Source: a virus
Length of the DNA stretch: 64,000 nt
Virus record (IMG/VR): IMGVR_UViG_3300005910_000004
Span: 62,001-126,000 of that record
Direction: 5' to 3' (one strand)
The notes beneath the pieces are model-generated. The model was not told the origin of the DNA. It did not search any database and saw only the letters and a list, made by a program, of their open reading frames with translations. Position 1 is the stretch's first letter. Every line of letters begins with the position of its first letter. Positions 1-64,000 of the stretch are shown piece after piece. Made by a program: the position numbers and the translations under genes.

Positions 1-234
1 CGTGATATCCCGATTACTATTGAATGGGGTAATGGTATAATATTGAGTGAAGATGGGATAGAACTTGCTGATGGGCATGCGGAATGTGTAGATGCGATAT
101 ATAATTTTGATTCAAATATGAGTCTTAGTGAAATAGATCATTTAAAACTAGAGAATCAGAAACTCAAAGAAATGATTCATCTATTAAATGAAAAATTAGA
201 GGCTGTAGATATTTTAATACATGGGCTAGAATAA
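1..234 (+). CDS. Hypothetical protein, 5'-truncated by the window edge
   Basis: The frame is open from base 1 and stops at TAA 232-234, so only the C-terminal 77 residues are visible and the true start lies upstream. The visible part begins with a beta-rich stretch (RDIPITIEWGNGIILSEDG) and ends in a predicted coiled coil rich in L, E and K (about residues 50-70). A TTG at 43 could in principle start a 63-residue protein, but the frame reads convincingly through it. The next gene follows after 9 bases. Function is not recognised. Confidence 0.6.
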   Translation, partial: RDIPITIEWGNGIILSEDGIELADGHAECVDAIYNFDSNMSLSEIDHLKLENQKLKEMIHLLNEKLEAVDILIHGLE

Positions 235-243
235 GGATCTAAA

Positions 244-477
244 ATGATTTTGGAATTTGCAATAGAAGGTACACTTGATCACACTGGAGAAAAAAAAGGT
301 AAATCTTTAATCATTCCTCCCAAAGGTTCTATGATACTCTATAAGACATTTGAAGGTGCGAATGTTAAAGGTCGAGTTAAAGATGTTTCTATAGATTATG
401 TATCAAATACTTCTATGGTGTTTATCACAATTTGTAAAACTCACCATAAAATATTACACGAGGTTATTTTACGATGA
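244..477 (+). CDS. Hypothetical small protein (77 aa)
   Basis: The ATG at 244 is preceded by AAGGAT and follows the previous stop by 9 bases, which fits an operon. The product looks like a compact beta-rich domain and has no signal peptide or membrane segment. Its stop codon overlaps the next start (ATGA at 474-477), implying translational coupling. I do not recognise a family. Confidence 0.65.
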   Translation: MILEFAIEGTLDHTGEKKGKSLIIPPKGSMILYKTFEGANVKGRVKDVSIDYVSNTSMVFITICKTHHKILHEVILR

Positions 478-596
478 GTGATATTAAAACAGAAGTTGGT
501 TTAATTATGCAAGGTAAATCTGAACTGAGTGAGAAATCTCAGAAATGGGTTATATCTAAGTATAATCAATTTTTAGCAAGAATTGAAAGGGAATAA
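474..596 (+). CDS. Hypothetical micro-protein (40 aa)
   Basis: The ATG at 474 overlaps the preceding TGA as ATGA, and the frame ends 1 base before the kptA start. The 40-residue product (starts MSDIKTEVGLIMQGK) is predicted to be helical and mixed-charge. Coupling on both sides supports translation, but there is no domain evidence. Confidence 0.5.
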   Translation: MSDIKTEVGLIMQGKSELSEKSQKWVISKYNQFLARIERE

Positions 597-597
597 C

Positions 598-1122
598 ATG
601 GACGATATAAAAGCTTCAAAATTCTTAAGTTTAGTTTTGAGACATGATCCATCTAAAGCTAGCATCGATTTAGATAAGGAAGGATGGGGTAGTGTTCAGA
701 AATTAATCAAGAACACTGATTTGACGTTTGAACAGATAGAAAGAGTTGTATTAAATAACAATAAACAACGATTTGCCTTTAATGTCTCTAAGACTAAAAT
801 CAGAGCTAATCAAGGCCATTCAATTGATGTTGATTTAAAATTGATGCCACTCATGCCTCCTGCTCTTTTATATCATGGGACAGCAACAAGATTCTTAACT
901 TCTATCTATCATAAAGGGATCCAGAAGCAGAAGAGGAATCATGTTCATTTATCATATCTTATATCCACAGCAAGAATTGTTGGATCTAGACATGGTAAAT
1001 GTGCGGTATTGGAGATTGATTCTATGACAATGTATTTAGATGGAAAACAATTCTATCAGTCAGATAATGGTGTATGGTTAACAGATGAAGTTCAACCAAA
1101 GTACATAAGGGGTTTACTATGA
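598..1122 (+). CDS. kptA: RNA 2'-phosphotransferase (KptA/Tpt1 family)
   Basis: Tpt1/KptA enzymes transfer an internal RNA 2'-phosphate to NAD+, releasing nicotinamide and ADP-ribose 1'',2''-cyclic phosphate. The 174-residue protein carries the family signatures: SKFLSLVLRH (R15, H16), IRANQGHS (R69), LYHGT (about 91-95), GSRHGK (R131) and the C-terminal VWLTDEVQPKYI. All four catalytic Arg/His positions are present, so activity is expected. The start at 598 follows a GGGA ribosome site; an in-frame ATG at 583 lies inside the upstream gene and is less likely. The gene overlaps the next by ATGA. Among many tRNAs, repair of 2'-phosphorylated RNA after cleavage and ligation is a plausible role, but this is inference. 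Confidence 0.92.
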   Translation: MDDIKASKFLSLVLRHDPSKASIDLDKEGWGSVQKLIKNTDLTFEQIERVVLNNNKQRFAFNVSKTKIRANQGHSIDVDLKLMPLMPPALLYHGTATRFLTSIYHKGIQKQKRNHVHLSYLISTARIVGSRHGKCAVLEIDSMTMYLDGKQFYQSDNGVWLTDEVQPKYIRGLL

Positions 1123-1589
1123 AAGTACCAGTATGGGTTAATATGAGTGAAGAAGAATTGGTATCTAAGAATGCTGATGAATTACATGTATTGTTTGGTT
1201 GTAGTATAAAATTGTTTGAAACATTTTGTGAACAATCAGATGTATCATTTGATGTGAAGAAGAAAGTTGCAACATGGGGTACTTGTGGCCTAAATGGAAA
1301 TAAACATCCATTGACGCAGATAAAATTGATTGATTGTGATTCGGATCAGCTTCGAGCTATTCGTGAAGAAAGATATTGGATTGATTTTTATGATGATATC
1401 ATTATGGGGATATTGTTTGATCGTGGTGAAGTTGATACTTGTGAAAATTGTAAATTCTTAATTTTCGATGAAACAGATGAAGGTAAGACTTATGAATGTC
1501 CTTATCGTGATGCTGGTGAACGATCAGAGGTAACTATCCGTTATAAATGTGGTAACTGGGAGGAAAAGTTGGGAGATAAAAATGATTAA
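1119..1589 (+). CDS. Hypothetical protein with C-terminal cysteine cluster (156 aa)
   Basis: The ATG overlaps the kptA stop, so the two are probably co-translated. The N-terminal two thirds are helical (a WVNMSEEELVSKNADELH stretch near the start). The C-terminal third has CENC near 107-110, a later ECPYRD and a final KCGNW, which together could form a zinc ribbon of about 40 residues. The pairing with KptA suggests a nucleic-acid role, but no family is recognised. The 3' end overlaps the following small gene by 8 bases. Confidence 0.65.
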   Translation: MKVPVWVNMSEEELVSKNADELHVLFGCSIKLFETFCEQSDVSFDVKKKVATWGTCGLNGNKHPLTQIKLIDCDSDQLRAIREERYWIDFYDDIIMGILFDRGEVDTCENCKFLIFDETDEGKTYECPYRDAGERSEVTIRYKCGNWEEKLGDKND

Positions 1590-1788
1590 TCTACTTAATG
1601 ATAAAGAGCAAGAAGTAATGGATTGTTTAGCTGATGCTTATAATAAATTTAGTTTATTATAAGTATTGCATCCAGATGAACAAAGGTCTTTTACTGATTT
1701 TATTCATATAGCTCAGCATTATGTAATGGCTAGACCAGTTAGAAGATATTATCATAATGAGAGAAATTTGGTTAGATCCTTTTCATAA
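1582..1788 (+). pseudogene. Small phage protein interrupted by an in-frame TAA
   Basis: The frame starts at ATG 1582, meets TAA at 1660-1662, and then continues open in the same frame to TAA 1786-1788. The two halves read as one helical protein: MINLLNDKEQEVMDCLADAY before the stop and VLHPDEQRSFTDFIHIAQHY plus VMARPVRR after it. The second half resembles a small helical phage family (HPxxxxxFxxxIHxxQxxVxARP) whose function I cannot name. A single G-to-T change in GAA would explain the stop. A TTG at 1666 might allow expression of the second half alone. Confidence 0.55.
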
Positions 1789-1795
1789 TAGAAAA

Positions 1796-1807
1796 GAATA
1801 AATAAAG
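1796..1807 (+). promoter_or_regulatory. Candidate phage promoter motif GAATAAATAAAG
   Basis: This GAATAAATAAAG lies between the broken small gene and a structured non-coding stretch leading to tRNA-Gly. The same core occurs before tRNA-Tyr (8190), tRNA-His (10959), tRNA-Ile (15262) and several protein genes. Position and T4-late-like composition suggest a -10-type promoter element, but this is inference only. Confidence 0.35.
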
Positions 1808-1877
1808 ATAACCATATAAGTCTCGTTTTAGGTAAGTACTTCAGAGTATTCTGATGTGAAAGCTTTATGTTATCCGA
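1803..1877 (+). ncRNA. Structured leader or small RNA upstream of tRNA-Gly
   Basis: GATAAC at 1806-1811 can pair with GTTATC near 1870-1875, extended by CATA/TATG, and encloses an inner hairpin TTCAGA-gtat-TCTGAT around 1841-1856. The element begins right after the promoter-like motif and ends about 20 bases before tRNA-Gly. No open reading frame fits here. It could be a tRNA-precursor leader, a small RNA or a cis element. Confidence 0.3.
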
Positions 1878-1895
1878 GAATGTGATTATATAATA

Positions 1896-1971
1896 GCAAG
1901 TGTAACTCAATTGGAAGAGCATTTGATTTCCAATCAGATTGTTGCGTGTTCAAGTCACGTCTCTTGCTCCA
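1896..1971 (+). tRNA. tRNA-Gly(UCC)
   Basis: The cloverleaf has acceptor GCAAGTG/CTCTTGC (one T-T mismatch), anticodon arm TTTGA-TTTCCAA-TCAGA giving anticodon UCC, T arm GCGTG-TTCAAGT-CACGT, discriminator T and an encoded CCA. It reads GGA codons, which suit this AT-rich genome. Confidence 0.85.
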
Positions 1972-2338
1972 TTTTACGGGGGTTCCAATGCAAAGGATAA
2001 CTTGGATAGGATGGTAATTCTAACCCGCTCCCACCAACAATATGTAACCTGGATGAACCTATAGCGTATGATAGGGTTAATTCATATCTTAATACGAACC
2101 AAATGACTTATTAAGTTAAGTTGAGCCCACTTGGTGACTCGTGGGTAAATGATATATGAAGATTATATGTTTTGAGTCCAAAGGGCTATGACACGGCTAG
2201 CCACAAAATGTATAGTAATTGATATTGACTAGATCAAGAAGAAAATTTGCCAGGTGGAATTCTAGACGTTAAGCTTAAACACGATAAGAGGCCCTTTTCA
2301 GTTAGAGGTTAAACTGGTCATTTTTAAAGGAGGTTATA
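1972..2338 (+). other. Non-coding 367-base region with several stem-loops
   Basis: No convincing gene lies here. The first 60 bases (1978-2036) look like a shortened tRNA: GGGGG pairs with CTCCC, two inner hairpins are possible, and it ends CCCACCA. A long stem-loop follows at about 2053-2093 (AACCTAT/ATAGGGTT with loop AGCGTATG, extended by GATGAA/TTCATATC). CCCAC/GTGGG pairs around 2128-2148. A CAGTT/AACTG hairpin before GGTCATTTTT near 2299-2326 could be a terminator. Together this suggests a transcribed structured RNA, possibly with a decayed tRNA at its 5' end. I could not match it to tmRNA or a group I intron. Confidence 0.4.
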
Positions 2339-2581
2339 ATGAATAATAATGATAGAAATAGATTAGTAGCTCATTGCAAAACTATAATGCAACTATGGCA
2401 TATTGAACGACTTAAAGCTAATGGTAATCAATGGTCACATCACCAATCATGCCAAGCATATCTTGATTGTATGAGATCATTGGAAAAATTGGGATTTATC
2501 AAAACATTTAATATTACATCAGTGTCAGTTACATTCCCAAATGATGATGTGGTAAAATTCCCGTATCGTAAGACTTTATGA
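2339..2581 (+). CDS. Hypothetical protein (80 aa)
   Basis: The ATG follows a strong AAAGGAGGT ribosome site. The product is helical at the N-terminus (an MNNNDRNRLVAHCKTIMQLW segment) with a His/Cys-containing middle and a beta-rich end. Its TGA overlaps the next ATG (ATGA at 2578). It begins a run of four overlapping genes. No known family is recognised. Confidence 0.7.
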   Translation: MNNNDRNRLVAHCKTIMQLWHIERLKANGNQWSHHQSCQAYLDCMRSLEKLGFIKTFNITSVSVTFPNDDVVKFPYRKTL

Positions 2582-2754
2582 ATAGACTATATAAGATTCA
2601 TTGGTTGAAGAGATTTATACAGGCACATGTTAGTCATGTATCTTATAAACATGATCGATGGTTATGTAACATATATAGAGAATTTTGTGATAAAGCTAAG
2701 ATTGATAAATTTATATCAGCAGATGAACTATTGTATGAATTGGAGTGTAGATGA
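2578..2754 (+). CDS. Hypothetical small basic protein (58 aa)
   Basis: The ATG at 2578 overlaps the upstream TGA and the TGA at 2752-2754 overlaps the next ATG at 2751. The 58-residue product (starts MNRLYKIHWLKRFIQAHVSH) is basic with Trp, Tyr and His residues. The coupling makes this frame preferable to an overlapping frame starting at 2627. Function is unknown. Confidence 0.6.
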   Translation: MNRLYKIHWLKRFIQAHVSHVSYKHDRWLCNIYREFCDKAKIDKFISADELLYELECR

Positions 2755-3155
2755 TGTCAGAATTACAAGAATTGAAAAATCGTGTAAAATTTTTAGAAGA
2801 TGGAATCCAAAACTGGATTGATATTAGAATGAAAGGTTATTCTGATGGTCAATATGGTAAAGGGTTTATGAAACAGTTGATAATGAAATCAAGTCTTATA
2901 TCAGACAAAGCCAAAGATTCCTTAAAGAAATTCTTGGGTGATTCTGGAAGAGATTTCTTTAAGCATATGAAAAAAGAACATGGTCGTTTAGATGCTGTAT
3001 ATATGGATGATGGGATTCCTCATTGTGTACATTTGGAAGAAGGTATGCAAGTTCGGAACTTCCTTAGAAGTCTTGATGAATGCGAAGATTGGGATGCTCA
3101 TAAACTTGATGATAACTGGGTTCAGATAGTGGAGGGATTATTATTGAATGAGTAA
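2751..3155 (+). CDS. Hypothetical protein with N-terminal coiled coil (134 aa)
   Basis: Two adjacent ATGs (2751 and 2754) can start the frame. The N-terminus is a short coiled coil (LQELKNRVKFLEDGIQNW). The rest is helical and mixed-charge with a conserved-looking DAVYMDDGIPHCVHLEEG stretch near residues 84-101. It overlaps the downstream gene by 8 bases. No family is recognised. Confidence 0.65.
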   Translation: MMSELQELKNRVKFLEDGIQNWIDIRMKGYSDGQYGKGFMKQLIMKSSLISDKAKDSLKKFLGDSGRDFFKHMKKEHGRLDAVYMDDGIPHCVHLEEGMQVRNFLRSLDECEDWDAHKLDDNWVQIVEGLLLNE

Positions 3156-3822
3156 AAAATTACGATTATCGCTTAGTATGGATACTGATGATGATGCTAC
3201 CATAACTTATGATGGAAAACAGTATTGTAGGTATCTGGAGAATTTAATAATATCTAAAAATTTCAATAATGTTACAGAGGTCGCTAATTTCCTAACCCAT
3301 GAGATTATAGTTGGTGATGGTGAGAAAGCATCTGATTTCACTAAAGGTTGGTTGATTGCATCTGCAACAGCAATTTTATGTCAACAAGAACCTCAATCAG
3401 TATCTGGGAATCAACACTATGAATGCTATGTATTTGAAATAGATGCGTGTTGGTATTCCAAAGTCAGAGTGATGGATCGATTTGATATGAATGCAATACA
3501 TCGTCGAAAGGTAGAGTTGGATGGCTGGATGGATGATATATTCGTAGCAACTTACTTGATCGGTACTTTCGAAGATAAGAGAGAATGGATAGAGGATATT
3601 TTAGAACATTATAGTGATCTTGATAGTTTCAAAGTAGATCATTCAATCAGTGATGGATTGGTTATAGTAGATGATCATAGATCATATGTCCAAGGAGAGG
3701 AATTTAATAGTGGTATAGCATCATCGAAAGAAGAAGCTATATTACAATTCAATATTTCAGAACCTGAAACTGAATCAGAACACAACGAATGGGAAGAGTC
3801 TGATGAAAACAGTAATGATTAA
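3148..3822 (+). CDS. Hypothetical acidic protein (224 aa)
   Basis: The ATG at 3148 lies within the preceding stop region, with GGAGG upstream. The product has a beta-rich N-terminus (LRLSLSMDTDDDATITYDGK), a helical centre and a strongly acidic C-terminal tail (SEPETESEHNEWEESDEN). No transmembrane segment, signal or recognised catalytic motif is visible. Confidence 0.7.
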   Translation: MSKKLRLSLSMDTDDDATITYDGKQYCRYLENLIISKNFNNVTEVANFLTHEIIVGDGEKASDFTKGWLIASATAILCQQEPQSVSGNQHYECYVFEIDACWYSKVRVMDRFDMNAIHRRKVELDGWMDDIFVATYLIGTFEDKREWIEDILEHYSDLDSFKVDHSISDGLVIVDDHRSYVQGEEFNSGIASSKEEAILQFNISEPETESEHNEWEESDENSND

Positions 3823-3883
3823 AGTTAAAGAGCATGGTAGTGGTGATACTAAGTATATAGCAGTGGAGAAGATGAATGGGTGA
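3803..3883 (+). CDS. Possible micro-protein (26 aa) bridging two genes
   Basis: ATG at 3803 to TGA 3881-3883 gives MKTVMIKVKEHGSGDTKYIA plus six residues. It overlaps the upstream gene by 20 bases and the GIY-YIG gene by 8, so it fills an otherwise non-coding gap. Its length makes this tentative; it may only keep ribosomes moving to the next start. Confidence 0.35.
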   Translation: MKTVMIKVKEHGSGDTKYIAVEKMNG

Positions 3884-4154
3884 TAAATCATGGTTTGTAT
3901 ATATGGTTAGATGTCAAAACAATGCCCTATATACCGGTATCACTACCGACTTAGATGCTAGAGTTAAAAAACATAATTCTGGTAAAGGTTCTAAATCAGT
4001 TCGAGCTCATGGATTACCTGTTACTCTTGAGTGGAGTCTGAAGGTTGTTAATAGGAGTGTTGCTTCTAAGTATGAATGTGACATTAAAAAAATGAGTAAG
4101 AGTAAAAAAGAAGATGTGATCAGATCAAAGATTCATGAATTTTTTAAATCATAA
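3876..4154 (+). CDS. GIY-YIG nuclease domain protein (UPF0213/YhbQ-like)
   Basis: This is a minimal GIY-YIG domain of 92 residues. WFVYMVRC followed by ALYTGITTDLDARVKKHNSG forms the GIY/YIG core, with the catalytic Arg region DARVKKHN and a later Glu-containing YECDIKKMSK stretch. The length matches stand-alone UPF0213 proteins and it lacks the NUMOD3 repeats of the window's homing endonucleases. It may be a DNA-processing nuclease rather than a mobile endonuclease. The target is unknown. Confidence 0.85.
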   Translation: MGDKSWFVYMVRCQNNALYTGITTDLDARVKKHNSGKGSKSVRAHGLPVTLEWSLKVVNRSVASKYECDIKKMSKSKKEDVIRSKIHEFFKS

Positions 4155-4192
4155 CTAAGATCTTATTTTAAGAAAAAGGAATAAATAAAAAT

Positions 4193-4321
4193 ATGGAACG
4201 TGAATGTCCAAAATGTCATTATATGAATATCACTGATAATTGGGTATATGTTTGTCCTTGTTGTGGTTTAGAGACATGTCCTGACTGTGCTGGTAGTTGT
4301 GGATGTGATATAGAAGAATAA
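4193..4321 (+). CDS. Zinc-ribbon micro-protein (42 aa)
   Basis: ATG at 4193 follows AAAAAGGAATAAATAAAA, where AAAGGA may be the ribosome site and GAATAAAT the promoter-like motif. The product contains CPKC, CPCC, CPDC and CGC, eight or more cysteines in 42 residues, spaced as two CxxC knuckles plus a tail, so a bound zinc ion is likely. It ends 6 bases before tRNA-Ser. Partner and function are unknown. Confidence 0.6.
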   Translation: MERECPKCHYMNITDNWVYVCPCCGLETCPDCAGSCGCDIEE

Positions 4322-4327
4322 TTTTAT

Positions 4328-4415
4328 GGAGAGGTGGCTGAGTGGCTTAAAGCGCATCATTGCTATCGATGTGGTTCGAAAGTTCCCGTGGGTTCGAATC
4401 CCACCCTCTCTTCCA
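4328..4415 (+). tRNA. tRNA-Ser(GCU)
   Basis: This is a class II tRNA with a long variable arm. The acceptor is GGAGAGG/CCTCTCT, the anticodon loop TTGCTAT gives GCU, and the T arm is GTGGG-TTCGAAT-CCCAC. The CCA end is encoded. One mismatch (A-C) closes the anticodon loop. Confidence 0.88.
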
Positions 4416-4436
4416 AGGTTTTTGGAGGTTGATTAT

Positions 4437-4526
4437 ATGAATGAATATAAAAAGATTAGATCTATGTGTTTTTCATCTAATGGTCGAAAACGAACAGGTA
4501 TTAGTGGCAAGAAATCACTACGATAA
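4437..4526 (+). CDS. Possible basic micro-protein (29 aa)
   Basis: ATG at 4437 has a good TTGGAGG ribosome site 8 bases upstream, just after tRNA-Ser. The 29-residue product is rich in Lys, Arg and Ser (MNEYKKIRSMCFSSNGRKR then TGISGKKSLR). A nucleic-acid-binding peptide is conceivable. Short length limits confidence. Confidence 0.4.
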   Translation: MNEYKKIRSMCFSSNGRKRTGISGKKSLR

Positions 4527-4593
4527 TCTGCTGTACAAAGATCCGTTAGACGATCCATTAATGGAAAATTAACGAAATTGTTAGATCAGTAGT

Positions 4594-4631
4594 CTCCAAA
4601 ATTATCGGTTGGGGTTTGACTCCGCCAATAA
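4594..4631 (+). repeat. T-arm-like hairpin, copy 1
   Basis: TTGGGGTTTGACTCCGCCAA can fold as a short stem and resembles a tRNA T arm plus acceptor strand. A close relative (TTGGGGTTTTTCAAACTCC then AGCCA) occurs at 4979-5002. Each lies a few bases upstream of a ribosome site and start codon. They may be tRNA remnants or cis elements. Confidence 0.3.
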
Positions 4632-4641
4632 AGGATTGATT

Positions 4642-4779
4642 ATGGATTTAAAAGATAGAGTCATGAGAATGATTAATTATGAGATTAGAGATATGGATCC
4701 TCCAGATGCATCAAATGTAGTTTCTGATATAGCAGAAGATTTAGCAATATATGCTGAAGCTTTAGAAAATCAAGGGTGA
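4642..4779 (+). CDS. Hypothetical small acidic protein (45 aa)
   Basis: ATG at 4642 has AAAGGA 10 bases upstream. The product is helical and acidic (MDLKDRVMRMINYEIRDMD start). Its last six bases overlap the 5' end of tRNA-Arg(ACG), so translation and tRNA processing would compete on one transcript. No family is recognised. Confidence 0.5.
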   Translation: MDLKDRVMRMINYEIRDMDPPDASNVVSDIAEDLAIYAEALENQG

Positions 4780-4849
4780 GTAGCTCAATGGATAGAGCGT
4801 TACACTACGAATGTAAATGTTGGGGGTTCGACTCCCTCTTCACCTACCA
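4774..4849 (+). tRNA. tRNA-Arg(ACG)
   Basis: The acceptor is GGGTGAG/TTCACCT, the D arm GCTC...GAGC, the anticodon arm TTACA-CTACGAA-TGTAA (anticodon ACG, probably edited to ICG), and the T arm GGGGG-TTCGACT-CCCTC. The CCA is encoded. The 5' end overlaps the stop of the preceding small gene. Confidence 0.9.
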
Positions 4850-4881
4850 ATTTAATTAGAACAAAAGATTAAAATAAAAAT

Positions 4882-4957
4882 GGGGTTGTAGCTCAGCTGA
4901 GAGAGCAGGTGCTTTGCAAGCATCAGGTCGAGGGTTTGATCCCCTCCAGCTCCACCA
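4882..4957 (+). tRNA. tRNA-Ala(UGC)
   Basis: The acceptor is GGGGTTG/CAGCTCC, which contains the G3-U70 pair typical of tRNA-Ala. The anticodon arm GGTGC-TTTGCAA-GCATC gives UGC and CCA is encoded. It lies 32 bases after tRNA-Arg(ACG). Confidence 0.93.
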
Positions 4958-5017
4958 TTTTAAGGAAATTAGAGATAGTTGGGGTTTTTCAAACTCCAGC
5001 CATAAAAAAGGAGAACG

Positions 5018-5344
5018 ATGATTGATTATCCGAAGAGATTGGGTAAATTGGATGCTTCTAATATCTTTGCTATAAGAGTATCCAGAGGAGAACCTCATAA
5101 TGAATGTGGTGATTATCCATATACTTTGGATATCCTTAATAGATTTAATCGCAAGGTTTTTGTGGTGACTGGTATTTTACATGAGGGTGAATCATGTAAT
5201 GTTGAGGATTTTACTTTGATGGATGAAACTAGACAATATGACTTCTCTGGTGGTGATTTGAATAGTGATAATATAGCTGTTATAAAAATATTTCATTGCA
5301 GTAGTTGTTTTAATTCTCATGTCATCGTAGATATGAGGGCTTGA
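5018..5344 (+). CDS. Hypothetical protein (108 aa)
   Basis: The ATG follows AAAAAGGAGAACG, a strong ribosome site, and sits after the second T-arm-like hairpin. The product is beta-rich with cysteines near the end (FHCSSCFNSH). It is followed after one base by the next gene, suggesting an operon. No recognised domain. Confidence 0.7.
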   Translation: MIDYPKRLGKLDASNIFAIRVSRGEPHNECGDYPYTLDILNRFNRKVFVVTGILHEGESCNVEDFTLMDETRQYDFSGGDLNSDNIAVIKIFHCSSCFNSHVIVDMRA

Positions 5345-5345
5345 T

Positions 5346-5726
5346 ATGTCTAACTATGAATTTAAGAACAAACAATGGGAGATTAAATTTGATCTACCTG
5401 ATTGTTTAATGGATCCATTATTTGATAATAGTAGATTGCATGGTATGCCTACTCATAATCCAACTATGGATACCAGTATTCATACTGTTATGGAAGAGAA
5501 TAAACCAATATATGATCTTTTGATTAAATGGATGGATGCTATAAGAGATGGTAATAAACCACGCGAAGATTCTTATGTTAAACATAAAGTTGATGGGAAA
5601 ACATACGTATTCAAAAATTTATGGCCTTGTAAGTTAAAATATCCGTTAGATGAATGTAAAGATACTAATGCAGTTATAGAAGTTACATTTCATTATGATT
5701 GGTGTGGGGAGGTTAAAGATGGATGA
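5346..5726 (+). CDS. Hypothetical beta-rich protein (126 aa), possibly virion-related
   Basis: The product begins MSNYEFKNKQWEIKFDLPDC and ends with VIEVTFHYDWCGEVKDG. A central YDLLIKWMDAIRDG helix and the terminal WPxxLKYPL...VTFHYDW strands are loosely reminiscent of myovirus tail-tube-type folds, but this is weak and no catalytic motif is present. The start is one base after the upstream stop. Confidence 0.6.
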   Translation: MSNYEFKNKQWEIKFDLPDCLMDPLFDNSRLHGMPTHNPTMDTSIHTVMEENKPIYDLLIKWMDAIRDGNKPREDSYVKHKVDGKTYVFKNLWPCKLKYPLDECKDTNAVIEVTFHYDWCGEVKDG

Positions 5727-5793
5727 TTTTGTTATAGATTTTGATCTATGTTCGATGTATACATTTAGATATCCGATTGAAACATTACGCTAA
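5719..5793 (+). CDS. Possible micro-ORF (24 aa) running into tRNA-Cys
   Basis: ATG at 5719 overlaps the upstream gene's end and the frame stops inside the first five bases of tRNA-Cys. The product is MDDFVIDFDLCSMYTFRYPI plus four residues. It would otherwise be a 60-base gap. Evidence for translation is limited to the overlap. Confidence 0.25.
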   Translation: MDDFVIDFDLCSMYTFRYPIETLR

Positions 5794-5871
5794 GGTGCCG
5801 GAGTGGTTGAACGGGTCAGTCTGCAAAACTGAAATTCTACGTCATGGGTTCGAATCCCATCCTTAGCTCCA
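5789..5871 (+). tRNA. tRNA-Cys(GCA)
   Basis: The acceptor is GCTAAGG/CCTTAGC with discriminator T, a cysteine identity element. The anticodon arm TCAGT-CTGCAAA-ACTGA gives GCA and the T arm is ATGGG-TTCGAAT-CCCAT. CCA is encoded. At 83 bases the D and variable regions are longer than usual for tRNA-Cys. Confidence 0.85.
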
Positions 5872-5884
5872 TTAAAGGAGATTA

Positions 5885-6133
5885 ATGAGTCTCGAAATAT
5901 TAGAACAATATATGAATGATAAAGGATTCCATTGTTGGGAATGTGAAACTGGAGTATCAAATCTAAGTCAGCTATGTGAAGACATGGGTTATGATGGTGA
6001 TGTGTGTGGTACTGCATTAACTAATTTCCTAGCTGATAATTCAGGTGTGATAGAAGCCATGTTAAAATGGATATCTGATCACATGGCTGATGAATGGAAA
6101 GAAAGTTTATCATCAGAAAATGAACAATTATAA
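5885..6133 (+). CDS. Hypothetical acidic protein (82 aa)
   Basis: The ATG has AAAGGAG upstream, 13 bases after tRNA-Cys. The product is helical and acidic with Cys/Trp residues near FHCWECETG. No signal, membrane segment or known domain is visible. Confidence 0.65.
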   Translation: MSLEILEQYMNDKGFHCWECETGVSNLSQLCEDMGYDGDVCGTALTNFLADNSGVIEAMLKWISDHMADEWKESLSSENEQL

Positions 6134-6146
6134 AAGGAAAATACAA

Positions 6147-6884
6147 ATGGAAAATGATAAAAATATTAATGGCACTCAATATGAGAAAAAGCCAAAACCT
6201 TCTGAGATCAGAAAAACTGAACTTAAAGAACTTCTATCACACCATGATATGGATGATCTTAGATTCTCTTATTACAAGGCTCCACGGGGCTATTATGTGA
6301 CAGCAGTAACGAAACGAATTAGAAATGGGAATTATTTGGTTGCCGCATTCTCTTTCTGTAGTCCTAAAGATTCATTCTGTAAGGCTGAAGGTAAAGTTAA
6401 TTGTCTTCGCCGGATTAGAGATTTTGAAAAATTGATGGCGGAATCAAAAGAATCTGAGCCAAATCCATGTGACGTGGATATTTCTTACATTGCAATACTG
6501 CCTTTTGCAAATGTTCCAACTATTCTGAACATTATCTTTGCATACAATCTAATTGAATCAAAACCTCTACGACTTGAAAATACTAAGTTTACTTTTGAGT
6601 TATATGATGATGCTGAGATTGTTGATGATAATTATGAAGAAAAGAAATGTAGTTGTGGATGCTGTACTTGTAAATCACAGAAACCTTCTGTAATCGAGCA
6701 AGCTATGGCTGATGGTATATTGGATGCAGATGCTGATGTTCCAGTAGATGATACATCAACTATGAGCGACGTTATGGCGGAAGGTATAGAAAAGATCAAA
6801 AATCATAAATGTGTGGGTGTCAGTGCATCCACTAGCTTGAATCCATGTGCACCGATCGTACATGATGTTCCAGATGATAATTAA
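6147..6884 (+). CDS. Hypothetical protein with CSCGCCTC cluster (245 aa)
   Basis: The start at 6147 has AAAGGA upstream; an in-frame ATG at 6090 lies within the previous gene and lacks a site. After a charged N-terminus there is a globular alpha/beta domain (about 35-170). A tight cysteine cluster (KKCSCGCCTCK, about 185-195) follows, then a low-complexity acidic tail (DADADVPVDDTS). The cluster could bind metal. The stop is immediately followed by a perfect hairpin. Function is unknown. Confidence 0.65.
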   Translation: MENDKNINGTQYEKKPKPSEIRKTELKELLSHHDMDDLRFSYYKAPRGYYVTAVTKRIRNGNYLVAAFSFCSPKDSFCKAEGKVNCLRRIRDFEKLMAESKESEPNPCDVDISYIAILPFANVPTILNIIFAYNLIESKPLRLENTKFTFELYDDAEIVDDNYEEKKCSCGCCTCKSQKPSVIEQAMADGILDADADVPVDDTSTMSDVMAEGIEKIKNHKCVGVSASTSLNPCAPIVHDVPDDN

Positions 6885-6902
6885 TATCAGGTCCACCTGA
6901 TA
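6885..6902 (+). terminator. Perfect 7-bp hairpin after a stop codon
   Basis: TATCAGG-TCCA-CCTGATA begins at the last base of the stop codon. There is no T-run directly after it. It may be a weak terminator or an RNA-processing or stability element together with the next hairpin. Confidence 0.4.
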
Positions 6903-6906
6903 GATA

Positions 6907-6942
6907 CTTAGACTTTAGTAGTGGCGAGCGAACGAGTCTAAG
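6907..6942 (+). ncRNA. Hairpin copying a conserved 23S rRNA segment
   Basis: CTTAGACT (6907-6914) pairs perfectly with AGTCTAAG (6935-6942) and encloses TTAGTAGTGGCGAGCGAACG. From memory, bacterial 23S rRNA domain I contains AGTAGCGGCGAGCGAAC closed by a C/G-rich stem; the phage copy differs at one base in that core while the stem sequence is different but still paired. TTTCACTTTTT follows. No protein frame is evident. It may mimic a ribosomal RNA element or use the same structural module. Confidence 0.5.
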
Positions 6943-6967
6943 TTTCACTTTTTAAATGGGAAATGAT

Positions 6968-7219
6968 ATGTATAAAGTAGTAGACGAGACACCAAAGAAT
7001 TGGGATGTTGATCGTTATGGTTCACCTCTAATCGTATTACAAGATCAATACGGTGGTCAATCAGTAATAAATGAAGATGATCATTGTCTGGTATTGTACA
7101 ACGGTTCAGAAGATCGAGAATTTGTATGTGTAAATCATTGGTATAAAGAGGCTGTTTTAGCTCTTAGAGATTTTCTAGATTCAAATCCCGATTATATTGC
7201 TGATTGGTACACTTGTTAA
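6968..7219 (+). CDS. Hypothetical protein (83 aa)
   Basis: The ATG at 6968 has TGGGAA upstream and is preferred to an in-frame ATG at 6956, which has no ribosome site. The product starts MYKVVDETPKNWDVDRYGSP and has a beta-rich centre (a CLVLYNGSEDREFVCVNHWY segment) with a helical end. The domain is not recognised. It ends 1 base before a tRNA fragment. Confidence 0.6.
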   Translation: MYKVVDETPKNWDVDRYGSPLIVLQDQYGGQSVINEDDHCLVLYNGSEDREFVCVNHWYKEAVLALRDFLDSNPDYIADWYTC

Positions 7220-7220
7220 A

Positions 7221-7236
7221 TAGCTCAGTTGGATAG
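7221..7236 (+). repeat. tRNA D-arm fragment
   Basis: TAGCTCAGTTGGATAG is identical to the D-arm region of the next tRNA (7273-7288), 52 bases downstream. The rest of a cloverleaf is missing. This looks like a partial tRNA duplication or decayed copy. Confidence 0.6.
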
Positions 7237-7265
7237 TTTTATAACAATTCATAATAAATTAAAAT

Positions 7266-7342
7266 ACGCCAGTAGCTCAGTTGGATAGAGCAGCGGATCT
7301 CTAATCCGTCGGTCGGGGGTTCGAATCCCTCTTGGCGTGCCA
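7266..7342 (+). tRNA. tRNA-Arg(UCU) with C33
   Basis: The acceptor is ACGCCAG/TTGGCGT, discriminator G, CCA encoded, and the T arm GGGGG-TTCGAAT-CCCTC. The anticodon arm GCGGA-TCTCTAA-TCCGT gives UCU, but loop position 33 is C instead of the almost invariant U. The remaining cloverleaf is intact. Confidence 0.8.
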
Positions 7343-7436
7343 TTTTATTACTCATTGCCTTATGGCATATGATAGGGTTTCTTGTTCCGTGTACCAGTTT
7401 TAATCACGGAGCGTTTATTTCAAAAGGAGATTAAAA
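7343..7436 (+). other. Short non-coding stretch with two hairpins
   Basis: A hairpin CCTTAT-GGCATATG-ATAGGG (about 7358-7376) resembles the one at 2062-2084 in sequence and loop. A second pairs TCCGTG (7385-7390) with CACGGA (7405-7410). The following gene has AAAGGAG. A regulatory or processing role is possible. Confidence 0.3.
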
Positions 7437-7589
7437 ATGAGAATCAAAGGTAAAACAAAAAATGAATTACAGAAAAAACATAGGGAATGGTTTAAAACAG
7501 GTCGTCGTGATTATAGAATGAATCACTTGATATCATATGCTAAACGAACATTTGGTATTTCTCTATTTATGCCATCAGTGAAATCATAA
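7437..7589 (+). CDS. Hypothetical basic small protein (50 aa)
   Basis: ATG at 7437 has CAAAAGGAGAT upstream. The product is strongly basic and helical (MRIKGKTKNELQKKHREWFK start), suggesting nucleic-acid binding, but no known fold is recognised. Confidence 0.55.
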   Translation: MRIKGKTKNELQKKHREWFKTGRRDYRMNHLISYAKRTFGISLFMPSVKS

Positions 7590-7626
7590 TGATGGATAAC
7601 GAAGTAAAATTGATTGGAGTATTATA

Positions 7627-7839
7627 ATGGCTGTAGATATAAAAACTCATATCAGAGATTTAGAGGTAATGTCTAAGAATGCCAGGATTGATTTTGAAAA
7701 CATACCTGATGATTGTTCTGTATTTCCAAATCTAACCTCGATGAAAACTTTGAAACTTATATTCATGGATGTGAGTAATTCAACTGGAGCATTAGCAATT
7801 AAACTTTCTGATATTCAAAAAACAGGACAAATAATATGA
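7627..7839 (+). CDS. Hypothetical protein (70 aa)
   Basis: ATG at 7627 follows TTGGAG. The product is helical with hydrophobic patches but no membrane segment (MAVDIKTHIRDLEVMSKNAR start). Its TGA overlaps the next ATG (ATGAG at 7836). Unknown function. Confidence 0.6.
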   Translation: MAVDIKTHIRDLEVMSKNARIDFENIPDDCSVFPNLTSMKTLKLIFMDVSNSTGALAIKLSDIQKTGQII

Positions 7840-8186
7840 GCGGTAATAGAATGGCTATGACCAAATTCAAGCATCAATATATTATGCTTTATGATTTATT
7901 TAAAGATACATTGAATGTATCCAAATCAGCAATGAATTTTGATATGGGTGATTATAAATTATCATTTCATGCTTTTAAGTATATGTTAGAATCTCATGTC
8001 CTTATAAATGATAAATCTTTCCGAATTGAGATAACTAATAGCGAGGATTTAATTCATGTAACTATATATCCATCGGGTGGAAATTCAACATATTTTAAAC
8101 ATACATATAATGATATAGATACTGAAGGGTTGAAAGCTATAATGGGTGATATGGTAAATGAAGTAAAAAGATTAACTAAAACATAA
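7836..8186 (+). CDS. Hypothetical protein (116 aa)
   Basis: It is coupled to the upstream gene by a 4-base overlap. The N-terminus is helical and the C-terminal half looks beta-rich (FRIEITNSEDLIHVTIYPSG). No signal or known catalytic motif. A GAATAAATAAAG motif follows at 8190, just before tRNA-Tyr. Confidence 0.6.
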   Translation: MSGNRMAMTKFKHQYIMLYDLFKDTLNVSKSAMNFDMGDYKLSFHAFKYMLESHVLINDKSFRIEITNSEDLIHVTIYPSGGNSTYFKHTYNDIDTEGLKAIMGDMVNEVKRLTKT

Positions 8187-8189
8187 AAA

Positions 8190-8201
8190 GAATAAATAAA
8201 G
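8190..8201 (+). promoter_or_regulatory. Candidate promoter motif before tRNA-Tyr
   Basis: GAATAAATAAAG ends 5 bases before the tRNA-Tyr 5' end. If it works as a -10-type element, transcription would start almost at the tRNA. The same arrangement occurs at tRNA-His (10959) and tRNA-Ile (15262). Confidence 0.4.
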
Positions 8202-8206
8202 TAAAA

Positions 8207-8290
8207 GGTAGAGTTGAGCAGGTGGTGGGCTCCACAAACTGTAAATTTGTCGCTTCGGCCTTGGAGGTTCGATTCCTCCCTCTACCACCA
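8207..8290 (+). tRNA. tRNA-Tyr(GUA)
   Basis: This class II tRNA has a variable arm of tyrosine type. The acceptor is GGTAGAG/CTCTACC, discriminator A, anticodon arm ACAAA-CTGTAAA-TTTGT giving GUA, and the T arm GGAGG-TTCGATT-CCTCC. CCA is encoded. Confidence 0.93.
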
Positions 8291-8313
8291 TTTTTTAAAG
8301 ATTGGAGTTCTAT

Positions 8314-8481
8314 ATGAATAAAAGAATGAGAAAGAAGAAAGGAATTATTTTATGTTCTTGGTTTGGATGTGCTGCACATGCAACACATACTCATGGGCCA
8401 TTATATGGAAGTAAGAAACAACCGGATTGGTATGCTTGTGATCATCATGCTGAAAGAGCAAGGAGTTTAGACTGGGATTGA
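8314..8481 (+). CDS. Small Cys/His-rich protein (55 aa)
   Basis: ATG at 8314 has TTGGAGT upstream. After a basic start (MNKRMRKKKG) it has CSWFGC, several His (AAHATHTHG) and a final YACDHHAERA, which could coordinate zinc. Similar small C/H-rich proteins are common in phages. Function is unknown. Confidence 0.6.
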   Translation: MNKRMRKKKGIILCSWFGCAAHATHTHGPLYGSKKQPDWYACDHHAERARSLDWD

Positions 8482-8525
8482 AACCAATTATTTTACCAAA
8501 AAAGAAATAATCTTAAAGGAGATTT

Positions 8526-8981
8526 ATGTCAGATTTACTTAAATGTCTAGTAGGACAGATAGGGTCATATCAAAAGACTGATCCTGAGAAAATGAACATA
8601 TTAAAAACTGTTTATGGTGAAATTGAACTCAAGAAATTTCGACAGAAGAATGAATTCACTGATGAGAATGTTATTAGTGTTTTTAAAAAATTTAAAGCTG
8701 GAGTGGCTGAGAATATTTCCATATTACGAGAGAGTGGTAGAGAACCCACTGAAATTATGTTAAAGGAAATATCAATATATGATGAATGGATTCCTAGTAA
8801 TCTTAGTATTGAAGAAGTGAAGAATGAGCTTGAGATTTTGATTTTACGGCACTTAGATGCAAAATCAGATGGTCAATTTATTGGTGCTGCAATGGCTTAT
8901 TTTAGAAAGAATGGAATTGCTGTTGATGGTAAAGAAGTCAGTTCTATAGCCAAATTTATTCGGGAGAAGTATAGTGAGTGA
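8526..8981 (+). CDS. GatB/YqeY-domain protein
   Basis: This 151-residue, all-helical protein matches the YqeY family in length and layout. It has an early KTVYGEIELKKF segment, central REPTEIMLKEISIYDEWIP, and a C-terminal GAAMAYFRKNGIAVDGKEVS. The domain is related to the tail of the GatB subunit that binds tRNA in amidotransferase complexes, so a tRNA-linked role is plausible but unproven. AAAGGAG precedes the start; the stop overlaps the next frame's GTG. Confidence 0.75.
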   Translation: MSDLLKCLVGQIGSYQKTDPEKMNILKTVYGEIELKKFRQKNEFTDENVISVFKKFKAGVAENISILRESGREPTEIMLKEISIYDEWIPSNLSIEEVKNELEILILRHLDAKSDGQFIGAAMAYFRKNGIAVDGKEVSSIAKFIREKYSE

Positions 8982-9153
8982 AAAAAGAAAAGTTAAGATA
9001 TTGATCACCGGTGAAGTGGGGAGTGGCAAAACAACATTAGCTAATATTATTGCTAATATGTTATATTATACAGGAATAGAAGTTAAGTTAGTAGATGAAC
9101 CATATGAAGGTATGATATCTGCACATGAAAATGGCTTCATCTTGCTAGTATGA
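8974..9153 (+). CDS. Small P-loop protein (59 aa), possibly truncated
   Basis: GTG at 8974 overlaps the upstream gene. The product begins MSEKRKVKILITGEVGSGKT, a clear Walker A motif (GEVGSGKTT, about 13-21), followed by a helix and a DEPYEG strand. It then stops at residue 59, before any Walker B. This is a complete N-terminal fragment of a P-loop NTPase or a minimal nucleotide-binding protein. Confidence 0.6.
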   Translation: MSEKRKVKILITGEVGSGKTTLANIIANMLYYTGIEVKLVDEPYEGMISAHENGFILLV

Positions 9154-9205
9154 TTAATAGTAATTTCAAAGTTGAAATTGAAACAAAACAATTACGGAGG
9201 GAAGT

Positions 9206-9607
9206 ATGATAGATATAGTAGTATTCTTGAAAGAATGGGTATGGAAACCGTTAGTTATTCGGTTTAGAAAATTCAAACCTGATACAGTTATAGCTGAGTT
9301 TGCTGCTGATGATTTTGATCCAGCATTATATGTTAAGAATTATCTTGAGATTAAAGATCGGAATCCCAAAGTATCATATCGGAATTTTGATTTTTTGGAT
9401 CAGGTGAGACGAGATGTTGAAACTGATATGATTCATGTTGCAGTTAATAGTCATTTAATATCCAATCATGAAGATATATTGATAGACCATAATCGAATAT
9501 TGGATACTATTAATCCAATCATATCTAAATATAATGAGATGCAAGATAGAAAAGATCGAGATTGTGCTACACTTTCAGTAGTTATACCATATGAGGAGAT
9601 AGTATGA
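9206..9607 (+). CDS. Hypothetical protein (133 aa)
   Basis: The ATG has ACGGAGGGAAG upstream. The product starts with a short hydrophobic/aromatic stretch (MIDIVVFLKEWVWKPLVIRF) that may associate with a membrane or protein surface, then a soluble helical domain. No known family. A 4-base ATGA at the end opens only an 11-codon frame. Confidence 0.6.
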   Translation: MIDIVVFLKEWVWKPLVIRFRKFKPDTVIAEFAADDFDPALYVKNYLEIKDRNPKVSYRNFDFLDQVRRDVETDMIHVAVNSHLISNHEDILIDHNRILDTINPIISKYNEMQDRKDRDCATLSVVIPYEEIV

Positions 9608-9610
9608 TTG

Positions 9611-9823
9611 ATGAATATTATGCATGGCTTGCATGGTGATTGGAAAGGCACTCTAATTTATTTAAGTGTTGATTCTGAGGAATGTCTGGTTAACTGGGGA
9701 GATAAATTGACTAGAAGAAACATGGATTGGGTTGGATTTAAAGAACCTGATATTGGAAATCAATTAACTGCAATTGCAACTGTAACTGACAAAAAGATAT
9801 TTTCAAATTTACAATTACTATGA
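9611..9823 (+). CDS. Hypothetical protein (70 aa)
   Basis: ATG at 9611 (or TTG 9608) starts MNIMHGLHGDWKGTLIYLSV. An out-of-frame mini-ORF begins with ATGA at 9604 (MIDEYYAWLAW then stop) and could couple translation or mark a frameshifted start. The protein is beta-rich. It ends 8 bases before a tRNA. Family unknown. Confidence 0.5.
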   Translation: MNIMHGLHGDWKGTLIYLSVDSEECLVNWGDKLTRRNMDWVGFKEPDIGNQLTAIATVTDKKIFSNLQLL

Positions 9824-9831
9824 TTTCAAAC

Positions 9832-9905
9832 GCTCTCGTAGCTCAACTGGCTAGAGCAGAGGTCCCTAAAACCTTGTGTTCCGGGTTCGAATCCCGGCGG
9901 GAGTA
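9832..9905 (+). tRNA. tRNA with CUA anticodon (possible amber suppressor), C33
   Basis: The acceptor GCTCTCG/CGGGAGT, D arm GCTC/GAGC and T arm CCGGG-TTCGAAT-CCCGG form a good cloverleaf. The anticodon arm GAGGT-CCCTAAA-ACCTT places CUA at 34-36, which would read UAG, with C33 in place of U33. Unlike the other tRNAs here it has no encoded CCA. TAG is used as a normal stop in this window, so suppression would be partial at best, or the gene may be degenerate. Confidence 0.6.
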
Positions 9906-9926
9906 TATTTATGATCGGAGAATTAT

Positions 9927-10376
9927 ATGTCTAAAGTATTAGATCGAGCACGAGAACAATATAAAGATTTAACATATGAGCAATTATGTGATGTAGAGAA
10001 GGAATTCCAAAGACAACAGATTGAAACTCAGGCATTTTTAGATGAACATAAACTTAGTGTATCACAGAAAAGTGTTAAGGTTGAAGAATTACAATTAAAG
10101 ATCTCAGCTTTGTATACTGTGATGAATGAAAAACATTCTGCATGTAATAAGTCTCAGGACGAATGGTATTCAGAAGCTAAAAAGAAATATCCAGGAATTT
10201 TTGATGAAGAAGATGATATTGTTGATGATGATTGTTATATCTCAGCACTTGAAAATGGATTTATAGATGAAACAATACTTAACGAGATTGAGGAGAATAC
10301 TGATGGGACCGATAGGAATGAAGACATAGCCACCAGTGGCAATGGAAGTAAAACAACTAAAATCAGAAGAGATTAA
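9927..10376 (+). CDS. Coiled-coil acidic protein (149 aa)
   Basis: ATG at 9927 follows GGAG. Residues about 1-75 form a long charged helix (DRAREQYKDLTYEQLCDVEK and onward) typical of a coiled coil. The remainder is acidic (FDEEDDIVDDD) with a disordered tail. It overlaps the next frame by 35 bases. No known family. Confidence 0.65.
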   Translation: MSKVLDRAREQYKDLTYEQLCDVEKEFQRQQIETQAFLDEHKLSVSQKSVKVEELQLKISALYTVMNEKHSACNKSQDEWYSEAKKKYPGIFDEEDDIVDDDCYISALENGFIDETILNEIEENTDGTDRNEDIATSGNGSKTTKIRRD

Positions 10377-10692
10377 AGAAGTATTAATTAATCAGTCTAA
10401 TAGGGAAGCATTAAAACTTGAAAGAATAAGAACTCCACTTCTTGAATTTAGAATGCATTGGGAGTTTGGTCTAGATCTGATATGTGATATCCCTGACTGT
10501 GATGATTGTTTCTATTCAATTTTAAGTAAGACTGGGTATCATAAGTATGAATTTAAGACTAGATATTATCTACATCGTTATTTTAAAGTAGGTGATATAT
10601 GGCAGGCATCAGTAGATTTACAAACACTCGAACTTCTAGATATACTACTAGAAGTTAACACACACAAATTTAAAACTGAAATTCCAAAATAA
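10342..10692 (+). CDS. Hypothetical protein (116 aa)
   Basis: The ATG at 10342 (GTG 10336 is an alternative) lies inside the upstream gene. The product has a helical start, then a Cys/Trp-containing centre (DLICDIPDCDDCFYSILS) and a Tyr-rich YEFKTRYYLHRYFKVGD stretch. The ribosome site is poor, so expression probably relies on coupling. Function unknown. Confidence 0.55.
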   Translation: MEVKQLKSEEIKEVLINQSNREALKLERIRTPLLEFRMHWEFGLDLICDIPDCDDCFYSILSKTGYHKYEFKTRYYLHRYFKVGDIWQASVDLQTLELLDILLEVNTHKFKTEIPK

Positions 10693-10722
10693 ACACTGAA
10701 CACAAAACAAAAGGAAATTAAT

Positions 10723-10938
10723 ATGTCTATTATAGATACGATGAAAAAGAAATACGAACTAACTAATTCTGATAATTTGGATAAAGCTTCCAGATCACTT
10801 ATGACTCAGAGATCAGCACTTGAACTTAAACGAAATGAAATGAATTTGGAAATTCAAAAAAATGAAGCATTCATCGGAGAGATAAATCTTGAGATTGAGA
10901 TAATCCAGTATATCGCGGAATCTAGAGATTGTTCATGA
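10723..10938 (+). CDS. Small coiled-coil protein (71 aa)
   Basis: AAAGGAA precedes the ATG. Residues 20-65 form a continuous charged heptad-like helix (LMTQRSALELKRNEMNLEIQ and onward). It is similar in style to the coiled-coil protein at 9927 but not obviously homologous. A GAATAAATAAAG motif and tRNA-His follow. Confidence 0.65.
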   Translation: MSIIDTMKKKYELTNSDNLDKASRSLMTQRSALELKRNEMNLEIQKNEAFIGEINLEIEIIQYIAESRDCS

Positions 10939-10958
10939 GAAATGGATTCACATTAAAG

Positions 10959-10970
10959 GAATAAATAAAG
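10959..10970 (+). promoter_or_regulatory. Candidate promoter motif before tRNA-His
   Basis: GAATAAATAAAG ends 2 bases before the G-1 of tRNA-His. It is identical to the motifs at 1796 and 8190. Confidence 0.4.
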
Positions 10971-10972
10971 AT

Positions 10973-11047
10973 GGCGGTATTAGTTCAATGGTAGAACAGA
11001 GGACTGTGGTTCCTCGTGCGCGGGTCCGATTCCCGTATACCGCCCCA
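10973..11047 (+). tRNA. tRNA-His(GUG)
   Basis: An extra G at -1 pairs with C73, the histidine identity feature. The acceptor is GCGGTAT/ATACCGC, the anticodon arm GAGGA-CTGTGGT-TCCTC gives GUG, the T arm is GCGGG-TCCGATT-CCCGT, and CCA is encoded. Confidence 0.93.
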
Positions 11048-11062
11048 TATTGGAGATAATTA

Positions 11063-11473
11063 ATGAGTAAATATGTAGCTAGTTTGAAATCTGAAACTCC
11101 AGAAGGTATAATTGATAGAATCAGCTCTCATATAAAGGATAGTTTGAATAGTTATTTTTCTGATGATATAACTAAAGAACAAATGGAGAATTTAGCTAAA
11201 TCTATTGGGGATCATGTTACTAGAGTATCTATTAAGGATATTCAAGTTGATGTTTGTAAGGGTTCATTCGATGATACCATGCAAGTAACAATGCATCTCC
11301 CATATAGTATGGTAGAGAAAATCAATCAAGCTAAGATAGATCATACACAGCATCGTATAGAAGCAAAAATAGAATATTGCAAATTGAATGGTCATGATAT
11401 GGAAATTGTTGATTCTGACCAGCATGGTGCATATTTCAAATGTACTCGATGTGATCATAAAGAATATTGGTAA
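11063..11473 (+). CDS. Hypothetical protein with C-terminal zinc knuckle (136 aa)
   Basis: TTGGAG precedes the ATG. The N-terminal domain is helical (IIDRISSHIKDSLNSYFSDD), the middle beta-rich. The C-terminus has CKLNGHDM, then FKCTRCDHKEYW, giving C/H ligands for one zinc. A DNA- or RNA-binding role is possible; no family recognised. Confidence 0.65.
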   Translation: MSKYVASLKSETPEGIIDRISSHIKDSLNSYFSDDITKEQMENLAKSIGDHVTRVSIKDIQVDVCKGSFDDTMQVTMHLPYSMVEKINQAKIDHTQHRIEAKIEYCKLNGHDMEIVDSDQHGAYFKCTRCDHKEYW

Positions 11474-11491
11474 TTTATTGAAAGGACAATA

Positions 11492-11788
11492 ATGAGAACA
11501 GAATACAAACTTGAAGTGCTAAAGGAATTTCGTGGTATACCAGTAGGATTCTTTATTAGAGCAGTTGATGATGACCCATATAATTTTAAAATTATTGACA
11601 AGAATGGAAAAGAAACGGGTGATATATTAGATTATTTTGAACGAGTTAAAATGTATGAGATAGGTCTTGAAAATTATCCTGAATTAAAGGTTATACATAA
11701 ACGCATAGGGATCCCTGCTGATAAACGGTGGCAGCATGCATCAGCCCGGCGGTCCCAAGTGGTAACTTCAACGATTTCAACGGAATAA
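11492..11788 (+). CDS. Small phage protein with foreign C-terminus created by an insertion
   Basis: Residues 1-78 are AT-rich phage sequence (MRTEYKLEVLKEFRGIPVGF start). From codon 78 the DNA becomes GC-rich and encodes an unrelated RWQHASARRSQVVTSTISTE tail. The original 3' end survives at 12845-12916: joining GATAA (11720-11724) to its copy at 12845-12849 restores the frame and gives IDNYKDRDVLYIDDYDRFVC plus M, stop, for a protein of about 100 residues. The gene was therefore disrupted by the DUF481 insertion. Its function is unknown. Confidence 0.7.
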   Translation: MRTEYKLEVLKEFRGIPVGFFIRAVDDDPYNFKIIDKNGKETGDILDYFERVKMYEIGLENYPELKVIHKRIGIPADKRWQHASARRSQVVTSTISTE

Positions 11789-11809
11789 ACACAATTAAAG
11801 GGAAATAAC

Positions 11810-12814
11810 ATGAACAAACATTACGGATGGATAGCTGTTGGTTTACTGAGTGCCTTTTCGGTGTTCGGAGATGTAATCCTCTTTAAATCCGGCGACAAGC
11901 TGACCGGAACCGTTAAGAAAGTCTCCGGCGGAAAGATGGCCTTTGAATCAAAGGTCGCAGGCAAACTCTCGTTAAAGATGGATGACATCCAGACATTCTC
12001 CACAGATGAATCCATTACTATTGAAAAGCCTGATGGCACACGTGTTGAAACTAAAACAGTTGCTGCCAAAGCAGGAACCATAACCCTGGCAGCATCTAAT
12101 ACAGCCCTGCCACTAACCGACATTGCCGAAGTAAACCCCGAAGCACCGAAATGGACAGGAAGCCTGGTCGCAGGAGCCAACTTCGCCCGCGGCAATACAC
12201 ATAGCGATACCGCCAGCATTAATGCTAATGCCCAGCTGCGCCGTAAAGACGACCGCATCTCCCTTGGAGCTGGCTACCGCTTTGACAAGAAACGCGATCA
12301 ATCCACCGGTACGGACGACACAACCGAAGACAAGTGGTTCATCAATGGCAAATATGACTACTTTTTAAGTGACCAGTTCTACCTCTACGGAAACATTCTT
12401 TATGAGAAGGACCGTATTAACAACCTGGATATGCGCGTCACTCTGGGTGCCGGTGTTGGTTATCAATGGGTCGAAAGTGACGATCTTAACTTCAACACAG
12501 AGGCAGGCCTCTCATATGTACATGCAGAGTACTCAGATCCCTCTGAAACTCGCGACTATATGGCTATCCGCCTGGCCTATCACCTGGACAAGCAGCTCTG
12601 GGAGAATGTCAAAGCATTCCATAACGTCACATTCCTGCCCAGCACCGAACGCAGCGACATCTTCCTCGTCTATGCCGATGCCGGTTTACAGACAAAACTT
12701 GTCGGCAGCTGGATCATGGAGGCAAAAGCCGAAATGGAACACAACTCCAAGCCTGCAGCTGGTCTTGACAAAAGCGATTACCGTTACATCCTCGGGCTCG
12801 GCTATTCATTCTAA
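11810..12814 (+). CDS. DUF481-like outer-membrane beta-barrel protein (334 aa)
   Basis: The N-terminus is a Sec signal peptide (MNKHYGWIAVGLLSAFSVFG). A small beta domain (about 22-100, FKSGDKLTGTVKKVSGGK) follows, then a run of amphipathic strands of DUF481/YdiY type (SLVAGANFARGNTHSD, GAGYRFDKK, GNILYEKDRI, TLGAGVGYQW) ending in the aromatic YILGLGYSF typical of outer-membrane barrels. Codon use and GC content differ sharply from all other genes here. It should insert in the host outer membrane; receptor masking, superinfection exclusion or permeability change are possible roles. It looks recently acquired from a Gram-negative bacterium. Confidence 0.85.
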   Translation: MNKHYGWIAVGLLSAFSVFGDVILFKSGDKLTGTVKKVSGGKMAFESKVAGKLSLKMDDIQTFSTDESITIEKPDGTRVETKTVAAKAGTITLAASNTALPLTDIAEVNPEAPKWTGSLVAGANFARGNTHSDTASINANAQLRRKDDRISLGAGYRFDKKRDQSTGTDDTTEDKWFINGKYDYFLSDQFYLYGNILYEKDRINNLDMRVTLGAGVGYQWVESDDLNFNTEAGLSYVHAEYSDPSETRDYMAIRLAYHLDKQLWENVKAFHNVTFLPSTERSDIFLVYADAGLQTKLVGSWIMEAKAEMEHNSKPAAGLDKSDYRYILGLGYSF

Positions 12815-12816
12815 TA

Positions 12817-12829
12817 CGGGCTTTGCCCG
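12817..12829 (+). terminator. Terminator-like stem from the imported gene
   Basis: CGGGC-TTT-GCCCG starts 3 bases after the DUF481 stop. No T-run follows, so it may be the truncated remnant of the donor's intrinsic terminator. Confidence 0.45.
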
Positions 12830-12844
12830 CAACCCAGCCCAGTG

Positions 12845-12916
12845 GATAAGATTGATAATTATAAAGATCGTGATGTATTGTATATTGATGATTATGATAG
12901 ATTTGTTTGCATGTAA
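12845..12916 (+). pseudogene. 3' remnant of the gene disrupted at 11720
   Basis: In frame with the repeat GATAA this reads DKIDNYKDRDVLYIDDYDRF then VCM and stop. It has no start codon or ribosome site of its own and its composition matches the phage. It completes the reading frame of the 11492 gene when the insert is removed. Confidence 0.65.
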
Positions 12917-12978
12917 TAGAAAGCCTTACACTGGATGGAAGATTAAGACAGTAAAGATCAAAAAAGTTTAATTTGAAA

Positions 12979-13055
12979 GGATCGGTAGCTCCAATCGGCA
13001 GAGCAGGAGACTGAAAATTTCCGTGTTGGTGGTTCAAGTCCACCTCGGTCCGCCA
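12979..13055 (+). tRNA. tRNA-Phe(GAA)
   Basis: The acceptor is GGATCGG/TCGGTCC, the anticodon arm GGAGA-CTGAAAA-TTTCC gives GAA, the T arm is GGTGG-TTCAAGT-CCACC, discriminator G, and CCA is encoded. Confidence 0.9.
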
Positions 13056-13068
13056 TTGAAGGATAACT

Positions 13069-13242
13069 ATGAAAGAAGTTAATTATATTGTAAATACACA
13101 TGGTAGTTGGTATGGTAATAAACCAGTTCAATATGAAACTGAACAAGACGCATGGGATGTTATTGATAAGGCTTTATTTGGTTCTGGATATGATGTTAGT
13201 AGCCCAACAGGTAAGGATGTGTCAGGATTCATTCCATTCTAG
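13069..13242 (+). CDS. Hypothetical protein (57 aa)
   Basis: The ATG follows GAAGGATAACT, 13 bases after tRNA-Phe. The product begins MKEVNYIVNTHGSWYGNKPV and contains a QDAWDVIDKALFGSG helix, ending at TAG, which overlaps the next promoter-like motif. Unknown family. Confidence 0.6.
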   Translation: MKEVNYIVNTHGSWYGNKPVQYETEQDAWDVIDKALFGSGYDVSSPTGKDVSGFIPF

Positions 13243-13264
13243 AATAAATTAAAAGGATTTAATC

Positions 13265-13783
13265 ATGGCTAAAATAGTTTCAAAGAAACATATACCTGAA
13301 TGTGGTGATATTGTTGAATCTGTAAAATATAACAAAGCTAGAACATTTGGATGTGTTATTTTTGATAGTGGTAAACAGGTATTTTTTGATTGTGACCCAG
13401 TTGAGTTTGGGAAGAAAAAACAATATGTACATGAGACTGTCATTCGACCATCAACCCCATCAAGTCCACGGACAGTTAATGAAATGGATAAGAACACTCC
13501 GAATGATGCCAGGTATCAAGCACAAGTTATAGCAACATTGGCTAAAATGAGAGGGGTTTTGCCAGAGATTGTTCGAGAAGAAATGGCAGTAGGTCAAAAT
13601 AGTGGTGCATCTATGGTCGTTGGTTCTGAACCAACTGAACCAACGGAAGATTTTGAAGAACGAAACATGGCTATTCTGGATGGGAGTGAAGCTAGATCAA
13701 GAATGTTAGCGGAACAATTATCTAGAGAACATGGTGGTAGATTGGAATCTACCTTTGGTGGAAAGAATAGCGTTTCAATGTAA
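13265..13783 (+). CDS. Hypothetical protein (172 aa)
   Basis: It is preceded by AAAAGGA and a GAATAAATTAAA motif at 13242. The N-terminal half is a small beta domain (GDIVESVKYNKARTFGCVIF). The middle is Pro/Ser/Thr-rich (RPSTPSSPRTV) and the C-terminal half helical with an acidic linker. No recognised motif. Confidence 0.65.
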   Translation: MAKIVSKKHIPECGDIVESVKYNKARTFGCVIFDSGKQVFFDCDPVEFGKKKQYVHETVIRPSTPSSPRTVNEMDKNTPNDARYQAQVIATLAKMRGVLPEIVREEMAVGQNSGASMVVGSEPTEPTEDFEERNMAILDGSEARSRMLAEQLSREHGGRLESTFGGKNSVSM

Positions 13784-13825
13784 ATAATATAATTATATTA
13801 GTCAGTATAAAAAGGAGTTGTTCCT

Positions 13826-14275
13826 ATGAGTAATAGAATATATGAATGTTTAAATCTCTTATTAGATGAATCTACAGATTCTCAAAAGGTATGTCCCTCT
13901 AGATTATATGCAATTTCACCCAAGGCATATTTAAAAGAATTTTGTACTATTAAAATTGGTTGTTCGAGACAAGTTGGTCATACTCGAGCTATCAAAATTT
14001 TATTAAATGAGAATAAATTTAACGCTCTTGTTATATGTCAGAATAATGATCAATTAATTAGATTTAAGAGTGATCCAATTTTTCATCCATGCATATATCC
14101 GAGATTTTCTACATTTTTTGCATTTAGTAAAATTTTGATCAATAATGATGAGAATCTATTTAATATGATTATAGTTGATGGTGCATCATTTCTCTCAGAG
14201 AAGAAAAAAGAACAAATTTACAATTTATATTTAAATCAAATGAAAAAATTTAATTATATTGTTTTTATGCAATAA
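13826..14275 (+). CDS. P-loop-like protein (149 aa), possible degenerate NTPase
   Basis: AAAAAGGAG precedes the ATG. Residues about 49-60 read GCSRQVGHTRAIKIL, resembling the Walker A segment of helicase/terminase-type ATPases but with His in place of the catalytic Lys. A strand ending in MIIVDGASFLS (about 112-122) looks like a Walker B region. The protein stops soon after, so only the first half of a RecA-like domain is present. It may bind but not hydrolyse nucleotide. It ends 2 bases before tRNA-Val. Confidence 0.5.
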   Translation: MSNRIYECLNLLLDESTDSQKVCPSRLYAISPKAYLKEFCTIKIGCSRQVGHTRAIKILLNENKFNALVICQNNDQLIRFKSDPIFHPCIYPRFSTFFAFSKILINNDENLFNMIIVDGASFLSEKKKEQIYNLYLNQMKKFNYIVFMQ

Positions 14276-14277
14276 AT

Positions 14278-14354
14278 AGTCGGGTAGCTCAGTTGGTTAG
14301 AGTTCCTGTTTTACATACATGTTGTCGTGAGTCCGAATCTCACTCCGACTACCA
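14278..14354 (+). tRNA. tRNA-Val(UAC)
   Basis: The acceptor is AGTCGGG/TCCGACT, the T arm GTGAG-TCCGAAT-CTCAC, and the anticodon arm CCTGT-TTTACAT-ACATG gives UAC with one C-T mismatch in the stem. CCA is encoded. It directly follows the upstream stop within CAATAAATAGT. Confidence 0.87.
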
Positions 14355-14370
14355 TAGAGGTAAAAATATC

Positions 14371-14862
14371 ATGGATAAAAAATTAGAATTTGCATCGAAA
14401 TTACAAGCTAAGAAAAATGTTATTGAATGGGATCTTGAAAGGTCATTAGAATTTGATAAATTATCGGATGTTGAATTTATAAAAATATTCAATTACTTTG
14501 GTCCTGATTCATTTCCGGAAATTTTACGATATACTCTGACTTGGATATTTAGACATTTTATAGAACTTTCAGCTGTTCATGATGTTGATTTTCATTTCTC
14601 TGATGGTAGTTTGGAGGGGTTTGAGGATTCTCTAAGGAGATGGAAGAACAACAGTGCTATCATGTTAAACATTAGATATCCACGGTTTAAAATATGGTTA
14701 TTACCCCTTAGATGGTGGGACAGTTGGAAATTAAATGCATCATACAAAATTTTAAGACTTCATAGTTATGGATTTTACATAGCATGCTATCAGTTCAAAT
14801 TAATAAGAATATCAAAAATGGAGACAGATTATCTTAAAAATAGATCAGATTATAGTGGATAA
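14371..14862 (+). CDS. Hypothetical protein (163 aa)
   Basis: The ATG at 14371 lies 16 bases after tRNA-Val with GAGGTAAAAA upstream. The product is helical with Trp/Phe-rich central segments (YTLTWIFRHFIELS, WLLPLRWWDSWK) and a VHDVDFHFSDGSLEGF motif near residues 66-81. The aromatic segments look like buried helices more than transmembrane ones. I cannot assign a function. It overlaps the next gene by 8 bases. Confidence 0.6.
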   Translation: MDKKLEFASKLQAKKNVIEWDLERSLEFDKLSDVEFIKIFNYFGPDSFPEILRYTLTWIFRHFIELSAVHDVDFHFSDGSLEGFEDSLRRWKNNSAIMLNIRYPRFKIWLLPLRWWDSWKLNASYKILRLHSYGFYIACYQFKLIRISKMETDYLKNRSDYSG

Positions 14863-15262
14863 AGATAATGGTGATTGTACTCGAGCATGTATATCAAGTA
14901 TATTAGAATTGAATATTGATATAGTCCCTAATTTTATAACTCTTGGACCTGATCATTTCCAAAAGTTGTGGGATTATTTAAGGGATAATGGATATGAATA
15001 TTATGGATGCGGTTGGCCTAAGTGTAAAGATCGACCAAATGGGCATGTGTTATCCAAATCAATAAGTGTTGATGGATACGTTATTGCAACTGTACCAAGT
15101 AAAACATATGATTCTGTAACCCATTCTGTTGTCATAGATTTAGATGGTATCGTATGTCATGATCCTAATCCTAATAATGCATGGTTGGGAATTAATGTTT
15201 TAGAGTCTGGAGATTTGGATCATTGGATGATGATAGGAGTTAAAGGAATCGAAGATTCTTAG
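14855..15262 (+). CDS. Papain-fold-like cysteine peptidase candidate (135 aa)
   Basis: The N-terminal NGDCTRACISSILELN places a Cys at the start of a helix as in papain-like and C39-like enzymes. THSVVIDLDGIVCHDPNP (about 85-105) supplies a His and an Asp/Asn. This C-H-D layout fits a small phage cysteine-protease family. No in-frame ATG precedes it after the last upstream stop, so GTG 14855 is the likely start. It is coupled to the upstream gene. Confidence 0.6.
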   Translation: MDKDNGDCTRACISSILELNIDIVPNFITLGPDHFQKLWDYLRDNGYEYYGCGWPKCKDRPNGHVLSKSISVDGYVIATVPSKTYDSVTHSVVIDLDGIVCHDPNPNNAWLGINVLESGDLDHWMMIGVKGIEDS

Positions 15263-15273
15263 AATAAATATTA
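15262..15273 (+). promoter_or_regulatory. Candidate promoter motif before tRNA-Ile
   Basis: GAATAAATATTA ends 1 base before the tRNA-Ile 5' end, the same geometry as at tRNA-Tyr and tRNA-His. Confidence 0.35.
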
Positions 15274-15274
15274 A

Positions 15275-15351
15275 AGGCGGGTAGATCAGTTGGTTAGATT
15301 GCGACTCTGATACGGTTGAGGTCGGTGGTTCGATTCCACCTCCGCCTACCA
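15275..15351 (+). tRNA. tRNA-Ile(GAU)
   Basis: The acceptor is AGGCGGG/TCCGCCT, discriminator A with encoded CCA, T arm GGTGG-TTCGATT-CCACC, and anticodon arm CGACT-CTGATAC-GGTTG giving GAU. Several G-U pairs weaken the anticodon stem. Confidence 0.85.
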
Positions 15352-15368
15352 ATTCAAAGGATAATATT

Positions 15369-15623
15369 ATGGCAACACTAAGACGAATAAGAGATAATGA
15401 AGGGTTTTCGGGTTCCAGAACAGAATCGATTGATCCATATACTTGTGAAGTTCTGGGTCCGTTGCCTAGGGTTGGTGCAAAATTTTTAGTAGGGTCAATG
15501 ACAGCTGGAACTTATTCTACTAGAGATTTTTGGTTGACTACTCCAGTAATTGAGATTATTTCAGCCACTAATAAGGAAATTAAATTTAAAACTATGAATA
15601 GTGAATATTCACTTACAGTTTAA
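15369..15623 (+). CDS. Hypothetical beta-rich protein (84 aa)
   Basis: CAAAGGAT precedes the ATG. The product is Thr/Ser/Gly-rich with predicted strands (LPRVGAKFLVGSMTAGTYST), consistent with a small barrel or SH3-like fold. No known family. Confidence 0.6.
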   Translation: MATLRRIRDNEGFSGSRTESIDPYTCEVLGPLPRVGAKFLVGSMTAGTYSTRDFWLTTPVIEIISATNKEIKFKTMNSEYSLTV

Positions 15624-15671
15624 TAGGAATTTTTAATCCATCAAAAGAACCCCATTATATTAATTCTTTTC

Positions 15672-15709
15672 CGAATAAATTATAAAATATTATCCTTTAA
15701 TTTATTCGA
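15672..15709 (+). promoter_or_regulatory. Inverted repeat containing the GAATAAAT motif
   Basis: CGAATAAATT (15672-15681) is repeated in inverted orientation as AATTTATTCG (15700-15709), 10 bp each with an 18-base spacer that includes ATAAAATATTATC. The same long form (GAATAAATTATAAAATA) occurs at 61691. It sits 15 bases upstream of the cupin gene and could be a promoter with an operator, or an RNA hairpin. Confidence 0.4.
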
Positions 15710-15723
15710 GAGGTGAAAGAGAA

Positions 15724-16227
15724 ATGGCGACTAACAAAATTTATATTCCTAGTAAGAATCATTTACAAAAAGATGATCTAGATTATGATTCTGTTCTTCA
15801 TAAATTACGGTTAGCGTCAAATTTGATTCCTGTTAGATTGAAAAAATTACGAGATACTGAGACTGAGGCTACTGTATTGAGGTCACTTGAGGGTAGTAAT
15901 ATTTGTTTAGAGGGCTTTTTTAAAAATCGATATCTGGGAGCATGTTTAGCATATATTGATAGGGGTTCTGTTATATCTAGTCATTTTCATAATAATCATG
16001 CAGCGGGTTGTTATGAGATTGTTTATGGCCTTGCTGGTTGTGCGATTGTAAGAATGAAAAATAAAAATGGAGAATTAGAAAATTATGAAATTCATCATAA
16101 AGATTTATTAGTAATTCCACCAGGAGAACCGCATTCTGTTGAATGTATAGAAACTGGTGTATTATTATGTGTGACTATTCCGGCTGATCCTGATTATCCG
16201 GATGCAAATGAACAGTTTGAGGGATAA
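15724..16227 (+). CDS. Cupin-domain protein (167 aa)
   Basis: A single cupin core is visible. Motif 1 is GSVISSHFHNNHAAGCYEIV (about 79-98), providing His and Glu metal ligands. Motif 2 is PPGEPHSVE (about 136-144). The family ranges from sugar epimerases and dioxygenases to metal sensors, so substrate cannot be assigned. The GAGAGGTGAAAGAG ribosome site and the inverted-repeat promoter region lie upstream. Confidence 0.8.
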   Translation: MATNKIYIPSKNHLQKDDLDYDSVLHKLRLASNLIPVRLKKLRDTETEATVLRSLEGSNICLEGFFKNRYLGACLAYIDRGSVISSHFHNNHAAGCYEIVYGLAGCAIVRMKNKNGELENYEIHHKDLLVIPPGEPHSVECIETGVLLCVTIPADPDYPDANEQFEG

Positions 16228-16231
16228 TGTT

Positions 16232-16747
16232 ATGGAATTAGATGCTCAAGTGGCAATGATGAAAGCTCGTGTTGATCGAAATGAATCTGATGTTTCTAAA
16301 TTAATTGAGTCAGTATCTATTACTCGAGCTGCCGGTATTGAACTGACTGCACTACTTCAGAATTTGGATCATTCAATACAAGATTATTCCAAAACATTAT
16401 ATGGTAACGGAAATAGGCAAAATAGTCTTGTTACTATTGCTGATACATTAGTGGTAGAATGTAGCACCCTGAGAAAAGAAATTGAAGATATAAAAAAGAT
16501 ATCTTCTAATACTTTAGAGATCGCAAATACTGCCAAGTCAGTATCTGAAACATCATTCAAAGCTAGTGAAAATTTCAAAACTTTATTAGAAGGGAACGTA
16601 GTTCAATTTGGTAGATTTAAATTATATGGAAAAGCTGCAAATGCTATTGCTATCATGGTTATTCCAATGATGATATTTATTACAGTTGCATCGATAATAT
16701 ATTTTATATTGGCTCTCATGGGAAAAGTTCCTTGGCCTTGGGGTTAA
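16232..16747 (+). CDS. Coiled-coil protein with C-terminal membrane segment (171 aa)
   Basis: The start at 16232 has GAGGGA at good spacing and is preferred to ATG 16202, which lies inside the cupin gene. Residues 1-125 are mostly coiled coil with Asn/Ser/Thr heptads. Residues about 137-160 form a hydrophobic segment (IAIMVIPMMIFITVASIIYF), followed by a short WPWG end. It is probably an inner-membrane protein with a cytoplasmic coiled coil. No holin-specific feature is present. Confidence 0.65.
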   Translation: MELDAQVAMMKARVDRNESDVSKLIESVSITRAAGIELTALLQNLDHSIQDYSKTLYGNGNRQNSLVTIADTLVVECSTLRKEIEDIKKISSNTLEIANTAKSVSETSFKASENFKTLLEGNVVQFGRFKLYGKAANAIAIMVIPMMIFITVASIIYFILALMGKVPWPWG

Positions 16748-16767
16748 GTTAAATAGAGGAAGTTAGA

Positions 16768-16893
16768 ATGGATGATGGATTGAAACTATCCAATGAATGT
16801 TTGGATAATGAAGAATGCGAACATGATTTTACGGGATGTGTGGGTGCTGGTGGTGTTTGTAATAAGTGTGGAGTATTTTTCTGTTTTAAATAA
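16768..16893 (+). CDS. Zinc-ribbon micro-protein (41 aa)
   Basis: AGAGGAAG precedes the ATG. The product contains CEHDFTGCVGAGGVCNKCGV and a final FFCFK, giving C/H ligands for one zinc. It is similar in size to the 4193 micro-protein. Unknown partner. Confidence 0.55.
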   Translation: MDDGLKLSNECLDNEECEHDFTGCVGAGGVCNKCGVFFCFK

Positions 16894-16958
16894 ATAAGAG
16901 TACTGTTAATTGTTAAGTACAAGATCAATATAATTCCATAGATACTAAGGAGGGTAAC

Positions 16959-17903
16959 ATGGAAAGAACAAAGACGACGGGAGACGTAGGAGTTATAGTG
17001 GCTAGGTTTCAAGTACCATATCTGCATGAAGCACATACTGACTTGATTGATACAGTCATGAAAGAACATGATAAAGTTATCATATTCTTGGGTTTGAGTC
17101 CAACACGGGTTACATTTAAGAACCCACTGGATTTTGAAGCACGCAAACAAATGATATTGGATGAATATCCAGAAGCAATTGTTCTATATATTAAAGATAT
17201 GGTTGATGATAGTGCATGGTCTAAGATACTTGATTCTTCGATTAATGATATAGTAAGTCCAAACCAGACAGCTGTATTGTATGGTAGCCGTGATTCATTC
17301 ATCAGTCATTATGATGGGAAACATGAAACTGTAGAATTGATTCCTGATCGGACTATATCTGGAACTGAACTCAGAAGGTCTGCCTCAAGAAAGGTGAGAT
17401 GTTCACCACAATTCAGAGAAGGTGTGATATGGGCTGCTTCAAATCAATACCCCAAAGTATGGCCAACTATTGATGCGGCTATTCTGAAGGATGATAGGAA
17501 GAAGTTGCTTCTTGGAAGAAAACCGCATGAAAAGAAATATCGATTCATTGGTGGATTTGTTGATCCAACTGATAAGTGTTTGGAACATACTGTAGCCCGC
17601 GAAGTTCGTGAAGAAGCTGGTGGCATATCGATAGGTGATATTACATATGTTAGTAGTCATAGAGTTGATGATTGGAGATATGAAGGAGAAATTGACAAAC
17701 TATTGACTACATTTTTCACTTGTACATATATGCATGGACCAGTGGAACCCGGTGATGATATATGTGAAGTCCGATGGTTTTCAATTAGTGATTTTTGTGA
17801 TGATGATTATGATAATATATCACATAAAGATCTTGTGGATGAACATCATGTTTTGATGGATGATTTAATTCATCATTTAAAAAATAAAAAATGTAAAATA
17901 TAA
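16959..17903 (+). CDS. nadM: NMN adenylyltransferase-Nudix bifunctional enzyme
   Basis: The N-terminal nucleotidyltransferase (about 1-150) has VGVIVARFQVPYLHEAH, the GRFQPxHxGH-type motif, and the later ISGTELRRS motif that binds ATP phosphates. It would join NMN and ATP to NAD+. The C-terminal Nudix domain (about 160-314) has the Nudix box GGFVDPTDKCLEHTVAREVR then EEAGG, with all Glu/Arg positions. Such fusions occur in bacteria and phages and pair with NAMPT, the gene two places downstream. AAGGAGGG precedes the ATG. Together they make NAD+ from nicotinamide, which can counter NAD-depleting defences. Confidence 0.92.
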   Translation: MERTKTTGDVGVIVARFQVPYLHEAHTDLIDTVMKEHDKVIIFLGLSPTRVTFKNPLDFEARKQMILDEYPEAIVLYIKDMVDDSAWSKILDSSINDIVSPNQTAVLYGSRDSFISHYDGKHETVELIPDRTISGTELRRSASRKVRCSPQFREGVIWAASNQYPKVWPTIDAAILKDDRKKLLLGRKPHEKKYRFIGGFVDPTDKCLEHTVAREVREEAGGISIGDITYVSSHRVDDWRYEGEIDKLLTTFFTCTYMHGPVEPGDDICEVRWFSISDFCDDDYDNISHKDLVDEHHVLMDDLIHHLKNKKCKI

Positions 17904-17928
17904 GTTAATTCTTTTATCTACTTCGTTA

Positions 17929-17940
17929 GAATAAATTAAA
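17929..17940 (+). promoter_or_regulatory. Candidate promoter motif before the GIY-YIG endonuclease
   Basis: GAATAAATTAAA lies 15 bases upstream of the homing endonuclease ATG and 25 after the nadM stop. The placement suggests the endonuclease may be separately transcribed. Confidence 0.35.
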
Positions 17941-17955
17941 AGTGAGGTAGATAAA

Positions 17956-18906
17956 ATGAAGAAATTTTTTACGTACATTTATTTAAATCCACTGAAGAAG
18001 GGTCCGTTTAAATATTATGATTTAGAATATGAGTATGAACCATTTTATGTTGGTTATGGTCAAAACAAGAGACATCTAGACCACCTAAATGAAGCTAGGA
18101 AATACCCAACTATTAAAGGAAATAAACATAAAATAAATACTATTCAAAAAATCTGGAAAAATGGGAAATCTCCAATTATATTTAAGATTGTAACAAATGT
18201 CTTTAAAGATGATGCTAAAAACCTAGAAATTGATCTTATATTAAAAATAGGTAGGTCTGATTTGAAAACAGGCCCATTAACAAATATGACATCTGGTGGT
18301 GATACTGCTCCTGATAATCGTGGTGCTAAAAATGCAATGTTTGGATTAAAAGGAAAAAATCATCCAGCATCTGATTGGGTGAGATCGCCTGAATATTTAA
18401 AACGACAATCAGATTCTCATAAAGGATCCAAGAATTGGATGACTGGAAAAACTGTTCCTAAAGAACAAAGAGATAGACAATCAAAAAAATTAAAGAATAC
18501 TATAAGATCATGGACAGTGGAAGAATTTAATAAAAAATATAAAAATAGAATTTGTAGTAATGAAACTAAACAGAAAATTAGAAATAGTTTAACTGGTGAT
18601 AGAAATCCTAGGTTTGGACATAAGTTATCTGAAGTTGAAAAGAAAAAAATTTCAGAATCGTTATTAAAAAATGGGTGTAATAAAGGTTCCAAAAATGGAA
18701 AATCTAAAAAATGGAAAGTTTTGGATCCAAATAATACGGAATTTATTGTAATGGCTGGATTGGGTAATTTTTGTAGAGATAATAATTTGGGTTCATTTAA
18801 TGGGTTAGTAAATGCAGGATTAGAAAATCGAAAAGTTACAAGAGGTAAGTCCAAAGGGTGGACTGCTATTGAATTAAAGAAAGGAAATATCAATGATAGA
18901 TTGTAA
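17956..18906 (+). CDS. GIY-YIG homing endonuclease with NUMOD3 repeats (316 aa)
   Basis: The N-terminal GIY-YIG domain (about 1-105) includes FFTYIYLNPLKKGPF and the YEPFYVGYGQNKRHLDHLNE segment with its catalytic Arg. A Lys/Gly-rich region (about 110-250) holds NUMOD3 DNA-binding repeats (GKNHPASD, GSKNWMTGK, GDRNPRFGHKLSEVEKKKIS). The C-terminus resembles a DNA-binding NUMOD1-type helix region. It lies between nadM and NAMPT and its last 14 bases overlap NAMPT, typical of a free-standing mobile endonuclease inserted in a conserved pathway. The composition is AT-rich like the phage. Confidence 0.88.
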   Translation: MKKFFTYIYLNPLKKGPFKYYDLEYEYEPFYVGYGQNKRHLDHLNEARKYPTIKGNKHKINTIQKIWKNGKSPIIFKIVTNVFKDDAKNLEIDLILKIGRSDLKTGPLTNMTSGGDTAPDNRGAKNAMFGLKGKNHPASDWVRSPEYLKRQSDSHKGSKNWMTGKTVPKEQRDRQSKKLKNTIRSWTVEEFNKKYKNRICSNETKQKIRNSLTGDRNPRFGHKLSEVEKKKISESLLKNGCNKGSKNGKSKKWKVLDPNNTEFIVMAGLGNFCRDNNLGSFNGLVNAGLENRKVTRGKSKGWTAIELKKGNINDRL

Positions 18907-20395
18907 ACAAGAATTGTTTAATTTATATGGAAAGCGTGATTATTTTTCACTGGATGAAATCAATAAAATAGTAACTGATCGAGGGATGGATACATATAGT
19001 ATTATTACTGATGTTGATAGTTACAAGGTAGGGCATTGGCCTTTATATCCAAGAGATACGATATCAATTTATTCATATTTTGAATCTAGAAATGGAGCGA
19101 AATATAATAACACTATATTCTATGGTCTGCAGTATATCGTTAAGAAATACTTGACTGGTATAGTTGTTACTCAAGAATTGATTGATGATGCTGATGAGTT
19201 ATTCTTTTCTCATTTTGGAAATCACACTACATTCAATAAAGAAATGTGGCAACATATTCTTAAAGAGTGGGGTGGAAAGCTTCCTTTAACTATTCGGGCT
19301 GTCCCTGAAGGTCTTCCAGTTGAGAAGTCAAATGTCTTAATGACTGTTAAGAATAATGGTGGTCCGATATGTGCTTCTCTTACTAATTATGTTGAAACAT
19401 TATTAACTCGAGTATGGGCATCATCAACTACAGCAACATTGAGTTACGAGATTAAGAAAATGATTCGTCATTACCTTGATAAAACTTGTGATGATAATAT
19501 GATAGATGCTGTATTACCATATATGTTACATGATTTTGGCGCTAGGGGTGTTTCAAGTTATGAATCATCCGTTCATCAGGGTTCTGGGCATCTTCTGAAT
19601 TTCTTAGGTACTGATACTGTATCGGCTCTTAAGCATATCAGAAAATATTACAACATGCCTTCATATGACGGACTTGGATATTCAATCATTGCTACTGAAC
19701 ATAGTATCATGACTGCGAATGGAGAATCAGGTGAAAAGGATATTTTTCATAATTTGGTTCGAGAAAATCCAACTGGTGTTGTAGCATGTGTGATTGATAG
19801 TTATAATTATCAGAGATTCATTCTTCAGTATGCTCGTGAACTTAAAGATGAAATTTTAGCTAGAGATGGAAAGTTAGTTTTTCGTCCTGATAGTGGAGAT
19901 CCTGATAGTGTATCATTAGAAGTTAATCAGATGCTTGAATCTGTATTTGGCACTAGTCGAAACTCAAAGAATTATCTTGTATTGAATCCAAAGGTTGGAT
20001 CAATATGGGGTGATGGTATTGATTATAATGGTATGCGAGGAATCCACAATACAATTACCATGAATGAATATGCAGCTCAGAATACTGGATTCGGTTGTGG
20101 TGGTGGACTGTTACAGAAAGTTAATCGAGATGATCAGCGATTTGCGTTTAAATGTAGTGCCCGTCAAATCGGAGAAGATACATGGAAGGATGTATGGAAG
20201 AAACCTTTGGATATTAGTAAAGCATCTAAACGTGGTCGTTTCAAGTTGATTCGAAATAATATGTCTGGTAATAAGTTTATGACTGTCCCATTTGATACAC
20301 CTGGTGATGATATATTGGAAGATGTATTTTATAATGGTGATATAATGAGAGATATGACATTTACTCAATGCCGAGAAAATACAATGATAATGTAG
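18893..20395 (+). CDS. nadV: Nicotinamide phosphoribosyltransferase (NAMPT/NadV)
   Basis: This 500-residue enzyme condenses nicotinamide with PRPP to NMN. Visible motifs are SRNGAKYNNTIFYGLQYIVK near 65-84, the HDFGARGVSSYES loop (about 221-233), TEHSIM (about 265), FRPDSGDPDS (about 330) and GCGGGLLQKVNRD near the C-terminus. The length matches the NAMPT family. The start at 18893 lies within the homing endonuclease, so it is translationally coupled or has been trimmed by the insertion. NMNAT upstream completes NAD+ synthesis. A terminator follows. Confidence 0.95.
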   Translation: MIDCKQELFNLYGKRDYFSLDEINKIVTDRGMDTYSIITDVDSYKVGHWPLYPRDTISIYSYFESRNGAKYNNTIFYGLQYIVKKYLTGIVVTQELIDDADELFFSHFGNHTTFNKEMWQHILKEWGGKLPLTIRAVPEGLPVEKSNVLMTVKNNGGPICASLTNYVETLLTRVWASSTTATLSYEIKKMIRHYLDKTCDDNMIDAVLPYMLHDFGARGVSSYESSVHQGSGHLLNFLGTDTVSALKHIRKYYNMPSYDGLGYSIIATEHSIMTANGESGEKDIFHNLVRENPTGVVACVIDSYNYQRFILQYARELKDEILARDGKLVFRPDSGDPDSVSLEVNQMLESVFGTSRNSKNYLVLNPKVGSIWGDGIDYNGMRGIHNTITMNEYAAQNTGFGCGGGLLQKVNRDDQRFAFKCSARQIGEDTWKDVWKKPLDISKASKRGRFKLIRNNMSGNKFMTVPFDTPGDDILEDVFYNGDIMRDMTFTQCRENTMIM

Positions 20396-20406
20396 AGAAT
20401 TCCTCT

Positions 20407-20440
20407 GATCCCCTATAGAACAAAAACTATATGGGATTTT
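20407..20440 (+). terminator. Intrinsic terminator after NAMPT
   Basis: ATCCCCTATAG pairs with CTATATGGGAT around a loop of A residues, followed by a T-run (GGGATTTTT). It closes the NAD salvage operon before the next gene. Confidence 0.7.
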
Positions 20441-20466
20441 TATTAATTAAAATTAGAGGAATAGAT

Positions 20467-21297
20467 ATGAAAATTGCAATTATTGGGTATGGATATGTAG
20501 GCAAGGCGATGTATGAGTTTTTCAAACATCATTATGAGGTTGTTGTTCATGACCCATTTATTGGGACTGATGAATTTCCTGATATTGCATTAGTCGATAA
20601 AGAAGAAACTAATAGTTGTGATTTAGGTGTAGTGTGTGTTCCAACTCCGAGAAGTGATGATGGGAAATGTGACTTATCATATATTTATGATGTATTTAAT
20701 TGGTTAGAAACTGATTTAGTTTTATTAAAATCAACAATAGAGATTGGTACTACTCGACAATTATCAGAAATGAATAATAAAAGAATTGTATTTTCTCCTG
20801 AATATTGTGGTGAGAGTACTTATTGGACTCCTTATAGCTTTCATTCGGATGTAGTTGAAACTCCATTCTTCATATTTGGTGGAGATTCGGAAGATACTTC
20901 AAAAATGGTTGATATTTTCATGCCAGTAGCTGGACCTGTAAAGAAATATGTCCAGTGTACATTTGAAGAGGCAGAGCTTACTAAATATATGGAGAATAGT
21001 TTTTATGCTATGAAGATAGCTTTTTGCTATGAAATTAATGAAATATGTGAAACTATAGGAATTGATTGGAATACTGTGAGAGAGTTATGGTTATTGGATC
21101 CGAGATTGAATCCGATGCATACTTCAGTATTCAAAGAAAATGATTATCCATTCTCGGGTAAGTGTTTACCCAAAGATGTTTCGGCCCTTAATGAATTTGC
21201 TCGGAACCATGGATATGAATCAAAACTTTTACAAGAGGTATTAGACTCAAATGAGCGAATTAAAAACCGAAGAACAGAAAGACGAAAAAACGATTAA
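20467..21297 (+). CDS. Short nucleotide-sugar dehydrogenase (UDP-glucose/GDP-mannose type)
   Basis: The start at 20467 has AGAGGAAT upstream; an in-frame ATG at 20431 overlaps the terminator and is rejected. The N-terminal Rossmann motif is IAIIGYGYVGKAMYEF (GxGxxG). The catalytic region has FSPEYCGEST, the helix TKYMENSFYAMKIAF with the active Lys/Asn, and FSGKCLPKD with the active Cys. At 276 residues it lacks most of the C-terminal sugar-binding domain (family members are often near 400), so it is a compact phage form. It would oxidise a nucleotide sugar to the uronic acid using NAD+. It overlaps the next gene by 47 bases. Confidence 0.82.
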   Translation: MKIAIIGYGYVGKAMYEFFKHHYEVVVHDPFIGTDEFPDIALVDKEETNSCDLGVVCVPTPRSDDGKCDLSYIYDVFNWLETDLVLLKSTIEIGTTRQLSEMNNKRIVFSPEYCGESTYWTPYSFHSDVVETPFFIFGGDSEDTSKMVDIFMPVAGPVKKYVQCTFEEAELTKYMENSFYAMKIAFCYEINEICETIGIDWNTVRELWLLDPRLNPMHTSVFKENDYPFSGKCLPKDVSALNEFARNHGYESKLLQEVLDSNERIKNRRTERRKND

Positions 21298-21985
21298 GAA
21301 TGATATTAATGATTACTATTATGATGTGATTGATTCTTTTACATTCGATGAATTATTGCATCTCCAGAATATTGATTATGAGGAATTTCTACTCAACTTT
21401 GAGAACGATAACCTTCAACAAAGGATCTTTAATGATTCTGGGATTCTTAGAGATACTTATGATGCTATGATGAAGTCATTGTATAAACATTCAACTGAAC
21501 CAGAAAAGTATCAAGAGCGTTCTGATATAATTTTAGCGTATACTCGTTCTATCAATGATGAAAATGCTGTTATATATCACTTCATTAATAAAAGTAGATT
21601 ACAGAAAACTGGATGGTTGAAAAATTGGTCATTACTTGCTATTAAGGTTATCATTGAACATCTTGAATATATATCACAGGGTTATAAAATTCGACATGGG
21701 GATTGGCATGTAAGATATGCTTGTCCGTGTGATATATTTTTTAAGAGACACCTGTGGGATGATAAACAAGATAAGTGTGTTGATTCGAAGGAATTTTATA
21801 GATGTTGTCCTCAGTGTGGAAGAGACACAAATATTTGGACATTTGCATCTGTAAGGTTATGTTATTTATTTAGACCACCTAAAATTTCAAGGATTTTTAA
21901 AATTAAAAGTATAGTTGATGAAGTAGAAATGGGATTGGAAGTATCTAAATTTAAGATAAGTTCGCCAGTTATACGTGGTGATTGA
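21251..21985 (+). CDS. Hypothetical protein with zinc-ribbon segment (244 aa)
   Basis: The ATG lies 47 bases inside the upstream gene. The N-terminal half is acidic and helical. CPCDIFFKRHLWDDKQDKC (about 157-175) and RCCPQCGRD (about 183-191) give a likely zinc site. The C-terminus is basic. I do not recognise the family. Confidence 0.65.
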   Translation: MSELKTEEQKDEKTIKNDINDYYYDVIDSFTFDELLHLQNIDYEEFLLNFENDNLQQRIFNDSGILRDTYDAMMKSLYKHSTEPEKYQERSDIILAYTRSINDENAVIYHFINKSRLQKTGWLKNWSLLAIKVIIEHLEYISQGYKIRHGDWHVRYACPCDIFFKRHLWDDKQDKCVDSKEFYRCCPQCGRDTNIWTFASVRLCYLFRPPKISRIFKIKSIVDEVEMGLEVSKFKISSPVIRGD

Positions 21986-22009
21986 TTGTTAATTTAAAAA
22001 GATAATAAA

Positions 22010-22813
22010 ATGAGTAGATCAAAAATTTCGCATGAAAGATTTTACATTTATGCGTTATGTGATCCAACTAAGCCTGTAGTTGATATAGTTGATGATATTA
22101 ATTTTAATTTTGAGCCATTTTATATCGGGAAGGGTCAAGGATGGAGATTTAAGGATCATATGAGGGATTGGTATTTACGATCAGATCCGAATTTACATAA
22201 AGTTAGAAAAATAAATAAAATCAAAAAAAATAAATTAAATATTATTAATATCATCATATATGATAATTTAACAGAAGTTGAATCTTTTAAACTTGAAAAA
22301 TTATTTATTAGAATGATCGGTCGGTGTGATTTAAAAACAGGACCATTGGTGAATTTGACTGATGGCGGTGATGGTGTATCCGGTTGGAAATGGACAGATG
22401 AGCGACGGGATCGTCAGAGAATATTGAGTAGTGGTCAAAATAATCCCGGATCTTCCTCGAATATGACAAAAGAACAAAGATTGGACAAAGCAAAAAAAGC
22501 AGCACATACTATTAAAAAGTATGGTCTTTTAAAAGGGGAAAATCATCCATTATATGGGAAGCATAGAACTAGAGAAACTAGAGAAAGAATTAAAAATAAT
22601 CATTCAGATTTTAATGGATTAAAAAACCCAAATAGGAAAAGATGGATCTTATCTGATCCATATGGGATTATTTTTGACGTTATAGAGAATAAAATGAAAT
22701 TTTGTATAGATCATGATCTTAGGATGGATTTATTAACAAAATATATTGGACACCCGATACCATTGAAATTTAAAAATCATGGATGGTGTTTATTAGAAAG
22801 TAAATCATTTTAA
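22010..22813 (+). CDS. GIY-YIG homing endonuclease with NUMOD3 motifs (267 aa)
   Basis: The N-terminal domain has RFYIYALCDPTKP and FEPFYIGKGQGWRFKDHMRD, the GIY-YIG core with its Arg. KTGPLVNLTDGGDGVSGWKW links to NUMOD3-like GENHPLYGKHRTRETRERIK. It is homologous in layout to the 17956 enzyme and shares the tail pattern LSDPYGIIFDVIENKMKFC. It sits between an unknown gene and a phosphoesterase gene, probably as an independent mobile gene. Confidence 0.85.
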   Translation: MSRSKISHERFYIYALCDPTKPVVDIVDDINFNFEPFYIGKGQGWRFKDHMRDWYLRSDPNLHKVRKINKIKKNKLNIINIIIYDNLTEVESFKLEKLFIRMIGRCDLKTGPLVNLTDGGDGVSGWKWTDERRDRQRILSSGQNNPGSSSNMTKEQRLDKAKKAAHTIKKYGLLKGENHPLYGKHRTRETRERIKNNHSDFNGLKNPNRKRWILSDPYGIIFDVIENKMKFCIDHDLRMDLLTKYIGHPIPLKFKNHGWCLLESKSF

Positions 22814-22829
22814 TAAAGGTGGTGGATAT

Positions 22830-23537
22830 ATGAATAAGGTATTTGTGACAGGGGATGTACATGGGGATCATGATATTAGAAAATTATCATCTAAGCAATG
22901 GCCCGAAGGTAAAAAATTGGACCGTGATGATTATTTGATTGTAGCCGGTGATATGGGTATATTATGGTCTAATGTTGAAGATTCTCATGAAAAACATTTA
23001 AAACAATGGTATGGTAAAAAGAAACCATGGACAACTTTATTTGTGGATGGAAATCATGAATGTCATACTCGTTTAAACAATCTTCCAACTGAACATATGT
23101 TTGGTGGGTTAGTTGGGAAGGTTTACGATAATATTTATCATTTACGTCGCGGTGAGGTTTACACTATCCATGGCAAGAAATTCTTTGTTATGGGTGGTGC
23201 AACTAGTTGGGATAGGGCATATCGAATAACTGGAATTAGTTGGTGGGAAGAAGAAATCCCTAGTTATGCTCAATTTGATTATGGTATTGAAAATTTAGAT
23301 AAATGTAAATGGGAAGTTGATTATGTGATATCTCACACAATGCCAGAAGATGTGATTCCTGTATTTGGATTTGGTATGAAAAATTATAAAAATATCAACT
23401 CATGTCCTGTTGCTAAATACTTGAACCATATCGCATTAAATCTTAAATTCAAGGAATGGTATTTTGGCCATTTTCATGATGACAAAACACAGGGCAAATA
23501 TCACCTATTATACGATGACATTCAACAAATAATTTAA
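22830..23537 (+). CDS. Calcineurin-like metallophosphoesterase (235 aa)
   Basis: The five metallophosphoesterase motifs are visible: TGDVHGD (8-14), VAGDMG (about 46-51), FVDGNHECH (about 74-82), SHTMPED (about 170) and GHFHDD (near the C-terminus). A two-metal active site is therefore expected. The family cleaves phosphomonoesters or diesters and the substrate cannot be read from sequence. A GGTGG ribosome site precedes the ATG. Confidence 0.9.
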   Translation: MNKVFVTGDVHGDHDIRKLSSKQWPEGKKLDRDDYLIVAGDMGILWSNVEDSHEKHLKQWYGKKKPWTTLFVDGNHECHTRLNNLPTEHMFGGLVGKVYDNIYHLRRGEVYTIHGKKFFVMGGATSWDRAYRITGISWWEEEIPSYAQFDYGIENLDKCKWEVDYVISHTMPEDVIPVFGFGMKNYKNINSCPVAKYLNHIALNLKFKEWYFGHFHDDKTQGKYHLLYDDIQQII

Positions 23538-23613
23538 GTTTGAATGGATTATATTTATTAAATATATTAAATTGTGAATAGGAAATTTTGCTTAAAACTA
23601 CGAAAGGAGTAAA

Positions 23614-23625
23614 ATGAAACGATGA
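23614..23625 (+). CDS. Three-codon leader ORF (Met-Lys-Arg)
   Basis: A perfect AAAGGAG lies just upstream of ATG AAA CGA TGA, and the TGA overlaps the ATG of the next gene (ATGA at 23622). The ribosome site is spaced for this mini-ORF and is rather distant for the downstream start, suggesting translation by re-initiation. Confidence 0.35.
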   Translation: MKR

Positions 23626-23945
23626 AGAAATTCAGACCAAGTTGGGCCAAGCTATTTATTATTATTATAATAGTTATAGCGGCCTCTGCTATGAGTCACG
23701 TGGGGGACAAATGGACAGTGCCATTACAAAATGACACTACTCTAGCTCAAATGAATGGCGGTGACATTGAGATGGTAGCCATGCATAGCACAAATAGTTT
23801 CTTGACGAGTGTCAGGGATTATATTTGGCCAACATCTTTATTTTTATGCTTTATCATTTTCGCGTGTGAAGGTGTGCGAGCATTTAAATTTTTTACAGAA
23901 GAAGAAAAAACCACAAACCAAAACAAAAACCCAAAAGAAGATTAA
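23622..23945 (+). CDS. Membrane protein with two hydrophobic segments (107 aa)
   Basis: The N-terminal segment LFIIIIIVIAASAMSHVG (about 11-28) and a second, WPTSLFLCFIIFACEGVRAF (about 69-88), are likely transmembrane. The loop between is probably outside the inner membrane and the Lys/Asn/Glu-rich tail cytoplasmic. It is followed at once by a lipoprotein gene, so they may act together at the envelope. No known family. Confidence 0.65.
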   Translation: MKKFRPSWAKLFIIIIIVIAASAMSHVGDKWTVPLQNDTTLAQMNGGDIEMVAMHSTNSFLTSVRDYIWPTSLFLCFIIFACEGVRAFKFFTEEEKTTNQNKNPKED

Positions 23946-23984
23946 TTGTCATCTCTTTTTAAAAACAAAGGCTACACAAAAAAT

Positions 23985-25019
23985 ATGAATAATTATTCAA
24001 AATTCTCAATTCTAATTATATTATTTATGACCATGCTTATGACCACAGGATGCTGGAGGCCATTTCCGAAACCTATAGTTGAAGAGGTAAACAATAACGA
24101 GACCGCGTTCTTGGTCCCGTTGGAAGGTGATACGTCCAAACAGGTTAAGTTTGATAGCGTTGAACATCTGGACAAATTAAAGGTGGCAACCAAACGAGTG
24201 ACTATCCCGGTTACATGGCTTAAGACAGGTCGGTTATATAATTCTGGAATCTATATTCCGAATGCTCGACTTATTAAAGTTAGTCGTACTCCGGTAGCAA
24301 GGCGTTGGACTGCTTCTGCTGATTCTGGAACATCAACGATCGCTCAGGATTTGGAAGCCGAATCAAAGGATTCAGTTGGTGTGAGTTCTGGCTTTGCCAT
24401 CACATCATATGTTACTGAAGAAGATACGGCAACATATCTATATTGGTTCCCTACTGCGGCATCTTCTTCTATGGGATTATCTGAGATAGTTGATAATCAG
24501 ATCTTTAATGCATGTCAGGCAATATACGCTACTAAGTGTTCTGAGTGGGATGTTCAGGATTTGAGGCATCATAAACCGGAAATCAGTGAAGCGATACGGG
24601 CATCGATTATTCCACAGTTTAAACTGTTGGGAATTACTATTGATCCTACACTCGGTTTGATTGGTGGATTGGTTTATGATAATCCGGATATTCAGAAAGC
24701 TATCGATGAAGTCTTTATTAGTCAGACATTGGAAGCGAAAACTGAAGCTGCCGCCCTTGCACAGATCAAACAGAATCAACTGGATCTGAGTATCGAGGCT
24801 AATGACGCTGCCAAACGCCAACTAAAAGCTGATGCCGAAGCATATGAGATAACCTCAAAAGCAAAAGCCATTTCTGCTGGTGGTGAGGGGTATCTTAAAT
24901 TGCTGGAGCTGGAAGTTGAAAAAATGAAGATTGGAAAATGGAATGGTGACGTTCCTATGGTTCAGTCTGGTGGTGGCGGTGGAGCAATGCCGATCATCCC
25001 AATTACAATTGCTAAATAA
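23985..25019 (+). CDS. SPFH/band-7-like lipoprotein (344 aa)
   Basis: The ATG at 23985 gives a lipoprotein signal peptide ending in the lipobox MTTGC; an in-frame TTG at 23946 would bury it. The mature part has a beta-rich SPFH-like domain (AFLVPLEGDTSKQVKFDS, VTIPVTWLKTG), then a helical segment with many Ala, Glu and Lys (EAKTEAAALAQIKQNQLDLS) as in prohibitin/flotillin coiled coils, and a Gly-rich end. It would be anchored in the outer or inner membrane. Phage SPFH proteins may protect the envelope or block superinfection, but that is inference. A strong terminator follows. Confidence 0.75.
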   Translation: MNNYSKFSILIILFMTMLMTTGCWRPFPKPIVEEVNNNETAFLVPLEGDTSKQVKFDSVEHLDKLKVATKRVTIPVTWLKTGRLYNSGIYIPNARLIKVSRTPVARRWTASADSGTSTIAQDLEAESKDSVGVSSGFAITSYVTEEDTATYLYWFPTAASSSMGLSEIVDNQIFNACQAIYATKCSEWDVQDLRHHKPEISEAIRASIIPQFKLLGITIDPTLGLIGGLVYDNPDIQKAIDEVFISQTLEAKTEAAALAQIKQNQLDLSIEANDAAKRQLKADAEAYEITSKAKAISAGGEGYLKLLELEVEKMKIGKWNGDVPMVQSGGGGGAMPIIPITIAK

Positions 25020-25040
25020 GAATTGATTGTTTAGTTTATA

Positions 25041-25088
25041 AAAACCCAAATCGTATTATTCTACTAGATGATGCGGTTTGGGTTTTTT
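25041..25088 (+). terminator. Intrinsic terminator after the SPFH-like gene
   Basis: AAACCCAAATCG pairs with CGGTTTGGGTTT, followed by a T-run. The stem is long and the signal clear. Confidence 0.85.
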
Positions 25089-25134
25089 CACGCCTCTCAC
25101 TTAATAAAAATCTTTTTTCTTTTAGGAGAAATTT

Positions 25135-26346
25135 ATGCCACACTTTGATTTGAAGAGAATGTTAGAAAATATTAGCTATGAGCCGCAGTTGAATTTATTG
25201 GCTCAAATTACTAAAGATGAAAAAGAAAATGGTGCTTTCGTAGATCGACGTCGATTTTTAATTAATGATCAATGGTATATCATGGTTGATTCAAGTCGAG
25301 CTAAATTAGTAATTGGATATGATTACAATTACATATTTATCAAAGAGACTGGATATTTTCAACGTTGGGGTAAGACAATTGATGATGATCCATTGTATTC
25401 ACCTATTGGTCCAGAAATTCTTGATATTGAAATCTCAATTAATGGATGTCCTAAAATTAAAGGAGAAAATTGTAAATTTTGTTATAAAAATAATACGAAT
25501 GCCCCAGCAACTAATATGACTCTTGAAACTTTTAAGACAATTATTAATAAAATACCAAGGACTTTGACTCAGGTGGCATTTGGTATTACTGGGATTCAAA
25601 CGAATCCTGATTTCATTCCTATGATGGAATATTGCCGTGAAATTGGGATTGTTCCTAATTTCACATTGTCTGGTGCTGATCTTACTGATGCTATTGCTGA
25701 GAAGGTTGCGAAAATTTCTGGGGCCCTAGCCGTGTCGGCGTATGAATCTGATAAAAATGTATGTTATAATGCTATTAAGAAGTTTACTTCTCTTGGTATG
25801 GATCAAGTAAATATTCATTTGATGGTTAGTCAAGAAACTCTTAAATTTGTATATGAAGTTCTTGAAGATCGGATGAATGATGAACGTCTAAAAGATATGC
25901 ATGCAATTGTATTTTTAGGAGTGAAACCGAAAGGTAGAGCTGCCGGTCATTTTCATTCTCTTACTAAAACACAATATGCTGAATTAGTTAAATATTGTTT
26001 GGATAAAGGATTTAATTTTGGTTTTGATAGTTGTAGTGCTCCAAAGTTTGAAGCAGCAGTTAAAGGAATGGATCTCCCAAAAGAGGTATCAAAAAAGTTT
26101 ATAGAAGCAAGTGAATCTTGTGAATCGGATATTTTCTCATCCTATATTAATGTTTATGGTGAATATTGGCATTGTTCTTTTACAGAAGGTGAACCTAATA
26201 AAGAATGTGTTGATGTATTAGCTATTGATGATTTTCTTAAAGAATTATGGTATTCAGATACTGTTTCTAATTTTCGAAATGAATTGATTTCTGGGATGAT
26301 TGACGGGTGTAGAAAATGTCCGACATTTCCCGTAATTAATGAATAG
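25135..26346 (+). CDS. Radical SAM enzyme with SPASM/twitch-like C-terminus (403 aa)
   Basis: The [4Fe-4S] site is C105-x7-C113-x2-C116 (GCPKIKGENCKFCY), an unusual spacing compared with Cx3Cx2C. A TIM-barrel region follows (TQVAFGITGIQTNPDF). The C-terminal third carries further cysteines (GFDSCSAPKF, SESCESDIFSSYINVYGEYW, HCSF, ECVDV, GCRKCPTF) laid out like SPASM/twitch domains that bind auxiliary clusters in peptide-modifying enzymes. The terminator upstream and the five SNSSSSSF-type genes directly downstream suggest a functional unit. The substrate is unknown. TTTAGGAG precedes the ATG. Confidence 0.85.
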   Translation: MPHFDLKRMLENISYEPQLNLLAQITKDEKENGAFVDRRRFLINDQWYIMVDSSRAKLVIGYDYNYIFIKETGYFQRWGKTIDDDPLYSPIGPEILDIEISINGCPKIKGENCKFCYKNNTNAPATNMTLETFKTIINKIPRTLTQVAFGITGIQTNPDFIPMMEYCREIGIVPNFTLSGADLTDAIAEKVAKISGALAVSAYESDKNVCYNAIKKFTSLGMDQVNIHLMVSQETLKFVYEVLEDRMNDERLKDMHAIVFLGVKPKGRAAGHFHSLTKTQYAELVKYCLDKGFNFGFDSCSAPKFEAAVKGMDLPKEVSKKFIEASESCESDIFSSYINVYGEYWHCSFTEGEPNKECVDVLAIDDFLKELWYSDTVSNFRNELISGMIDGCRKCPTFPVINE

Positions 26347-26462
26347 GATATAGAATGTTAGCAAAAAATCAAAAAAATATTATTTGACTCTTGGTACTAA
26401 TGATTAATTCTTCATATGATATAAGAGTACATGTAAACGAAATAATAAAGGGTATGATATAG
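26347..26462 (+). other. Intergenic stretch before the first SNSSSSSF gene
   Basis: No gene fits. It contains TTGACT near 26384 and TATGATATAAG near 26416, which resemble promoter hexamers but are too far apart to pair. GGGTATG precedes the next ATG. A start of transcription for the cluster is possible. Confidence 0.25.
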
Positions 26463-26894
26463 ATGAAAATACGAAAATCATTAGTAAGTAATTCAAGCTC
26501 AAGTAGTTTTATTATTGCTTTTGAATCTAATGAGTCCGATGCTTGTCCTGCGTGTGGGAGAAAAGATCCTGACTTACTCGAATTCATTGAACGGTGTGAA
26601 AGGACATTTAATAATACTGAATTAGACTGTGAAGGTATTCCGGAAGTTATACGAAAACTTGATGAGACTTATGATACTAGATGGGCAATTGATTCAGGGA
26701 ATACAGAAAGAGCAAAAGTTATAATTGATGAAAAACAGAAACTTATAGACGATATTACAAAAGTTTCGGATAATCATCCTAATTGGATTTTTGTAAAATG
26801 TTATGTTGATAACTATAATGATATGTTAGTTAACGTAATCGATTCCATGCAGAAAGAAAACAGATTGATTATTATTCGAGAAGAAGGATGTTAA
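26463..26894 (+). CDS. SNSSSSSF-family protein, first of cluster 1 (143 aa)
   Basis: The N-terminus is MKIRKSLVSNSSSSSFIIAF. The body that follows is not obviously related to the other family members: it has CPACGRKDPD (a zinc-knuckle-like pair, about 32-35) and a helical charged remainder. The shared leader with divergent bodies is the defining trait. I recall the leader from many unassigned bacterial and phage proteins but know of no function. It ends directly at the next start. Confidence 0.75.
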   Translation: MKIRKSLVSNSSSSSFIIAFESNESDACPACGRKDPDLLEFIERCERTFNNTELDCEGIPEVIRKLDETYDTRWAIDSGNTERAKVIIDEKQKLIDDITKVSDNHPNWIFVKCYVDNYNDMLVNVIDSMQKENRLIIIREEGC

Positions 26895-27251
26895 ATGAAA
26901 AGTAGACATGGATTTGTAAGTAATTCAAGTTCAAGTAGCTTCGTCATCAAAAATACATCTGATGGACCTTTAACTATTGCGGATTTTGTAATAGAAAATC
27001 CACAATTAGTTAAAGATTTTAATCAAGAGTATAATGCTGATTATACTCTTGGTCAGATATTGATTTCGGCAGAGGAACGAATCAATAATGGTGGTCGTGG
27101 ATGCTACTATACATTTCCAAAGAATAGTAAAAAAACTATTTCTTTCGGAGATGAGGATGGTGATTTTATCGGTATGGTATATGATTATATACTACGATCT
27201 GGTGGAAAATCAAAGAACTGGGAATGGGAATTCAAGGAGAGTCTGAGATGA
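26895..27251 (+). CDS. SNSSSSSF-family protein, second of cluster 1 (118 aa)
   Basis: The ATG is adjacent to the previous stop. The N-terminus is MKSRHGFVSNSSSSSFVIKN. The body includes RINNGGRGCYYTFPKNSKKT and an aromatic end. It overlaps the next gene's ATG by ATGA at 27248. Function unknown; possible substrate of a leader-recognising enzyme. Confidence 0.75.
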   Translation: MKSRHGFVSNSSSSSFVIKNTSDGPLTIADFVIENPQLVKDFNQEYNADYTLGQILISAEERINNGGRGCYYTFPKNSKKTISFGDEDGDFIGMVYDYILRSGGKSKNWEWEFKESLR

Positions 27252-27565
27252 AACAGAGAAATGGTTTCGTAAGTAATTCAAGTAGTGCTAGTTTTATATG
27301 TTATTGGTATGGGGATGAAAATAATGATCTTAAAAGTACTTTAACCAAGATGTTTGATTCTTGGGGCGATGGCGAAACCCAAAGTATGATAAATAAACTT
27401 ATATCTAAAACCTCCAAGGATGGAGCACCAGGAGTATATCTTACTCAGATGTGGACATCAATGTATAATGATATCCGTGATATTCCAGAATCTATGGCGT
27501 ATCTATTAACCGCATTACAAGTGAGTAATGATGAAAAATTAATCAGTTTTAAAATGGATCATTAA
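27248..27565 (+). CDS. SNSSSSSF-family protein, third of cluster 1 (105 aa)
   Basis: The start at 27248 has AAGGAGAG upstream and overlaps the preceding TGA; an in-frame ATG at 27224 would add residues before the conserved leader and is rejected. The N-terminus is MKQRNGFVSNSSSASFICYW with one Ala in the Ser run. The body is acidic and helical with no recognised domain. Confidence 0.75.
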   Translation: MKQRNGFVSNSSSASFICYWYGDENNDLKSTLTKMFDSWGDGETQSMINKLISKTSKDGAPGVYLTQMWTSMYNDIRDIPESMAYLLTALQVSNDEKLISFKMDH

Positions 27566-27567
27566 TA

Positions 27568-28245
27568 ATGAAACATAGAGAAGGATTTGTAAGTAATAGT
27601 TCAAGTAGCTCATTTATAGTAGTTTTCCCAAAAAAGCCTCAATCAGTAAAAGAAATGAAAAAGAGATTGTTTAATGGTAAAGATGGAATATTAGAATGTT
27701 ATCAAAAATCAATGTCTCATGATGAAATTTCAGATACTGTATATCGCGACTTTAAAGGGGTTTGCAAAACTACCAAAAAAAGATTAGCAAAACTATTATC
27801 AACTGAGATTGGTTGGACTGCATATAAATTAGAAAAGCAATTTATATGTGATCATAATACCAATAATGATATTGATTTTCTTAGCATCAGTGAAGGTATG
27901 ATTGATGCTATTAAAGCCAAAGCTGAAAGTGAAATAAAACACAAAAAGAAAATCGGAAAATTCTTAAAATCAAAAGGGATATCTCGCAGGTGGGATATTG
28001 ATGACCCTGATATACAAAAGGAATTGAAAATATTAGAGCAGGCTGAATACGCTGAAACATGGCCTATGATGGATATCATTCAGATCGAAGTTGACAAAGT
28101 TGCAGAGATTAAAGCTCAGGAATTTATCGACGAGCATAAAGATTGGTGGTATGGCATAGTTGAATATAGTGATGATTGTCAAACTCTATTAGAACATGGT
28201 GGTATATTTAATCGATTAGAACATATACAAATTAGCCATCATTAA
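27568..28245 (+). CDS. SNSSSSSF-family protein, fourth of cluster 1 (225 aa)
   Basis: The N-terminus is MKHREGFVSNSSSSSFIVVF. The body is long, helical and rich in Lys, Glu and Asp (HKKKIGKFLKSKGISRRWDI) with several Trp residues. No known domain. It starts 2 bases after the upstream stop, continuing the operon. Confidence 0.75.
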   Translation: MKHREGFVSNSSSSSFIVVFPKKPQSVKEMKKRLFNGKDGILECYQKSMSHDEISDTVYRDFKGVCKTTKKRLAKLLSTEIGWTAYKLEKQFICDHNTNNDIDFLSISEGMIDAIKAKAESEIKHKKKIGKFLKSKGISRRWDIDDPDIQKELKILEQAEYAETWPMMDIIQIEVDKVAEIKAQEFIDEHKDWWYGIVEYSDDCQTLLEHGGIFNRLEHIQISHH

Positions 28246-28254
28246 GGAGGAAAA

Positions 28255-28860
28255 ATGAAAGATAGGAGAGGTTTTGTGAGTAATAGCTCATCTAGTAGCT
28301 TCATTATCAGAGGGAGCTCTATTGAAGCAGTAGCATTAGCTATGCATAAACTGGTTATGTCTGATGACGAAACTGGTAAGATGACAGATGAGGCACAGAA
28401 GAAAAATGATAGATTAAAAATATTATGTAATTTAGCAGATGTACAATCTGGCGAAGCTGGAGTTGTATTCCCATCATGTAACTATGATACTTATATCTGT
28501 ATTGATGGTGATGACATATTAATTTCAACATCATGGAATCATGATTGGGATTCATGTTGGCCAAAATATACATATGTTATCCATCAGGGTGGAGGTGAAG
28601 ATTATGGTGACGATGATTCATGTATTGGACGAATGAGTGATGGTGACTTTCATAGTTTGAGAGGCGATGAACCATTAATCAAGAAAGGTCATATCAAGGC
28701 AGAACCAGGTATTAATTATAAATGCCCTAAATGTAATGATAGACCAAGAGATAAACCATGGTTATTCAATTATTATGTAGCTGGAGCTGATGGTAAAAAA
28801 TATTGTCCTTGGCACCATGTAGTTATGGAAGAGGTTACTGTAGAGATAGAAAAAGAATAG
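28255..28860 (+). CDS. SNSSSSSF-family protein, fifth of cluster 1 (201 aa)
   Basis: GGAGG precedes the ATG. The N-terminus is MKDRRGFVSNSSSSSFIIRG. The body has a central beta-rich Trp/Asp segment (WNHDWDSCWPKYTYVIHQGG) and a C-terminal zinc-ribbon-like YKCPKCNDRPRDKPW. It is the last gene before the minus-strand gene. Confidence 0.75.
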   Translation: MKDRRGFVSNSSSSSFIIRGSSIEAVALAMHKLVMSDDETGKMTDEAQKKNDRLKILCNLADVQSGEAGVVFPSCNYDTYICIDGDDILISTSWNHDWDSCWPKYTYVIHQGGGEDYGDDDSCIGRMSDGDFHSLRGDEPLIKKGHIKAEPGINYKCPKCNDRPRDKPWLFNYYVAGADGKKYCPWHHVVMEEVTVEIEKE

Positions 28861-28904
28861 TTTATGGTTCTTTAAAGAGGGTGGAATGTGGATAAGGCTA
28901 AATA

Positions 28905-29618
28905 CTAAGACTTGTTCCTTTTCACCCTTTTAAGTCCATTTTTAGGATCATCAGAAATTAAAAATTCCTTGGTCAATGAATACTTTGCTATATGTAAAGA
29001 TCTATCATACATTGGTGATAAATCAAAATTTATTGTATTTACCTTTCGATTTTTTCGATTGACTGTATATATTATTTTAGATTCTCCGTTTAAAGATTCA
29101 ACTTTATCTTCTAAGAGAAGTTGGATCTTTAATCGGAGAATGTTTATATTTTGAGTTTTATTTACTTGGCCAATATAATGTAAACCTTTATCACTAGACA
29201 TGATCAATTCATATTTTCCATGGAACTCTGACATTAGAATTTTTGAAGTTTCAATAGCATGTTTCATTGTTAGATTAGATCCCAGATCAATATCAATTAC
29301 AAAGTAATTTGTCATTTTTGGTTGTTCAACATATATTGAATTAACTCGACCATGTATGATTTGTTCAAAATTAGATTTAGTAAGATAAATTGGTTTCCCA
29401 TTAATTTTACGTCTTATGACTGAACTTGATTCATTGACTCTGATTCTAAATGCGACTTGACGATTTCCGATCCATTTCAAGATGTTATCTTTATTATGGA
29501 TATAATAATCATAAACATCAATCTCTCGCAAACCTTGGGGATAGTATTTATTTTTGATGATTACATCAAAAGGATTATTTGGAAACGACTCGTTTAAAAA
29601 ATTATGTATAGCTTTCAT
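28905..29618 (-). CDS. Archaeo-eukaryotic primase-like (LigD-Pol/PrimPol-like) protein (237 aa)
   Basis: This is the only convincing minus-strand gene. The core motifs of the archaeo-eukaryotic primase fold are present: motif I FVIDIDLG (D109, D111), motif II MSSDKGLHYIG (S141, H147) and motif III TINFDLSPMYDRSLH (D199), with the following Arg/His segment RSLHIAKYSL. An N-terminal beta region (YYPQGLREIDVYDYYI) is also LigD-Pol-like. It would bind NTPs/dNTPs and divalent metal. No helicase or ligase domain is fused. On the minus strand the start is preceded by an AGGGA site. Priming, end-repair or gap-filling are possible. Confidence 0.68.
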   Translation of the reverse strand: MKAIHNFLNESFPNNPFDVIIKNKYYPQGLREIDVYDYYIHNKDNILKWIGNRQVAFRIRVNESSSVIRRKINGKPIYLTKSNFEQIIHGRVNSIYVEQPKMTNYFVIDIDLGSNLTMKHAIETSKILMSEFHGKYELIMSSDKGLHYIGQVNKTQNINILRLKIQLLLEDKVESLNGESKIIYTVNRKNRKVNTINFDLSPMYDRSLHIAKYSLTKEFLISDDPKNGLKRVKRNKS

Positions 29619-29721
29619 ATTATTTAGTTCCCTATTCTATAGATGAGAACTTGAGGAATTCCAAAACGATTATATTTACATTTAATCTTTTTTCATCGGA
29701 AAAAATTAAAAGGAGATCTAT

Positions 29722-29898
29722 ATGAAAATAATTATATTAAGTTTATTATTGGTATGTTCATCATGTCAATTTACACCAACACCACCATTAGATAATATTA
29801 ATCCTCAATTGAACGATGATAATTTTGAAGATTATAATCCATGGTGGAAAACAAACAAAATATTTACAGGAGATTGCAGTGTTCGGATTCATAATTAA
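29722..29898 (+). CDS. Small lipoprotein (58 aa)
   Basis: AAAAGGAG precedes the ATG. MKIIILSLLLVCSSCQ is a compact lipoprotein signal with lipobox VCSSC. The mature part is Pro/Asn/Asp-rich and short. Its 3' end overlaps the start of the papain-like gene in another frame (20 bases), so the two are coupled or derived from one frameshifted gene. Confidence 0.6.
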   Translation: MKIIILSLLLVCSSCQFTPTPPLDNINPQLNDDNFEDYNPWWKTNKIFTGDCSVRIHN

Positions 29899-30553
29899 AA
29901 AATTCATACCGATTAAATCATCTAATTTTTCGGGTGGGGGATTAATATTAAATCGTCCATTAGCAACAGCGAAAAATAGTTTTACTAGTCCATCTAATTT
30001 TATAGCACCAATAAAATTAGATTTTAGAGATATGTGTATAAAAACAAGTAATCAATTATCAACACCTCATTGTGCTGGATTCTCGACTGCTGGGATGATT
30101 GAGGTGAAGAATTGGAAAGAAAAACATTATCCAGAACAATTGGATGGTGATGCAATATATAAAGAAGCAAAGAAAATAGAAGGGAATGATAACCCAGGTA
30201 CTAGTTTGGAGTATACTGGAACAGCTGCTATAAATCTAAAGTTGATAAAGGGGAATTTACAGTTTGTTAAGAAGAGTATTGATTCTATTAAGTTCTGCAT
30301 TCATACCCATACAACATTTGTTGCTGGATTTATGATTACTGATGAATGGAATCGAGTTGATAAAAAAGGAAGAATTGGTGATATAGAATTTCCAGCACAA
30401 CTCGGCGGTCATGCTGTATTGGTTTGTGGATATGATTCAATTGGAGTTTATATTCAGAATAGTTGGGGAAGTGGTTGGGGGATTCATGGGTTTGCCATCA
30501 TACCATGGAATAAAGTTACACAACAATTTATATATGGAATGGTTATAAGTTAA
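29879..30553 (+). CDS. Papain-like (C1) cysteine protease (224 aa)
   Basis: GTG 29879 has CAGGAG 7 bases upstream; an in-frame ATG at 29816 lacks a site. LDFRD then STPHCAGFSTAGMIEV supplies the Cys of a C1 peptidase, LGGHAVLVCGYD the His and IQNSWGSGWGIHGFAIIPW the Asn and classic NSWG motif. The pro-region is short. There is no signal peptide in this frame, but the overlapping lipoprotein ORF upstream suggests a lipid-anchored form could arise by a frameshift. Substrate unknown. Confidence 0.85.
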   Translation: MFGFIIKKFIPIKSSNFSGGGLILNRPLATAKNSFTSPSNFIAPIKLDFRDMCIKTSNQLSTPHCAGFSTAGMIEVKNWKEKHYPEQLDGDAIYKEAKKIEGNDNPGTSLEYTGTAAINLKLIKGNLQFVKKSIDSIKFCIHTHTTFVAGFMITDEWNRVDKKGRIGDIEFPAQLGGHAVLVCGYDSIGVYIQNSWGSGWGIHGFAIIPWNKVTQQFIYGMVIS

Positions 30554-30575
30554 ATAGTTTTATACAGGAGATTAT

Positions 30576-30794
30576 ATGGCAAAACTCCAAATTGTCTATG
30601 ACGTATCTGATGATACTGAAACTATAATAAAAGCAGTTGAAGATAGCGTTAATTTAAATAAAGAAGAATCAGAAGTATATAATTTATTACAGATAAAGTT
30701 TCAAGCTGCATTTGATGAAGGACGAAAGTTCCAGAAGCATTTAATGCAAAGTTCAAGTGTTCGGGATTCATTATTATATAAGGCCGAAATATGA
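30576..30794 (+). CDS. Hypothetical protein (72 aa)
   Basis: CAGGAG precedes the ATG. The product is acidic and helical (MAKLQIVYDVSDDTETIIKA start). Its last bases overlap the next start (ATGA at 30791). No family is recognised. Confidence 0.6.
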   Translation: MAKLQIVYDVSDDTETIIKAVEDSVNLNKEESEVYNLLQIKFQAAFDEGRKFQKHLMQSSSVRDSLLYKAEI

Positions 30795-31651
30795 CCGATG
30801 TAAATAATACGGTGTTGCAGAAAATTCAGAAGTTATTATCTGTTGCTGACGAAAGTTCGAATGCGGCAATAGGTGAAACTGCTAATGCAATGGCATTGGC
30901 TCAGAAACTTTTAAGAAAGCATCATCTATCAATGAGTCAAGTATTGGCATTGGATTCTGGTAATGAAGGAAGTTCTGATCTATTAGAAGTTAAAGAATAT
31001 GAAAGTGTATCATTTAAGGCAAATGTTGTTCCTCTGTGGATGATGGATCTCATCAAGGCAGTGAATAGAATAACACAAACAAAGACATTGATAAAGAGAA
31101 CACCTAGAGAAGGAAATGTTTATTCGGAATTGAAGATTATTTTTATAGGGGATCCTTTAGATGTATTAACTGCATCTGAATTATTTAATTTCCTAAGAAA
31201 ATCAATTACTAAATTATCGTCCAAACATCAGAAAGAATCAGGTGGAAAATTTAAACAATGGAGATCTTTTGCAGAAGGGTGTTCAGATACACTCCTAACA
31301 AGATCAAGAGCTATAGATGATAAAATAGATAAAGGGTTAGATAAGATATTTGAGTCGAGTACGGATGATTTAGATATTTCAAATTTTGAGTTAGATGACG
31401 ACGACGAATATGATATTATAGATGATGATGAATTTGATGATTTATTGCATGATGAAACTGCCTTAGTATTATTTGGTCAGTATAGAGATGCTAAATATCA
31501 AAGAATTTCAGATTATATAAATGATAAAGAAGTTGAAGATGAACAATCATCTAGCACAACTTCAAAAGTCGATAGTAATTCATATATACTAGGAACTGAA
31601 GCGGGAGAAATAATCCCACTTAAATTAAACAAACAAGTTGAGGAACATTAA
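30791..31651 (+). CDS. DUF2786-domain protein (286 aa)
   Basis: The N-terminus VLQKIQKLLSVADESSNAAI plus ANAMALAQKLLRKHHLSMSQ matches the DUF2786 helical domain. The central part (about 75-180) resembles the second domain often fused to it (LKIIFIGDPLDVLTASELFN). The C-terminal third is acidic and repetitive (DDDDEYDIIDDDEFDD). This domain is common in phages; its biochemical role is not established. Coupled to the preceding gene by ATGA. Confidence 0.75.
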   Translation: MTDVNNTVLQKIQKLLSVADESSNAAIGETANAMALAQKLLRKHHLSMSQVLALDSGNEGSSDLLEVKEYESVSFKANVVPLWMMDLIKAVNRITQTKTLIKRTPREGNVYSELKIIFIGDPLDVLTASELFNFLRKSITKLSSKHQKESGGKFKQWRSFAEGCSDTLLTRSRAIDDKIDKGLDKIFESSTDDLDISNFELDDDDEYDIIDDDEFDDLLHDETALVLFGQYRDAKYQRISDYINDKEVEDEQSSSTTSKVDSNSYILGTEAGEIIPLKLNKQVEEH

Positions 31652-31652
31652 A

Positions 31653-32261
31653 ATGGCATCAAAGAAAACATTGTTGGAAAAGATCATAGCTGGCGTAAAG
31701 AAAGATGGTATGAGCGCAACAGCACTTGCTAAATCAATTGGATATACTAAAGCTGCACAGATCATGAGTGATCTAACTGAAGCAGTTAAAGCGGGTAGTG
31801 TTATTGTTAATTCATCTGGCAGATTCCCATTATATTCAAAGGGTGAAGCCAAAACAGCTGTTAAGAAAGCAGATGATAAATCAAAGACAACTATTGTCGA
31901 GGGCGAGAAACCTAAGGGAGAACTTCCAGAGGCATCTAAAAAAGAGATGGCTGGATATCGGGTTTCTAATATTCGCCATAAGAAAAAGGCAATGAAGAAA
32001 GTAACAACTCCTGATGGTCGTAAGATCCGCATTGAGAATGATGAGCAGTTAATGGTTATTAATGGCTCTCCGAAATATGTGGTTAAAACATCACAGGATG
32101 TAATCAAATGTATTCGTAAATATGCAGTTGATAATAAGATGACAACATTCACAGTGAATGACATCAAAATGAATAAGAAAGTAACGAATGATAAAGACGT
32201 CGAGATTAAAGATGGTCATCTGATGTTTCTGAGTATTCGTAAGCATAACAAAGCTGCCTAA
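31653..32261 (+). CDS. Basic winged-helix-like DNA-binding protein candidate (202 aa)
   Basis: The ATG at 31653 begins one base after the upstream stop; an in-frame start at 31638 lies inside that gene. Residues 1-55 (MASKKTLLEKIIAGVKKDGM then ATALAKSIGYTKAAQIMSDL) look like a helix-turn-helix. A Lys-rich linker and a second domain (about 100-195, GRKIRIENDEQLMVINGSPK) follow. The excess of Lys and Arg suggests nucleic-acid binding. A strong terminator follows. Confidence 0.6.
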   Translation: MASKKTLLEKIIAGVKKDGMSATALAKSIGYTKAAQIMSDLTEAVKAGSVIVNSSGRFPLYSKGEAKTAVKKADDKSKTTIVEGEKPKGELPEASKKEMAGYRVSNIRHKKKAMKKVTTPDGRKIRIENDEQLMVINGSPKYVVKTSQDVIKCIRKYAVDNKMTTFTVNDIKMNKKVTNDKDVEIKDGHLMFLSIRKHNKAA

Positions 32262-32265
32262 TTAC

Positions 32266-32300
32266 AATAGGGTGATAGCATATCGTTATCACCCTATTTT
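32266..32300 (+). terminator. Intrinsic terminator before the E2-E1-JAB operon
   Basis: AATAGGGTGATA pairs with TATCACCCTATT around GCATATCGT, then TTTT. It isolates the downstream conjugation operon as its own transcription unit. Confidence 0.85.
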
Positions 32301-32323
32301 CCTAAAACTAAATTGGAGTTGTA

Positions 32324-34192
32324 ATGTCTAACAGAAATAGATTTCGTATTACACAATGTTCATTAATCCCTAAATTATCATTTGAATCACAGAATAGATT
32401 AATTAGATTACTAAAAGAAATATTTGATGAAAACCCAGTAATTGAAGATTTGAAATCAAATATATCTTTTGATAAGATGAGCAGTAACGGAGCCATAAAT
32501 CCGATAGCTAAATTAATATTTTCAGATTCAGGAAATGGTACTAATTCAGCATTAGTTGATAACAATGAAGAACGGCATTATTCTTCAATCCGATTTACAG
32601 ATTTCACACCTCGAAATTTATCTAATAATAGTTTATATAGCAGTCGAGATAGTCAATATACTAGTGAAAATTTTTGGACAAATTCATATAATAAAAATTG
32701 GACTGATGGAATAGCTTCTAAAAAATATGGAATTAATGTTTTAAGAAAGATAACTGCTAAAGGCTATATGTTAAATTTTAATGATGTTCGTAAATTGATA
32801 GAAGAGAGTATATCAAACCGGACAAATATTTTAGATAGCATAAATGAATTTTATTATTATTCCGATAAGAATTACCTATTGGGTGTATCAACAACAAATG
32901 GAATTTTAATGTTTAGGATGCAGGCAGTAATAAAAATATTAAATCAGAATAATGATCAAGATGTAAAAAAATGTTTCAGAAATTTGTTGATGTGTTTTCA
33001 TAAATTTTTAGATCAATTTATTAATATGAATATACGAGAAGTCCAGAATGATCTAGGGGGTCGATTAAAACAATCAGCTATGAATCGAATGATTAATAAT
33101 AATAGTTATAATCGACAATTTTATAGATATGCATCTGAGAATGCTGACTTAGATGAATTTAAAGCTAGAGTAGATTCATATATTGATGAATCAATAAAAT
33201 CAGCATTTAAGGGTACTGTATTTGGTATTGATGATCAGTACTCATATTCCAGAATCTTATCTACGTTCATATCGAGTAGACGTAAACGAGAAAAAAATGT
33301 TTTCAAACGAGGATTCGCAAAAGGGATGCGTATAGGTTTAAAATTTGAAATGTTTGGATGGGAGCCATGCGATCCTAGTTTTGCCGATGGTAGGGATGAT
33401 AGTTCAATGTGGTGGAGTAAAGAAGTTGAGATAAGACCAGATAGTTTAGTATGGAAGAATCAGAGATATCTAATTCCTGAATTAGAAAGAACTTATCTCG
33501 TAACTAAATTATATATCAATCAAGAGGGGGAAATGAGAGCAACGGGTGACCATCCTAATGTTAGTGGTAGTGATGTATGTATGGGAAATCTATCTGTTGA
33601 TTTCACAAAGGCTGATATTGATTTTGGTGAATCATTAGTTAGAGTAGAAGAGTTGCTTGACATGATCAATTATGATTCATCTTATCATAACGAAAAAAGA
33701 GATCATTTACTTGACGTTTCGGAAATCCAAGAGTCATTATTTTCTACTGACGATCGAACTATTGCTGAACGAGTCCGTGATGCATCTAGTATTAGAGAAC
33801 TTGGAGATGATGAAGATGATGATGAAGATGAAGAGATTAGTGATGAAGAAGTTAACGAACTAATGGGAATAGTGACAATAAATGATAATAATGGAGATAG
33901 CATAGCTGAGATTCAAACATCCCCATCACATAATAATACGGAACCATTAAGAGGAGATAATTATTCAATGAATGATATTGTTGATGATATGGTTAATGAT
34001 ATGGAAGATGATGCTATTCTTGGTGATTCTGTATATGAATTGGATGAATCAGTATCAATTAATGATCTGAGTACAATTAATGAAAATGGTGAACAGCGGC
34101 AGTTAGTGTTTACTCCACCTCCGCCACCACCAGTATATGCTCCTATGACATTTTCGTTAGGGGATACTAACTTAGTTGGAGGTACACAATGA
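32324..34192 (+). CDS. E2-like (UBC/RWD-fold) conjugating protein candidate (622 aa)
   Basis: The E2 signature lies at 410-421: H410-P411-N412 then VSGSDVCMGNL with the predicted catalytic C419, preceded by strands (YLIPELERTYLVTKLYINQE) and followed by a helix as in UBC folds. The H-to-C spacing is one short of the classic HPNxxxxGxxC. The N-terminal 300 residues are an unknown helical domain. An acidic disordered segment (DDEDDDEDEEISDEEVNE) and a Pro run (TPPPPPPVYAP) precede the C-terminal LVGGTQ, a GG two residues from the end. It overlaps the E1 gene by ATGA and heads a three-gene operon. Domain call is from motif reading alone. Confidence 0.62.
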   Translation: MSNRNRFRITQCSLIPKLSFESQNRLIRLLKEIFDENPVIEDLKSNISFDKMSSNGAINPIAKLIFSDSGNGTNSALVDNNEERHYSSIRFTDFTPRNLSNNSLYSSRDSQYTSENFWTNSYNKNWTDGIASKKYGINVLRKITAKGYMLNFNDVRKLIEESISNRTNILDSINEFYYYSDKNYLLGVSTTNGILMFRMQAVIKILNQNNDQDVKKCFRNLLMCFHKFLDQFINMNIREVQNDLGGRLKQSAMNRMINNNSYNRQFYRYASENADLDEFKARVDSYIDESIKSAFKGTVFGIDDQYSYSRILSTFISSRRKREKNVFKRGFAKGMRIGLKFEMFGWEPCDPSFADGRDDSSMWWSKEVEIRPDSLVWKNQRYLIPELERTYLVTKLYINQEGEMRATGDHPNVSGSDVCMGNLSVDFTKADIDFGESLVRVEELLDMINYDSSYHNEKRDHLLDVSEIQESLFSTDDRTIAERVRDASSIRELGDDEDDDEDEEISDEEVNELMGIVTINDNNGDSIAEIQTSPSHNNTEPLRGDNYSMNDIVDDMVNDMEDDAILGDSVYELDESVSINDLSTINENGEQRQLVFTPPPPPPVYAPMTFSLGDTNLVGGTQ

Positions 34193-34950
34193 ATTTAAAT
34201 TCAGAAATTCAAAATCGGCAAGAAGATATTAGAACTCATTCATATCAACATGCTGTTATTGCTGGAGTTGGTGGTATTGGTAGTTGGGTTGCTTTAGATC
34301 TCGCATTGAGTGGGACAGTTAAGACAATTCATTTAATAGATCCAGATTCAGTAGAAAGTAGTAATCTTAACAGGACTCCATTCAGATTATGTGATGTTGG
34401 ATTTCCAAAGGTTGATGCTTTGAAATATCTGATTCTTGAACGAAGGGCTAATGTAGATGTTATAACATATAAAGATAAGACTTGTACTAATCAAATAGCT
34501 ATGATGAAATCTCGTATAGAAAATGATATTAATTTTGATAGACATGCTATTGGTGAGATAATAGATGAACTGTTAATCATAGATTGTCGAGATGATGTAT
34601 ACGAAGATTTATACCAGTTTAATTGTAAATATTATAAAGTAGGTTATGATGGCTTATCAGTGACTATTGATGGGAATCCGAGACATACTGCTGTGTGGGG
34701 GGAAGCGAATAATTACACATTTACTCCTTCTTTCATAGCACCATCTCAAATGATTGCATCTATTGTTGTTACTGATGCAGTTGCTATGAAGGACTTAGAT
34801 GAGGATTTTAATCGTCCTGGTATGGATAACATATCTAATATTGAATCTTTCGATCTAAGAGGTCGAATTAATAAAACATTCACAGTAGACACTCGAGATA
34901 TAGTGGCTACATTGTACCGAGAATATTTAGAAGGGAATGCATCCGAATGA
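34189..34950 (+). CDS. E1/ThiF-like adenylating enzyme (253 aa)
   Basis: Residues 21-62 show the E1/MoeB/ThiF nucleotide-binding fold: AVIAGVGGIGSWVAL (GxGGxG, 26-31), IDPD with D51, and SSNLNRTPF with N61/R62. K74 follows in DVGFPKVDALK. LLIIDCRDDVYE (about 128-139) matches the ThiF IDCTDN region. At 253 residues it is the size of ThiF/MoeB. No catalytic Cys is certain; C99, C133 and C146 are candidates. It overlaps both neighbours by 4 bases, so E2-like, E1-like and JAMM proteins are co-translated. Confidence 0.82.
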   Translation: MNLNSEIQNRQEDIRTHSYQHAVIAGVGGIGSWVALDLALSGTVKTIHLIDPDSVESSNLNRTPFRLCDVGFPKVDALKYLILERRANVDVITYKDKTCTNQIAMMKSRIENDINFDRHAIGEIIDELLIIDCRDDVYEDLYQFNCKYYKVGYDGLSVTIDGNPRHTAVWGEANNYTFTPSFIAPSQMIASIVVTDAVAMKDLDEDFNRPGMDNISNIESFDLRGRINKTFTVDTRDIVATLYREYLEGNASE

Positions 34951-35897
34951 TAAAAGAATTAGGTTTTGACGTAGATGATGATGGAGATGTTGAACTGAAA
35001 GATGTGTCTGAAGAATCACTTCAAAGTTCTTCAACTACTGGGAGTGATCATTGGACTTTAGATTCATTAGTTCCAATTACTCTTCCTATTGTATGTAATG
35101 TGCCACAGAGAATTGTTATCTTTATGAGAAGCATTGAACGACATATGGCATTACAAGGAATGAGTGGATTGGAGTTTGGTGTTTTTCTAAAGGGGAAATT
35201 TGAGGGAGGAGTATTAAATGTAGATCCGGATTCACATTTTATCCCTCAACAGAAAGTATCTGGAGGAGCAATTGATTTTGAGGAAGATCCTCCAGGTGAT
35301 GATTATAATGGAGTAGTACATCGACATCCAACTGGATGTAGACAATTCAGTGGTGTTGATGCAATGCATATAAATAGAAATTTTGAATTTTCTATTTTGT
35401 ATGAAGGGAATAATATCATATTAGGTATTATTAACGTTACTTGCGGTGATATCAGAATTCAATTACCTCTCACTATCAATGTTCAATATCCGGTATTTAA
35501 TATTGAAGATGCAGATACTATCTTAATGAAGATTAAGAAAAAGAGTATGGGTGGAAGTTCTTCAACAGCTAAAGATTATCGTCTTGGTAAACTTCTCACA
35601 GAAGGAGACAGAGATGAAGATGGGATTCTAACTTTTGAAGATCGAGATGTCACCCAAGATTCTTTTGGGTTTGATCGAGAAGATGATGAAGATAGAATAT
35701 TCCTTTGCCGTCATTGTGGTGGAGCTAATATTATTGATACATTCCCCTATGCATGTGATTCATGTAATATGATTCTTACAGATGATGATGTAGAGGAGAT
35801 TTTTGATATAGGTGAATTAGAATCATGTGACCAAGAAGAAGTTGTTGAAAAACTTGAATCGAGAAAACAAAAAGAAATAGAAGTAGAAGAGGAATAA
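34947..35897 (+). CDS. JAMM/JAB metalloprotease with C-terminal zinc ribbon (316 aa)
   Basis: The JAMM site is E76 in SGLEFGVFLKG and VVHRHPTGCRQFSGVDAM: H125-x-H127-P...S135-x-x-D138. These ligate catalytic zinc in deubiquitinase-like enzymes. The C-terminus has LCRHCGG and YACDSCN (C254, C257, C270, C273), a zinc ribbon. An acidic tail closes the protein. It probably trims or removes a ubiquitin-like modifier, or processes the GG-containing tail of the E2-like protein. Last gene of the operon. Confidence 0.85.
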   Translation: MIKELGFDVDDDGDVELKDVSEESLQSSSTTGSDHWTLDSLVPITLPIVCNVPQRIVIFMRSIERHMALQGMSGLEFGVFLKGKFEGGVLNVDPDSHFIPQQKVSGGAIDFEEDPPGDDYNGVVHRHPTGCRQFSGVDAMHINRNFEFSILYEGNNIILGIINVTCGDIRIQLPLTINVQYPVFNIEDADTILMKIKKKSMGGSSSTAKDYRLGKLLTEGDRDEDGILTFEDRDVTQDSFGFDREDDEDRIFLCRHCGGANIIDTFPYACDSCNMILTDDDVEEIFDIGELESCDQEEVVEKLESRKQKEIEVEEE

Positions 35898-35910
35898 ATT
35901 TATCCGTAAT

Positions 35911-35950
35911 CCATACACCAGATCTAATATTAGGTTTTGGTGTATGGTGG
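35911..35950 (+). terminator. Long hairpin after the JAMM gene
   Basis: CCATACACCA pairs perfectly with TGGTGTATGG around an 18-base loop. No strong T-run follows. A terminator or RNA-stability element. Confidence 0.5.
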
Positions 35951-36006
35951 GATAGGATTTAATTCTAATTATATTTATTTCATTCGTCACAAAAAGGAAT
36001 AACTTA

Positions 36007-37041
36007 ATGAAAAAGAGAGCTGCAGTGGGTGATATCCACCTTAGTGGATTTGAATCGGATTTGTTAGATGATTTGAATTTACCTATTCGGTTGGGGCTGA
36101 TCATGAAAACCCTTGAATTTATAATTAGCGAATGTCGGAAAAGACATATAATTGATATTGATATTTTGGGTGATTTGATTAATGATAAGTCTATTATTTA
36201 TACAGTAGCACAAAATCAATTTTCTGAATTTTTAATTAGACATGCAGATATCAATTTTACTATAATATCGGGAAATCATGATAATTCATCAGTTGGAGAA
36301 AATCAGAAGAGCGCGATTTCTGTTTTTGATGCATATCCAAATGTGCAATGTATTCCATATCGCCCATTGGTTATTGGGAATATTACTTATATCCCACATA
36401 CTAAAAATTTTATGGATGAGATTATTGATTGTGAACCGACTGATATATTGATTTCTCATCTAGGATTGAATGAAGCTCATTTAGCTTCCGGATTGAGTGG
36501 TGTTGATAAAATAACAATGAATGATATATCGAAAAAATTCAAACTTGCTCTTCTGGGGCATTATCATTCACCTCAATATTTAAAAAATGATAATGTGAGA
36601 ATTTATTATGCTGGAAGTATATATCATCGAGATTGGGGAGATAAAAATGAACATAAGATGTTTCTTATCTATGATACTGAAACTTTAGAGGTTGAGCAGA
36701 TTCCAATTACTGGATTCCGAGAATTTAAAGAATATACTATTGAAACCATAGAACAGAAAGCTGATATTCTACAGAAGGCTGAAATTGCCAGAAATAAGGG
36801 ACATCTAGTTCGGATCAAGAATAAGTCTGGTGTGAAATTGAAAGATGAAGTTTCTGATGGGGTACTTGTTGTTGAGACAGTTGAGATTGATATTACCAAT
36901 CGAGGTATTGAAATCACTCAGACTCGAGAGGAGCAATTAAAGAAGTATATGGAAATCAAAGAAATTCCAGAAGAAAATCGTGTTGAGTATTTAGACTTTC
37001 TGGCTAAATATGATATTCTTACTAAGGGGGTTACTGAATGA
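36007..37041 (+). CDS. sbcD: SbcD/Mre11-type nuclease (T4 gp47-like)
   Basis: The phosphoesterase motifs are visible: VGDIHLSG (about 7-14), ILGDLIND (about 53-60), IISGNHDN (about 90-97), ISHLGLNE (about 150) and LGHYHSPQ (about 184). It would form a nuclease complex with the SbcC gene downstream and act on DNA ends during recombination and replication. Length (344 aa) is normal. It overlaps a small gene at 37038. Confidence 0.9.
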   Translation: MKKRAAVGDIHLSGFESDLLDDLNLPIRLGLIMKTLEFIISECRKRHIIDIDILGDLINDKSIIYTVAQNQFSEFLIRHADINFTIISGNHDNSSVGENQKSAISVFDAYPNVQCIPYRPLVIGNITYIPHTKNFMDEIIDCEPTDILISHLGLNEAHLASGLSGVDKITMNDISKKFKLALLGHYHSPQYLKNDNVRIYYAGSIYHRDWGDKNEHKMFLIYDTETLEVEQIPITGFREFKEYTIETIEQKADILQKAEIARNKGHLVRIKNKSGVKLKDEVSDGVLVVETVEIDITNRGIEITQTREEQLKKYMEIKEIPEENRVEYLDFLAKYDILTKGVTE

Positions 37042-37442
37042 AAAAGATTAGCATCACAAGAGAAAGGGTTATTGAAAGATCCCGAGATTCTTATTTTATA
37101 ATACTTTCTGGGTATCATGGTTATAGAGAATATTATTTCGAATGGAAAGCTTCTATCCAGCGTGATGGAGATGAATACTATCCTGAAGGATTCCTTAACT
37201 TTATATCTAATATAGAAGAGTTGACATGTGGTTCGACAAATCTGGGAGATTTTATAGATGAGGTTGTTGCTCGAAGATATTGGGAACCTACAAATGGACT
37301 GACTTTAAGAGATGATGTTATTCGATTGATTCCTAATGATATTATTGATGGTCATGGTAAAAATATAGGTGTTGTTGAAAAATTGAAGATTACTTATGTT
37401 GATGATGATGGGTATGAATTTGAGTGTAAACTAGTTGATTGA
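37038..37442 (+). CDS. Hypothetical protein between sbcD and sbcC (134 aa)
   Basis: The ATG overlaps the sbcD stop (ATGA). The product is beta-rich and aromatic (SYFIILSGYHGYREYYFEWK start) with an acidic C-terminus. It does not resemble T4 proteins known at this position. Coupling with both nuclease genes suggests an accessory role, unproven. Confidence 0.6.
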   Translation: MKKISITRERVIERSRDSYFIILSGYHGYREYYFEWKASIQRDGDEYYPEGFLNFISNIEELTCGSTNLGDFIDEVVARRYWEPTNGLTLRDDVIRLIPNDIIDGHGKNIGVVEKLKITYVDDDGYEFECKLVD

Positions 37443-37453
37443 GAGGATATAAA

Positions 37454-40051
37454 ATGCAAGATATTTATATATACAATATCACGATGAAGAATTGTCGTTG
37501 CCATTATGAAATGGAAATGGACTTCCCGATAGATAGTTTTACTGTGATCCAAGGTAAGAATGGAGCAGGAAAATCTACTATCCCAAAAGCCGTTTCGATG
37601 GGGTTATATGGGGATGATGGTGCTCCTCCTGGTGATAAAATTACAATTGCAGATATGGTAAATCGAAAGACGGGAAAAGATTTAGAGATTAAAACTTATT
37701 TCCGAGTAGTTGATTCAGATACCAATACCACTGATGAATATAGAACTGAACTGTATTATGAACATAAGAAATTTCATAATCAATTCTTCTTATTCAAGAA
37801 TGATATTCCGATAACCGGGAAAACAAAAGCTGACACATATAAATTAATTGAAAAGATTCTTTATCCAAAAGACATTTATCATAACGTGATTAACTTTAGC
37901 CAACAAGTTAAGAACTTCTTCACCTCCCTGACTAATACTCAACAGAAAGAGATTTTTGATTCAGTATTACAGACTAAGGTGTACAATACTTATTATAAGA
38001 ATGCTTTTGAAGTAGAAGGTGTATTGAAGAAAGATATTCAAGATGTGACTATTTCTATTGATAAAATTAAGCAAGAAATTGAATGGAAATCTCAAAGTAT
38101 TGAACGATTAATATCTGATAAAGAATTAGCTGAGAAGAAGAAACAAGATAGTTTAGATAGTCATAAACTAACTAAAACACGATTAGAAAATGAAATACAA
38201 TTGATTGCCATTCAGATTAATGAAATGGGATTTGATTCCAACAAATTAGATCAATTGAAAACTGAAATTATTATATTGCGGCAAAAATTAGATCAGGTCT
38301 CTAAAACATTATTTGATGATTTGGATAAATCAGATAATAAAAAGTCGGCTGAGATAGTAGTAATAAATAATGACTTTATTAATAGATGCCGAGAAGAGAT
38401 ACAGGTAGTCAAAGATTCATGTGAAGTTAAATTAGAAAAGCTCAGAAATGACAAGGCTGATAATTATTTGAAGATTTCGGAGATATCAAAAAAATATGAT
38501 ACTACTCCAATAACCAAAGATTGTTCTGACTTTGAAAGAGAGAAACAGAAAGAGATACAACAAGTTAATTTCTCTATCAATCAATTAGAAGTTGAATTTT
38601 CAACATCTACACTTGAGCATGAGAAAGAGACTAGACTTGGCATCATTGAGAAGAATGCTCAGGATCTAAGAGATAATGCATCTGAATTAAAAAGTGATGC
38701 TGCATCTATAAAAACTAACATTGATGAAAAACAGTTATCAGTGACAAAAGATGAAGAATCTTTATTAGGTGAATCTCCAACATGTAGTAAATGTTTGAGA
38801 CCATTTACAAGTGATGAAGATATTGAGATCATTAAGAAAGATATATCTAAAGGTAAAGCTATCATAATAGACCTTAATGTTCAATTTAAGTCTATTGAAG
38901 ATAAGATGGTTGTTCTGAAAGCTGAATTTAAAGAATGTACTGAGGTGAAGGATAAAGCCCGATCTGATTATGATGATAAAATTAATGATGTCAAAATTAA
39001 GAAAAATAAGAGAGCTGAAGAATTTCAGAGAAAACTCGAATTACTTAATAACGAGATTGTTGAATATAGAAGGATCAGTGAAGTTAAGATTAATGAACTC
39101 AAATCTAATATGGATAACGAGACTGAAGTTTATAGAACTAGGCAGCTTGATATTGATACTAGATCAGCTGACATTCAATCTAAATGTGATATAGATGAAA
39201 CTGAAATAGCTAATAGGTTTGATTTAGAAAGACAAAATAAACAATCCGAACATAATAAAAAGTATATACAACTTCAGACTGATATTACTAATTCTTCAAA
39301 ATCTAAATCTGAAGTCGATTCTGCTAGATTCAGTGTAGTTGAATCTCAAATTAAGATCGAATCAGATGCAAAAATTCAATATGATATCTTAGTTGATTCA
39401 AAAAATGGTAAGGGGTACGAATTAGATAATGTCAAAACGAATATAATCAACATTGAAAATGAAGAAGATATTGATGATACTCGAATTGAAGTGGAGAAAT
39501 CTGAGAAACTACTTATTGAACAAAAACATATAGATGAAATAGCGAAAAGGGGTTTGATCGAAAGGGAACTAGAAATCTTATTATTTTGGAAAAAGTCATT
39601 TTCAGATACTGGAATTAAGAGTATGTTGATAGATATGGCAATTCCTCATATGAATGAATCAGTGGCAGAAGCTTTAGAGAAAATTGCACCTGGTATATTC
39701 ACGGTTTCATTTGATACTCTCAGTGAGACTAAGAGTGGGGATATTCGAGATAAGTTTAAAGTTAAAGTTTTACATAATATTAAAGGAACAGATAGTCACA
39801 AGATGCTTTCCGGTGGTGAAAAGAGAATGGTTGATTTGGCATGTATGGAAGCATTAAGATCATTAACAGAGAGATTATATAATAAGAGAATACATAATCT
39901 ATTTTATGATGAAGTATTGGATTCTTTAGATGCAGATAATAGACAGATATTTTGTCAACTATCAAAATTAATATCTAGAGATAAAAATGTCACACTTATC
40001 ACTCACAATACAGCTGAAGATATGGAACCTGATAGGATATTTAAAATATGA
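37454..40051 (+). CDS. sbcC: SbcC/Rad50-type ATPase (T4 gp46-like)
   Basis: The start at 37454 has GAGAGGAT upstream; the TTG at 37439 is less likely. Walker A is QGKNGAGKST (about 34-43), the zinc hook is C444-x-x-C447 (TCSKC) between long coiled coils, the ABC signature is MLSGGEKRM (about 783) and Walker B NLFYDEVLDSLD (about 815). All parts of a functional Rad50-like SMC ATPase are present at 865 residues. Partner of the SbcD nuclease. Confidence 0.93.
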   Translation: MQDIYIYNITMKNCRCHYEMEMDFPIDSFTVIQGKNGAGKSTIPKAVSMGLYGDDGAPPGDKITIADMVNRKTGKDLEIKTYFRVVDSDTNTTDEYRTELYYEHKKFHNQFFLFKNDIPITGKTKADTYKLIEKILYPKDIYHNVINFSQQVKNFFTSLTNTQQKEIFDSVLQTKVYNTYYKNAFEVEGVLKKDIQDVTISIDKIKQEIEWKSQSIERLISDKELAEKKKQDSLDSHKLTKTRLENEIQLIAIQINEMGFDSNKLDQLKTEIIILRQKLDQVSKTLFDDLDKSDNKKSAEIVVINNDFINRCREEIQVVKDSCEVKLEKLRNDKADNYLKISEISKKYDTTPITKDCSDFEREKQKEIQQVNFSINQLEVEFSTSTLEHEKETRLGIIEKNAQDLRDNASELKSDAASIKTNIDEKQLSVTKDEESLLGESPTCSKCLRPFTSDEDIEIIKKDISKGKAIIIDLNVQFKSIEDKMVVLKAEFKECTEVKDKARSDYDDKINDVKIKKNKRAEEFQRKLELLNNEIVEYRRISEVKINELKSNMDNETEVYRTRQLDIDTRSADIQSKCDIDETEIANRFDLERQNKQSEHNKKYIQLQTDITNSSKSKSEVDSARFSVVESQIKIESDAKIQYDILVDSKNGKGYELDNVKTNIINIENEEDIDDTRIEVEKSEKLLIEQKHIDEIAKRGLIERELEILLFWKKSFSDTGIKSMLIDMAIPHMNESVAEALEKIAPGIFTVSFDTLSETKSGDIRDKFKVKVLHNIKGTDSHKMLSGGEKRMVDLACMEALRSLTERLYNKRIHNLFYDEVLDSLDADNRQIFCQLSKLISRDKNVTLITHNTAEDMEPDRIFKI

Positions 40052-40287
40052 AAAAATATATAAAACGTGGAGCTAAAACAGTTGCTAGTTTTTGTAGAGA
40101 TACAGAAATTAAGTTAACTCTAGGCACTCCTGAATGTAGTGGAACCTTAACAAAAGGTATTGATTCTATGGGTGTGGAAATTGAACAAAAGGATGGAAAA
40201 ACTACGATTGGATATGCTGATAATACATTATCGGTGAAACATAAAATCCTTATTAAGAAGGAAAATGATGATTCTGAAAACAGCTAG
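40048..40287 (+). CDS. Hypothetical small beta-rich protein (79 aa)
   Basis: The ATG overlaps the sbcC stop. The product has strands such as EIKLTLGTPECSGTLTKGID and ends with NDDSENS. Size (79 aa) is in the range of ubiquitin-like proteins but no C-terminal GG is present and no Ubl signature is recognised. It opens the second conjugation operon and overlaps the HAD gene by 23 bases. Confidence 0.55.
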   Translation: MKKYIKRGAKTVASFCRDTEIKLTLGTPECSGTLTKGIDSMGVEIEQKDGKTTIGYADNTLSVKHKILIKKENDDSENS

Positions 40288-40762
40288 TTTATTATATCTG
40301 TTTGATTTTGATGGTACGGTTGCTGGGAGTGATGATTGGTTAGGGTTTGTTAAAAATTTCCAAATATCCTTCAAGCAACTGCACTGTGATCCTGGGCAGT
40401 TTGATATTAGATGGTGTATATTGACATCACGACCTAGAATTGACAGAATGTTAATTAAGGCTGTTTGTGGGTATCACCATCTAAATCCAGAGAAAATTAT
40501 TACAAGTCCAACATGGTTTTGGTACTTTAAAAATGTGAAGCAAGAAGCTGCTTTTAAAGCAGGTCTTATAAAATCTATCTTAGAAGGATCTTTCAATATT
40601 GGTTACACTGATAGGAAAATCACTAAAGTATGTTATATAGATAATAATTATATAATGAATAAAGAAATGAATGAATTGAAAGAGGATTATAGGTATTTAG
40701 CTATGTCCGTTGCCGATTTCGTTCATAGAGATTATTTACAATTACTAGCAGGAGGAAGATAA
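40265..40762 (+). CDS. HAD-like phosphatase (165 aa)
   Basis: LYLFDFDGTVAGSDDW carries the HAD nucleophile motif DxDGT (near residues 14-18). CILTSRPR supplies the motif II Thr/Ser, and KVCYIDNN is a plausible motif IV. The protein is short, with no clear cap domain. Likely a phosphatase, possibly polynucleotide or nucleotide directed. A double ATG at 40265/40268 can start it, with AAGAAGGAAA upstream. It overlaps the next gene at TAATG. Confidence 0.72.
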   Translation: MMILKTASLLYLFDFDGTVAGSDDWLGFVKNFQISFKQLHCDPGQFDIRWCILTSRPRIDRMLIKAVCGYHHLNPEKIITSPTWFWYFKNVKQEAAFKAGLIKSILEGSFNIGYTDRKITKVCYIDNNYIMNKEMNELKEDYRYLAMSVADFVHRDYLQLLAGGR

Positions 40763-41139
40763 TGGATGAAGTAGTAAAATCAAGGAAAAATTTAAAATTC
40801 GATATGAATGCAGATGAAGACTCTCGACAAGCAGCAAGGAAGGGATATGAAGTAGCGAAGATATTAAAGGAATCTGGACTTAGATTTCGAAAGGTTATTC
40901 CCGCGCATAGTGATTTATCAGTTAGGAAGTTATTTAAAATCGCACCTAAAGGAGAGCATTTATGTTTGGAAATATTATTAGATGCAAAGACCAAAGAGTT
41001 GAATAATGAAAAAATAGAAGAAATGAGAGATCAATTTTTATTGATGCGTGATTATTTGTTAATCAATGACAAGAATTATACTTTAGATCAAAATTGTAAA
41101 GTTCATAGATTTTTATTTAGACCATCTAAAATTCAATAA
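40762..41139 (+). CDS. Hypothetical protein in second E1/E2 operon (125 aa)
   Basis: The start shares a base with the upstream stop (TAATG). The product is basic and helical with a central LRFRKVIPAHSDLSVRKLFK segment and a beta strand (GEHLCLEILLD). No known family; it could be a small modifier, adaptor or E1/E2 partner by position only. Confidence 0.55.
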   Translation: MDEVVKSRKNLKFDMNADEDSRQAARKGYEVAKILKESGLRFRKVIPAHSDLSVRKLFKIAPKGEHLCLEILLDAKTKELNNEKIEEMRDQFLLMRDYLLINDKNYTLDQNCKVHRFLFRPSKIQ

Positions 41140-41141
41140 TT

Positions 41142-41714
41142 ATGATAGATCAACCTTTAATTGTGGGTTGTGGAACTGTTGGATCAGTACTAGCTATATC
41201 ATTAGCAAAATCAAAATTGATTAGTCAATTAAAAATATATGATTTTGATGTAGTTAGTCGGTTCACAGAAAATCCATCATATCCTTTTCTTAAAGAAGAG
41301 GGTAGCATCCCAAAAATAAAAATAGTGAGATTTCAATGTAAATATGAAAATCCTTCAATGGAAGTAGAAGTATTCATGGAAAAGATTGAACGTCCAATAG
41401 AAGGAAATGGTTTTGTTATTGATTGTCGTGATTGTAAAAGTCCCGATATAAATGCTGATATTAGAATATCGTTAGATGGTTATATGTTATACATCGATAG
41501 TATGTCGAAACAAGATGCATTAGATTATCATCGTTATATTATATCAAAGAATCCATATTATATTGAATCTGCGGCATTTAAAGTTTTGGAATATCTAAAG
41601 AATGATCAATATCTATATAAAGATTTTAGATTTTATAATTTGAAAACAAATAACATACATATATTGAAAAGGGAAAATTTATATGACAAGTCAAAAAAGC
41701 ATTTTGAATTATGA
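41142..41714 (+). CDS. Second, reduced E1/ThiF-like protein (190 aa)
   Basis: The N-terminus PLIVGCGTVGSVLAISLAKS has the GxGxxG nucleotide motif (9-14), then LKIYDFDVVSRFTENPSYPF with the acidic D34/D36 at the end of the second strand, and later GFVIDCRDCKSPDIN, parallel to IDCRDD in the first E1. The conserved Asn-Arg of E1 enzymes is not obvious (SRFTENP stands in that place). It is shorter than ThiF/MoeB, so it may be a divergent or partner E1. It overlaps the next small gene by 32 bases. Confidence 0.6.
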   Translation: MIDQPLIVGCGTVGSVLAISLAKSKLISQLKIYDFDVVSRFTENPSYPFLKEEGSIPKIKIVRFQCKYENPSMEVEVFMEKIERPIEGNGFVIDCRDCKSPDINADIRISLDGYMLYIDSMSKQDALDYHRYIISKNPYYIESAAFKVLEYLKNDQYLYKDFRFYNLKTNNIHILKRENLYDKSKKHFEL

Positions 41715-41937
41715 ATTATTAGAAAGAGATTTGGAGGTTTTTAAGGAGAAGCATATTATAGCAGAAATTCCTATATTAAATATTCAAAAGGAGATTGATT
41801 TTGTAGATATGGATAAATTAAAAGATACAATTTTGAAAATGGCAAAAGAGTTTCCTCATTCTAGAGTTGCTGTAACGTATGATCCATCATTAAAAGATAT
41901 AAAAATGGAGATCCATCCAGTGACAGGTGCTGCATGA
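41683..41937 (+). CDS. Hypothetical small protein between E1- and E2-like genes (84 aa)
   Basis: The ATG lies 32 bases inside the E1-like gene. The product is helical with a beta end (RVAVTYDPSLKDIKMEIHPV then TGAA). Its size and position between E1-like and E2-like genes make it a candidate modifier or adaptor, but I see no ubiquitin-fold signature. It overlaps the next gene by ATGA. Confidence 0.5.
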   Translation: MTSQKSILNYELLERDLEVFKEKHIIAEIPILNIQKEIDFVDMDKLKDTILKMAKEFPHSRVAVTYDPSLKDIKMEIHPVTGAA

Positions 41938-42545
41938 AATTGGATATTATAAGAATATGTAAAAAATTTAAAGTATCACTTGATTCTATTGATTTGAATA
42001 AAGAAGTTCCTGATATTATATCAAATATAGAAGATGCAATTTTATATGATGGAATATATCATGAAAATCCTAGATGGTTAATGGCAGAATTATGGAGGAT
42101 AGAATGTTCTTATGAATTAAAGAAATTGGAATCAACTACATCATTTAATGAAGGTTTAAGAGAAATTTTAGATAAGGATCATTATTATATTGAAGATGAT
42201 TTTTTAGTATGTGATAAATTAATATCATGCTCGATGATTCAAAATAATAATAGAGTTTCTATTTTAAATGATATTCGACAAAAAAAAATTAAAGATTTAG
42301 GATATGGAATTTCAAAATATAGGATTTTGAAAAACTTGAATATTCAAGAAGTATATTGTGAAGGTTGCCATCCAAATTTAAATAATGTTAGTAACCAATT
42401 CTGTTTAGATTCTCGCTTTTTAGATTTACCATTGAATTATGAAAATATATTACTTTTAGAAGTGATGTTATCACAATTCAATATTTCTCAATCATATTTA
42501 AATCGTGATGAATTACAACCTCTAATGGAGATTATCGATGAGTGA
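41934..42545 (+). CDS. Second E2-like conjugating protein candidate (203 aa)
   Basis: Residues 141-190 carry an E2-like signature: YCEGCHPNLNNVSNQFCLDS with H146-P147-N148 and predicted catalytic C157, then a helix and YLNRDEL. The H-to-C spacing is one longer than in classic E2s. The N-terminal half contains strands and helices (WLMAELWRIECSYELKKLES) as expected for a UBC/RWD core. It is much shorter than the first E2-like protein. It is coupled to the upstream genes by ATGA and directly follows the E1-like/84-aa pair. Confidence 0.55.
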   Translation: MKLDIIRICKKFKVSLDSIDLNKEVPDIISNIEDAILYDGIYHENPRWLMAELWRIECSYELKKLESTTSFNEGLREILDKDHYYIEDDFLVCDKLISCSMIQNNNRVSILNDIRQKKIKDLGYGISKYRILKNLNIQEVYCEGCHPNLNNVSNQFCLDSRFLDLPLNYENILLLEVMLSQFNISQSYLNRDELQPLMEIIDE

Positions 42546-43053
42546 AATTAAATTAATAGATCAAATATGTAGTTTGATGATGGTCGGTGCATTATATCCA
42601 TTATCAGTTATAAAAGAAAATTATAAAAGAGTATTCGGAGATAAGAAACTATCAAAAATTGCAACATGTCTAAGGAATGAATCTGCGAAAACAGAAGGGA
42701 AAGTAGATACTGAATATCTACCATGTCGTACTAAGTTATATGGTCTGACAATTGAATATGATCCAGAGAAGAATGAAGCAATTACTGAAAGTGATGATAC
42801 TCGTCGAATAGCAGCTGTTATCCTTGATAGCGTTCAAAAACAGAATATAAAAGCTCTGGATGAATGGCTATCTACTAATTTAGTAGATAAAATTCAAGAA
42901 ATAGTGGAAGATCAATTAAGAATAGAATTAAAGAATGAAGTTATACCTGCTATTGATAATTCTATAAATGAACGAATAGAATTATCTAAGGATAAAATGA
43001 AAGAATTACTGCTCGAGATATTTTCCGATACAATTAAAATTAATAGAGGTTAA
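42538..43053 (+). CDS. Hypothetical helical protein (171 aa)
   Basis: The ATG overlaps the E2-like stop. The N-terminal segment (GALYPLSVIKENYKRVFGDK) and the C-terminal two thirds are helical; the latter looks like an extended amphipathic helix bundle. It precedes the beta-prime gene by 3 bases. Its function, including whether it belongs to the conjugation or transcription set, is unknown. Confidence 0.6.
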   Translation: MSEIKLIDQICSLMMVGALYPLSVIKENYKRVFGDKKLSKIATCLRNESAKTEGKVDTEYLPCRTKLYGLTIEYDPEKNEAITESDDTRRIAAVILDSVQKQNIKALDEWLSTNLVDKIQEIVEDQLRIELKNEVIPAIDNSINERIELSKDKMKELLLEIFSDTIKINRG

Positions 43054-43056
43054 TGA

Positions 43057-45936
43057 ATGAAAATAGATTTTTTTGACGTGGATGCTTTCTGTGTTGATCT
43101 ACCTGCCGTTACCACGAATAAGATATATTCTAAAAAAGGGTTTCACCCCAATGGGTTATTTTCAGAAAAAATTTTTGGCCCAGTAAGAACATGTACTTGT
43201 GGGTGTGGTATATATTGGGGACGATCAAAGATTGGTGAAACTTGTAGTATTTGCGGTGTCGAGATTGGAAATTCGAGTCTTCGTAGAAAAAAGTTTGGGA
43301 AAATCGTGTTACCCTTTCCAGTTATCAATCCAATTATGACATATCTTATAACTCGAGCTGGTAAAGTAACTATTAGTAAAGTTGTTGATGCAATGATTAA
43401 TGATGATTCTGTAATGGGGTTTTATTTTAATGTTAAATCGAAACGATATATTAAAGTGAATGTTCCAACTATTGAAGATGAAGCAGTTGAATTGCCTGAA
43501 GGTGTAATATTATATACAGGATCTAATGGTATATATGATTTGATTAAATTTGAATCTGAAAGACTTATGGATACCAATCCAACATGGAAGTTTGTGAATG
43601 AAAATCTTCATAAATTCTTCATGAAGAATGTTATTATATGTCCGCCTGAGTTTCGACCAGTATCAAAAACTAAAGATGCCCAGATGCGGGATAAAATGAA
43701 TGAATTCTATATGACTATTTTGAATTTTGCTTTAATGTTAGAAAACGATGTTTCAACATATGAGAATTCTGAAATTCAAATGATTAATTTTAAGAATTTG
43801 CAGAGATATGTATTTAATTTTTATGATTATGTCTTTTCAAAATTTTCTAAAAAGTCTGGATTGATTCGAGGATCAATACTTGGTAAAAGAATTGATTTTT
43901 CCGCACGCGCTGTGATATGTCCTGGTCCAGAATTAGAATTAGACCAAGCTTCTATCCCATATACTATGGCATTGGAGTTATATAAATTAAAGGTTGTTAA
44001 TAGATTACTTGAAATAAAGCATGTTGGGGAACATCGATTTGTGCGATATGACCCGACTATTGATTATGTTAATACCTGTATAGCAATGAAAGATTATTCG
44101 TTGATGGAGATTGTTCAAGAAATTACGAAAGATCAATTGATTATTTTAAATCGTCAACCCACTCTTCACAGAATGGGATTGTTATCTTTTAAAATAAAAA
44201 TTAATACTGATGATGTTATTAAAATTCATCCATGTATATGTGAACCATACAATGCTGATTTTGATGGAGATCAGATGGCAGCATATATTTCATTGTATGA
44301 TAAAACGTTACAATCAAATTATGATAAAATATTTATTTTAAAGAATTTGATTTCTCCCTCAACTGGGAAGATGATTCTTGGTATCAATCAGGATATATTG
44401 CTTGGTTTATATTTAATGACTAAAGATGATGCATCTACAGTGTGTGATTATGATGGGAGTAATATAAAAATAGGACCTGATGGGATTGAAGTTGATAAAC
44501 AGACTACAAAAAGTAGAATTACATTCAATGAAGTGTTTCCAGATGATTTCCCATTTATCAATAAAATAATTGATAAGAAAGAAATCAATATTCTTCTGAA
44601 TGAGGTTGTTCATAGATATGACCCAGAAGTAGTGAAATTAGTTGTTGATAAAATTAAGAAACTTGGATTGCGGGAGACTACATTACGAGGGGTTACCTTT
44701 TCATTGAAAGATTTGGATGATGAAGGTTCTTATGATGTTGTATCAGCAATTGTTGATGATCCCGATAAAAGTATAGTAGATAAATTTCATGAGTTAAACG
44801 ATAGTCCCTATAAGAAACATGTACAGGAAATATTTCCATATTCTGATTTTATTAAATCGGGATCTCGAGGTTCATGGGATCAAGCTAATCAGTTAATATT
44901 CTGTCGTGGATATATGTCAAATTCTAAGGGTGAAGTTGTTCCAACACCAATTAAACATAATTTAGTATCTGGTTTAACGAGGGATGAATATTTTATCTCT
45001 TGTTATGGATCACGGAAAGCTTTGTTGGATGTGGCATTAAATACAGCTGTATCTGGATACTTGACACGAAAATTAGTATATTGTAGTGCCAATCTTGAAT
45101 TAGAGGAAGAGTTGGATGATTGTGGTACTACGGATTATTTGACTTTGAAGATTCCAAGAAACATTAGTGATGAAGAAATTGAATCAATGGTATCTCATAT
45201 TGAGGATGAAAATGAGAAAAAAATTCAAAAGAATATTCTATTAAATGAAAAGAATGAATTGGATGCAATTAAATTAGCTCGTAGTTTAGTTGGGAGATGG
45301 CATTATGATGAGAATGGTGACTTGACGTTAATAACTGATAGTAATTATTTGGATTTATGTGGAAAAACATTAAAATTGAGATCTCCAATATATTGTAAAT
45401 CTTCACGAATATGCAAGAAATGTTATGGAGAAAGTAGCAAATCTTGTCATTCAAAATATATAGGTGTAATTGCAGCTCAAGCACTTGGCGAAGTTGCAAC
45501 TCAATTAACACTTCGAACATTTCACACTGGTGGAATTGCGGTAATGTCAAGAGAACAAGAAGATGAAAATCAGAAGGATATCATAAGTGATTTAACTGTT
45601 GTAAATAAACTTCTTCATGGAACAATGAAGATTGACGCGTTAGAATTGTTAAAACGTTTGTTTACTATATATGTTCAACATAAGACATTGTTGTTAGTTC
45701 ATTTTGAATGTGTTATATCACAAATGATGAGATGCGGTGATAGTCGATGGAGGTTGATGCCCGAACGACATAAAGAAGATCATCAAATTATATCAATTGA
45801 AAATGTACCTTCTAAAGAATCATTCCTTCTTGCTTTGGCGTTTAGTAAACCCCATGCATATATCGTAAATGGTATAATTGGGGATGCAATTACAACAGAT
45901 GGGATATTAGAGAAGATGTTAACGAATAGTATATAA
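43057..45936 (+). CDS. rpoC: RNA polymerase beta-prime subunit homologue (959 aa)
   Basis: The active-site motif NADFDGDQM is at residues 399-407. An N-terminal zinc region has CTCGCG and ETCSICGVE (about 47-67). Further catalytic-core segments are GKRIDFSARAVICPGPELEL (near 278) and the bridge/trigger-loop region ALGEVATQLTLRTFHTGG (809-826). A second Cys set (SRICKKCYGESSKSC) precedes it. The whole catalytic core is in one chain, unlike the split subunits of phiKZ-type phages. It is shorter than bacterial beta-prime (about 1400 aa), lacking large insertions. With RpoB downstream it probably forms a phage RNA polymerase. Confidence 0.93.
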   Translation: MKIDFFDVDAFCVDLPAVTTNKIYSKKGFHPNGLFSEKIFGPVRTCTCGCGIYWGRSKIGETCSICGVEIGNSSLRRKKFGKIVLPFPVINPIMTYLITRAGKVTISKVVDAMINDDSVMGFYFNVKSKRYIKVNVPTIEDEAVELPEGVILYTGSNGIYDLIKFESERLMDTNPTWKFVNENLHKFFMKNVIICPPEFRPVSKTKDAQMRDKMNEFYMTILNFALMLENDVSTYENSEIQMINFKNLQRYVFNFYDYVFSKFSKKSGLIRGSILGKRIDFSARAVICPGPELELDQASIPYTMALELYKLKVVNRLLEIKHVGEHRFVRYDPTIDYVNTCIAMKDYSLMEIVQEITKDQLIILNRQPTLHRMGLLSFKIKINTDDVIKIHPCICEPYNADFDGDQMAAYISLYDKTLQSNYDKIFILKNLISPSTGKMILGINQDILLGLYLMTKDDASTVCDYDGSNIKIGPDGIEVDKQTTKSRITFNEVFPDDFPFINKIIDKKEINILLNEVVHRYDPEVVKLVVDKIKKLGLRETTLRGVTFSLKDLDDEGSYDVVSAIVDDPDKSIVDKFHELNDSPYKKHVQEIFPYSDFIKSGSRGSWDQANQLIFCRGYMSNSKGEVVPTPIKHNLVSGLTRDEYFISCYGSRKALLDVALNTAVSGYLTRKLVYCSANLELEEELDDCGTTDYLTLKIPRNISDEEIESMVSHIEDENEKKIQKNILLNEKNELDAIKLARSLVGRWHYDENGDLTLITDSNYLDLCGKTLKLRSPIYCKSSRICKKCYGESSKSCHSKYIGVIAAQALGEVATQLTLRTFHTGGIAVMSREQEDENQKDIISDLTVVNKLLHGTMKIDALELLKRLFTIYVQHKTLLLVHFECVISQMMRCGDSRWRLMPERHKEDHQIISIENVPSKESFLLALAFSKPHAYIVNGIIGDAITTDGILEKMLTNSI

Positions 45937-45945
45937 TTGTATTGA

Positions 45946-45975
45946 GTGGGAGTTGTAATTTTACAACTCCCACTA
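45946..45975 (+). terminator. Perfect 14-bp hairpin after rpoC
   Basis: AGTGGGAGTTGTAA pairs perfectly with TTACAACTCCCACT around a 2-base loop. Only short T tracts follow. It probably ends or stabilises the rpoC transcript before the inserted RHH-endonuclease cassette. Confidence 0.6.
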
Positions 45976-45993
45976 TGATTCTTTAAAAAATAT

Positions 45994-46010
45994 GAATAAA
46001 TATAAAATTA
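45994..46010 (+). promoter_or_regulatory. Candidate promoter motif before the RHH-endonuclease cassette
   Basis: GAATAAATATAAAATTA resembles GAATAAATTATAAAATA at 61691, which stands before the other RHH-endonuclease cassette, and the one at 15673. It lies 19 bases upstream of the RHH ATG. Confidence 0.45.
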
Positions 46011-46028
46011 TATCTTAAAGGAATCATT

Positions 46029-46193
46029 ATGAAATCATTATTAGTAGACGAAGATATTCATGTTTTATTAAAAATATTAGCTGCTGAAAATAAAACTAGT
46101 ATTAAAGATTTATTTTGTGAATCTGTTATACTCCTATTGAAGAAATATGGTAAGGATGTACCATTGAATCTGAAGGAGTATTATGAAAAATAA
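46029..46193 (+). CDS. Small ribbon-helix-helix-like protein (54 aa)
   Basis: The ATG follows AAAGGAATC. MKSLLVDEDIHVLLKILAAE then NKTSIKDLFCESVILLLKKY fits a strand-helix-helix (RHH/CopG-like) fold. It overlaps the homing endonuclease start by 11 bases. A similar protein precedes the endonuclease at 61857. It may repress the endonuclease or assist DNA binding. Confidence 0.6.
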   Translation: MKSLLVDEDIHVLLKILAAENKTSIKDLFCESVILLLKKYGKDVPLNLKEYYEK

Positions 46194-46893
46194 ACTATGT
46201 GCTTGTGGTTGTGGTCAAAAGGTGAAAGTTGGAAATAGATATATCAATGGTCATAATCGACCATGGATTGGAAAACATCTTTCACAGGATCATAAGATTA
46301 AAATTTCTAATAATAGACAAGGTCGAAAACTTTCAGATGAAACTAAATTGAAAATGTCTAAATCTCGAATTGGATCTAAACATTCCGAAGAAACATTGAA
46401 GAAAATGAGAGGTCAAAAACGATCATTAGAAACTAGAAGGAAAATTTCTAAAGCCCTCATGGGTCATCATGTATCCGATGAAACTAAAAAGAAAATGAGT
46501 ATTTCTACCATCAAATATATATCTGACACGGTATTTAATGGAGGACCAGCATATCCTCGGAATGGGAGAAATGAAAATCAAATAATTGAACGGTTAGAAC
46601 AGGCTGTGAATTTGGAGTTTTTGAAAAATGATTATGAGTTAGCATTGAAAATAGGTAAGTTTATGGATGCATACATTCCAAAATATAATTTAGATGTGGA
46701 AATTTTAGAATCTCATCATTTTAATATTGATGGGACTTTGAGCGATTATGATAAAGATAGAGAATTATTGATTTCCTCTAGATTGTCGTGTATGATTTAT
46801 TATATCCCAGAAAGTTCATTTTTATCAAATCCTAGAATGGAAATTCAACGATTTAAAGATTTTATTTCAATTTTAGATGAAAGTCGTAATTAA
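46183..46893 (+). CDS. NUMOD3 homing endonuclease with VSR-like C-terminus (236 aa)
   Basis: An N-terminal CACGCGQKVKVGNRYINGHN zinc motif is followed by four NUMOD3-type repeats (GKHLSQDHKIKIS, GRKLSDETKLKMS, GSKHSEETLKKM, GHHVSDETKKKMS). The C-terminal domain (about 120-236) has KFMDAYIPKYNLDVEILESH, a PD-(D/E)xK or VSR-like (EDxHD) nuclease strand pair. It lies between the rpoC and rpoB homologues, a conserved site typical of homing genes. ATG at 46183 overlaps the RHH gene. Confidence 0.8.
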   Translation: MKNKLCACGCGQKVKVGNRYINGHNRPWIGKHLSQDHKIKISNNRQGRKLSDETKLKMSKSRIGSKHSEETLKKMRGQKRSLETRRKISKALMGHHVSDETKKKMSISTIKYISDTVFNGGPAYPRNGRNENQIIERLEQAVNLEFLKNDYELALKIGKFMDAYIPKYNLDVEILESHHFNIDGTLSDYDKDRELLISSRLSCMIYYIPESSFLSNPRMEIQRFKDFISILDESRN

Positions 46894-46909
46894 AGGAGAG
46901 ATTAATAGT

Positions 46910-49900
46910 ATGTTAGACGTACCGAGTTACCGGTTAAGAGATGTAAATGTTTTCAATTTCCGTGATCATGAATGGGATGAAGATAAAATAGTAGAAACTG
47001 TCACTCAGATGCTATCTTGCGGAGAGCCGTTTGGACTAAGAGTTAAGTCTGTTAGTATTAAAAATAAAGAAGAAAAAGATTTATCTGAGATAAAGAAAAC
47101 TAAGAGTAAGATTTTAGATATTGATATGGTCTATACTAATGAGGATGGTTCAGAAGATATTAATTTATCTTATGATATCCCTTGGCTTTTGAATAATCAT
47201 TTTTATATCGGTGGTAATTATAAAGTTGCTATATATCAATTATTTGATAAACCAGTGATAAAAAGAAAGAATATCATAAAGGTGAGGACTAATATCCAAT
47301 CAATTATGGTGGAGAAAAAAGTTACCACTCGTAGGAAATTTAATTATCAGATTAGTCTATTCGGAAAGAAATTCCCGTTTGCTAGATTGGTTATTGCTTA
47401 TTATGGAGTAGAGGGAACTAGAGATAAATTCCAGTTAGATGAAAATAATGAATATATTGGAACTGGGATTATATCAGAAGAATTAGATGAACTGACAAAA
47501 GATATCATATCTATTATGAATGATGTTTCTATTGATAAGACAAAGTTACTTGAATCTATTTTTGTGAGACGGACTGATGAGAAAATTTTAGATGATCTCA
47601 GATTGATGTTGCATATTGATTTATTTAGTGCTCGGTATTTTTATACGGATTCAATAGTAGAAGAATTCTTATATGCGATTCAGAATGAGATTTATGATGA
47701 TTCTGATTATGTAAATAAGAGAGTTCGATTTGTTGAACAGATTATATATGTTAATTTATGTAAGGATTTTTATAATCTGATCAATTCTGTAAAGAAAAAT
47801 CGGAAAGTTAAATTTTCTATAAATTCTAAAAGTATATCATCTAGTATCAATGTTTCAAATATTGTACAGTTTGATAATAGTTTAAATCCTTTATCTGAGT
47901 TGGCTTTATTATCCAAGACTTCATTATCTGGACCGGGTGGATTTGAAAAACAGAATGTACCTCAATCATTGAGGGAGATTCATCCAACAATGAAACATCT
48001 TTGTGATCCAGCTGATACAGCTGATAGAGAGGGATGTGGTACGACGCAATATTTGGTGCCTAATGTTAATATAAACCCAGATGGGAGTTTCTATTCCCAA
48101 TTAAATAATAATATAAATTCAATAGCTGTGAGTTTTGTTCCATTTTTGGAACATGATGATGCAACTCGATTGCAAATGGCATCGAGTCAGCAAAGACATG
48201 CTATTATGCTTAAGAAATTTGATTCTCCTATGATTCAAACTGGTGTTGAAGGAATGTATAGTGATCAGACATCTTTTATATTCAAAGCCAAAAGGAATGG
48301 TAAAGTAATATATATAGACCATGAAGTCATCATGATCCAGTATGATAATAAAGTATGTGATGCTTTTTATATTGGTTTTAGAAAATTGTATATTTCAGCA
48401 GTTGACTTTTACAAGGTGTATTATAATATTGGTGATGAATTCCGTGCTGGAGATATCATTGCTGAAACAAACTATATGAAGAATGGTAGAATCACATTGG
48501 GTCAGAATTTGTTAACATGCATCACTCCCTGGTATGGATATAATTTCGAGGATGGAATTGTTATATCTGAAAATATGGTGAATGACGATCGTTTTACATC
48601 AGTTCATTATAAAGATTTGATAATTGAAGTTAATAAAAATAAAGTCTTGCTGAATTTAAAGGATGATTATACTGATTATAAGCCATTGCCTGAAGTTGGT
48701 CAAGTATTGAATGTTGGTGATGTATATGCAAAAATTAAATCTATCAATACTGATGGATTTGATGATGTATTATTCGAACCTGTATCAGAATATAAAGCAG
48801 ATGAGACATGTAAAGTTGTTAGTATAAAAGTATATGCTAATAAATGGAATAAATGTTTTCCTCAGTTTGATGAATTTGTGAAACAGAAGGTTACCAAACA
48901 AAAAGGGAGAAAGGATGATCTAGTTACTAAGCTTTCGGATTATCTTACTAAAGATGAATTAGATAGAATGGTTGATACATTAGAAATCAATCAAACTGAA
49001 AAGAATAATTATAAGATCAAAGGTGATTACATTGATGGACTTCGTGTTGAAATAACTGTTGTCTATGAAAGAAAAATCTCTGTTGGTGATAAACTTGGAA
49101 ACCGTCATGGTAACAAAGGTGTCATTGCAAAGATTGTTCCTCATGAACAGATGCCAAAACTTCCGGATGGGAGGCATTGTGATATTGTAATTAACCCGTT
49201 GGGAATTACATCGCGAATGAATGTTGGTCAAGTATATGAAGCTCATTTATCTATGTCATTATGTGATTTGAAAAGTCAGATTCTTGAAATGTATGAGAAT
49301 GGTAATAAAGATAAAATATTTAAGCACGTATTAGATTATATTAAGATTATTGATCGAACTGCTGATTTTAATTATCATGCTCAGATGACCGCGATATTTG
49401 AAAAAATTACAGTTGATGATTTTATATCTGGACTGAATAATTTCTTCTTAATACAGCCACCATTTGAATCTGTAACAAGAAAGGAATTGGGACAAGCTTT
49501 AGAATATACTGGGACCCAGTTTGAGTATAAGGTATTTGAGCCTATTTCAAATCAATTTATTGAGAATACAGTAGCTTGTGGATTTCAATATTGGTTTAAA
49601 TTAAATCATATTGCTAAAGATAAAATTGCAGCCAGAGGAATTGGTCCATACTCAGCAAAGACTTCTCAACCATTAGGTGGGAAATCTCGAAAGGGTGGTC
49701 AGAGACTTGGAGAAATGGAGATATGGGCAGTGATTGCTCATGGTGATGAATTGAATTTAGAGGAATTTATATCCACTAAATCTGATTCTATACAGTTACG
49801 AAATAAATATATTTCAGAAGAGATGTGTAATGATGATCTATTATTGGATTCCGATGATGATATAGTTCCACAATCACTGAGATTGTTACAAACCAATTTG

Positions 49901-50254
49901 ACATCGATTGGTTTGGATTATGAATTGAATGATGGATTTGATGTACCCATTGATGAAGGAGTAGAAGAGGTTCAGATTATTGAAGAGACAACTCATGTTG
50001 TTTCTGATGAAGAACTTTTGATAGAAAATATTGAGAAACTCCAGATTAACGAACCCGCTAAGAAGACTATTATAAAAAGTAAAAAGTCAATTAAGTCAAC
50101 TGCTGCTATTCACACAGATGGATTAGTTATCGGCGGAGGTAATTGGGGTGATCAAAAAATCACATATAAAGTTTCTGATCCAAGTGTATTGCCAGATGTA
50201 ATGGATATCGTTTTGGATGATAATATATTAGAAGGAGATAAAGATGACGTATAA
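46910..50254 (+). CDS. rpoB: RNA polymerase beta subunit homologue (1114 aa)
   Basis: The start at 46910 has AAAGGAGAG upstream; ATG 46877 lies in the endonuclease gene. Beta-specific motifs are TPWYGYNFEDGIVISENMV (near 540), GDKLGNRHGNKGVIAKI (near 725), MPKLPDGRHCDIVINPLGIT and SRMNVGQVYEAHL (near 750-780), and AKTSQPLGGKSRKGGQRLGE plus MEIWAVIAHG (near 925). The C-terminal tail is acidic and phage-specific. One chain carries the whole core. It overlaps folE by 11 bases. Confidence 0.94.
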   Translation: MLDVPSYRLRDVNVFNFRDHEWDEDKIVETVTQMLSCGEPFGLRVKSVSIKNKEEKDLSEIKKTKSKILDIDMVYTNEDGSEDINLSYDIPWLLNNHFYIGGNYKVAIYQLFDKPVIKRKNIIKVRTNIQSIMVEKKVTTRRKFNYQISLFGKKFPFARLVIAYYGVEGTRDKFQLDENNEYIGTGIISEELDELTKDIISIMNDVSIDKTKLLESIFVRRTDEKILDDLRLMLHIDLFSARYFYTDSIVEEFLYAIQNEIYDDSDYVNKRVRFVEQIIYVNLCKDFYNLINSVKKNRKVKFSINSKSISSSINVSNIVQFDNSLNPLSELALLSKTSLSGPGGFEKQNVPQSLREIHPTMKHLCDPADTADREGCGTTQYLVPNVNINPDGSFYSQLNNNINSIAVSFVPFLEHDDATRLQMASSQQRHAIMLKKFDSPMIQTGVEGMYSDQTSFIFKAKRNGKVIYIDHEVIMIQYDNKVCDAFYIGFRKLYISAVDFYKVYYNIGDEFRAGDIIAETNYMKNGRITLGQNLLTCITPWYGYNFEDGIVISENMVNDDRFTSVHYKDLIIEVNKNKVLLNLKDDYTDYKPLPEVGQVLNVGDVYAKIKSINTDGFDDVLFEPVSEYKADETCKVVSIKVYANKWNKCFPQFDEFVKQKVTKQKGRKDDLVTKLSDYLTKDELDRMVDTLEINQTEKNNYKIKGDYIDGLRVEITVVYERKISVGDKLGNRHGNKGVIAKIVPHEQMPKLPDGRHCDIVINPLGITSRMNVGQVYEAHLSMSLCDLKSQILEMYENGNKDKIFKHVLDYIKIIDRTADFNYHAQMTAIFEKITVDDFISGLNNFFLIQPPFESVTRKELGQALEYTGTQFEYKVFEPISNQFIENTVACGFQYWFKLNHIAKDKIAARGIGPYSAKTSQPLGGKSRKGGQRLGEMEIWAVIAHGDELNLEEFISTKSDSIQLRNKYISEEMCNDDLLLDSDDDIVPQSLRLLQTNLTSIGLDYELNDGFDVPIDEGVEEVQIIEETTHVVSDEELLIENIEKLQINEPAKKTIIKSKKSIKSTAAIHTDGLVIGGGNWGDQKITYKVSDPSVLPDVMDIVLDDNILEGDKDDV

Positions 50255-50870
50255 AGAAGTATTAGCCATGACAGATAAAAAATTAATAAAAATTGAACTA
50301 GAAAAGATGTTTCCTGGATCAATGCAATCTATTAGAAATCAATTAATGACGATTGGGGAAAATCCAGATCGAGAAGGTTTGGTTGAGACTCCATATCGAG
50401 TCGTGAAGTCCTGGTTAGAACTTTTTAGTGGTTACACAGAAGATCCAGCCAAAGTTCTTGGAACTGTATTTGAAGATGATATTGGTGATCAGTCAGATGA
50501 GATTGTGATATGTAAACACATATCATTTGTATCTCATTGTGAACATCATATGATCCCGTTTATTGGTTCTGTGGATATCGGATATCTTCCAGATAAGAAG
50601 GTGGTTGGTTTATCAAAATTAGCTAGGTTAGTAGAGGTGTTTGCTCGTCGATTCCAGATTCAGGAAAAGATGTGTAGCCAAATTGCTGATACTTTAATGG
50701 ATGAATTAGCTCCATTGGGAGTTGGTGTGATCATCCAAGCAAAGCATATGTGTATGTCCGCTCGAGGTGTTAAAAATCAAACATCTAAGATGGCAACATC
50801 TGCGATGCGTGGTCGTTTTCGCACCCAGCCACAAACTCGTGCTGAATTCCTTAATTTGATTAAAGATTAA
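50244..50870 (+). CDS. folE: GTP cyclohydrolase I (FolE)
   Basis: This enzyme converts GTP to dihydroneopterin triphosphate, the first step of folate and of queuosine/7-deazaguanine synthesis. Motifs are the zinc-binding FVSHCEHHMIPFIG, VVGLSKLARLVEVFARRFQI and HMCMSARGVKNQTSKM, with Cys and His ligands conserved. The C-terminal SAMRGRFR matches the family. The 208-residue length is normal. A phage folE next to a later queC-like gene suggests deazaguanine DNA modification. A terminator follows. Confidence 0.95.
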   Translation: MTYKEVLAMTDKKLIKIELEKMFPGSMQSIRNQLMTIGENPDREGLVETPYRVVKSWLELFSGYTEDPAKVLGTVFEDDIGDQSDEIVICKHISFVSHCEHHMIPFIGSVDIGYLPDKKVVGLSKLARLVEVFARRFQIQEKMCSQIADTLMDELAPLGVGVIIQAKHMCMSARGVKNQTSKMATSAMRGRFRTQPQTRAEFLNLIKD

Positions 50871-50875
50871 TATTT

Positions 50876-50912
50876 TAAAGAGATATGGAAATGATTCCAT
50901 ATCTCTTATTTT
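50876..50912 (+). terminator. Intrinsic terminator after folE
   Basis: AAAGAGATATGGAA pairs with TTCCATATCTCTT around ATGA, followed by ATTTT. Clear stem and T tract. Confidence 0.85.
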
Positions 50913-50956
50913 ACTAAACAAAAACAAATTCATAAACTGAAAATGGAGAAATACAA

Positions 50957-51730
50957 ATGAACGAAGATACAAACTTGAATAACATGCTGAACGATGACAC
51001 CGTAGTAGAAGAGACAGATATAACAGTACAGACAGTAGAGACACCGGAAGTTGAAGTAGCTGAAGATGCTCCTGTTGAAGCTAATGAAGCTTATGAAGCA
51101 GTAGTTGAAACACCGGAAGTTGAAGTAGCTGAAGATGCTCCTATGGCTGGTGAAGTTGATGAAGCTGAGTGGGTTACTCTGTTTGCATTTTTATCTGCAA
51201 ATGCTTCTGTTATCACTAATGCTGATATGTGCGATATCACTGGATTCCAGAGAATCCCGAATGATAAATATGTGATGTTCTGCACTCGAGCAGAAGAAAA
51301 TGCAGAACTGATTCTGTTTGAGCGTCCTAATACTTTGTGGATGCCTAGTGGAATTACTCCTACTTCAATTACGGTCCATAGTTCTGGATTGGTGATCAAG
51401 AGTGTAGATTCTCGCTTTTATGTTGGTAAGAATAATATCGTCCAGGTAAGCCTTACTGGTGATGAAGTATCAAGCATTAATACTATTAGTCGTGCAAAGA
51501 ATATTGATTCAGTGAAGGTTGTGGTTACTGATGCTGTTCGGACAACTGCAGAAATTGAGACTATTAAGCTTCATGTTAAGCGTATAAGTCCTCGTCTGTA
51601 TAATCAGATAAAGGATCTGACAACTCACGATGAAATTAAAATCGCTATATATGAGTTCATGGTGAAAATCACAGATCTGAATCACTTGATTAAACTTGAA
51701 AGAGAACTCCTGTTCTCTCTTGGACTGTAA
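50957..51730 (+). CDS. Acidic protein with internal repeat (257 aa)
   Basis: AATGGAGAAA precedes the ATG. The N-terminal 70 residues are Val/Glu/Pro-rich and contain two copies of VETPEVEVAEDAP, repeated also at the DNA level (about 51035 and 51109). The C-terminal domain (about 75-257) is alpha/beta with strands such as ITVHSSGLVIKSVDSRFYVG. The repeat tract looks like a flexible linker. Function unknown; a structural or adaptor protein is possible. Confidence 0.65.
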   Translation: MNEDTNLNNMLNDDTVVEETDITVQTVETPEVEVAEDAPVEANEAYEAVVETPEVEVAEDAPMAGEVDEAEWVTLFAFLSANASVITNADMCDITGFQRIPNDKYVMFCTRAEENAELILFERPNTLWMPSGITPTSITVHSSGLVIKSVDSRFYVGKNNIVQVSLTGDEVSSINTISRAKNIDSVKVVVTDAVRTTAEIETIKLHVKRISPRLYNQIKDLTTHDEIKIAIYEFMVKITDLNHLIKLERELLFSLGL

Positions 51731-51743
51731 TTCATTAAAGTGT

Positions 51744-51768
51744 GGGGTGTCCATTACGGGCACCCCTC
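51744..51768 (+). terminator. Hairpin terminator after the acidic-repeat gene
   Basis: GGGGTGTCC-ATTAC-GGGCACCCC is a strong stem followed by TCTT. It closes the preceding gene before the short gene at 51787. Confidence 0.65.
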
Positions 51769-51786
51769 TTCACTAAGGATTATATA

Positions 51787-51993
51787 ATGAGAAAAAATAG
51801 TGAAATTGTTGCTGAGATATCAAGAAGATTAGATCCGATATGTTATATTGTGGGATTGGGTTGCACTGATAAGAATATTGGTTCTGTTTCTGATAATATA
51901 TTTAAAATATTAGAGTTATTACGCGAGATAAAAGATATTCCTGAAGGTGAAAAAGAAAATGATCAATCAAAAATGTTCTTTGGTTTTGCATGA
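51787..51993 (+). CDS. Hypothetical protein (68 aa)
   Basis: The ATG at 51787 has AAGGAT upstream; the GTG at 51742 overlaps the terminator. The product is helical (MRKNSEIVAEISRRLDPICY start). It overlaps the next gene by 35 bases. Unknown family. Confidence 0.55.
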   Translation: MRKNSEIVAEISRRLDPICYIVGLGCTDKNIGSVSDNIFKILELLREIKDIPEGEKENDQSKMFFGFA

Positions 51994-52669
51994 TTTGTAT
52001 TCTTATGATGTCGTGAGTTGTTTCCCGACAGTACTTGGAAAACAGTTTTATGATTTCGGCGAAATAGATCTAGATAATAAACAAGAAAGAAGTATTTTCT
52101 TAGGGAAGCAACAAAAGGACAATCAAGGTTTATCCCAATTCCTTATTAAATCAGCTGAATCATTAGTAAAGTTTTATCTTGAAGAGAATAATTTAACTGA
52201 TGATGAAATTATAACAACTCAAAGAGATGGATTTATTGTAACAAAATTATTAGATAATGATGATGAATATATTGAGATGAAATTAAGAGAGTTTATAGAT
52301 TTCATGGTCATATCAGTAGATAGAGAGAAGTTCTTATATACTGAAGGTGAAGATATAATAGTAAAGGGCATGCCATATTTTTATGATGGTTTATTGGTAT
52401 TCTATAAGTTATTTACTAAATTAAATTTTTATAATAAATCGGCATTATTTGAACAATTAGAACAAATTAAAAAGGCAGTTTTGACTTATGAAGATATCAC
52501 TCCATTCTTAATACCGAGAGATGAAACTTCATTTGTGGTTATTACATATAAAGGAAATGTACAAGTTAAAGATCCGGATTATATAGATCCGAAAAGCATT
52601 GATCGCCCAAAATATTTTAATCATTTCTTTAGAGGGTTTGTACGCTCTATATATTTGGAATGTTATTAA
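51959..52669 (+). CDS. Polymerase-palm-like protein, possibly DNA polymerase B relative (236 aa)
   Basis: LHDLYSYDVVSCFPTVLGKQ (about 10-29) resembles the DxxSLYPS segment of family B polymerases, and EIITTQRDGFIVTKLLD (about 82-98) resembles the YxDTD region, though the acidic pair is reduced to RDG. A similar architecture exists in unassigned phage proteins. The length covers only a palm-sized core. An inactive or highly divergent polymerase, or an unrelated fold, is possible. ATG 51959 is preferred to GTG 51947. Confidence 0.45.
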   Translation: MINQKCSLVLHDLYSYDVVSCFPTVLGKQFYDFGEIDLDNKQERSIFLGKQQKDNQGLSQFLIKSAESLVKFYLEENNLTDDEIITTQRDGFIVTKLLDNDDEYIEMKLREFIDFMVISVDREKFLYTEGEDIIVKGMPYFYDGLLVFYKLFTKLNFYNKSALFEQLEQIKKAVLTYEDITPFLIPRDETSFVVITYKGNVQVKDPDYIDPKSIDRPKYFNHFFRGFVRSIYLECY

Positions 52670-52681
52670 CAAAGGATAGTT

Positions 52682-53164
52682 ATGTCAGAAACTGAAATAA
52701 GTGAAAAACAATTAGAGATTCTTGATTTTATTAATGAATATCTATTAGCATGTGAAGAGGATGCTAAAGAAAAATTAGTAGATATAATCAAAGAAAAATT
52801 TGGTGATGATGGTGAATTTGTATTACAGCAATTAGCTGAAGATGATGATGACTTGGATGCTATAGATATGGAAGAGTGTCCAGAATGTGATCAGGCAGCA
52901 ACTGATTGGACGGATGAAGTCAAAAAGAAGATGGATCAATTTGATGTATTCCTGGATGATAAATATGATGACCTGATAGAGACTATGAAAAAGGAACGAC
53001 ATCCCAATGAAATCACTGAGAACTATGTCAAAATTAGATTGATTCCGGTTCTTGGTGAGGATGATGTCTTCGAAGATGAAGTTGTTAAATTAAAAAATAA
53101 GATATTATTCAATGGAATAATGGATGGATGGCTAACATCTGAATTTTTCAAAGGAGAAGAATAA
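52682..53164 (+). CDS. Acidic hypothetical protein (160 aa)
   Basis: AAAGGAT precedes the ATG. The product is helical and very acidic with a CPECDQ knuckle (about 67-72). No nuclease or binding motif is clear. It ends at the start of the methyltransferase-like gene. Confidence 0.6.
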   Translation: MSETEISEKQLEILDFINEYLLACEEDAKEKLVDIIKEKFGDDGEFVLQQLAEDDDDLDAIDMEECPECDQAATDWTDEVKKKMDQFDVFLDDKYDDLIETMKKERHPNEITENYVKIRLIPVLGEDDVFEDEVVKLKNKILFNGIMDGWLTSEFFKGEE

Positions 53165-53794
53165 ATGGTAGAAGGTAAAATTGCACTTAACATAGGTGCT
53201 GGTGCTATTGATATGGATCGATATGATGATTGTAAATTTATTGTTCATTTAGATGCATGTTATAGGAAAGAGTCTAGTTTGACATCAAGTCAGATAGACA
53301 GTATGTTTGAAGAAGAGATGATGAATGGTGATTCTATAACTATACATAATAGAGTGTCTGCCGATGTATTTGAGTTCATTGAATGTTTCCCATATAAGTT
53401 TAATTATATTTATGCTGAGAGAATCTTTGAGCATATGGAATATGTCAATGGAGAGATTGGCCGACTCCTAGAAGGAATCAACCGAATCACAACTCCTGAT
53501 GCTAAGATGGAAATTGTAGTTCCGAATATTGATCTGGTGACAGAGATTGCATCTAATTTTGGTAAGGAACCAATAGATGAAATAGAAGCAACTAATCAGA
53601 AATTAATTATTAATAGTGAGCTCAACAATATTCGCGCAGATCCTCATTGTAGTTCTTGGAATCCTAATTTAGCTAAATCTTATATTAATTCAGAAGGTAC
53701 TTGGAAAGTAGAAACGATTGCGCCAAAAATAATCTTCGCAGGTAGAGATATCTATATGCGAGTTGTATGCAATAAACCACAAACACAAACATAA
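53165..53794 (+). CDS. Class I methyltransferase-like protein (209 aa)
   Basis: Residues 5-14 (KIALNIGAGA) look like SAM-binding motif I, FIVHLDA the second strand, and YIYAERIFEHMEYVNGEIGR followed by MEIVVPNID resembles the post-motif helix and strand of class I enzymes acting in sugar or surface modification. The acceptor is unknown. The start abuts the upstream stop and the 3' end overlaps nothing convincing. Confidence 0.65.
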   Translation: MVEGKIALNIGAGAIDMDRYDDCKFIVHLDACYRKESSLTSSQIDSMFEEEMMNGDSITIHNRVSADVFEFIECFPYKFNYIYAERIFEHMEYVNGEIGRLLEGINRITTPDAKMEIVVPNIDLVTEIASNFGKEPIDEIEATNQKLIINSELNNIRADPHCSSWNPNLAKSYINSEGTWKVETIAPKIIFAGRDIYMRVVCNKPQTQT

Positions 53795-53804
53795 AGGAAT
53801 AAGT

Positions 53805-54317
53805 ATGAAGAAAATACTAATGTCTATGTTCGCAGCAATAGTTGGGATCTCGATGATCGCTACTGTAGGATGTGAACTCTCAGAGAGTCAGGTTAAAATT
53901 ATGGCACAGCAAGCTGGATTCTATTCTGCAATTGGATGGATCGCTATTGATAATCCAGATGTGGAAACTAAAACTCAGGTGACAGCAGTCATTACTATTA
54001 TATCTGAAAATTCTGGTAGTATCGAAGATGGTCAGACTTACACTGAGGCTATATATCCTATAGCATTGGAGTATATTACCAATAATATTAAACCAAAGGA
54101 TCAGCCAGTTGCTAAAGCTGGAGCATTGGCGATTCTTGGTGGTATAGATATTCTGTTTGCGGCCAATCCTGGATGGGCAGAGAATGAGACTATGGCAGTA
54201 TCTATAGTACAATCATTTTGTATTGGAGCTCAGAGCGGTTTAGCTTTGGCGGCAGATGATCCAGTAATCAAGGCATCGTTACAGACCTCTACTCTTAGAG
54301 CTGGTCTTGAACTGTAA
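53805..54317 (+). CDS. Lipoprotein (170 aa)
   Basis: The ATG at 53805 has AAAGGAAT upstream. MKKILMSMFAAIVGISMIAT then VGC is a typical lipoprotein signal. The mature domain is alanine-rich and helical (AGALAILGGIDILFAANPGW). It is predicted to be membrane-anchored in the host envelope. A perfect palindromic terminator follows. Function unknown. Confidence 0.75.
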   Translation: MKKILMSMFAAIVGISMIATVGCELSESQVKIMAQQAGFYSAIGWIAIDNPDVETKTQVTAVITIISENSGSIEDGQTYTEAIYPIALEYITNNIKPKDQPVAKAGALAILGGIDILFAANPGWAENETMAVSIVQSFCIGAQSGLALAADDPVIKASLQTSTLRAGLEL

Positions 54318-54327
54318 TTTTAAATTA

Positions 54328-54365
54328 GAAGATCCTGTATCATAATATTATGATACAGGATCTTC
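54328..54365 (+). terminator. Perfect 38-base palindrome terminator
   Basis: GAAGATCCTGTATCATAAT is followed directly by its reverse complement ending GGATCTTC. The stem is 19 bp with no free loop. No T-run follows on the + strand, so it may end convergent or processed transcripts. Confidence 0.65.
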
Positions 54366-54380
54366 ACAAGGTGATTTATC

Positions 54381-54716
54381 ATGAGTGGGAAGAGATTAGA
54401 AAAAGAGGCAGCGGATTTATGGGGAAGGTGTGTTAATACAACATGTGATTGTTTTAATGGTGATATCGAGGATGAATGGGAATCTCAAGTTGAGAGTTTT
54501 AGACTAGCATTGTGTTCTATCGTGGATAATAATCAGACACCAAAAGTGATTCCATCTGAAACCATCGATGATTTTGCATCAGGCGGAATTAGGGGATTGG
54601 ATCATGATATTTTGTTATATCTAAATGGAGTTACTATCCATGAAATTATGGATAATGAAAATAGACATAAATGGGAAGATTATCTAATTCAATTACTTTA
54701 CATGTATCCGATTTAA
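54381..54716 (+). CDS. Hypothetical protein (111 aa)
   Basis: ACAAGGTG precedes the ATG. The product has C near the N-terminus (WGRCVNTTCDCFNGDIEDEW) and a helical body ending LLYMYPI. After the stop another frame stays open without a start (54711-54873, FNFFNPVIRGVNFFLSFDFD), which may be a lost extension. Confidence 0.6.
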   Translation: MSGKRLEKEAADLWGRCVNTTCDCFNGDIEDEWESQVESFRLALCSIVDNNQTPKVIPSETIDDFASGGIRGLDHDILLYLNGVTIHEIMDNENRHKWEDYLIQLLYMYPI

Positions 54717-54956
54717 TTTCTTCAATCCAGTTATTCGTGGAGTTAATTTCTTTTTATCTTTTGATTTCGATAATCATTTATGTGATGTAAAATACATCAC
54801 TAAAGATTTAGTAGAACATATATTTAAATGGGATTCAAATCTCTGGTTTTATATAGTTGAAGTAACAGAATAATTCATAAATTATAATGAATAAAAAGTA
54901 TAAACAATACACTCAGTTGAGTATAACGATAAATTAAAGGCAGATAGTTAAATACA
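54717..54956 (+). other. Non-coding or decayed stretch of 240 bases
   Basis: One frame without a start codon stays open to TAA 54871-54873 and reads like protein (DNHLCDVKYITKDLVEHIFK), so it could be the 3' part of a broken gene. A GAATAAAAAGTA element occurs at 54889. Nothing else is recognised. Confidence 0.3.
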
Positions 54957-55103
54957 ATGAATTATACAGATGATAATGACGATTATTGCGGATTCCAAAA
55001 AATTAAAAAACAGAAACCTCATGATAAAAAACATACTCCAAAAGGGAGAGATAAATATCGTCAACTTCAGAAAATGAAGCAAAAAGAACGTAATACTTAC
55101 TAA
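54957..55103 (+). CDS. Basic micro-protein (48 aa)
   Basis: ATG at 54957 starts MNYTDDNDDYCGFQKIKKQK and the remainder is nearly all Lys, Arg and Gln (KPHDKKHTPKGRDKYRQLQK). No clear ribosome site. It is probably nucleic-acid binding if translated. Confidence 0.45.
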   Translation: MNYTDDNDDYCGFQKIKKQKPHDKKHTPKGRDKYRQLQKMKQKERNTY

Positions 55104-55122
55104 AACTTGATAGGAGCTTTTT

Positions 55123-57081
55123 ATGTCAGACATAACGGTTAATCTAATATCTGTGGAAATATTAGAATTAAGATCAAAAATAAGAAAACATAATCATTTA
55201 TATTATGATTTAGATACACCCGAGATAACTGATTTGGAATATGACGGATTGGTTATTAGACTTAAAGTATTGAGTCCCAATGATTCAGTATTAGATGAAA
55301 TGGGAAATCCAACATATGGAACTAAAGTTGATCATTCAATTTTTATGGGATCATTAGATAAAGTCCATACTGTAGAAGAGATCATATCAAAATTTAATGG
55401 TAAAGAGGTATGTATCATGCCTAAGGTTGATGGTTTGTCATTAGCATGTAGATATGATTTAGGTTATTATGATTGGGCAGCAACAAGAGGAAATGGTAAA
55501 CAAGGAGAATTAGTAACACCTAACGCAGCTAGGATTCATGATTTCCCATTCAAAGTCGAAACTAACGTTTCTGAAATACGAGGCGAAGCGTATATACCAA
55601 AAACATCATTTTATGGTGTAATGGATCAACCTGGATATGATGGTAAAGAAGATGGTTATGCAAATCCTCGTAATGCTGCAGCTGGAGCTCTTCGTCAGAA
55701 GAACCCACAAGAAGTACATAATAGACATTTGAGATATGTTACATATAAAATAGTTGGTAATCATCCATTTAAAAAACAATTTGATGTTCTTAGATGGTTG
55801 ATGATGAATGGGTTTAAAACAGTAGATTGTTGGATTGGAATTATTAGTGAAGATAATCGTGAATGGCTAGAAGAAAGAATTGAGTATATAAAGAATAGTG
55901 TTTTTGATTATAACATTGATGGTGTTGTTATAATGTTAAATGATATTCAAGCATTTAATGATGCCGGTCATGGTGCTAAATGTCCAAAAGGTGCAATTGC
56001 TTATAAATATGAGACCGAGCAGGTTCAAACAATAGCAAGAACTATTGATTGGGTTGCTAATAGATCAGGAGCAATTGTTCCTACTCTCAATTTTGATGAA
56101 ACTGAAATTGATGGAACTATGGTTTCTAGAGCTAGTCTTCATAATTATAGTTGGGTCATACATAAAGATATTGCTAATGGTGATACTATCTTATTCACTA
56201 AAGCCAATGAAATTATTCCATATGTAACTGAGGTTGTTTCTCGAGTTTCTGAACGGAATAGAGATATCCCAGAAGTATGTCCATCATGTAGTGGACCAAC
56301 AACATTTTCTCGAAATGAAACTGGAGAGATTGTTCATCTGATGTGTCTCAATGAGAATTGCCCAGCGAAGTTTATTAAACATATTAGACGAATCCTCCAA
56401 ATCCTTGACGTCAAGGGAATGGATGAAAAGACTCTGATTAAGATGGAAGATGCTGGTCTACTTGAGAATGTGTGGGATATTTTAGATATTGATACGAATA
56501 CACTTATATCGAAAGGATTCGGTAAAGGTGAATCCCCTAAATGGGTTGAAGCAGTAAGTAATATCACAACTACACCGCAATGCCTATTAGCCTGTATGGG
56601 AATTATAGGATGGGGTCGTAGAATGTTTGAGATTCTATTTAAGGATAAAACTGTATCTCCAGAACAATGGGTTAATTATATTACCTGTTATAATGATGAC
56701 GGTGTACATTATGATTTGTCTTATATCAGAAATGTGGATCAGTTAGGTGATAAACGAGAACAGCAGTTAATAGATGGTATCGAGAAGAGATGGAATATAG
56801 TTGAACAAATATTTAAACGTGTAACAATTGAATATCCGGAGGTAGTCGTGGGTGGAATATTAGCAGGAAAAACATTTTGTGCTACTGGAACATTAACTAG
56901 GAAGCGTAAAGAGATATATGCAGATATAATAGCACTTGGTGGTGAGATCAAATCAGGAGTTTCAAAAGAACTCGATTATCTTATTACAGGTGATTCTACA
57001 GGAAGTAAATTAACCAAGGCTCAGAAACTTGGTATTGAAGTTATCAATGAAGATAAATTAAATGAATTAATGGGAATATAA
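55123..57081 (+). CDS. ligA: NAD-dependent DNA ligase (LigA)
   Basis: The adenylation motif is MPKVDGLSL with K101. RGEAYIPKTSFYGV, GAIAYKYETEQVQT and the OB-domain region are present. The zinc finger is CPSCSG...CLNENCPAK (about 387-412), then a HhH region and a C-terminal BRCT domain (FCATGTLTRKRKEIYADIIA). At 652 residues it is nearly full length. It seals nicks using NAD+, and thus ties to the phage's own NAD salvage. TAGGAG precedes the ATG. Confidence 0.95.
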   Translation: MSDITVNLISVEILELRSKIRKHNHLYYDLDTPEITDLEYDGLVIRLKVLSPNDSVLDEMGNPTYGTKVDHSIFMGSLDKVHTVEEIISKFNGKEVCIMPKVDGLSLACRYDLGYYDWAATRGNGKQGELVTPNAARIHDFPFKVETNVSEIRGEAYIPKTSFYGVMDQPGYDGKEDGYANPRNAAAGALRQKNPQEVHNRHLRYVTYKIVGNHPFKKQFDVLRWLMMNGFKTVDCWIGIISEDNREWLEERIEYIKNSVFDYNIDGVVIMLNDIQAFNDAGHGAKCPKGAIAYKYETEQVQTIARTIDWVANRSGAIVPTLNFDETEIDGTMVSRASLHNYSWVIHKDIANGDTILFTKANEIIPYVTEVVSRVSERNRDIPEVCPSCSGPTTFSRNETGEIVHLMCLNENCPAKFIKHIRRILQILDVKGMDEKTLIKMEDAGLLENVWDILDIDTNTLISKGFGKGESPKWVEAVSNITTTPQCLLACMGIIGWGRRMFEILFKDKTVSPEQWVNYITCYNDDGVHYDLSYIRNVDQLGDKREQQLIDGIEKRWNIVEQIFKRVTIEYPEVVVGGILAGKTFCATGTLTRKRKEIYADIIALGGEIKSGVSKELDYLITGDSTGSKLTKAQKLGIEVINEDKLNELMGI

Positions 57082-57087
57082 TCATTA

Positions 57088-57128
57088 ACTCACTCATTAG
57101 TAATATAATATGTGCTAATGAGTGGGTT
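57088..57128 (+). terminator. Intrinsic terminator after ligA
   Basis: AACTCACTCATTAG pairs with CTAATGAGTGGGTT around a 14-base AT loop, followed by CTTT. Clear stem. Confidence 0.7.
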
Positions 57129-57161
57129 CTTTACAATATACTAATGACCAAACTTTAAGGA

Positions 57162-57830
57162 ATGAATATGAAATTAATTGATGATTACACGTCTTCGTTA
57201 CGGGCGATATATGATCATGTTGGGTTTACTGAAGATTGGGTTATCTGCCCTCTTGATGATAAAACTGATATGTATTGGGATGTTGTGGATGATATAATTC
57301 TTTATGGTGAGCAAGAGTTCTCCGTTGGGACTTATGAGGATGAGATATATACTCAGAGATTCTATCAAAAATACATATATGAAGGACAAGATATTACACT
57401 TATATTTTGTGATCCTCATGTTGATGGAATGCAATGGTTTAGATTGTTTGATAATAAGAAAAGAGTAGATTCTCAAAAAAATTATATTACTCATAATGAT
57501 GATGAAACTATTTCTTCAATGGGTACTAGTCTTACGGCGTATATCCACTGTTCATATCAGGAAATCGTTGAGAGGTTTGGTGAACCAGATACCGCAGATC
57601 AATATAAAGTTGATGCTCAATGGGTAATGAAATTCAAAGATGGTACTATTGCTACTATTTATAATTGTAAAGATGGAATTCCAATTAAAGATATTAAAGA
57701 ATGGCATATCGGTAGCGTTGATGATAAAGCCATCTTTCATATAAAGGAATTATTTCCAAATAATACAATCGAGGATATGAAAACTTATCATAATAGAATA
57801 TTGACAAAATGGGAGTCTATTGGATCATGA
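57162..57830 (+). CDS. Hypothetical two-domain phage protein (222 aa)
   Basis: ATG 57162 or 57168 can start it. The second half (about 120-200) has VERFGEPDTADQYKVDAQWV and IATIYNCKDGIPIKDIKEWH with IGSV after, a pattern found in several phage proteins whose role I cannot name. The first half is beta-rich and acidic. It overlaps the next gene by ATGA. Confidence 0.65.
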   Translation: MNMKLIDDYTSSLRAIYDHVGFTEDWVICPLDDKTDMYWDVVDDIILYGEQEFSVGTYEDEIYTQRFYQKYIYEGQDITLIFCDPHVDGMQWFRLFDNKKRVDSQKNYITHNDDETISSMGTSLTAYIHCSYQEIVERFGEPDTADQYKVDAQWVMKFKDGTIATIYNCKDGIPIKDIKEWHIGSVDDKAIFHIKELFPNNTIEDMKTYHNRILTKWESIGS

Positions 57831-58114
57831 GAGATCTCTATAATGAAAGTGAAAAAGTATGCATTGATGCTTTTGGAGATGCAGAAGCATTTTTCCCCCA
57901 TGACATTTTTAATTTATTATGCGATGAAGATGATAATGAAAAATCAATGGGGTGTCAGAATATAAATTGCTTATTAGATCAAATTGAAGATCTGAAAGGT
58001 CATACTAAAGCAGAGATATTAGAAAAGATTAAATCTAAATATGGTACATATAAAGATTTTTCAGATCATAAATCAGCAGTATGGAAAAAAGAACAGGAGG
58101 CAAGAAAAGCATGA
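57827..58114 (+). CDS. Hypothetical helical protein (95 aa)
   Basis: The ATG overlaps the upstream TGA. The C-terminal part (KAEILEKIKSKYGTYKDFSD) is similar to the C-terminus of the following SNSSSSSF protein (EILNEIRDKYTTYSAFLDHV), which suggests a duplication. It carries no SNSSSSSF leader itself. Unknown function. Confidence 0.6.
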   Translation: MRDLYNESEKVCIDAFGDAEAFFPHDIFNLLCDEDDNEKSMGCQNINCLLDQIEDLKGHTKAEILEKIKSKYGTYKDFSDHKSAVWKKEQEARKA

Positions 58115-58539
58115 AAACAAGAAAATCACTTGTAAGTAATAGTTCAAGTTCAAGTTTTATCTGTTCAATATGCAATGAAACAGAAACAGTATATGAAGGC
58201 TTATTTGAGGTAGAGATGTTCGAATGTTCATGTTGCGGTCGGATATTGCATAAAGGATGTGCTGGTATTGATAAACTGAACGAAGAGGATATAGAAGTAT
58301 TTAATGAAGCTCTAGAGGTAGAGAATGGATATGAAATGGATCCGAAATACTGTCCATTCTGTCAATTGAAGCTACTCGATGATGAGGATGCTAAAATATT
58401 CATGCAAGAGAAATATGGTATGAATGATGGTGAGATCCTCAATGAGATTAGAGATAAGTATACAACATATAGTGCATTCCTTGATCATGTAGTTAAGATT
58501 AAAACAGCTAAAGAAAAGGAAGCTGAAAATGAAGACTAG
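58111..58539 (+). CDS. SNSSSSSF-family protein with RING/PHD-like zinc finger (142 aa)
   Basis: The start at 58111 gives MKTRKSLVSNSSSSSFICSI; earlier in-frame starts lie in the upstream gene. CSIC (about 18-21), then FECSCCGRILHKGC (about 40-53) and YCPFC (about 85-89) give eight C/H ligands in cross-brace-like order, as in RING or PHD fingers. A helical tail follows. Given the phage E1 and E2-like proteins, an E3-type role is conceivable, but the finger could also be a simple zinc-binding fold. First of cluster 2. Confidence 0.68.
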   Translation: MKTRKSLVSNSSSSSFICSICNETETVYEGLFEVEMFECSCCGRILHKGCAGIDKLNEEDIEVFNEALEVENGYEMDPKYCPFCQLKLLDDEDAKIFMQEKYGMNDGEILNEIRDKYTTYSAFLDHVVKIKTAKEKEAENED

Positions 58540-58927
58540 AGAATCATTTGTCAGTAATAGTTCAAGTAGTTCATTTATCTTAGCTCTTCCCAAAGAGTTA
58601 AATGGTAAAAGTAAAATAACGATTGAAGTTGATCTCGATAAATATGTTGATAATGGCGGTGATGTCAGTGGAAAGATCACCAATGCAAAACAATTGAAGG
58701 AATATTTTGAAGAGCGTTATGGAGTCGATGATTATGATGATCCCCAAGAAGATTATTATAAAAAAGAATATGATAAATGTATAGCAGCTTTACAAGAAGG
58801 TAAAACTATATACTGTGGTTCGTTCAGTGATGAAGATGAAGAAGAAGAAGCATTTCTATGTAACACAGATTTGCACGGATTATTAGATAAAACTATTGAC
58901 GTAATAGAAGGAGATGGAAACTATTGA
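58529..58927 (+). CDS. SNSSSSSF-family protein, second of cluster 2 (132 aa)
   Basis: The ATG overlaps the upstream gene by 11 bases. The N-terminus is MKTRESFVSNSSSSSFILAL. The body is acidic and includes KSKITIEVDLDKYVDNGGDV and a later DEDEEEEAFLCNTDL. It overlaps the next gene through TTGA. Confidence 0.75.
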   Translation: MKTRESFVSNSSSSSFILALPKELNGKSKITIEVDLDKYVDNGGDVSGKITNAKQLKEYFEERYGVDDYDDPQEDYYKKEYDKCIAALQEGKTIYCGSFSDEDEEEEAFLCNTDLHGLLDKTIDVIEGDGNY

Positions 58928-59340
58928 AAACTCGATACGGATTGGTAAGTAACTCAAGTTCAAGTAGTTCAATCATCAGAGGCATTTTGATGACTAAAGA
59001 ACAACTCATTGAGATATTTGGTAAAGAGATTAATTCAGAGGAAGAGATCGAGACTGAAGTACATAACATTTTAAAAACTTTGGGTGTCGATACATCATAT
59101 AGTAAAGGATATAAACTTCAGGATCTTATTTGTTATTTTGATAATGACGATGATGAACCGAAAGAGTATGTTCTCGGTAGACGATTCCCAGGTCTAGAAG
59201 ATGGTCAATGGGAATGTGTTGATTTCAGTGAAGAGTCCAATATTGAAATTAGAGAAACCCTAGCAGAGATTCTTAAAAAAGATGCTTCTGATATTGAGCC
59301 ACAGACTTATATGCAATATGTAAGTAACGATAATTGTTAA
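58924..59340 (+). CDS. SNSSSSSF-family protein, third of cluster 2 (138 aa)
   Basis: TTG 58924 is used as start, overlapping the upstream TGA. The N-terminus is MKTRYGLVSNSSSSSSIIRG, with Ser replacing Phe of the motif. The body is helical and acidic (ILMTKEQLIEIFGKEINSEE). The start codon and coupling suggest modest expression. Confidence 0.72.
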   Translation: MKTRYGLVSNSSSSSSIIRGILMTKEQLIEIFGKEINSEEEIETEVHNILKTLGVDTSYSKGYKLQDLICYFDNDDDEPKEYVLGRRFPGLEDGQWECVDFSEESNIEIRETLAEILKKDASDIEPQTYMQYVSNDNC

Positions 59341-59346
59341 ATAAAT

Positions 59347-59406
59347 GTTGCCGAGGTGTTATACGGGAAGAGGTGGATGAGAGTAATCTCAGGTAGGCAA
59401 CCATTT
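59347..59406 (+). ncRNA. Structured RNA or decayed tRNA-Leu-like element
   Basis: GTTGCC (59347-59352) pairs with GGCAAC (59396-59401) and an inner hairpin TGAGA-GTAA-TCTCA (59378-59391) has a GNRA-type loop. The 5' part GTTGCCGAGGTG and 3' CAACCA are tRNA-Leu-like, but at 56 bases the body is too short for a cloverleaf. A T-run follows. It could be a small RNA, terminator or tRNA remnant. Confidence 0.35.
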
Positions 59407-59438
59407 TTAAAAACCCGAAAAAAATTAAAGGAGTTATA

Positions 59439-59948
59439 ATGACTGATTATGATAAAAGATTAATTGAATACAAGATGTCATTAGATAAAAAACATGAAAC
59501 TTTTAAAATAGCACGAGAAGCAACTCTTGCTGTTATGAAATTGAAAGATGAAAATAAGAAAGTTATATTCGATCATGAACGGGCTCAGAGACATAGTGAT
59601 TCATGCTTGATTATGCTAGAGAGAGAGTTTAATTATAAACACAATATTCCAGATTTCTCAGAAATTCAAGATAATGAATCTCAGCGGATAGCTTTAAAAG
59701 TATATTCAAAAAGAATGAGTATTCCATTGTTTGAAGATGTGTTAGTTAAGATTACTGCTGAATTGGCATTAACTCCAATGGATGAAGATAAGAAATCTAA
59801 ATTTAAGACCATAAGTACTTTAAATATGATTCATGTGGAAGTTGAGAGAGTATTAGCAGCAGATGAAGTGTTCAATTCAATTGAAGATTATATGATAGGT
59901 CATGATGGTCCTCCAAGAGATGGAGGTGTTAATGAAGACCAGGAATAG
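59439..59948 (+). CDS. Hypothetical helical protein (169 aa)
   Basis: AAAGGAG precedes the ATG. The product is almost all charged helix (MTDYDKRLIEYKMSLDKKHE start). It ends inside the next SNSSSSSF gene. No known domain. Confidence 0.6.
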   Translation: MTDYDKRLIEYKMSLDKKHETFKIAREATLAVMKLKDENKKVIFDHERAQRHSDSCLIMLEREFNYKHNIPDFSEIQDNESQRIALKVYSKRMSIPLFEDVLVKITAELALTPMDEDKKSKFKTISTLNMIHVEVERVLAADEVFNSIEDYMIGHDGPPRDGGVNEDQE

Positions 59949-60420
59949 TTTTGTTAGTAATAGCAGTAGTGCATCTTTTATAATTGCTTATGATCCATCT
60001 TCTAAAAAAGAACCAGAGTTCACTGAGAAGGTAGTTAGTCTGTTATGTGATAGTGAAGATGCCAATATCGATGATGGTTTAGCATATATTGATCTAGAGG
60101 AATATCAAGAGGAACAGCTTCGTGAATTTGTGAAGGAGTATCCATCTTATAAATTGGCACATTGGAGTGGGGATTATAGTGAACAGGGTCGTGAAAATAT
60201 CATTCATCAAATGTTCGATGATACATATGAAATATATACTTTTTGCAGTGATGGGGGAGATGCACACTGGTCTCTACCGACTAGAGAATCACCAGTAATA
60301 GATCCGGATGCATCATACAGTGAGAAAATGAAAATAGTATATGATTTTGAGAAAGAACAAATATCATTAAATGAAAAATACAAAGCTGAATTTGAACTAA
60401 GAAAGAACGGGAGTACATAA
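59932..60420 (+). CDS. SNSSSSSF-family protein, fourth of cluster 2 (162 aa)
   Basis: The start at 59932 has GGAGGTGTT upstream. The N-terminus is MKTRNSFVSNSSSASFIIAY. The body is acidic with an aromatic/acidic stretch (EVYPSYKLAHWSGDYSEQG-like, about 65-85). It overlaps the upstream gene by 17 bases and its stop abuts the next start (TAATGG). Confidence 0.75.
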   Translation: MKTRNSFVSNSSSASFIIAYDPSSKKEPEFTEKVVSLLCDSEDANIDDGLAYIDLEEYQEEQLREFVKEYPSYKLAHWSGDYSEQGRENIIHQMFDDTYEIYTFCSDGGDAHWSLPTRESPVIDPDASYSEKMKIVYDFEKEQISLNEKYKAEFELRKNGST

Positions 60421-60824
60421 TGGATGATATAAAATTACCAGACCCGTTAAATCCTAAACCAGGTGATGTCTTTTATGCTGCTGATTCGGTGGCTATGAGA
60501 GGATATCTAGGTGGTAAAGATAATGATTTAGTATTGAAAGTTGCAATAATATCAGTTCTATCTAAAAATAATAAAGGTAAAATCTATTGTAGATTGAAAT
60601 ATGATAAATTTGATGATCTTGTTACTAACACTACTGATAGATTGTGTTCAACTGAAGAGGGAGCATGGGATTTAGCGGATGAGCAGATCCAAGATTATTG
60701 TCATAAAAGAATAGATGAACTTGAAGGTGAGAGATCTGAACTTTATGACATATTAGAGAATAGTTTTCGACGAGAAGATTCAACAAATGAAGTAAATATA
60801 AGGAGCAATATATGTGCGGGATAA
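60420..60824 (+). CDS. Hypothetical protein (134 aa)
   Basis: The ATG shares a base with the upstream TAA. The N-terminal half is beta-rich (PKPGDVFYAADSVAMRGYLG) and the C-terminal part a coiled-coil-like helix (CHKRIDELEGERSELYDILE). It overlaps the glutamine amidotransferase start by 13 bases. No known family. Confidence 0.6.
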   Translation: MDDIKLPDPLNPKPGDVFYAADSVAMRGYLGGKDNDLVLKVAIISVLSKNNKGKIYCRLKYDKFDDLVTNTTDRLCSTEEGAWDLADEQIQDYCHKRIDELEGERSELYDILENSFRREDSTNEVNIRSNICAG

Positions 60825-61666
60825 CGGCATTCTTTGCTAGAGAATCAACAATTGAATATAAGCATCTTGATACCCTTTTCTTGGGAGCCGAGAAAAGAGG
60901 TCAGGATGGCTTCGGGCTAGCATTAATTAGAAAAGATAAAAAGACAGGTATTAGAAAGGTTAGATCTCAATTTAGAACATCAAAGAAATATTCTGATCCA
61001 GAGGTTACAGCCGAGGTTCAAGATATTCTTGAAGAGATGTCTATTGGGGATTTAGTCATAGCTATTGCTAGAGCAGCACCGGAAACGGAAATAGCAACTA
61101 ATAAGGATGATCTTATTAGGACTATGCAACCAATAGTTAATAAAGAAGCCGGATTAGTATTAGTTCATAATGGAGCTGTATCTCAAAAGATATATAACGA
61201 TCTACGGAAATGGTCTGAAGACTCGATATGTGAAGAAAGAGAATATGTCTTTCAAACTGATATTGATTCAGAAGCCATTGCCGCTGCTTATATTGCTAAA
61301 GGTCGGAATATGAAGGATGCAATGGAATATCTAAGTGGTGGCTTTGCTGCTATCATGTATGATGAAGATAAGGATATGTTATATGTGGTTAATGATCATA
61401 TGCAACTTAGCCATGGATATATTCGAGGTTTGGGATTTTTTCTACATAGTGATAATGATGTATTGGGTGAAGTCATCCATGATTATCTAGGTGCAACTCG
61501 GGATGGAATGTTTATTTGGGAGAATTTTTATCATCACTATCTAGATGGTCACGCCATCAGAGAGATAGATCTTCAATCTGGATTTATGCGGAAGGAGAAA
61601 TATACTCCTCGATATATTACCCCCACGTTTGATACTAAAAATGGAATTGTTCATAGTTTAGATTAA
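60812..61666 (+). CDS. Class II glutamine amidotransferase (Gat, 284 aa)
   Basis: Cys2 (MCGITAFFARES) is the N-terminal nucleophile of Ntn amidotransferases. RGQDGFGLALI, IARAAPET, GLVLVHNGAVSQ and LSGGFAAIMYDEDKDMLYVV match the glutaminase fold. It releases ammonia from glutamine for a partner. In archaea and some phages this domain is fused or paired with QueC as Gat-QueC, making archaeosine-type bases from preQ0. Here QueC is 1.6 kb downstream, split off by an RHH-endonuclease cassette. AAGGAGC precedes the ATG. Confidence 0.85.
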   Translation: MCGITAFFARESTIEYKHLDTLFLGAEKRGQDGFGLALIRKDKKTGIRKVRSQFRTSKKYSDPEVTAEVQDILEEMSIGDLVIAIARAAPETEIATNKDDLIRTMQPIVNKEAGLVLVHNGAVSQKIYNDLRKWSEDSICEEREYVFQTDIDSEAIAAAYIAKGRNMKDAMEYLSGGFAAIMYDEDKDMLYVVNDHMQLSHGYIRGLGFFLHSDNDVLGEVIHDYLGATRDGMFIWENFYHHYLDGHAIREIDLQSGFMRKEKYTPRYITPTFDTKNGIVHSLD

Positions 61667-61690
61667 AGTATATGTTTTCATAATATTCCC

Positions 61691-61710
61691 GAATAAATTA
61701 TAAAATACTA
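61691..61710 (+). promoter_or_regulatory. Candidate promoter motif before the second RHH-endonuclease cassette
   Basis: GAATAAATTATAAAATACTA is nearly identical to 15673-15689 and similar to 45994. It lies 26-45 bases upstream of the RHH ATG. Confidence 0.45.
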
Positions 61711-61735
61711 AAAATCTAATTTACTAGGGGATATT

Positions 61736-61864
61736 ATGAAAACAATTGGGGTACCAGATGAGACACAAAAAAGAATTAAAATATTATCTGCTAAAACTGA
61801 GAAAAAAATTTATGAATTAGTCAATGAAGCTATTTCTCGACTTGAGGAGAAATATTATGATTGA
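61736..61864 (+). CDS. Small ribbon-helix-helix-like protein (42 aa)
   Basis: TAGGGGAT precedes the ATG. MKTIGVPDETQKRIKILSAK then TEKKIYELVNEAISRLEEKY fits strand-helix-helix. It overlaps the endonuclease start by 8 bases, as at 46029. It may regulate the endonuclease or help its DNA binding. Confidence 0.6.
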   Translation: MKTIGVPDETQKRIKILSAKTEKKIYELVNEAISRLEEKYYD

Positions 61865-63236
61865 ATGTCAAATTTGCAGAATGAAATGTAAAAATTATAT
61901 TGGTTTAGCAAGTCATGTATTTCAGAAACATAGATTATCATCTAAAGATTATTATGATAAATTTATAAAAACAGAAAATGAAGGAATGTGTCATTGTGGC
62001 AAGGTTACTACATTCCTCAATATGAATATTGGATATAATAAAAGTTGTAGTAAAAAATGTCAATAATTTGTGAAAAGCATTAGACCTGTTAAATATGTTA
62101 GAGAGATTTCTTGTCCCTTATGCGATGCTATGAAATTCAATTCTGCTGATTTATTGAATCATTTAGTAAGAGCTCATAAAATTAATAATATTGATGAATT
62201 GTCTAAATATATCCAGGATGTATCACAATGTCAAATATGTTTACGATATTTCTGTGGTCCGAAAGGTTTATCTTTCCATATCATAAAAAATCATAAAGAT
62301 ATTTCTTTAAAAGAATACTATGATAGATACTTAAAAACAAAAGGTGATGGAGAATGTAAAATATGTGGACAATTAACGAAATTTATATCTATTCCTTATG
62401 GTTATAATCAATACTGTTCAAATGAATGTGTTTCAAAATCTGAAATTGTTAAAGAGAAACGAATCAATACATTGATGAATCATTATGGTGTTGATAATCC
62501 TATGAAATCAAAGATAGTCGTTGATAAATTATCTACAACATTCAATGAGAGATATGGTGTTGATTTTTATGTTCAAACTAAAGAATTTAAAGATAAATAT
62601 AAACATACATGTTTAGAAAAATATGGCGTAGAACATTCTAGTTATTCTGATGAGATATTAGGACGAATCAGAGAAACAAACATATCTCGTTATGGTGGCA
62701 CCGGATTTGCATCAGATGAATTATATGAAAAAGTTAAACATACATGTTTAGAAAGATATGGATTTGAACATGCGTCGCAATCAGAGGAAATTCAAAGAAA
62801 AATTCATCAAACTAATATAGATCATTTTGGTATGCATTTTTCCCAAACTTCTGAAGCTAGACAAATGTACCGGGAAAACTTCATCCGTATGATTGAGAAT
62901 GAAAAATTAAATGGTGAGACTTTATGTGGTCGAGTTGGTGATATGGAAAGACCATGTTTAAATGAGATCCAGATTCATTCCAAATTTGAAATCCTTAGAA
63001 ATGTTCAATTAATTGGATATATTCCAGATGGTCGGATTGAAGAATTGAAACTAATTATTGAATTTGATGAAGATCATCATAATCAAAAATGGTGTAAATT
63101 TAAAGATAATCAGAAAGATTGTGATTTGATGAATAAAGGGTATCAGATATTTCGGATTAAAAAATGTGATTGGATGGAAAATCCAAATCAAATTATAAAT
63201 GAATTTAAACAATTAATGAAGGAGTTAGAATGTTAG
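61857..63236 (+). pseudogene. VSR-like (EDxHD) homing endonuclease split by an in-frame TAA
   Basis: ATG 61857 starts a zinc-finger region (MIECQICRMKCKNYIGLASH, CHCGKVTTFL). The frame meets TAA at 62064-62066 after SCSKKCQ and then continues in the same frame to TAG 63234-63236. Beyond are two more C2H2-like fingers (SCPLCDAMKF, CQICLRYFCG), repeated RYGVDNPMKS-type segments that may bind DNA, and a C-terminal nuclease core LIIEFDEDHH followed by MNKGYQIFRIKK, typical of EDxHD/VSR-fold homing enzymes. The second half could start at GTG 62070. It separates the gat and queC-like genes. Confidence 0.72.
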
Positions 63237-64000
63237 AAAATGAATTAGTATTAGTATCATGTAGTTCAGGATTAGATTCAACATGTACTTTAAAAATATT
63301 ACAATTAGCTGGATATGAAAATTTGGTTGTTTGTCATTTTCGATATGGAACTAGAAGTGATGAAGCTGAATTTTTAGCAATCACTAATATATGCAATCAT
63401 TTAAATATTCCATTAAAGGTTTTTGATGTCAGAAATCTATATAATGAAATGGAAGTCGAATCTATTTCTATGCTGGCTAATGAAAATGCAAAAATTGTCA
63501 CAGGTACAAAATTGGGATTAAAGACAACTGCTGCCTGGCATCCTATGCGCAATGGTTTATTTCAAACTATCATGATGGTTTTTGCAGAATCAGAAGTTAT
63601 GAAACATAATTATAAAAAGGTTTATTTTTGTGCTGGATGGAATCAACTAACAGAGTCTGCGTGTTACCCGGATAATACAAAATATTTTAGTGATGCATGT
63701 ATAGGTATGGCTAAATATGCATCATTGGTTGGGGATCGATTTTCGATGTTATATTGTTTAGCTAATCTTATGAAAACTGAACAATATGTATTAGCTAATC
63801 ATTTTAAATTTCTTGATCTTTTCGATTTATGTATATCATGTGATCGAGCTAAGGTAGTAAATGGAATACCATGCAATTGTGCTAAAGATGGCATACCTGC
63901 GTGTGGTAGTGGTTTGCTTTCTCATTGGTCGGAAAAGATGCTTGGTTTAAAAACTAATCGTAACTTCTATGAAGTCGATGATCCAGATTACGTACCTCAT
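63230..64000 (+). CDS. queC: QueC-like 7-cyano-7-deazaguanine synthase, 3'-truncated by the window
   Basis: The ATG at 63230 has AAGGAGT upstream and overlaps the endonuclease stop. VLVSCSSGLDSTCTLKIL is the PP-loop (SGGxDS-type), WNQLTESACYPDNTKYFSDA the QueC substrate region, and SCDRAKVVNGIPCNCAKDGI then PACGSG the zinc site. QueC turns carboxydeazaguanine into preQ0 using ATP and ammonia. The frame runs off the window end. With FolE and a Gat domain it points to 7-deazaguanine or archaeosine-type DNA modification. Confidence 0.82.
   Translation, partial: MLENELVLVSCSSGLDSTCTLKILQLAGYENLVVCHFRYGTRSDEAEFLAITNICNHLNIPLKVFDVRNLYNEMEVESISMLANENAKIVTGTKLGLKTTAAWHPMRNGLFQTIMMVFAESEVMKHNYKKVYFCAGWNQLTESACYPDNTKYFSDACIGMAKYASLVGDRFSMLYCLANLMKTEQYVLANHFKFLDLFDLCISCDRAKVVNGIPCNCAKDGIPACGSGLLSHWSEKMLGLKTNRNFYEVDDPDYVPH

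Follow-up and report, generated by a model that had tools for sequence, protein, structure and literature searches.

Two probable ubiquitin-like conjugation cascades in a clade of RNA polymerase-encoding phages

In bacteria, most of what is known about ubiquitin-like (Ubl) conjugation comes from anti-phage defence. In the Bil operon (BilABCD), a Ubl, an E2, an E1, and a JAB protease are encoded by separate genes of one operon; BilA has two Ubl domains, BilB carries a CEHH motif, and BilD combines an inactive and an active adenylation domain with a Cys domain (PMC11354881). Type II CBASS Cap2/Cap3 relies on E1, E2, and JAB chemistry with a protein tail as the donor, and Cap2 is an E2-E1 fusion that conjugates the CD-NTase. 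Bacterial operons with Ubl, E1, E2, and JAB genes described by Iyer et al. 2006 (PMC1779556) are a precedent, and in these neighbourhoods, as in the PRTRC cassette, E1, JAB, E2, and small Ubl genes occur together. The archaeal and eukaryotic ubiquitin cascade has an HPN..C E2 with an 'LL..N.DS' helix, and separate genes for E1, E2, ubiquitin, and JAMM. Among phages, crAss-like members (cr128_1, cr106_1, and PhiCrAssBcn1) have a ThiF gene adjoining a JAB gene and encode a large protein that bears an H..C(L/T)G motif, and phage lambda TAPI/TAPK (a Ubl and a JAB-NlpC protein) form a tail-assembly locus (PMC1779556).

We analyzed a window of 64,000 nucleotides, positions 62001-126000 of a 141,546-base virus record that is possibly only a fragment of the genome. 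It encodes two sets of such proteins, all on the + strand, which share some of the features listed above with each known system and differ from every one. Unlike in Bil, the phage E2 is of the HPN..C type, the E1 is one short domain (253 aa), and the single Ubl-like domain ends in Ala; set 1 is not a Bil system, both the two-domain E1 with a Cys domain and the CEHH-type E2 being absent. CBASS is excluded by the features tested: E1 and E2 are separate, there is no CD-NTase among the adjacent genes, and the neighbouring cassette genes have no PADLOC match. The PRTRC cassette is excluded because its ThiF model scores far under the cut-off on the set 1 E1 (17.8 bits vs. 144.75); in contrast to the neighbourhoods of Iyer et al. 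2006 and to PRTRC, the genes here are phage-borne, include an HPN E2, form two sets, and lie beside RNA polymerase. The archaeal and eukaryotic cascade differs in that the phage sets are virus-borne, lack an E1 Cys domain, have Ala-ending tails, and have no RING gene that we could find. The crAss-like cassette has another gene order, no HPN, and no beta' gene annotated alongside. We do not claim its large protein as an E2 homologue, the alignment with the 622-aa protein of the window being unconvincing. Lambda TAPI/TAPK has neither E1 nor E2.

The three enzymes of set 1 are encoded at 32324-34192 (622 aa), 34189-34950 (253 aa), and 34947-35897 (316 aa), each neighbouring pair of genes sharing 4 bases. 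An initial annotation, made from the sequence alone, had read them as E2-like, ThiF/E1, and JAMM proteins forming a candidate phage Ubl conjugation system with no evident CD-NTase. Its ORFs and motifs were re-found as stated, including the HPN at H410 (residues 410-412), the Cys at 419, the E1 motifs GxGGxG (GVGGIG, 26-31), NR (NLNR, 59-62), and IDCRD, and the JAMM motif with a zinc ribbon. The system itself is supported by E2 profile homology, by conserved catalytic residues in E1, E2, and JAMM, and by recurrence of the cassette in phages. That annotation was incomplete in two respects, having overlooked a modifier candidate immediately upstream (31653-32261) and a second E1/Ubl-like/E2 set beside RNA polymerase (41142-42545). 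For the targets that it proposed, host defence or structural proteins, we have no data; gene context favours phage transcription or nucleic-acid processes. Translation recoding, suggested by a tRNA called Pyl (cta), was also considered, and was dropped because TAG terminates 19 of the longer ORFs.

The 622-aa E2-like protein (32324-34192) has no Pfam match, and its assignment rests on profiles. Its UBC-like core (about residues 340-475) contains the HPN motif H410-P411-N412 (33551-33559) and the predicted catalytic Cys419 (33578-33580). Lack of conservation of C419 among homologues would have refuted the initial annotation; instead, C419 is the sole invariant column in an alignment of 12 homologues, with G421, L445, N449, D451, and S452 nearly so. 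Among 11 aligned cores, the Cys is present in 11/11 and the HPN in 8/11, the three cores without HPN (L061, L015, and L016) all retaining the Cys. Searched against PDB, nine phage E2 cores combined into one profile matched 110 sequences, of which the best 60 are all eukaryotic ubiquitin-conjugating enzymes; the top match, UBE2C (E = 2.4e-4), is aligned over HPN..C and the 'LL..N.DS' helix. Pfam UQ_con reaches two of the E2 relatives weakly (0.012 and 0.017). Two other matches were taken as chance, one to Toxin B because it lies outside the HPN..C region and one to a designed repeat protein because it is a short local alignment. The structural check that the annotation had proposed backs the UBC fold only weakly, so that profile evidence carries the E2 call: AlphaFold gave a mean pLDDT of 48 for the 622 residues, with confidence only for about residues 340-475, where a helix, strands, the HPN..C loop, and further helices follow the UBC order of elements; Foldseek with this low-confidence model returned TSG101 UEV domains as best matches, none significant. 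Homology to the E2/UBC superfamily over the catalytic region, with the Cys conserved, is shown for this protein and, by way of its profile match to the set 1 family, for the set 2 protein at 41934. We also asked whether the C-terminal LVGGTQ of the 622-aa protein could be a modifier tail, and dropped the idea since the E2 of the relative L059 ends without it.

The E1-like enzyme of set 1 (34189-34950) is a single ThiF/E1 adenylating domain (PF00899, 7.4e-18) with no separate Cys domain. All adenylation-site features of ThiF/E1 proteins (GxGGxG, DxD, N.NR, K, and D) are present, residues G26, G28, G29, G31, D51, D53, N59, N61, R62, K74, and D135 are kept in 11/11 sequences, and the one widely shared Cys is that in DCRD. 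The 316-aa JAMM/JAB metalloprotease (34947-35897), with a C-terminal zinc-ribbon-like CxxC..CxxC, is weak as a single protein (PF14464, E = 0.0079, below the cut-off), but the call is firm because its five catalytic residues, E76, H125, H127, S135, and D138, are kept in 11/11 members of the family. Homology and conservation of catalytic residues are shown for both enzymes.

A further group of profiles, from which the window was excluded together with L059 and L060 (its two nearest relatives), was searched against the 553 ORFs of the genome. The set 1 E1 was recovered at E = 2.6e-53, the JAB at 1.9e-19, and the E2 at 5.4e-7 over residues 390-465, which cover HPN..C, so that the resemblance exceeds chance; the E1 of set 2 was recovered at 4.5e-11. 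The same search did not recover the putative modifier of set 1.

This candidate, Ubl1 (31653-32261), is a 202-aa protein with a helical, winged-helix-like N-terminal part and a C-terminal Ubl-like domain (about residues 130-202). Its gene stands where related cassettes have their Ubl gene, and its tail KHNKAA (32241-32258) is identical in L059, where 14 more residues follow, and in L060, where one Met follows. The three-member Ubl1 family aligned with Ubls of other cassettes over the central part (hhalign probability 82, E = 1e-5). An AF2 model (pLDDT about 85 for residues 101-197) has the order b-b-a-b-b-310-b, with strands at 132-136 and 139-144, a helix at 147-160, a strand at 165-170, a short bridge, a short helix, and a strand at 190-197, which is the element order of ubiquitin. 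The model is not fully independent of the Ubl assumption because the input alignment held more distant cassette Ubls, and Foldseek with it found no significant match. Profile searches of PDB with the Ubl families returned nothing useful, and no PDB match proves a beta-grasp fold for Ubl1 or for its set 2 counterpart, Ubl2. The Ubls of other cassettes weakly match Pfam ThiS (0.0015-0.013) and TGS (5.7e-4). Some relatives have a Rho_N domain (3.8e-13) joined to the Ubl; the window protein has a helical N-terminal half. The tails of Ubl1 and Ubl2 are strongly conserved but end in Ala, not Gly-Gly. That the product of 31653-32261 is the ubiquitin-like modifier of set 1 is probable, as an inference with the beta-grasp fold unproven.

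Searching other phage genomes for the same gene order, as the annotation had suggested, showed that the cassette recurs. When viral contigs and INPHARED were scanned with each of the three set 1 proteins singly, no close relatives emerged, and alignment-based scans were therefore used (A5 was left out as a query, being too divergent). An alignment of phage E1s yielded 42 loci, in most of which a JAB-motif gene adjoins the E1, with the order small Ubl, E2-like, E1, JAB in L015 and L016. A second scan yielded closer relatives, among them L059 and L060, whose E1s are 55% and 47% identical to that of the window. All four genes are present in ten relatives, and in every one the Ubl and E2 genes adjoin E1 and JAB; the order is Ubl-E2-E1-JAB in L059, L060, L061, L062, L065, L015, and L016, and Ubl-E1-E2-JAB in L063, L064, and L066. 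A further locus that took no part in profile building (L073) also has Ubl, E2, E1, and JAB. The related phages are almost all uncultured contigs.

Set 2 lies 6 kb downstream of set 1, with SbcD- and SbcC-like genes between them (36007-40051; 36007-37041 and about 37454-40051), an order common to L059/L139 and L060. It consists of a second E1-like protein of 190 aa (41142-41714; PF00899, 1.2e-7, above the cut-off), an 84-aa protein ending in PVTGAA (41683-41937), and a second E2-like protein of 203 aa (41934-42545) with HPN at 42369-42377 and Cys157 at 42402-42404; a JAMM belonging to this set is lacking. Its E2 family and that of set 1 are homologous (hhalign probability 97.4, E = 1.3e-11), and three residues, H146, P147, and C157, do not vary among 41 aligned sequences. 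Next to set 2, beyond a 171-aa ORF, comes the RNA polymerase beta' gene (43057-45936), which is followed by the beta gene (46877-50254); the adjacency of set 2 and beta' is kept in related phages.

To test this link, we scanned viral contigs with beta' alone, without selection on E1 or E2. We took the best 80 of 523 matches, some of them near duplicates; 71 had at least 3 kb upstream. A set 2-type E1 was present in 66/71 of these loci, an E1 together with an HPN/HPH..C E2 in 58/71, and a JAB in 53/71. In the profile search, no E1 was seen beside the other beta' set of the genome, which lies outside the window.

The 84-aa protein is a candidate modifier of set 2, its fold being unproven (Ubl2 had no match in PDB or Foldseek). 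It matches the C-terminal domain of the fused set 2 E1 (E1-2) that most relatives have. The C-terminal end is Ala in 49/50 nonredundant fused cases; when split cases are included, Ala ends 54/55 and Gly stands at -3 in 47, and 49/50 is the fair figure because the ORF in the five split cases was chosen partly by its final Ala. A C-terminal tail this fixed fits a donor tail.

Our main reading is that the window encodes two phage Ubl-conjugation cascades that are standard equipment of an RNA polymerase-encoding phage clade, which we regard as likely (probability roughly 0.72), with modifier folds, substrates, and activity unproven. Conjugation chemistry is likewise the probable function of the sets, no activity having been shown. 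The roles of Ubl1 and Ubl2 as modifiers, the flow through each cascade, and covalent, E2-dependent attachment to proteins are all inferred. In set 1, with the gene order Ubl1 (31653), E2 (32324), E1 (34189), and JAMM (34947), JAMM would trim any extension beyond KHNKAA, and could also take the modifier off again. The E1 would adenylate the C-terminal Ala of Ubl1, which would then pass as a thioester to E2 Cys419, and the Asn of HPN would support transfer onto a target amine. Because no E3 was found, the extended N-terminal region of the E2 may select the target. In set 2, E1-2 (41142), Ubl2 (41683, tail TGAA), and E2-2 (41934) would follow the same path of activation at the C-terminal Ala and transfer to the E2 Cys. 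With set 1 next to SbcCD, set 2 next to beta', and nucleic-acid-type domains on set 1 Ubls, phage transcription or the DNA/RNA machinery is the favoured target and a role in these processes is inferred, neither being proven. Against the main reading are the unproven beta-grasp folds of Ubl1 and Ubl2, the E1s without a catalytic-Cys domain, the lack of an E3, the Ala tails, the loss of HPN (though not of the Cys) in L061, L015, and L016, the absence of a JAMM from set 2, and the low-confidence E2 model, and adjacency to RNA polymerase does not by itself name a substrate.

A bolder reading is offered tentatively, with the balance tilting against it. It holds that the two cascades are core in a large clade of RNA polymerase-encoding phages, that set 2 (an E1 usually with its own modifier ending in G-(A/G)-A, plus an HPN E2) modifies the phage RNA polymerase or transcription machinery, and that the HPN..C E2s are a viral E2 branch near the archaeal and eukaryotic type.

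Among rival explanations, the one that survives best, and remains possible, is that the cascades act on host proteins in counter-defence or takeover, such as host RNA polymerase or immune proteins, and not on phage proteins. Bacterial Ubl systems function in anti-phage defence (PMC10097602, PMC11153139), and modification of host RNA polymerase by phage proteins is well established. However, across the sampled clade set 2 stays with the beta' gene of the phage itself, and counter-defence genes are usually patchy and located in accessory regions. Less probable is a sulfur-carrier (ThiS/MoaD-ThiF) pathway making a thiocarboxylate, e.g., for tRNA or cofactor thiolation, with E2 and JAMM as accessories. 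In its favour, the E1 consists of one ThiF-like domain and lacks a Cys domain, its top NCBIfam match is a ThiS adenylyltransferase model, ThiS is also matched by the Ubls of other cassettes, and the genome has several tRNA genes. Against it, both sets pair their E1 with a conserved HPN..C E2, E2s are not known to act in sulfur relay, and no rhodanese or cysteine desulfurase was noticed among the inspected genes near the sets, for which there was no dedicated search. Still harder to sustain is the view that the E2-like proteins are noncatalytic UEV/RWD-like scaffolds and JAMM a virion-maturation protease. The nonsignificant TSG101 UEV matches of the E2 model and the occurrence of JAB proteases in phage tail assembly (PMC1779556) speak for it. 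Against this, the Cys, which UEVs lack, is invariant in 12 set 1 and 41 set 2 proteins, and in most loci E1 and JAMM genes go together. That the genes are mere cargo, a bacterial defence cassette (Bil or CBASS Cap2/Cap3) captured by the phage, is all but ruled out: the enzyme classes are the same and there are weak PADLOC 'E1-E2' matches, to E1 only, but PADLOC is silent on the E2, JAB, and Ubl genes, no CD-NTase stands among the adjacent genes, a fused E2-E1 is lacking, the E1 is single-domain and the E2 of HPN type, and the genes are conserved clade-wide beside beta'.

In the open-licence literature searched, which mostly leaves out subscription journals, neither phage E1/E2/Ubl/JAMM cassettes nor their association with phage RNA polymerase turned out to be described, and this is not proof of novelty; in an overview of jumbo phages (PMC7824862), the terms ThiF, JAB, and E2-like are all absent. 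E1, E2, JAMM, and probable modifiers appear here as conserved phage equipment in two sets, one of which has a fixed place next to the phage RNA polymerase in the clade sampled. The compact E1-E2-Ubl sets are directly testable in E. coli, and the many HPN-type E2s found outside cells provide material on E2 evolution. If the main reading is true, phages would employ ubiquitin-type tagging in their own life cycle.

A Ubl-like gene together with an E1 gene is also found at L116:4183-5125, on a contig labeled as an Acidilobaceae archaeon MAG; its E1 is 36% identical to the window E1 and its surroundings are chromosome-like. This locus may represent a cellular relative in archaea. Among crAss-like and Flavobacterium phages that are cultured or named (L220, PhiCrAssBcn1; L221, Fpv1; and loci L008-L010), a JAB-motif gene adjoins a gene annotated as thiamine biosynthesis/ThiF, an annotation that is probably misleading in these genomes.

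Immediately upstream of the window Ubl-like gene lies a gene for a DUF2786/DUF7168 protein (30791-31651), and a similar protein occupies the same position in L059. The phage carries a second set of RNA polymerase beta' and beta genes outside the window (L002:19310 to L003:6512, both in its own genome, G000); a profile search found no E1 or E2 beside this set. Within the window, genes at 17956, 22010, 46183, and 62070 look like homing endonucleases, one of them separating beta' from beta; this is a judgment by resemblance only.

Several window proteins that otherwise differ share the start MK.R..FVSNSSSSSFI (seven by the strict pattern and nine by eye: 26463, 26895, 27224, 27568, 28255, 58081, 58529, 58924, and 59902). 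The closest relative, L139/L059, has four proteins with this start, and L141 has one. We infer, from sequence alone, that it is a leader common to several proteins, to which we assign no purpose.

A tRNA gene called as Pyl with anticodon cta (9832-9905) could encode an amber suppressor; TAG remains in use as a stop codon. Judged only by reading the translations, a NadM/Nudix-like protein (16959-17903) and a nicotinamide phosphoribosyltransferase-like protein (18893-20395) are also encoded, and the two might constitute a phage pair for NAD salvage.
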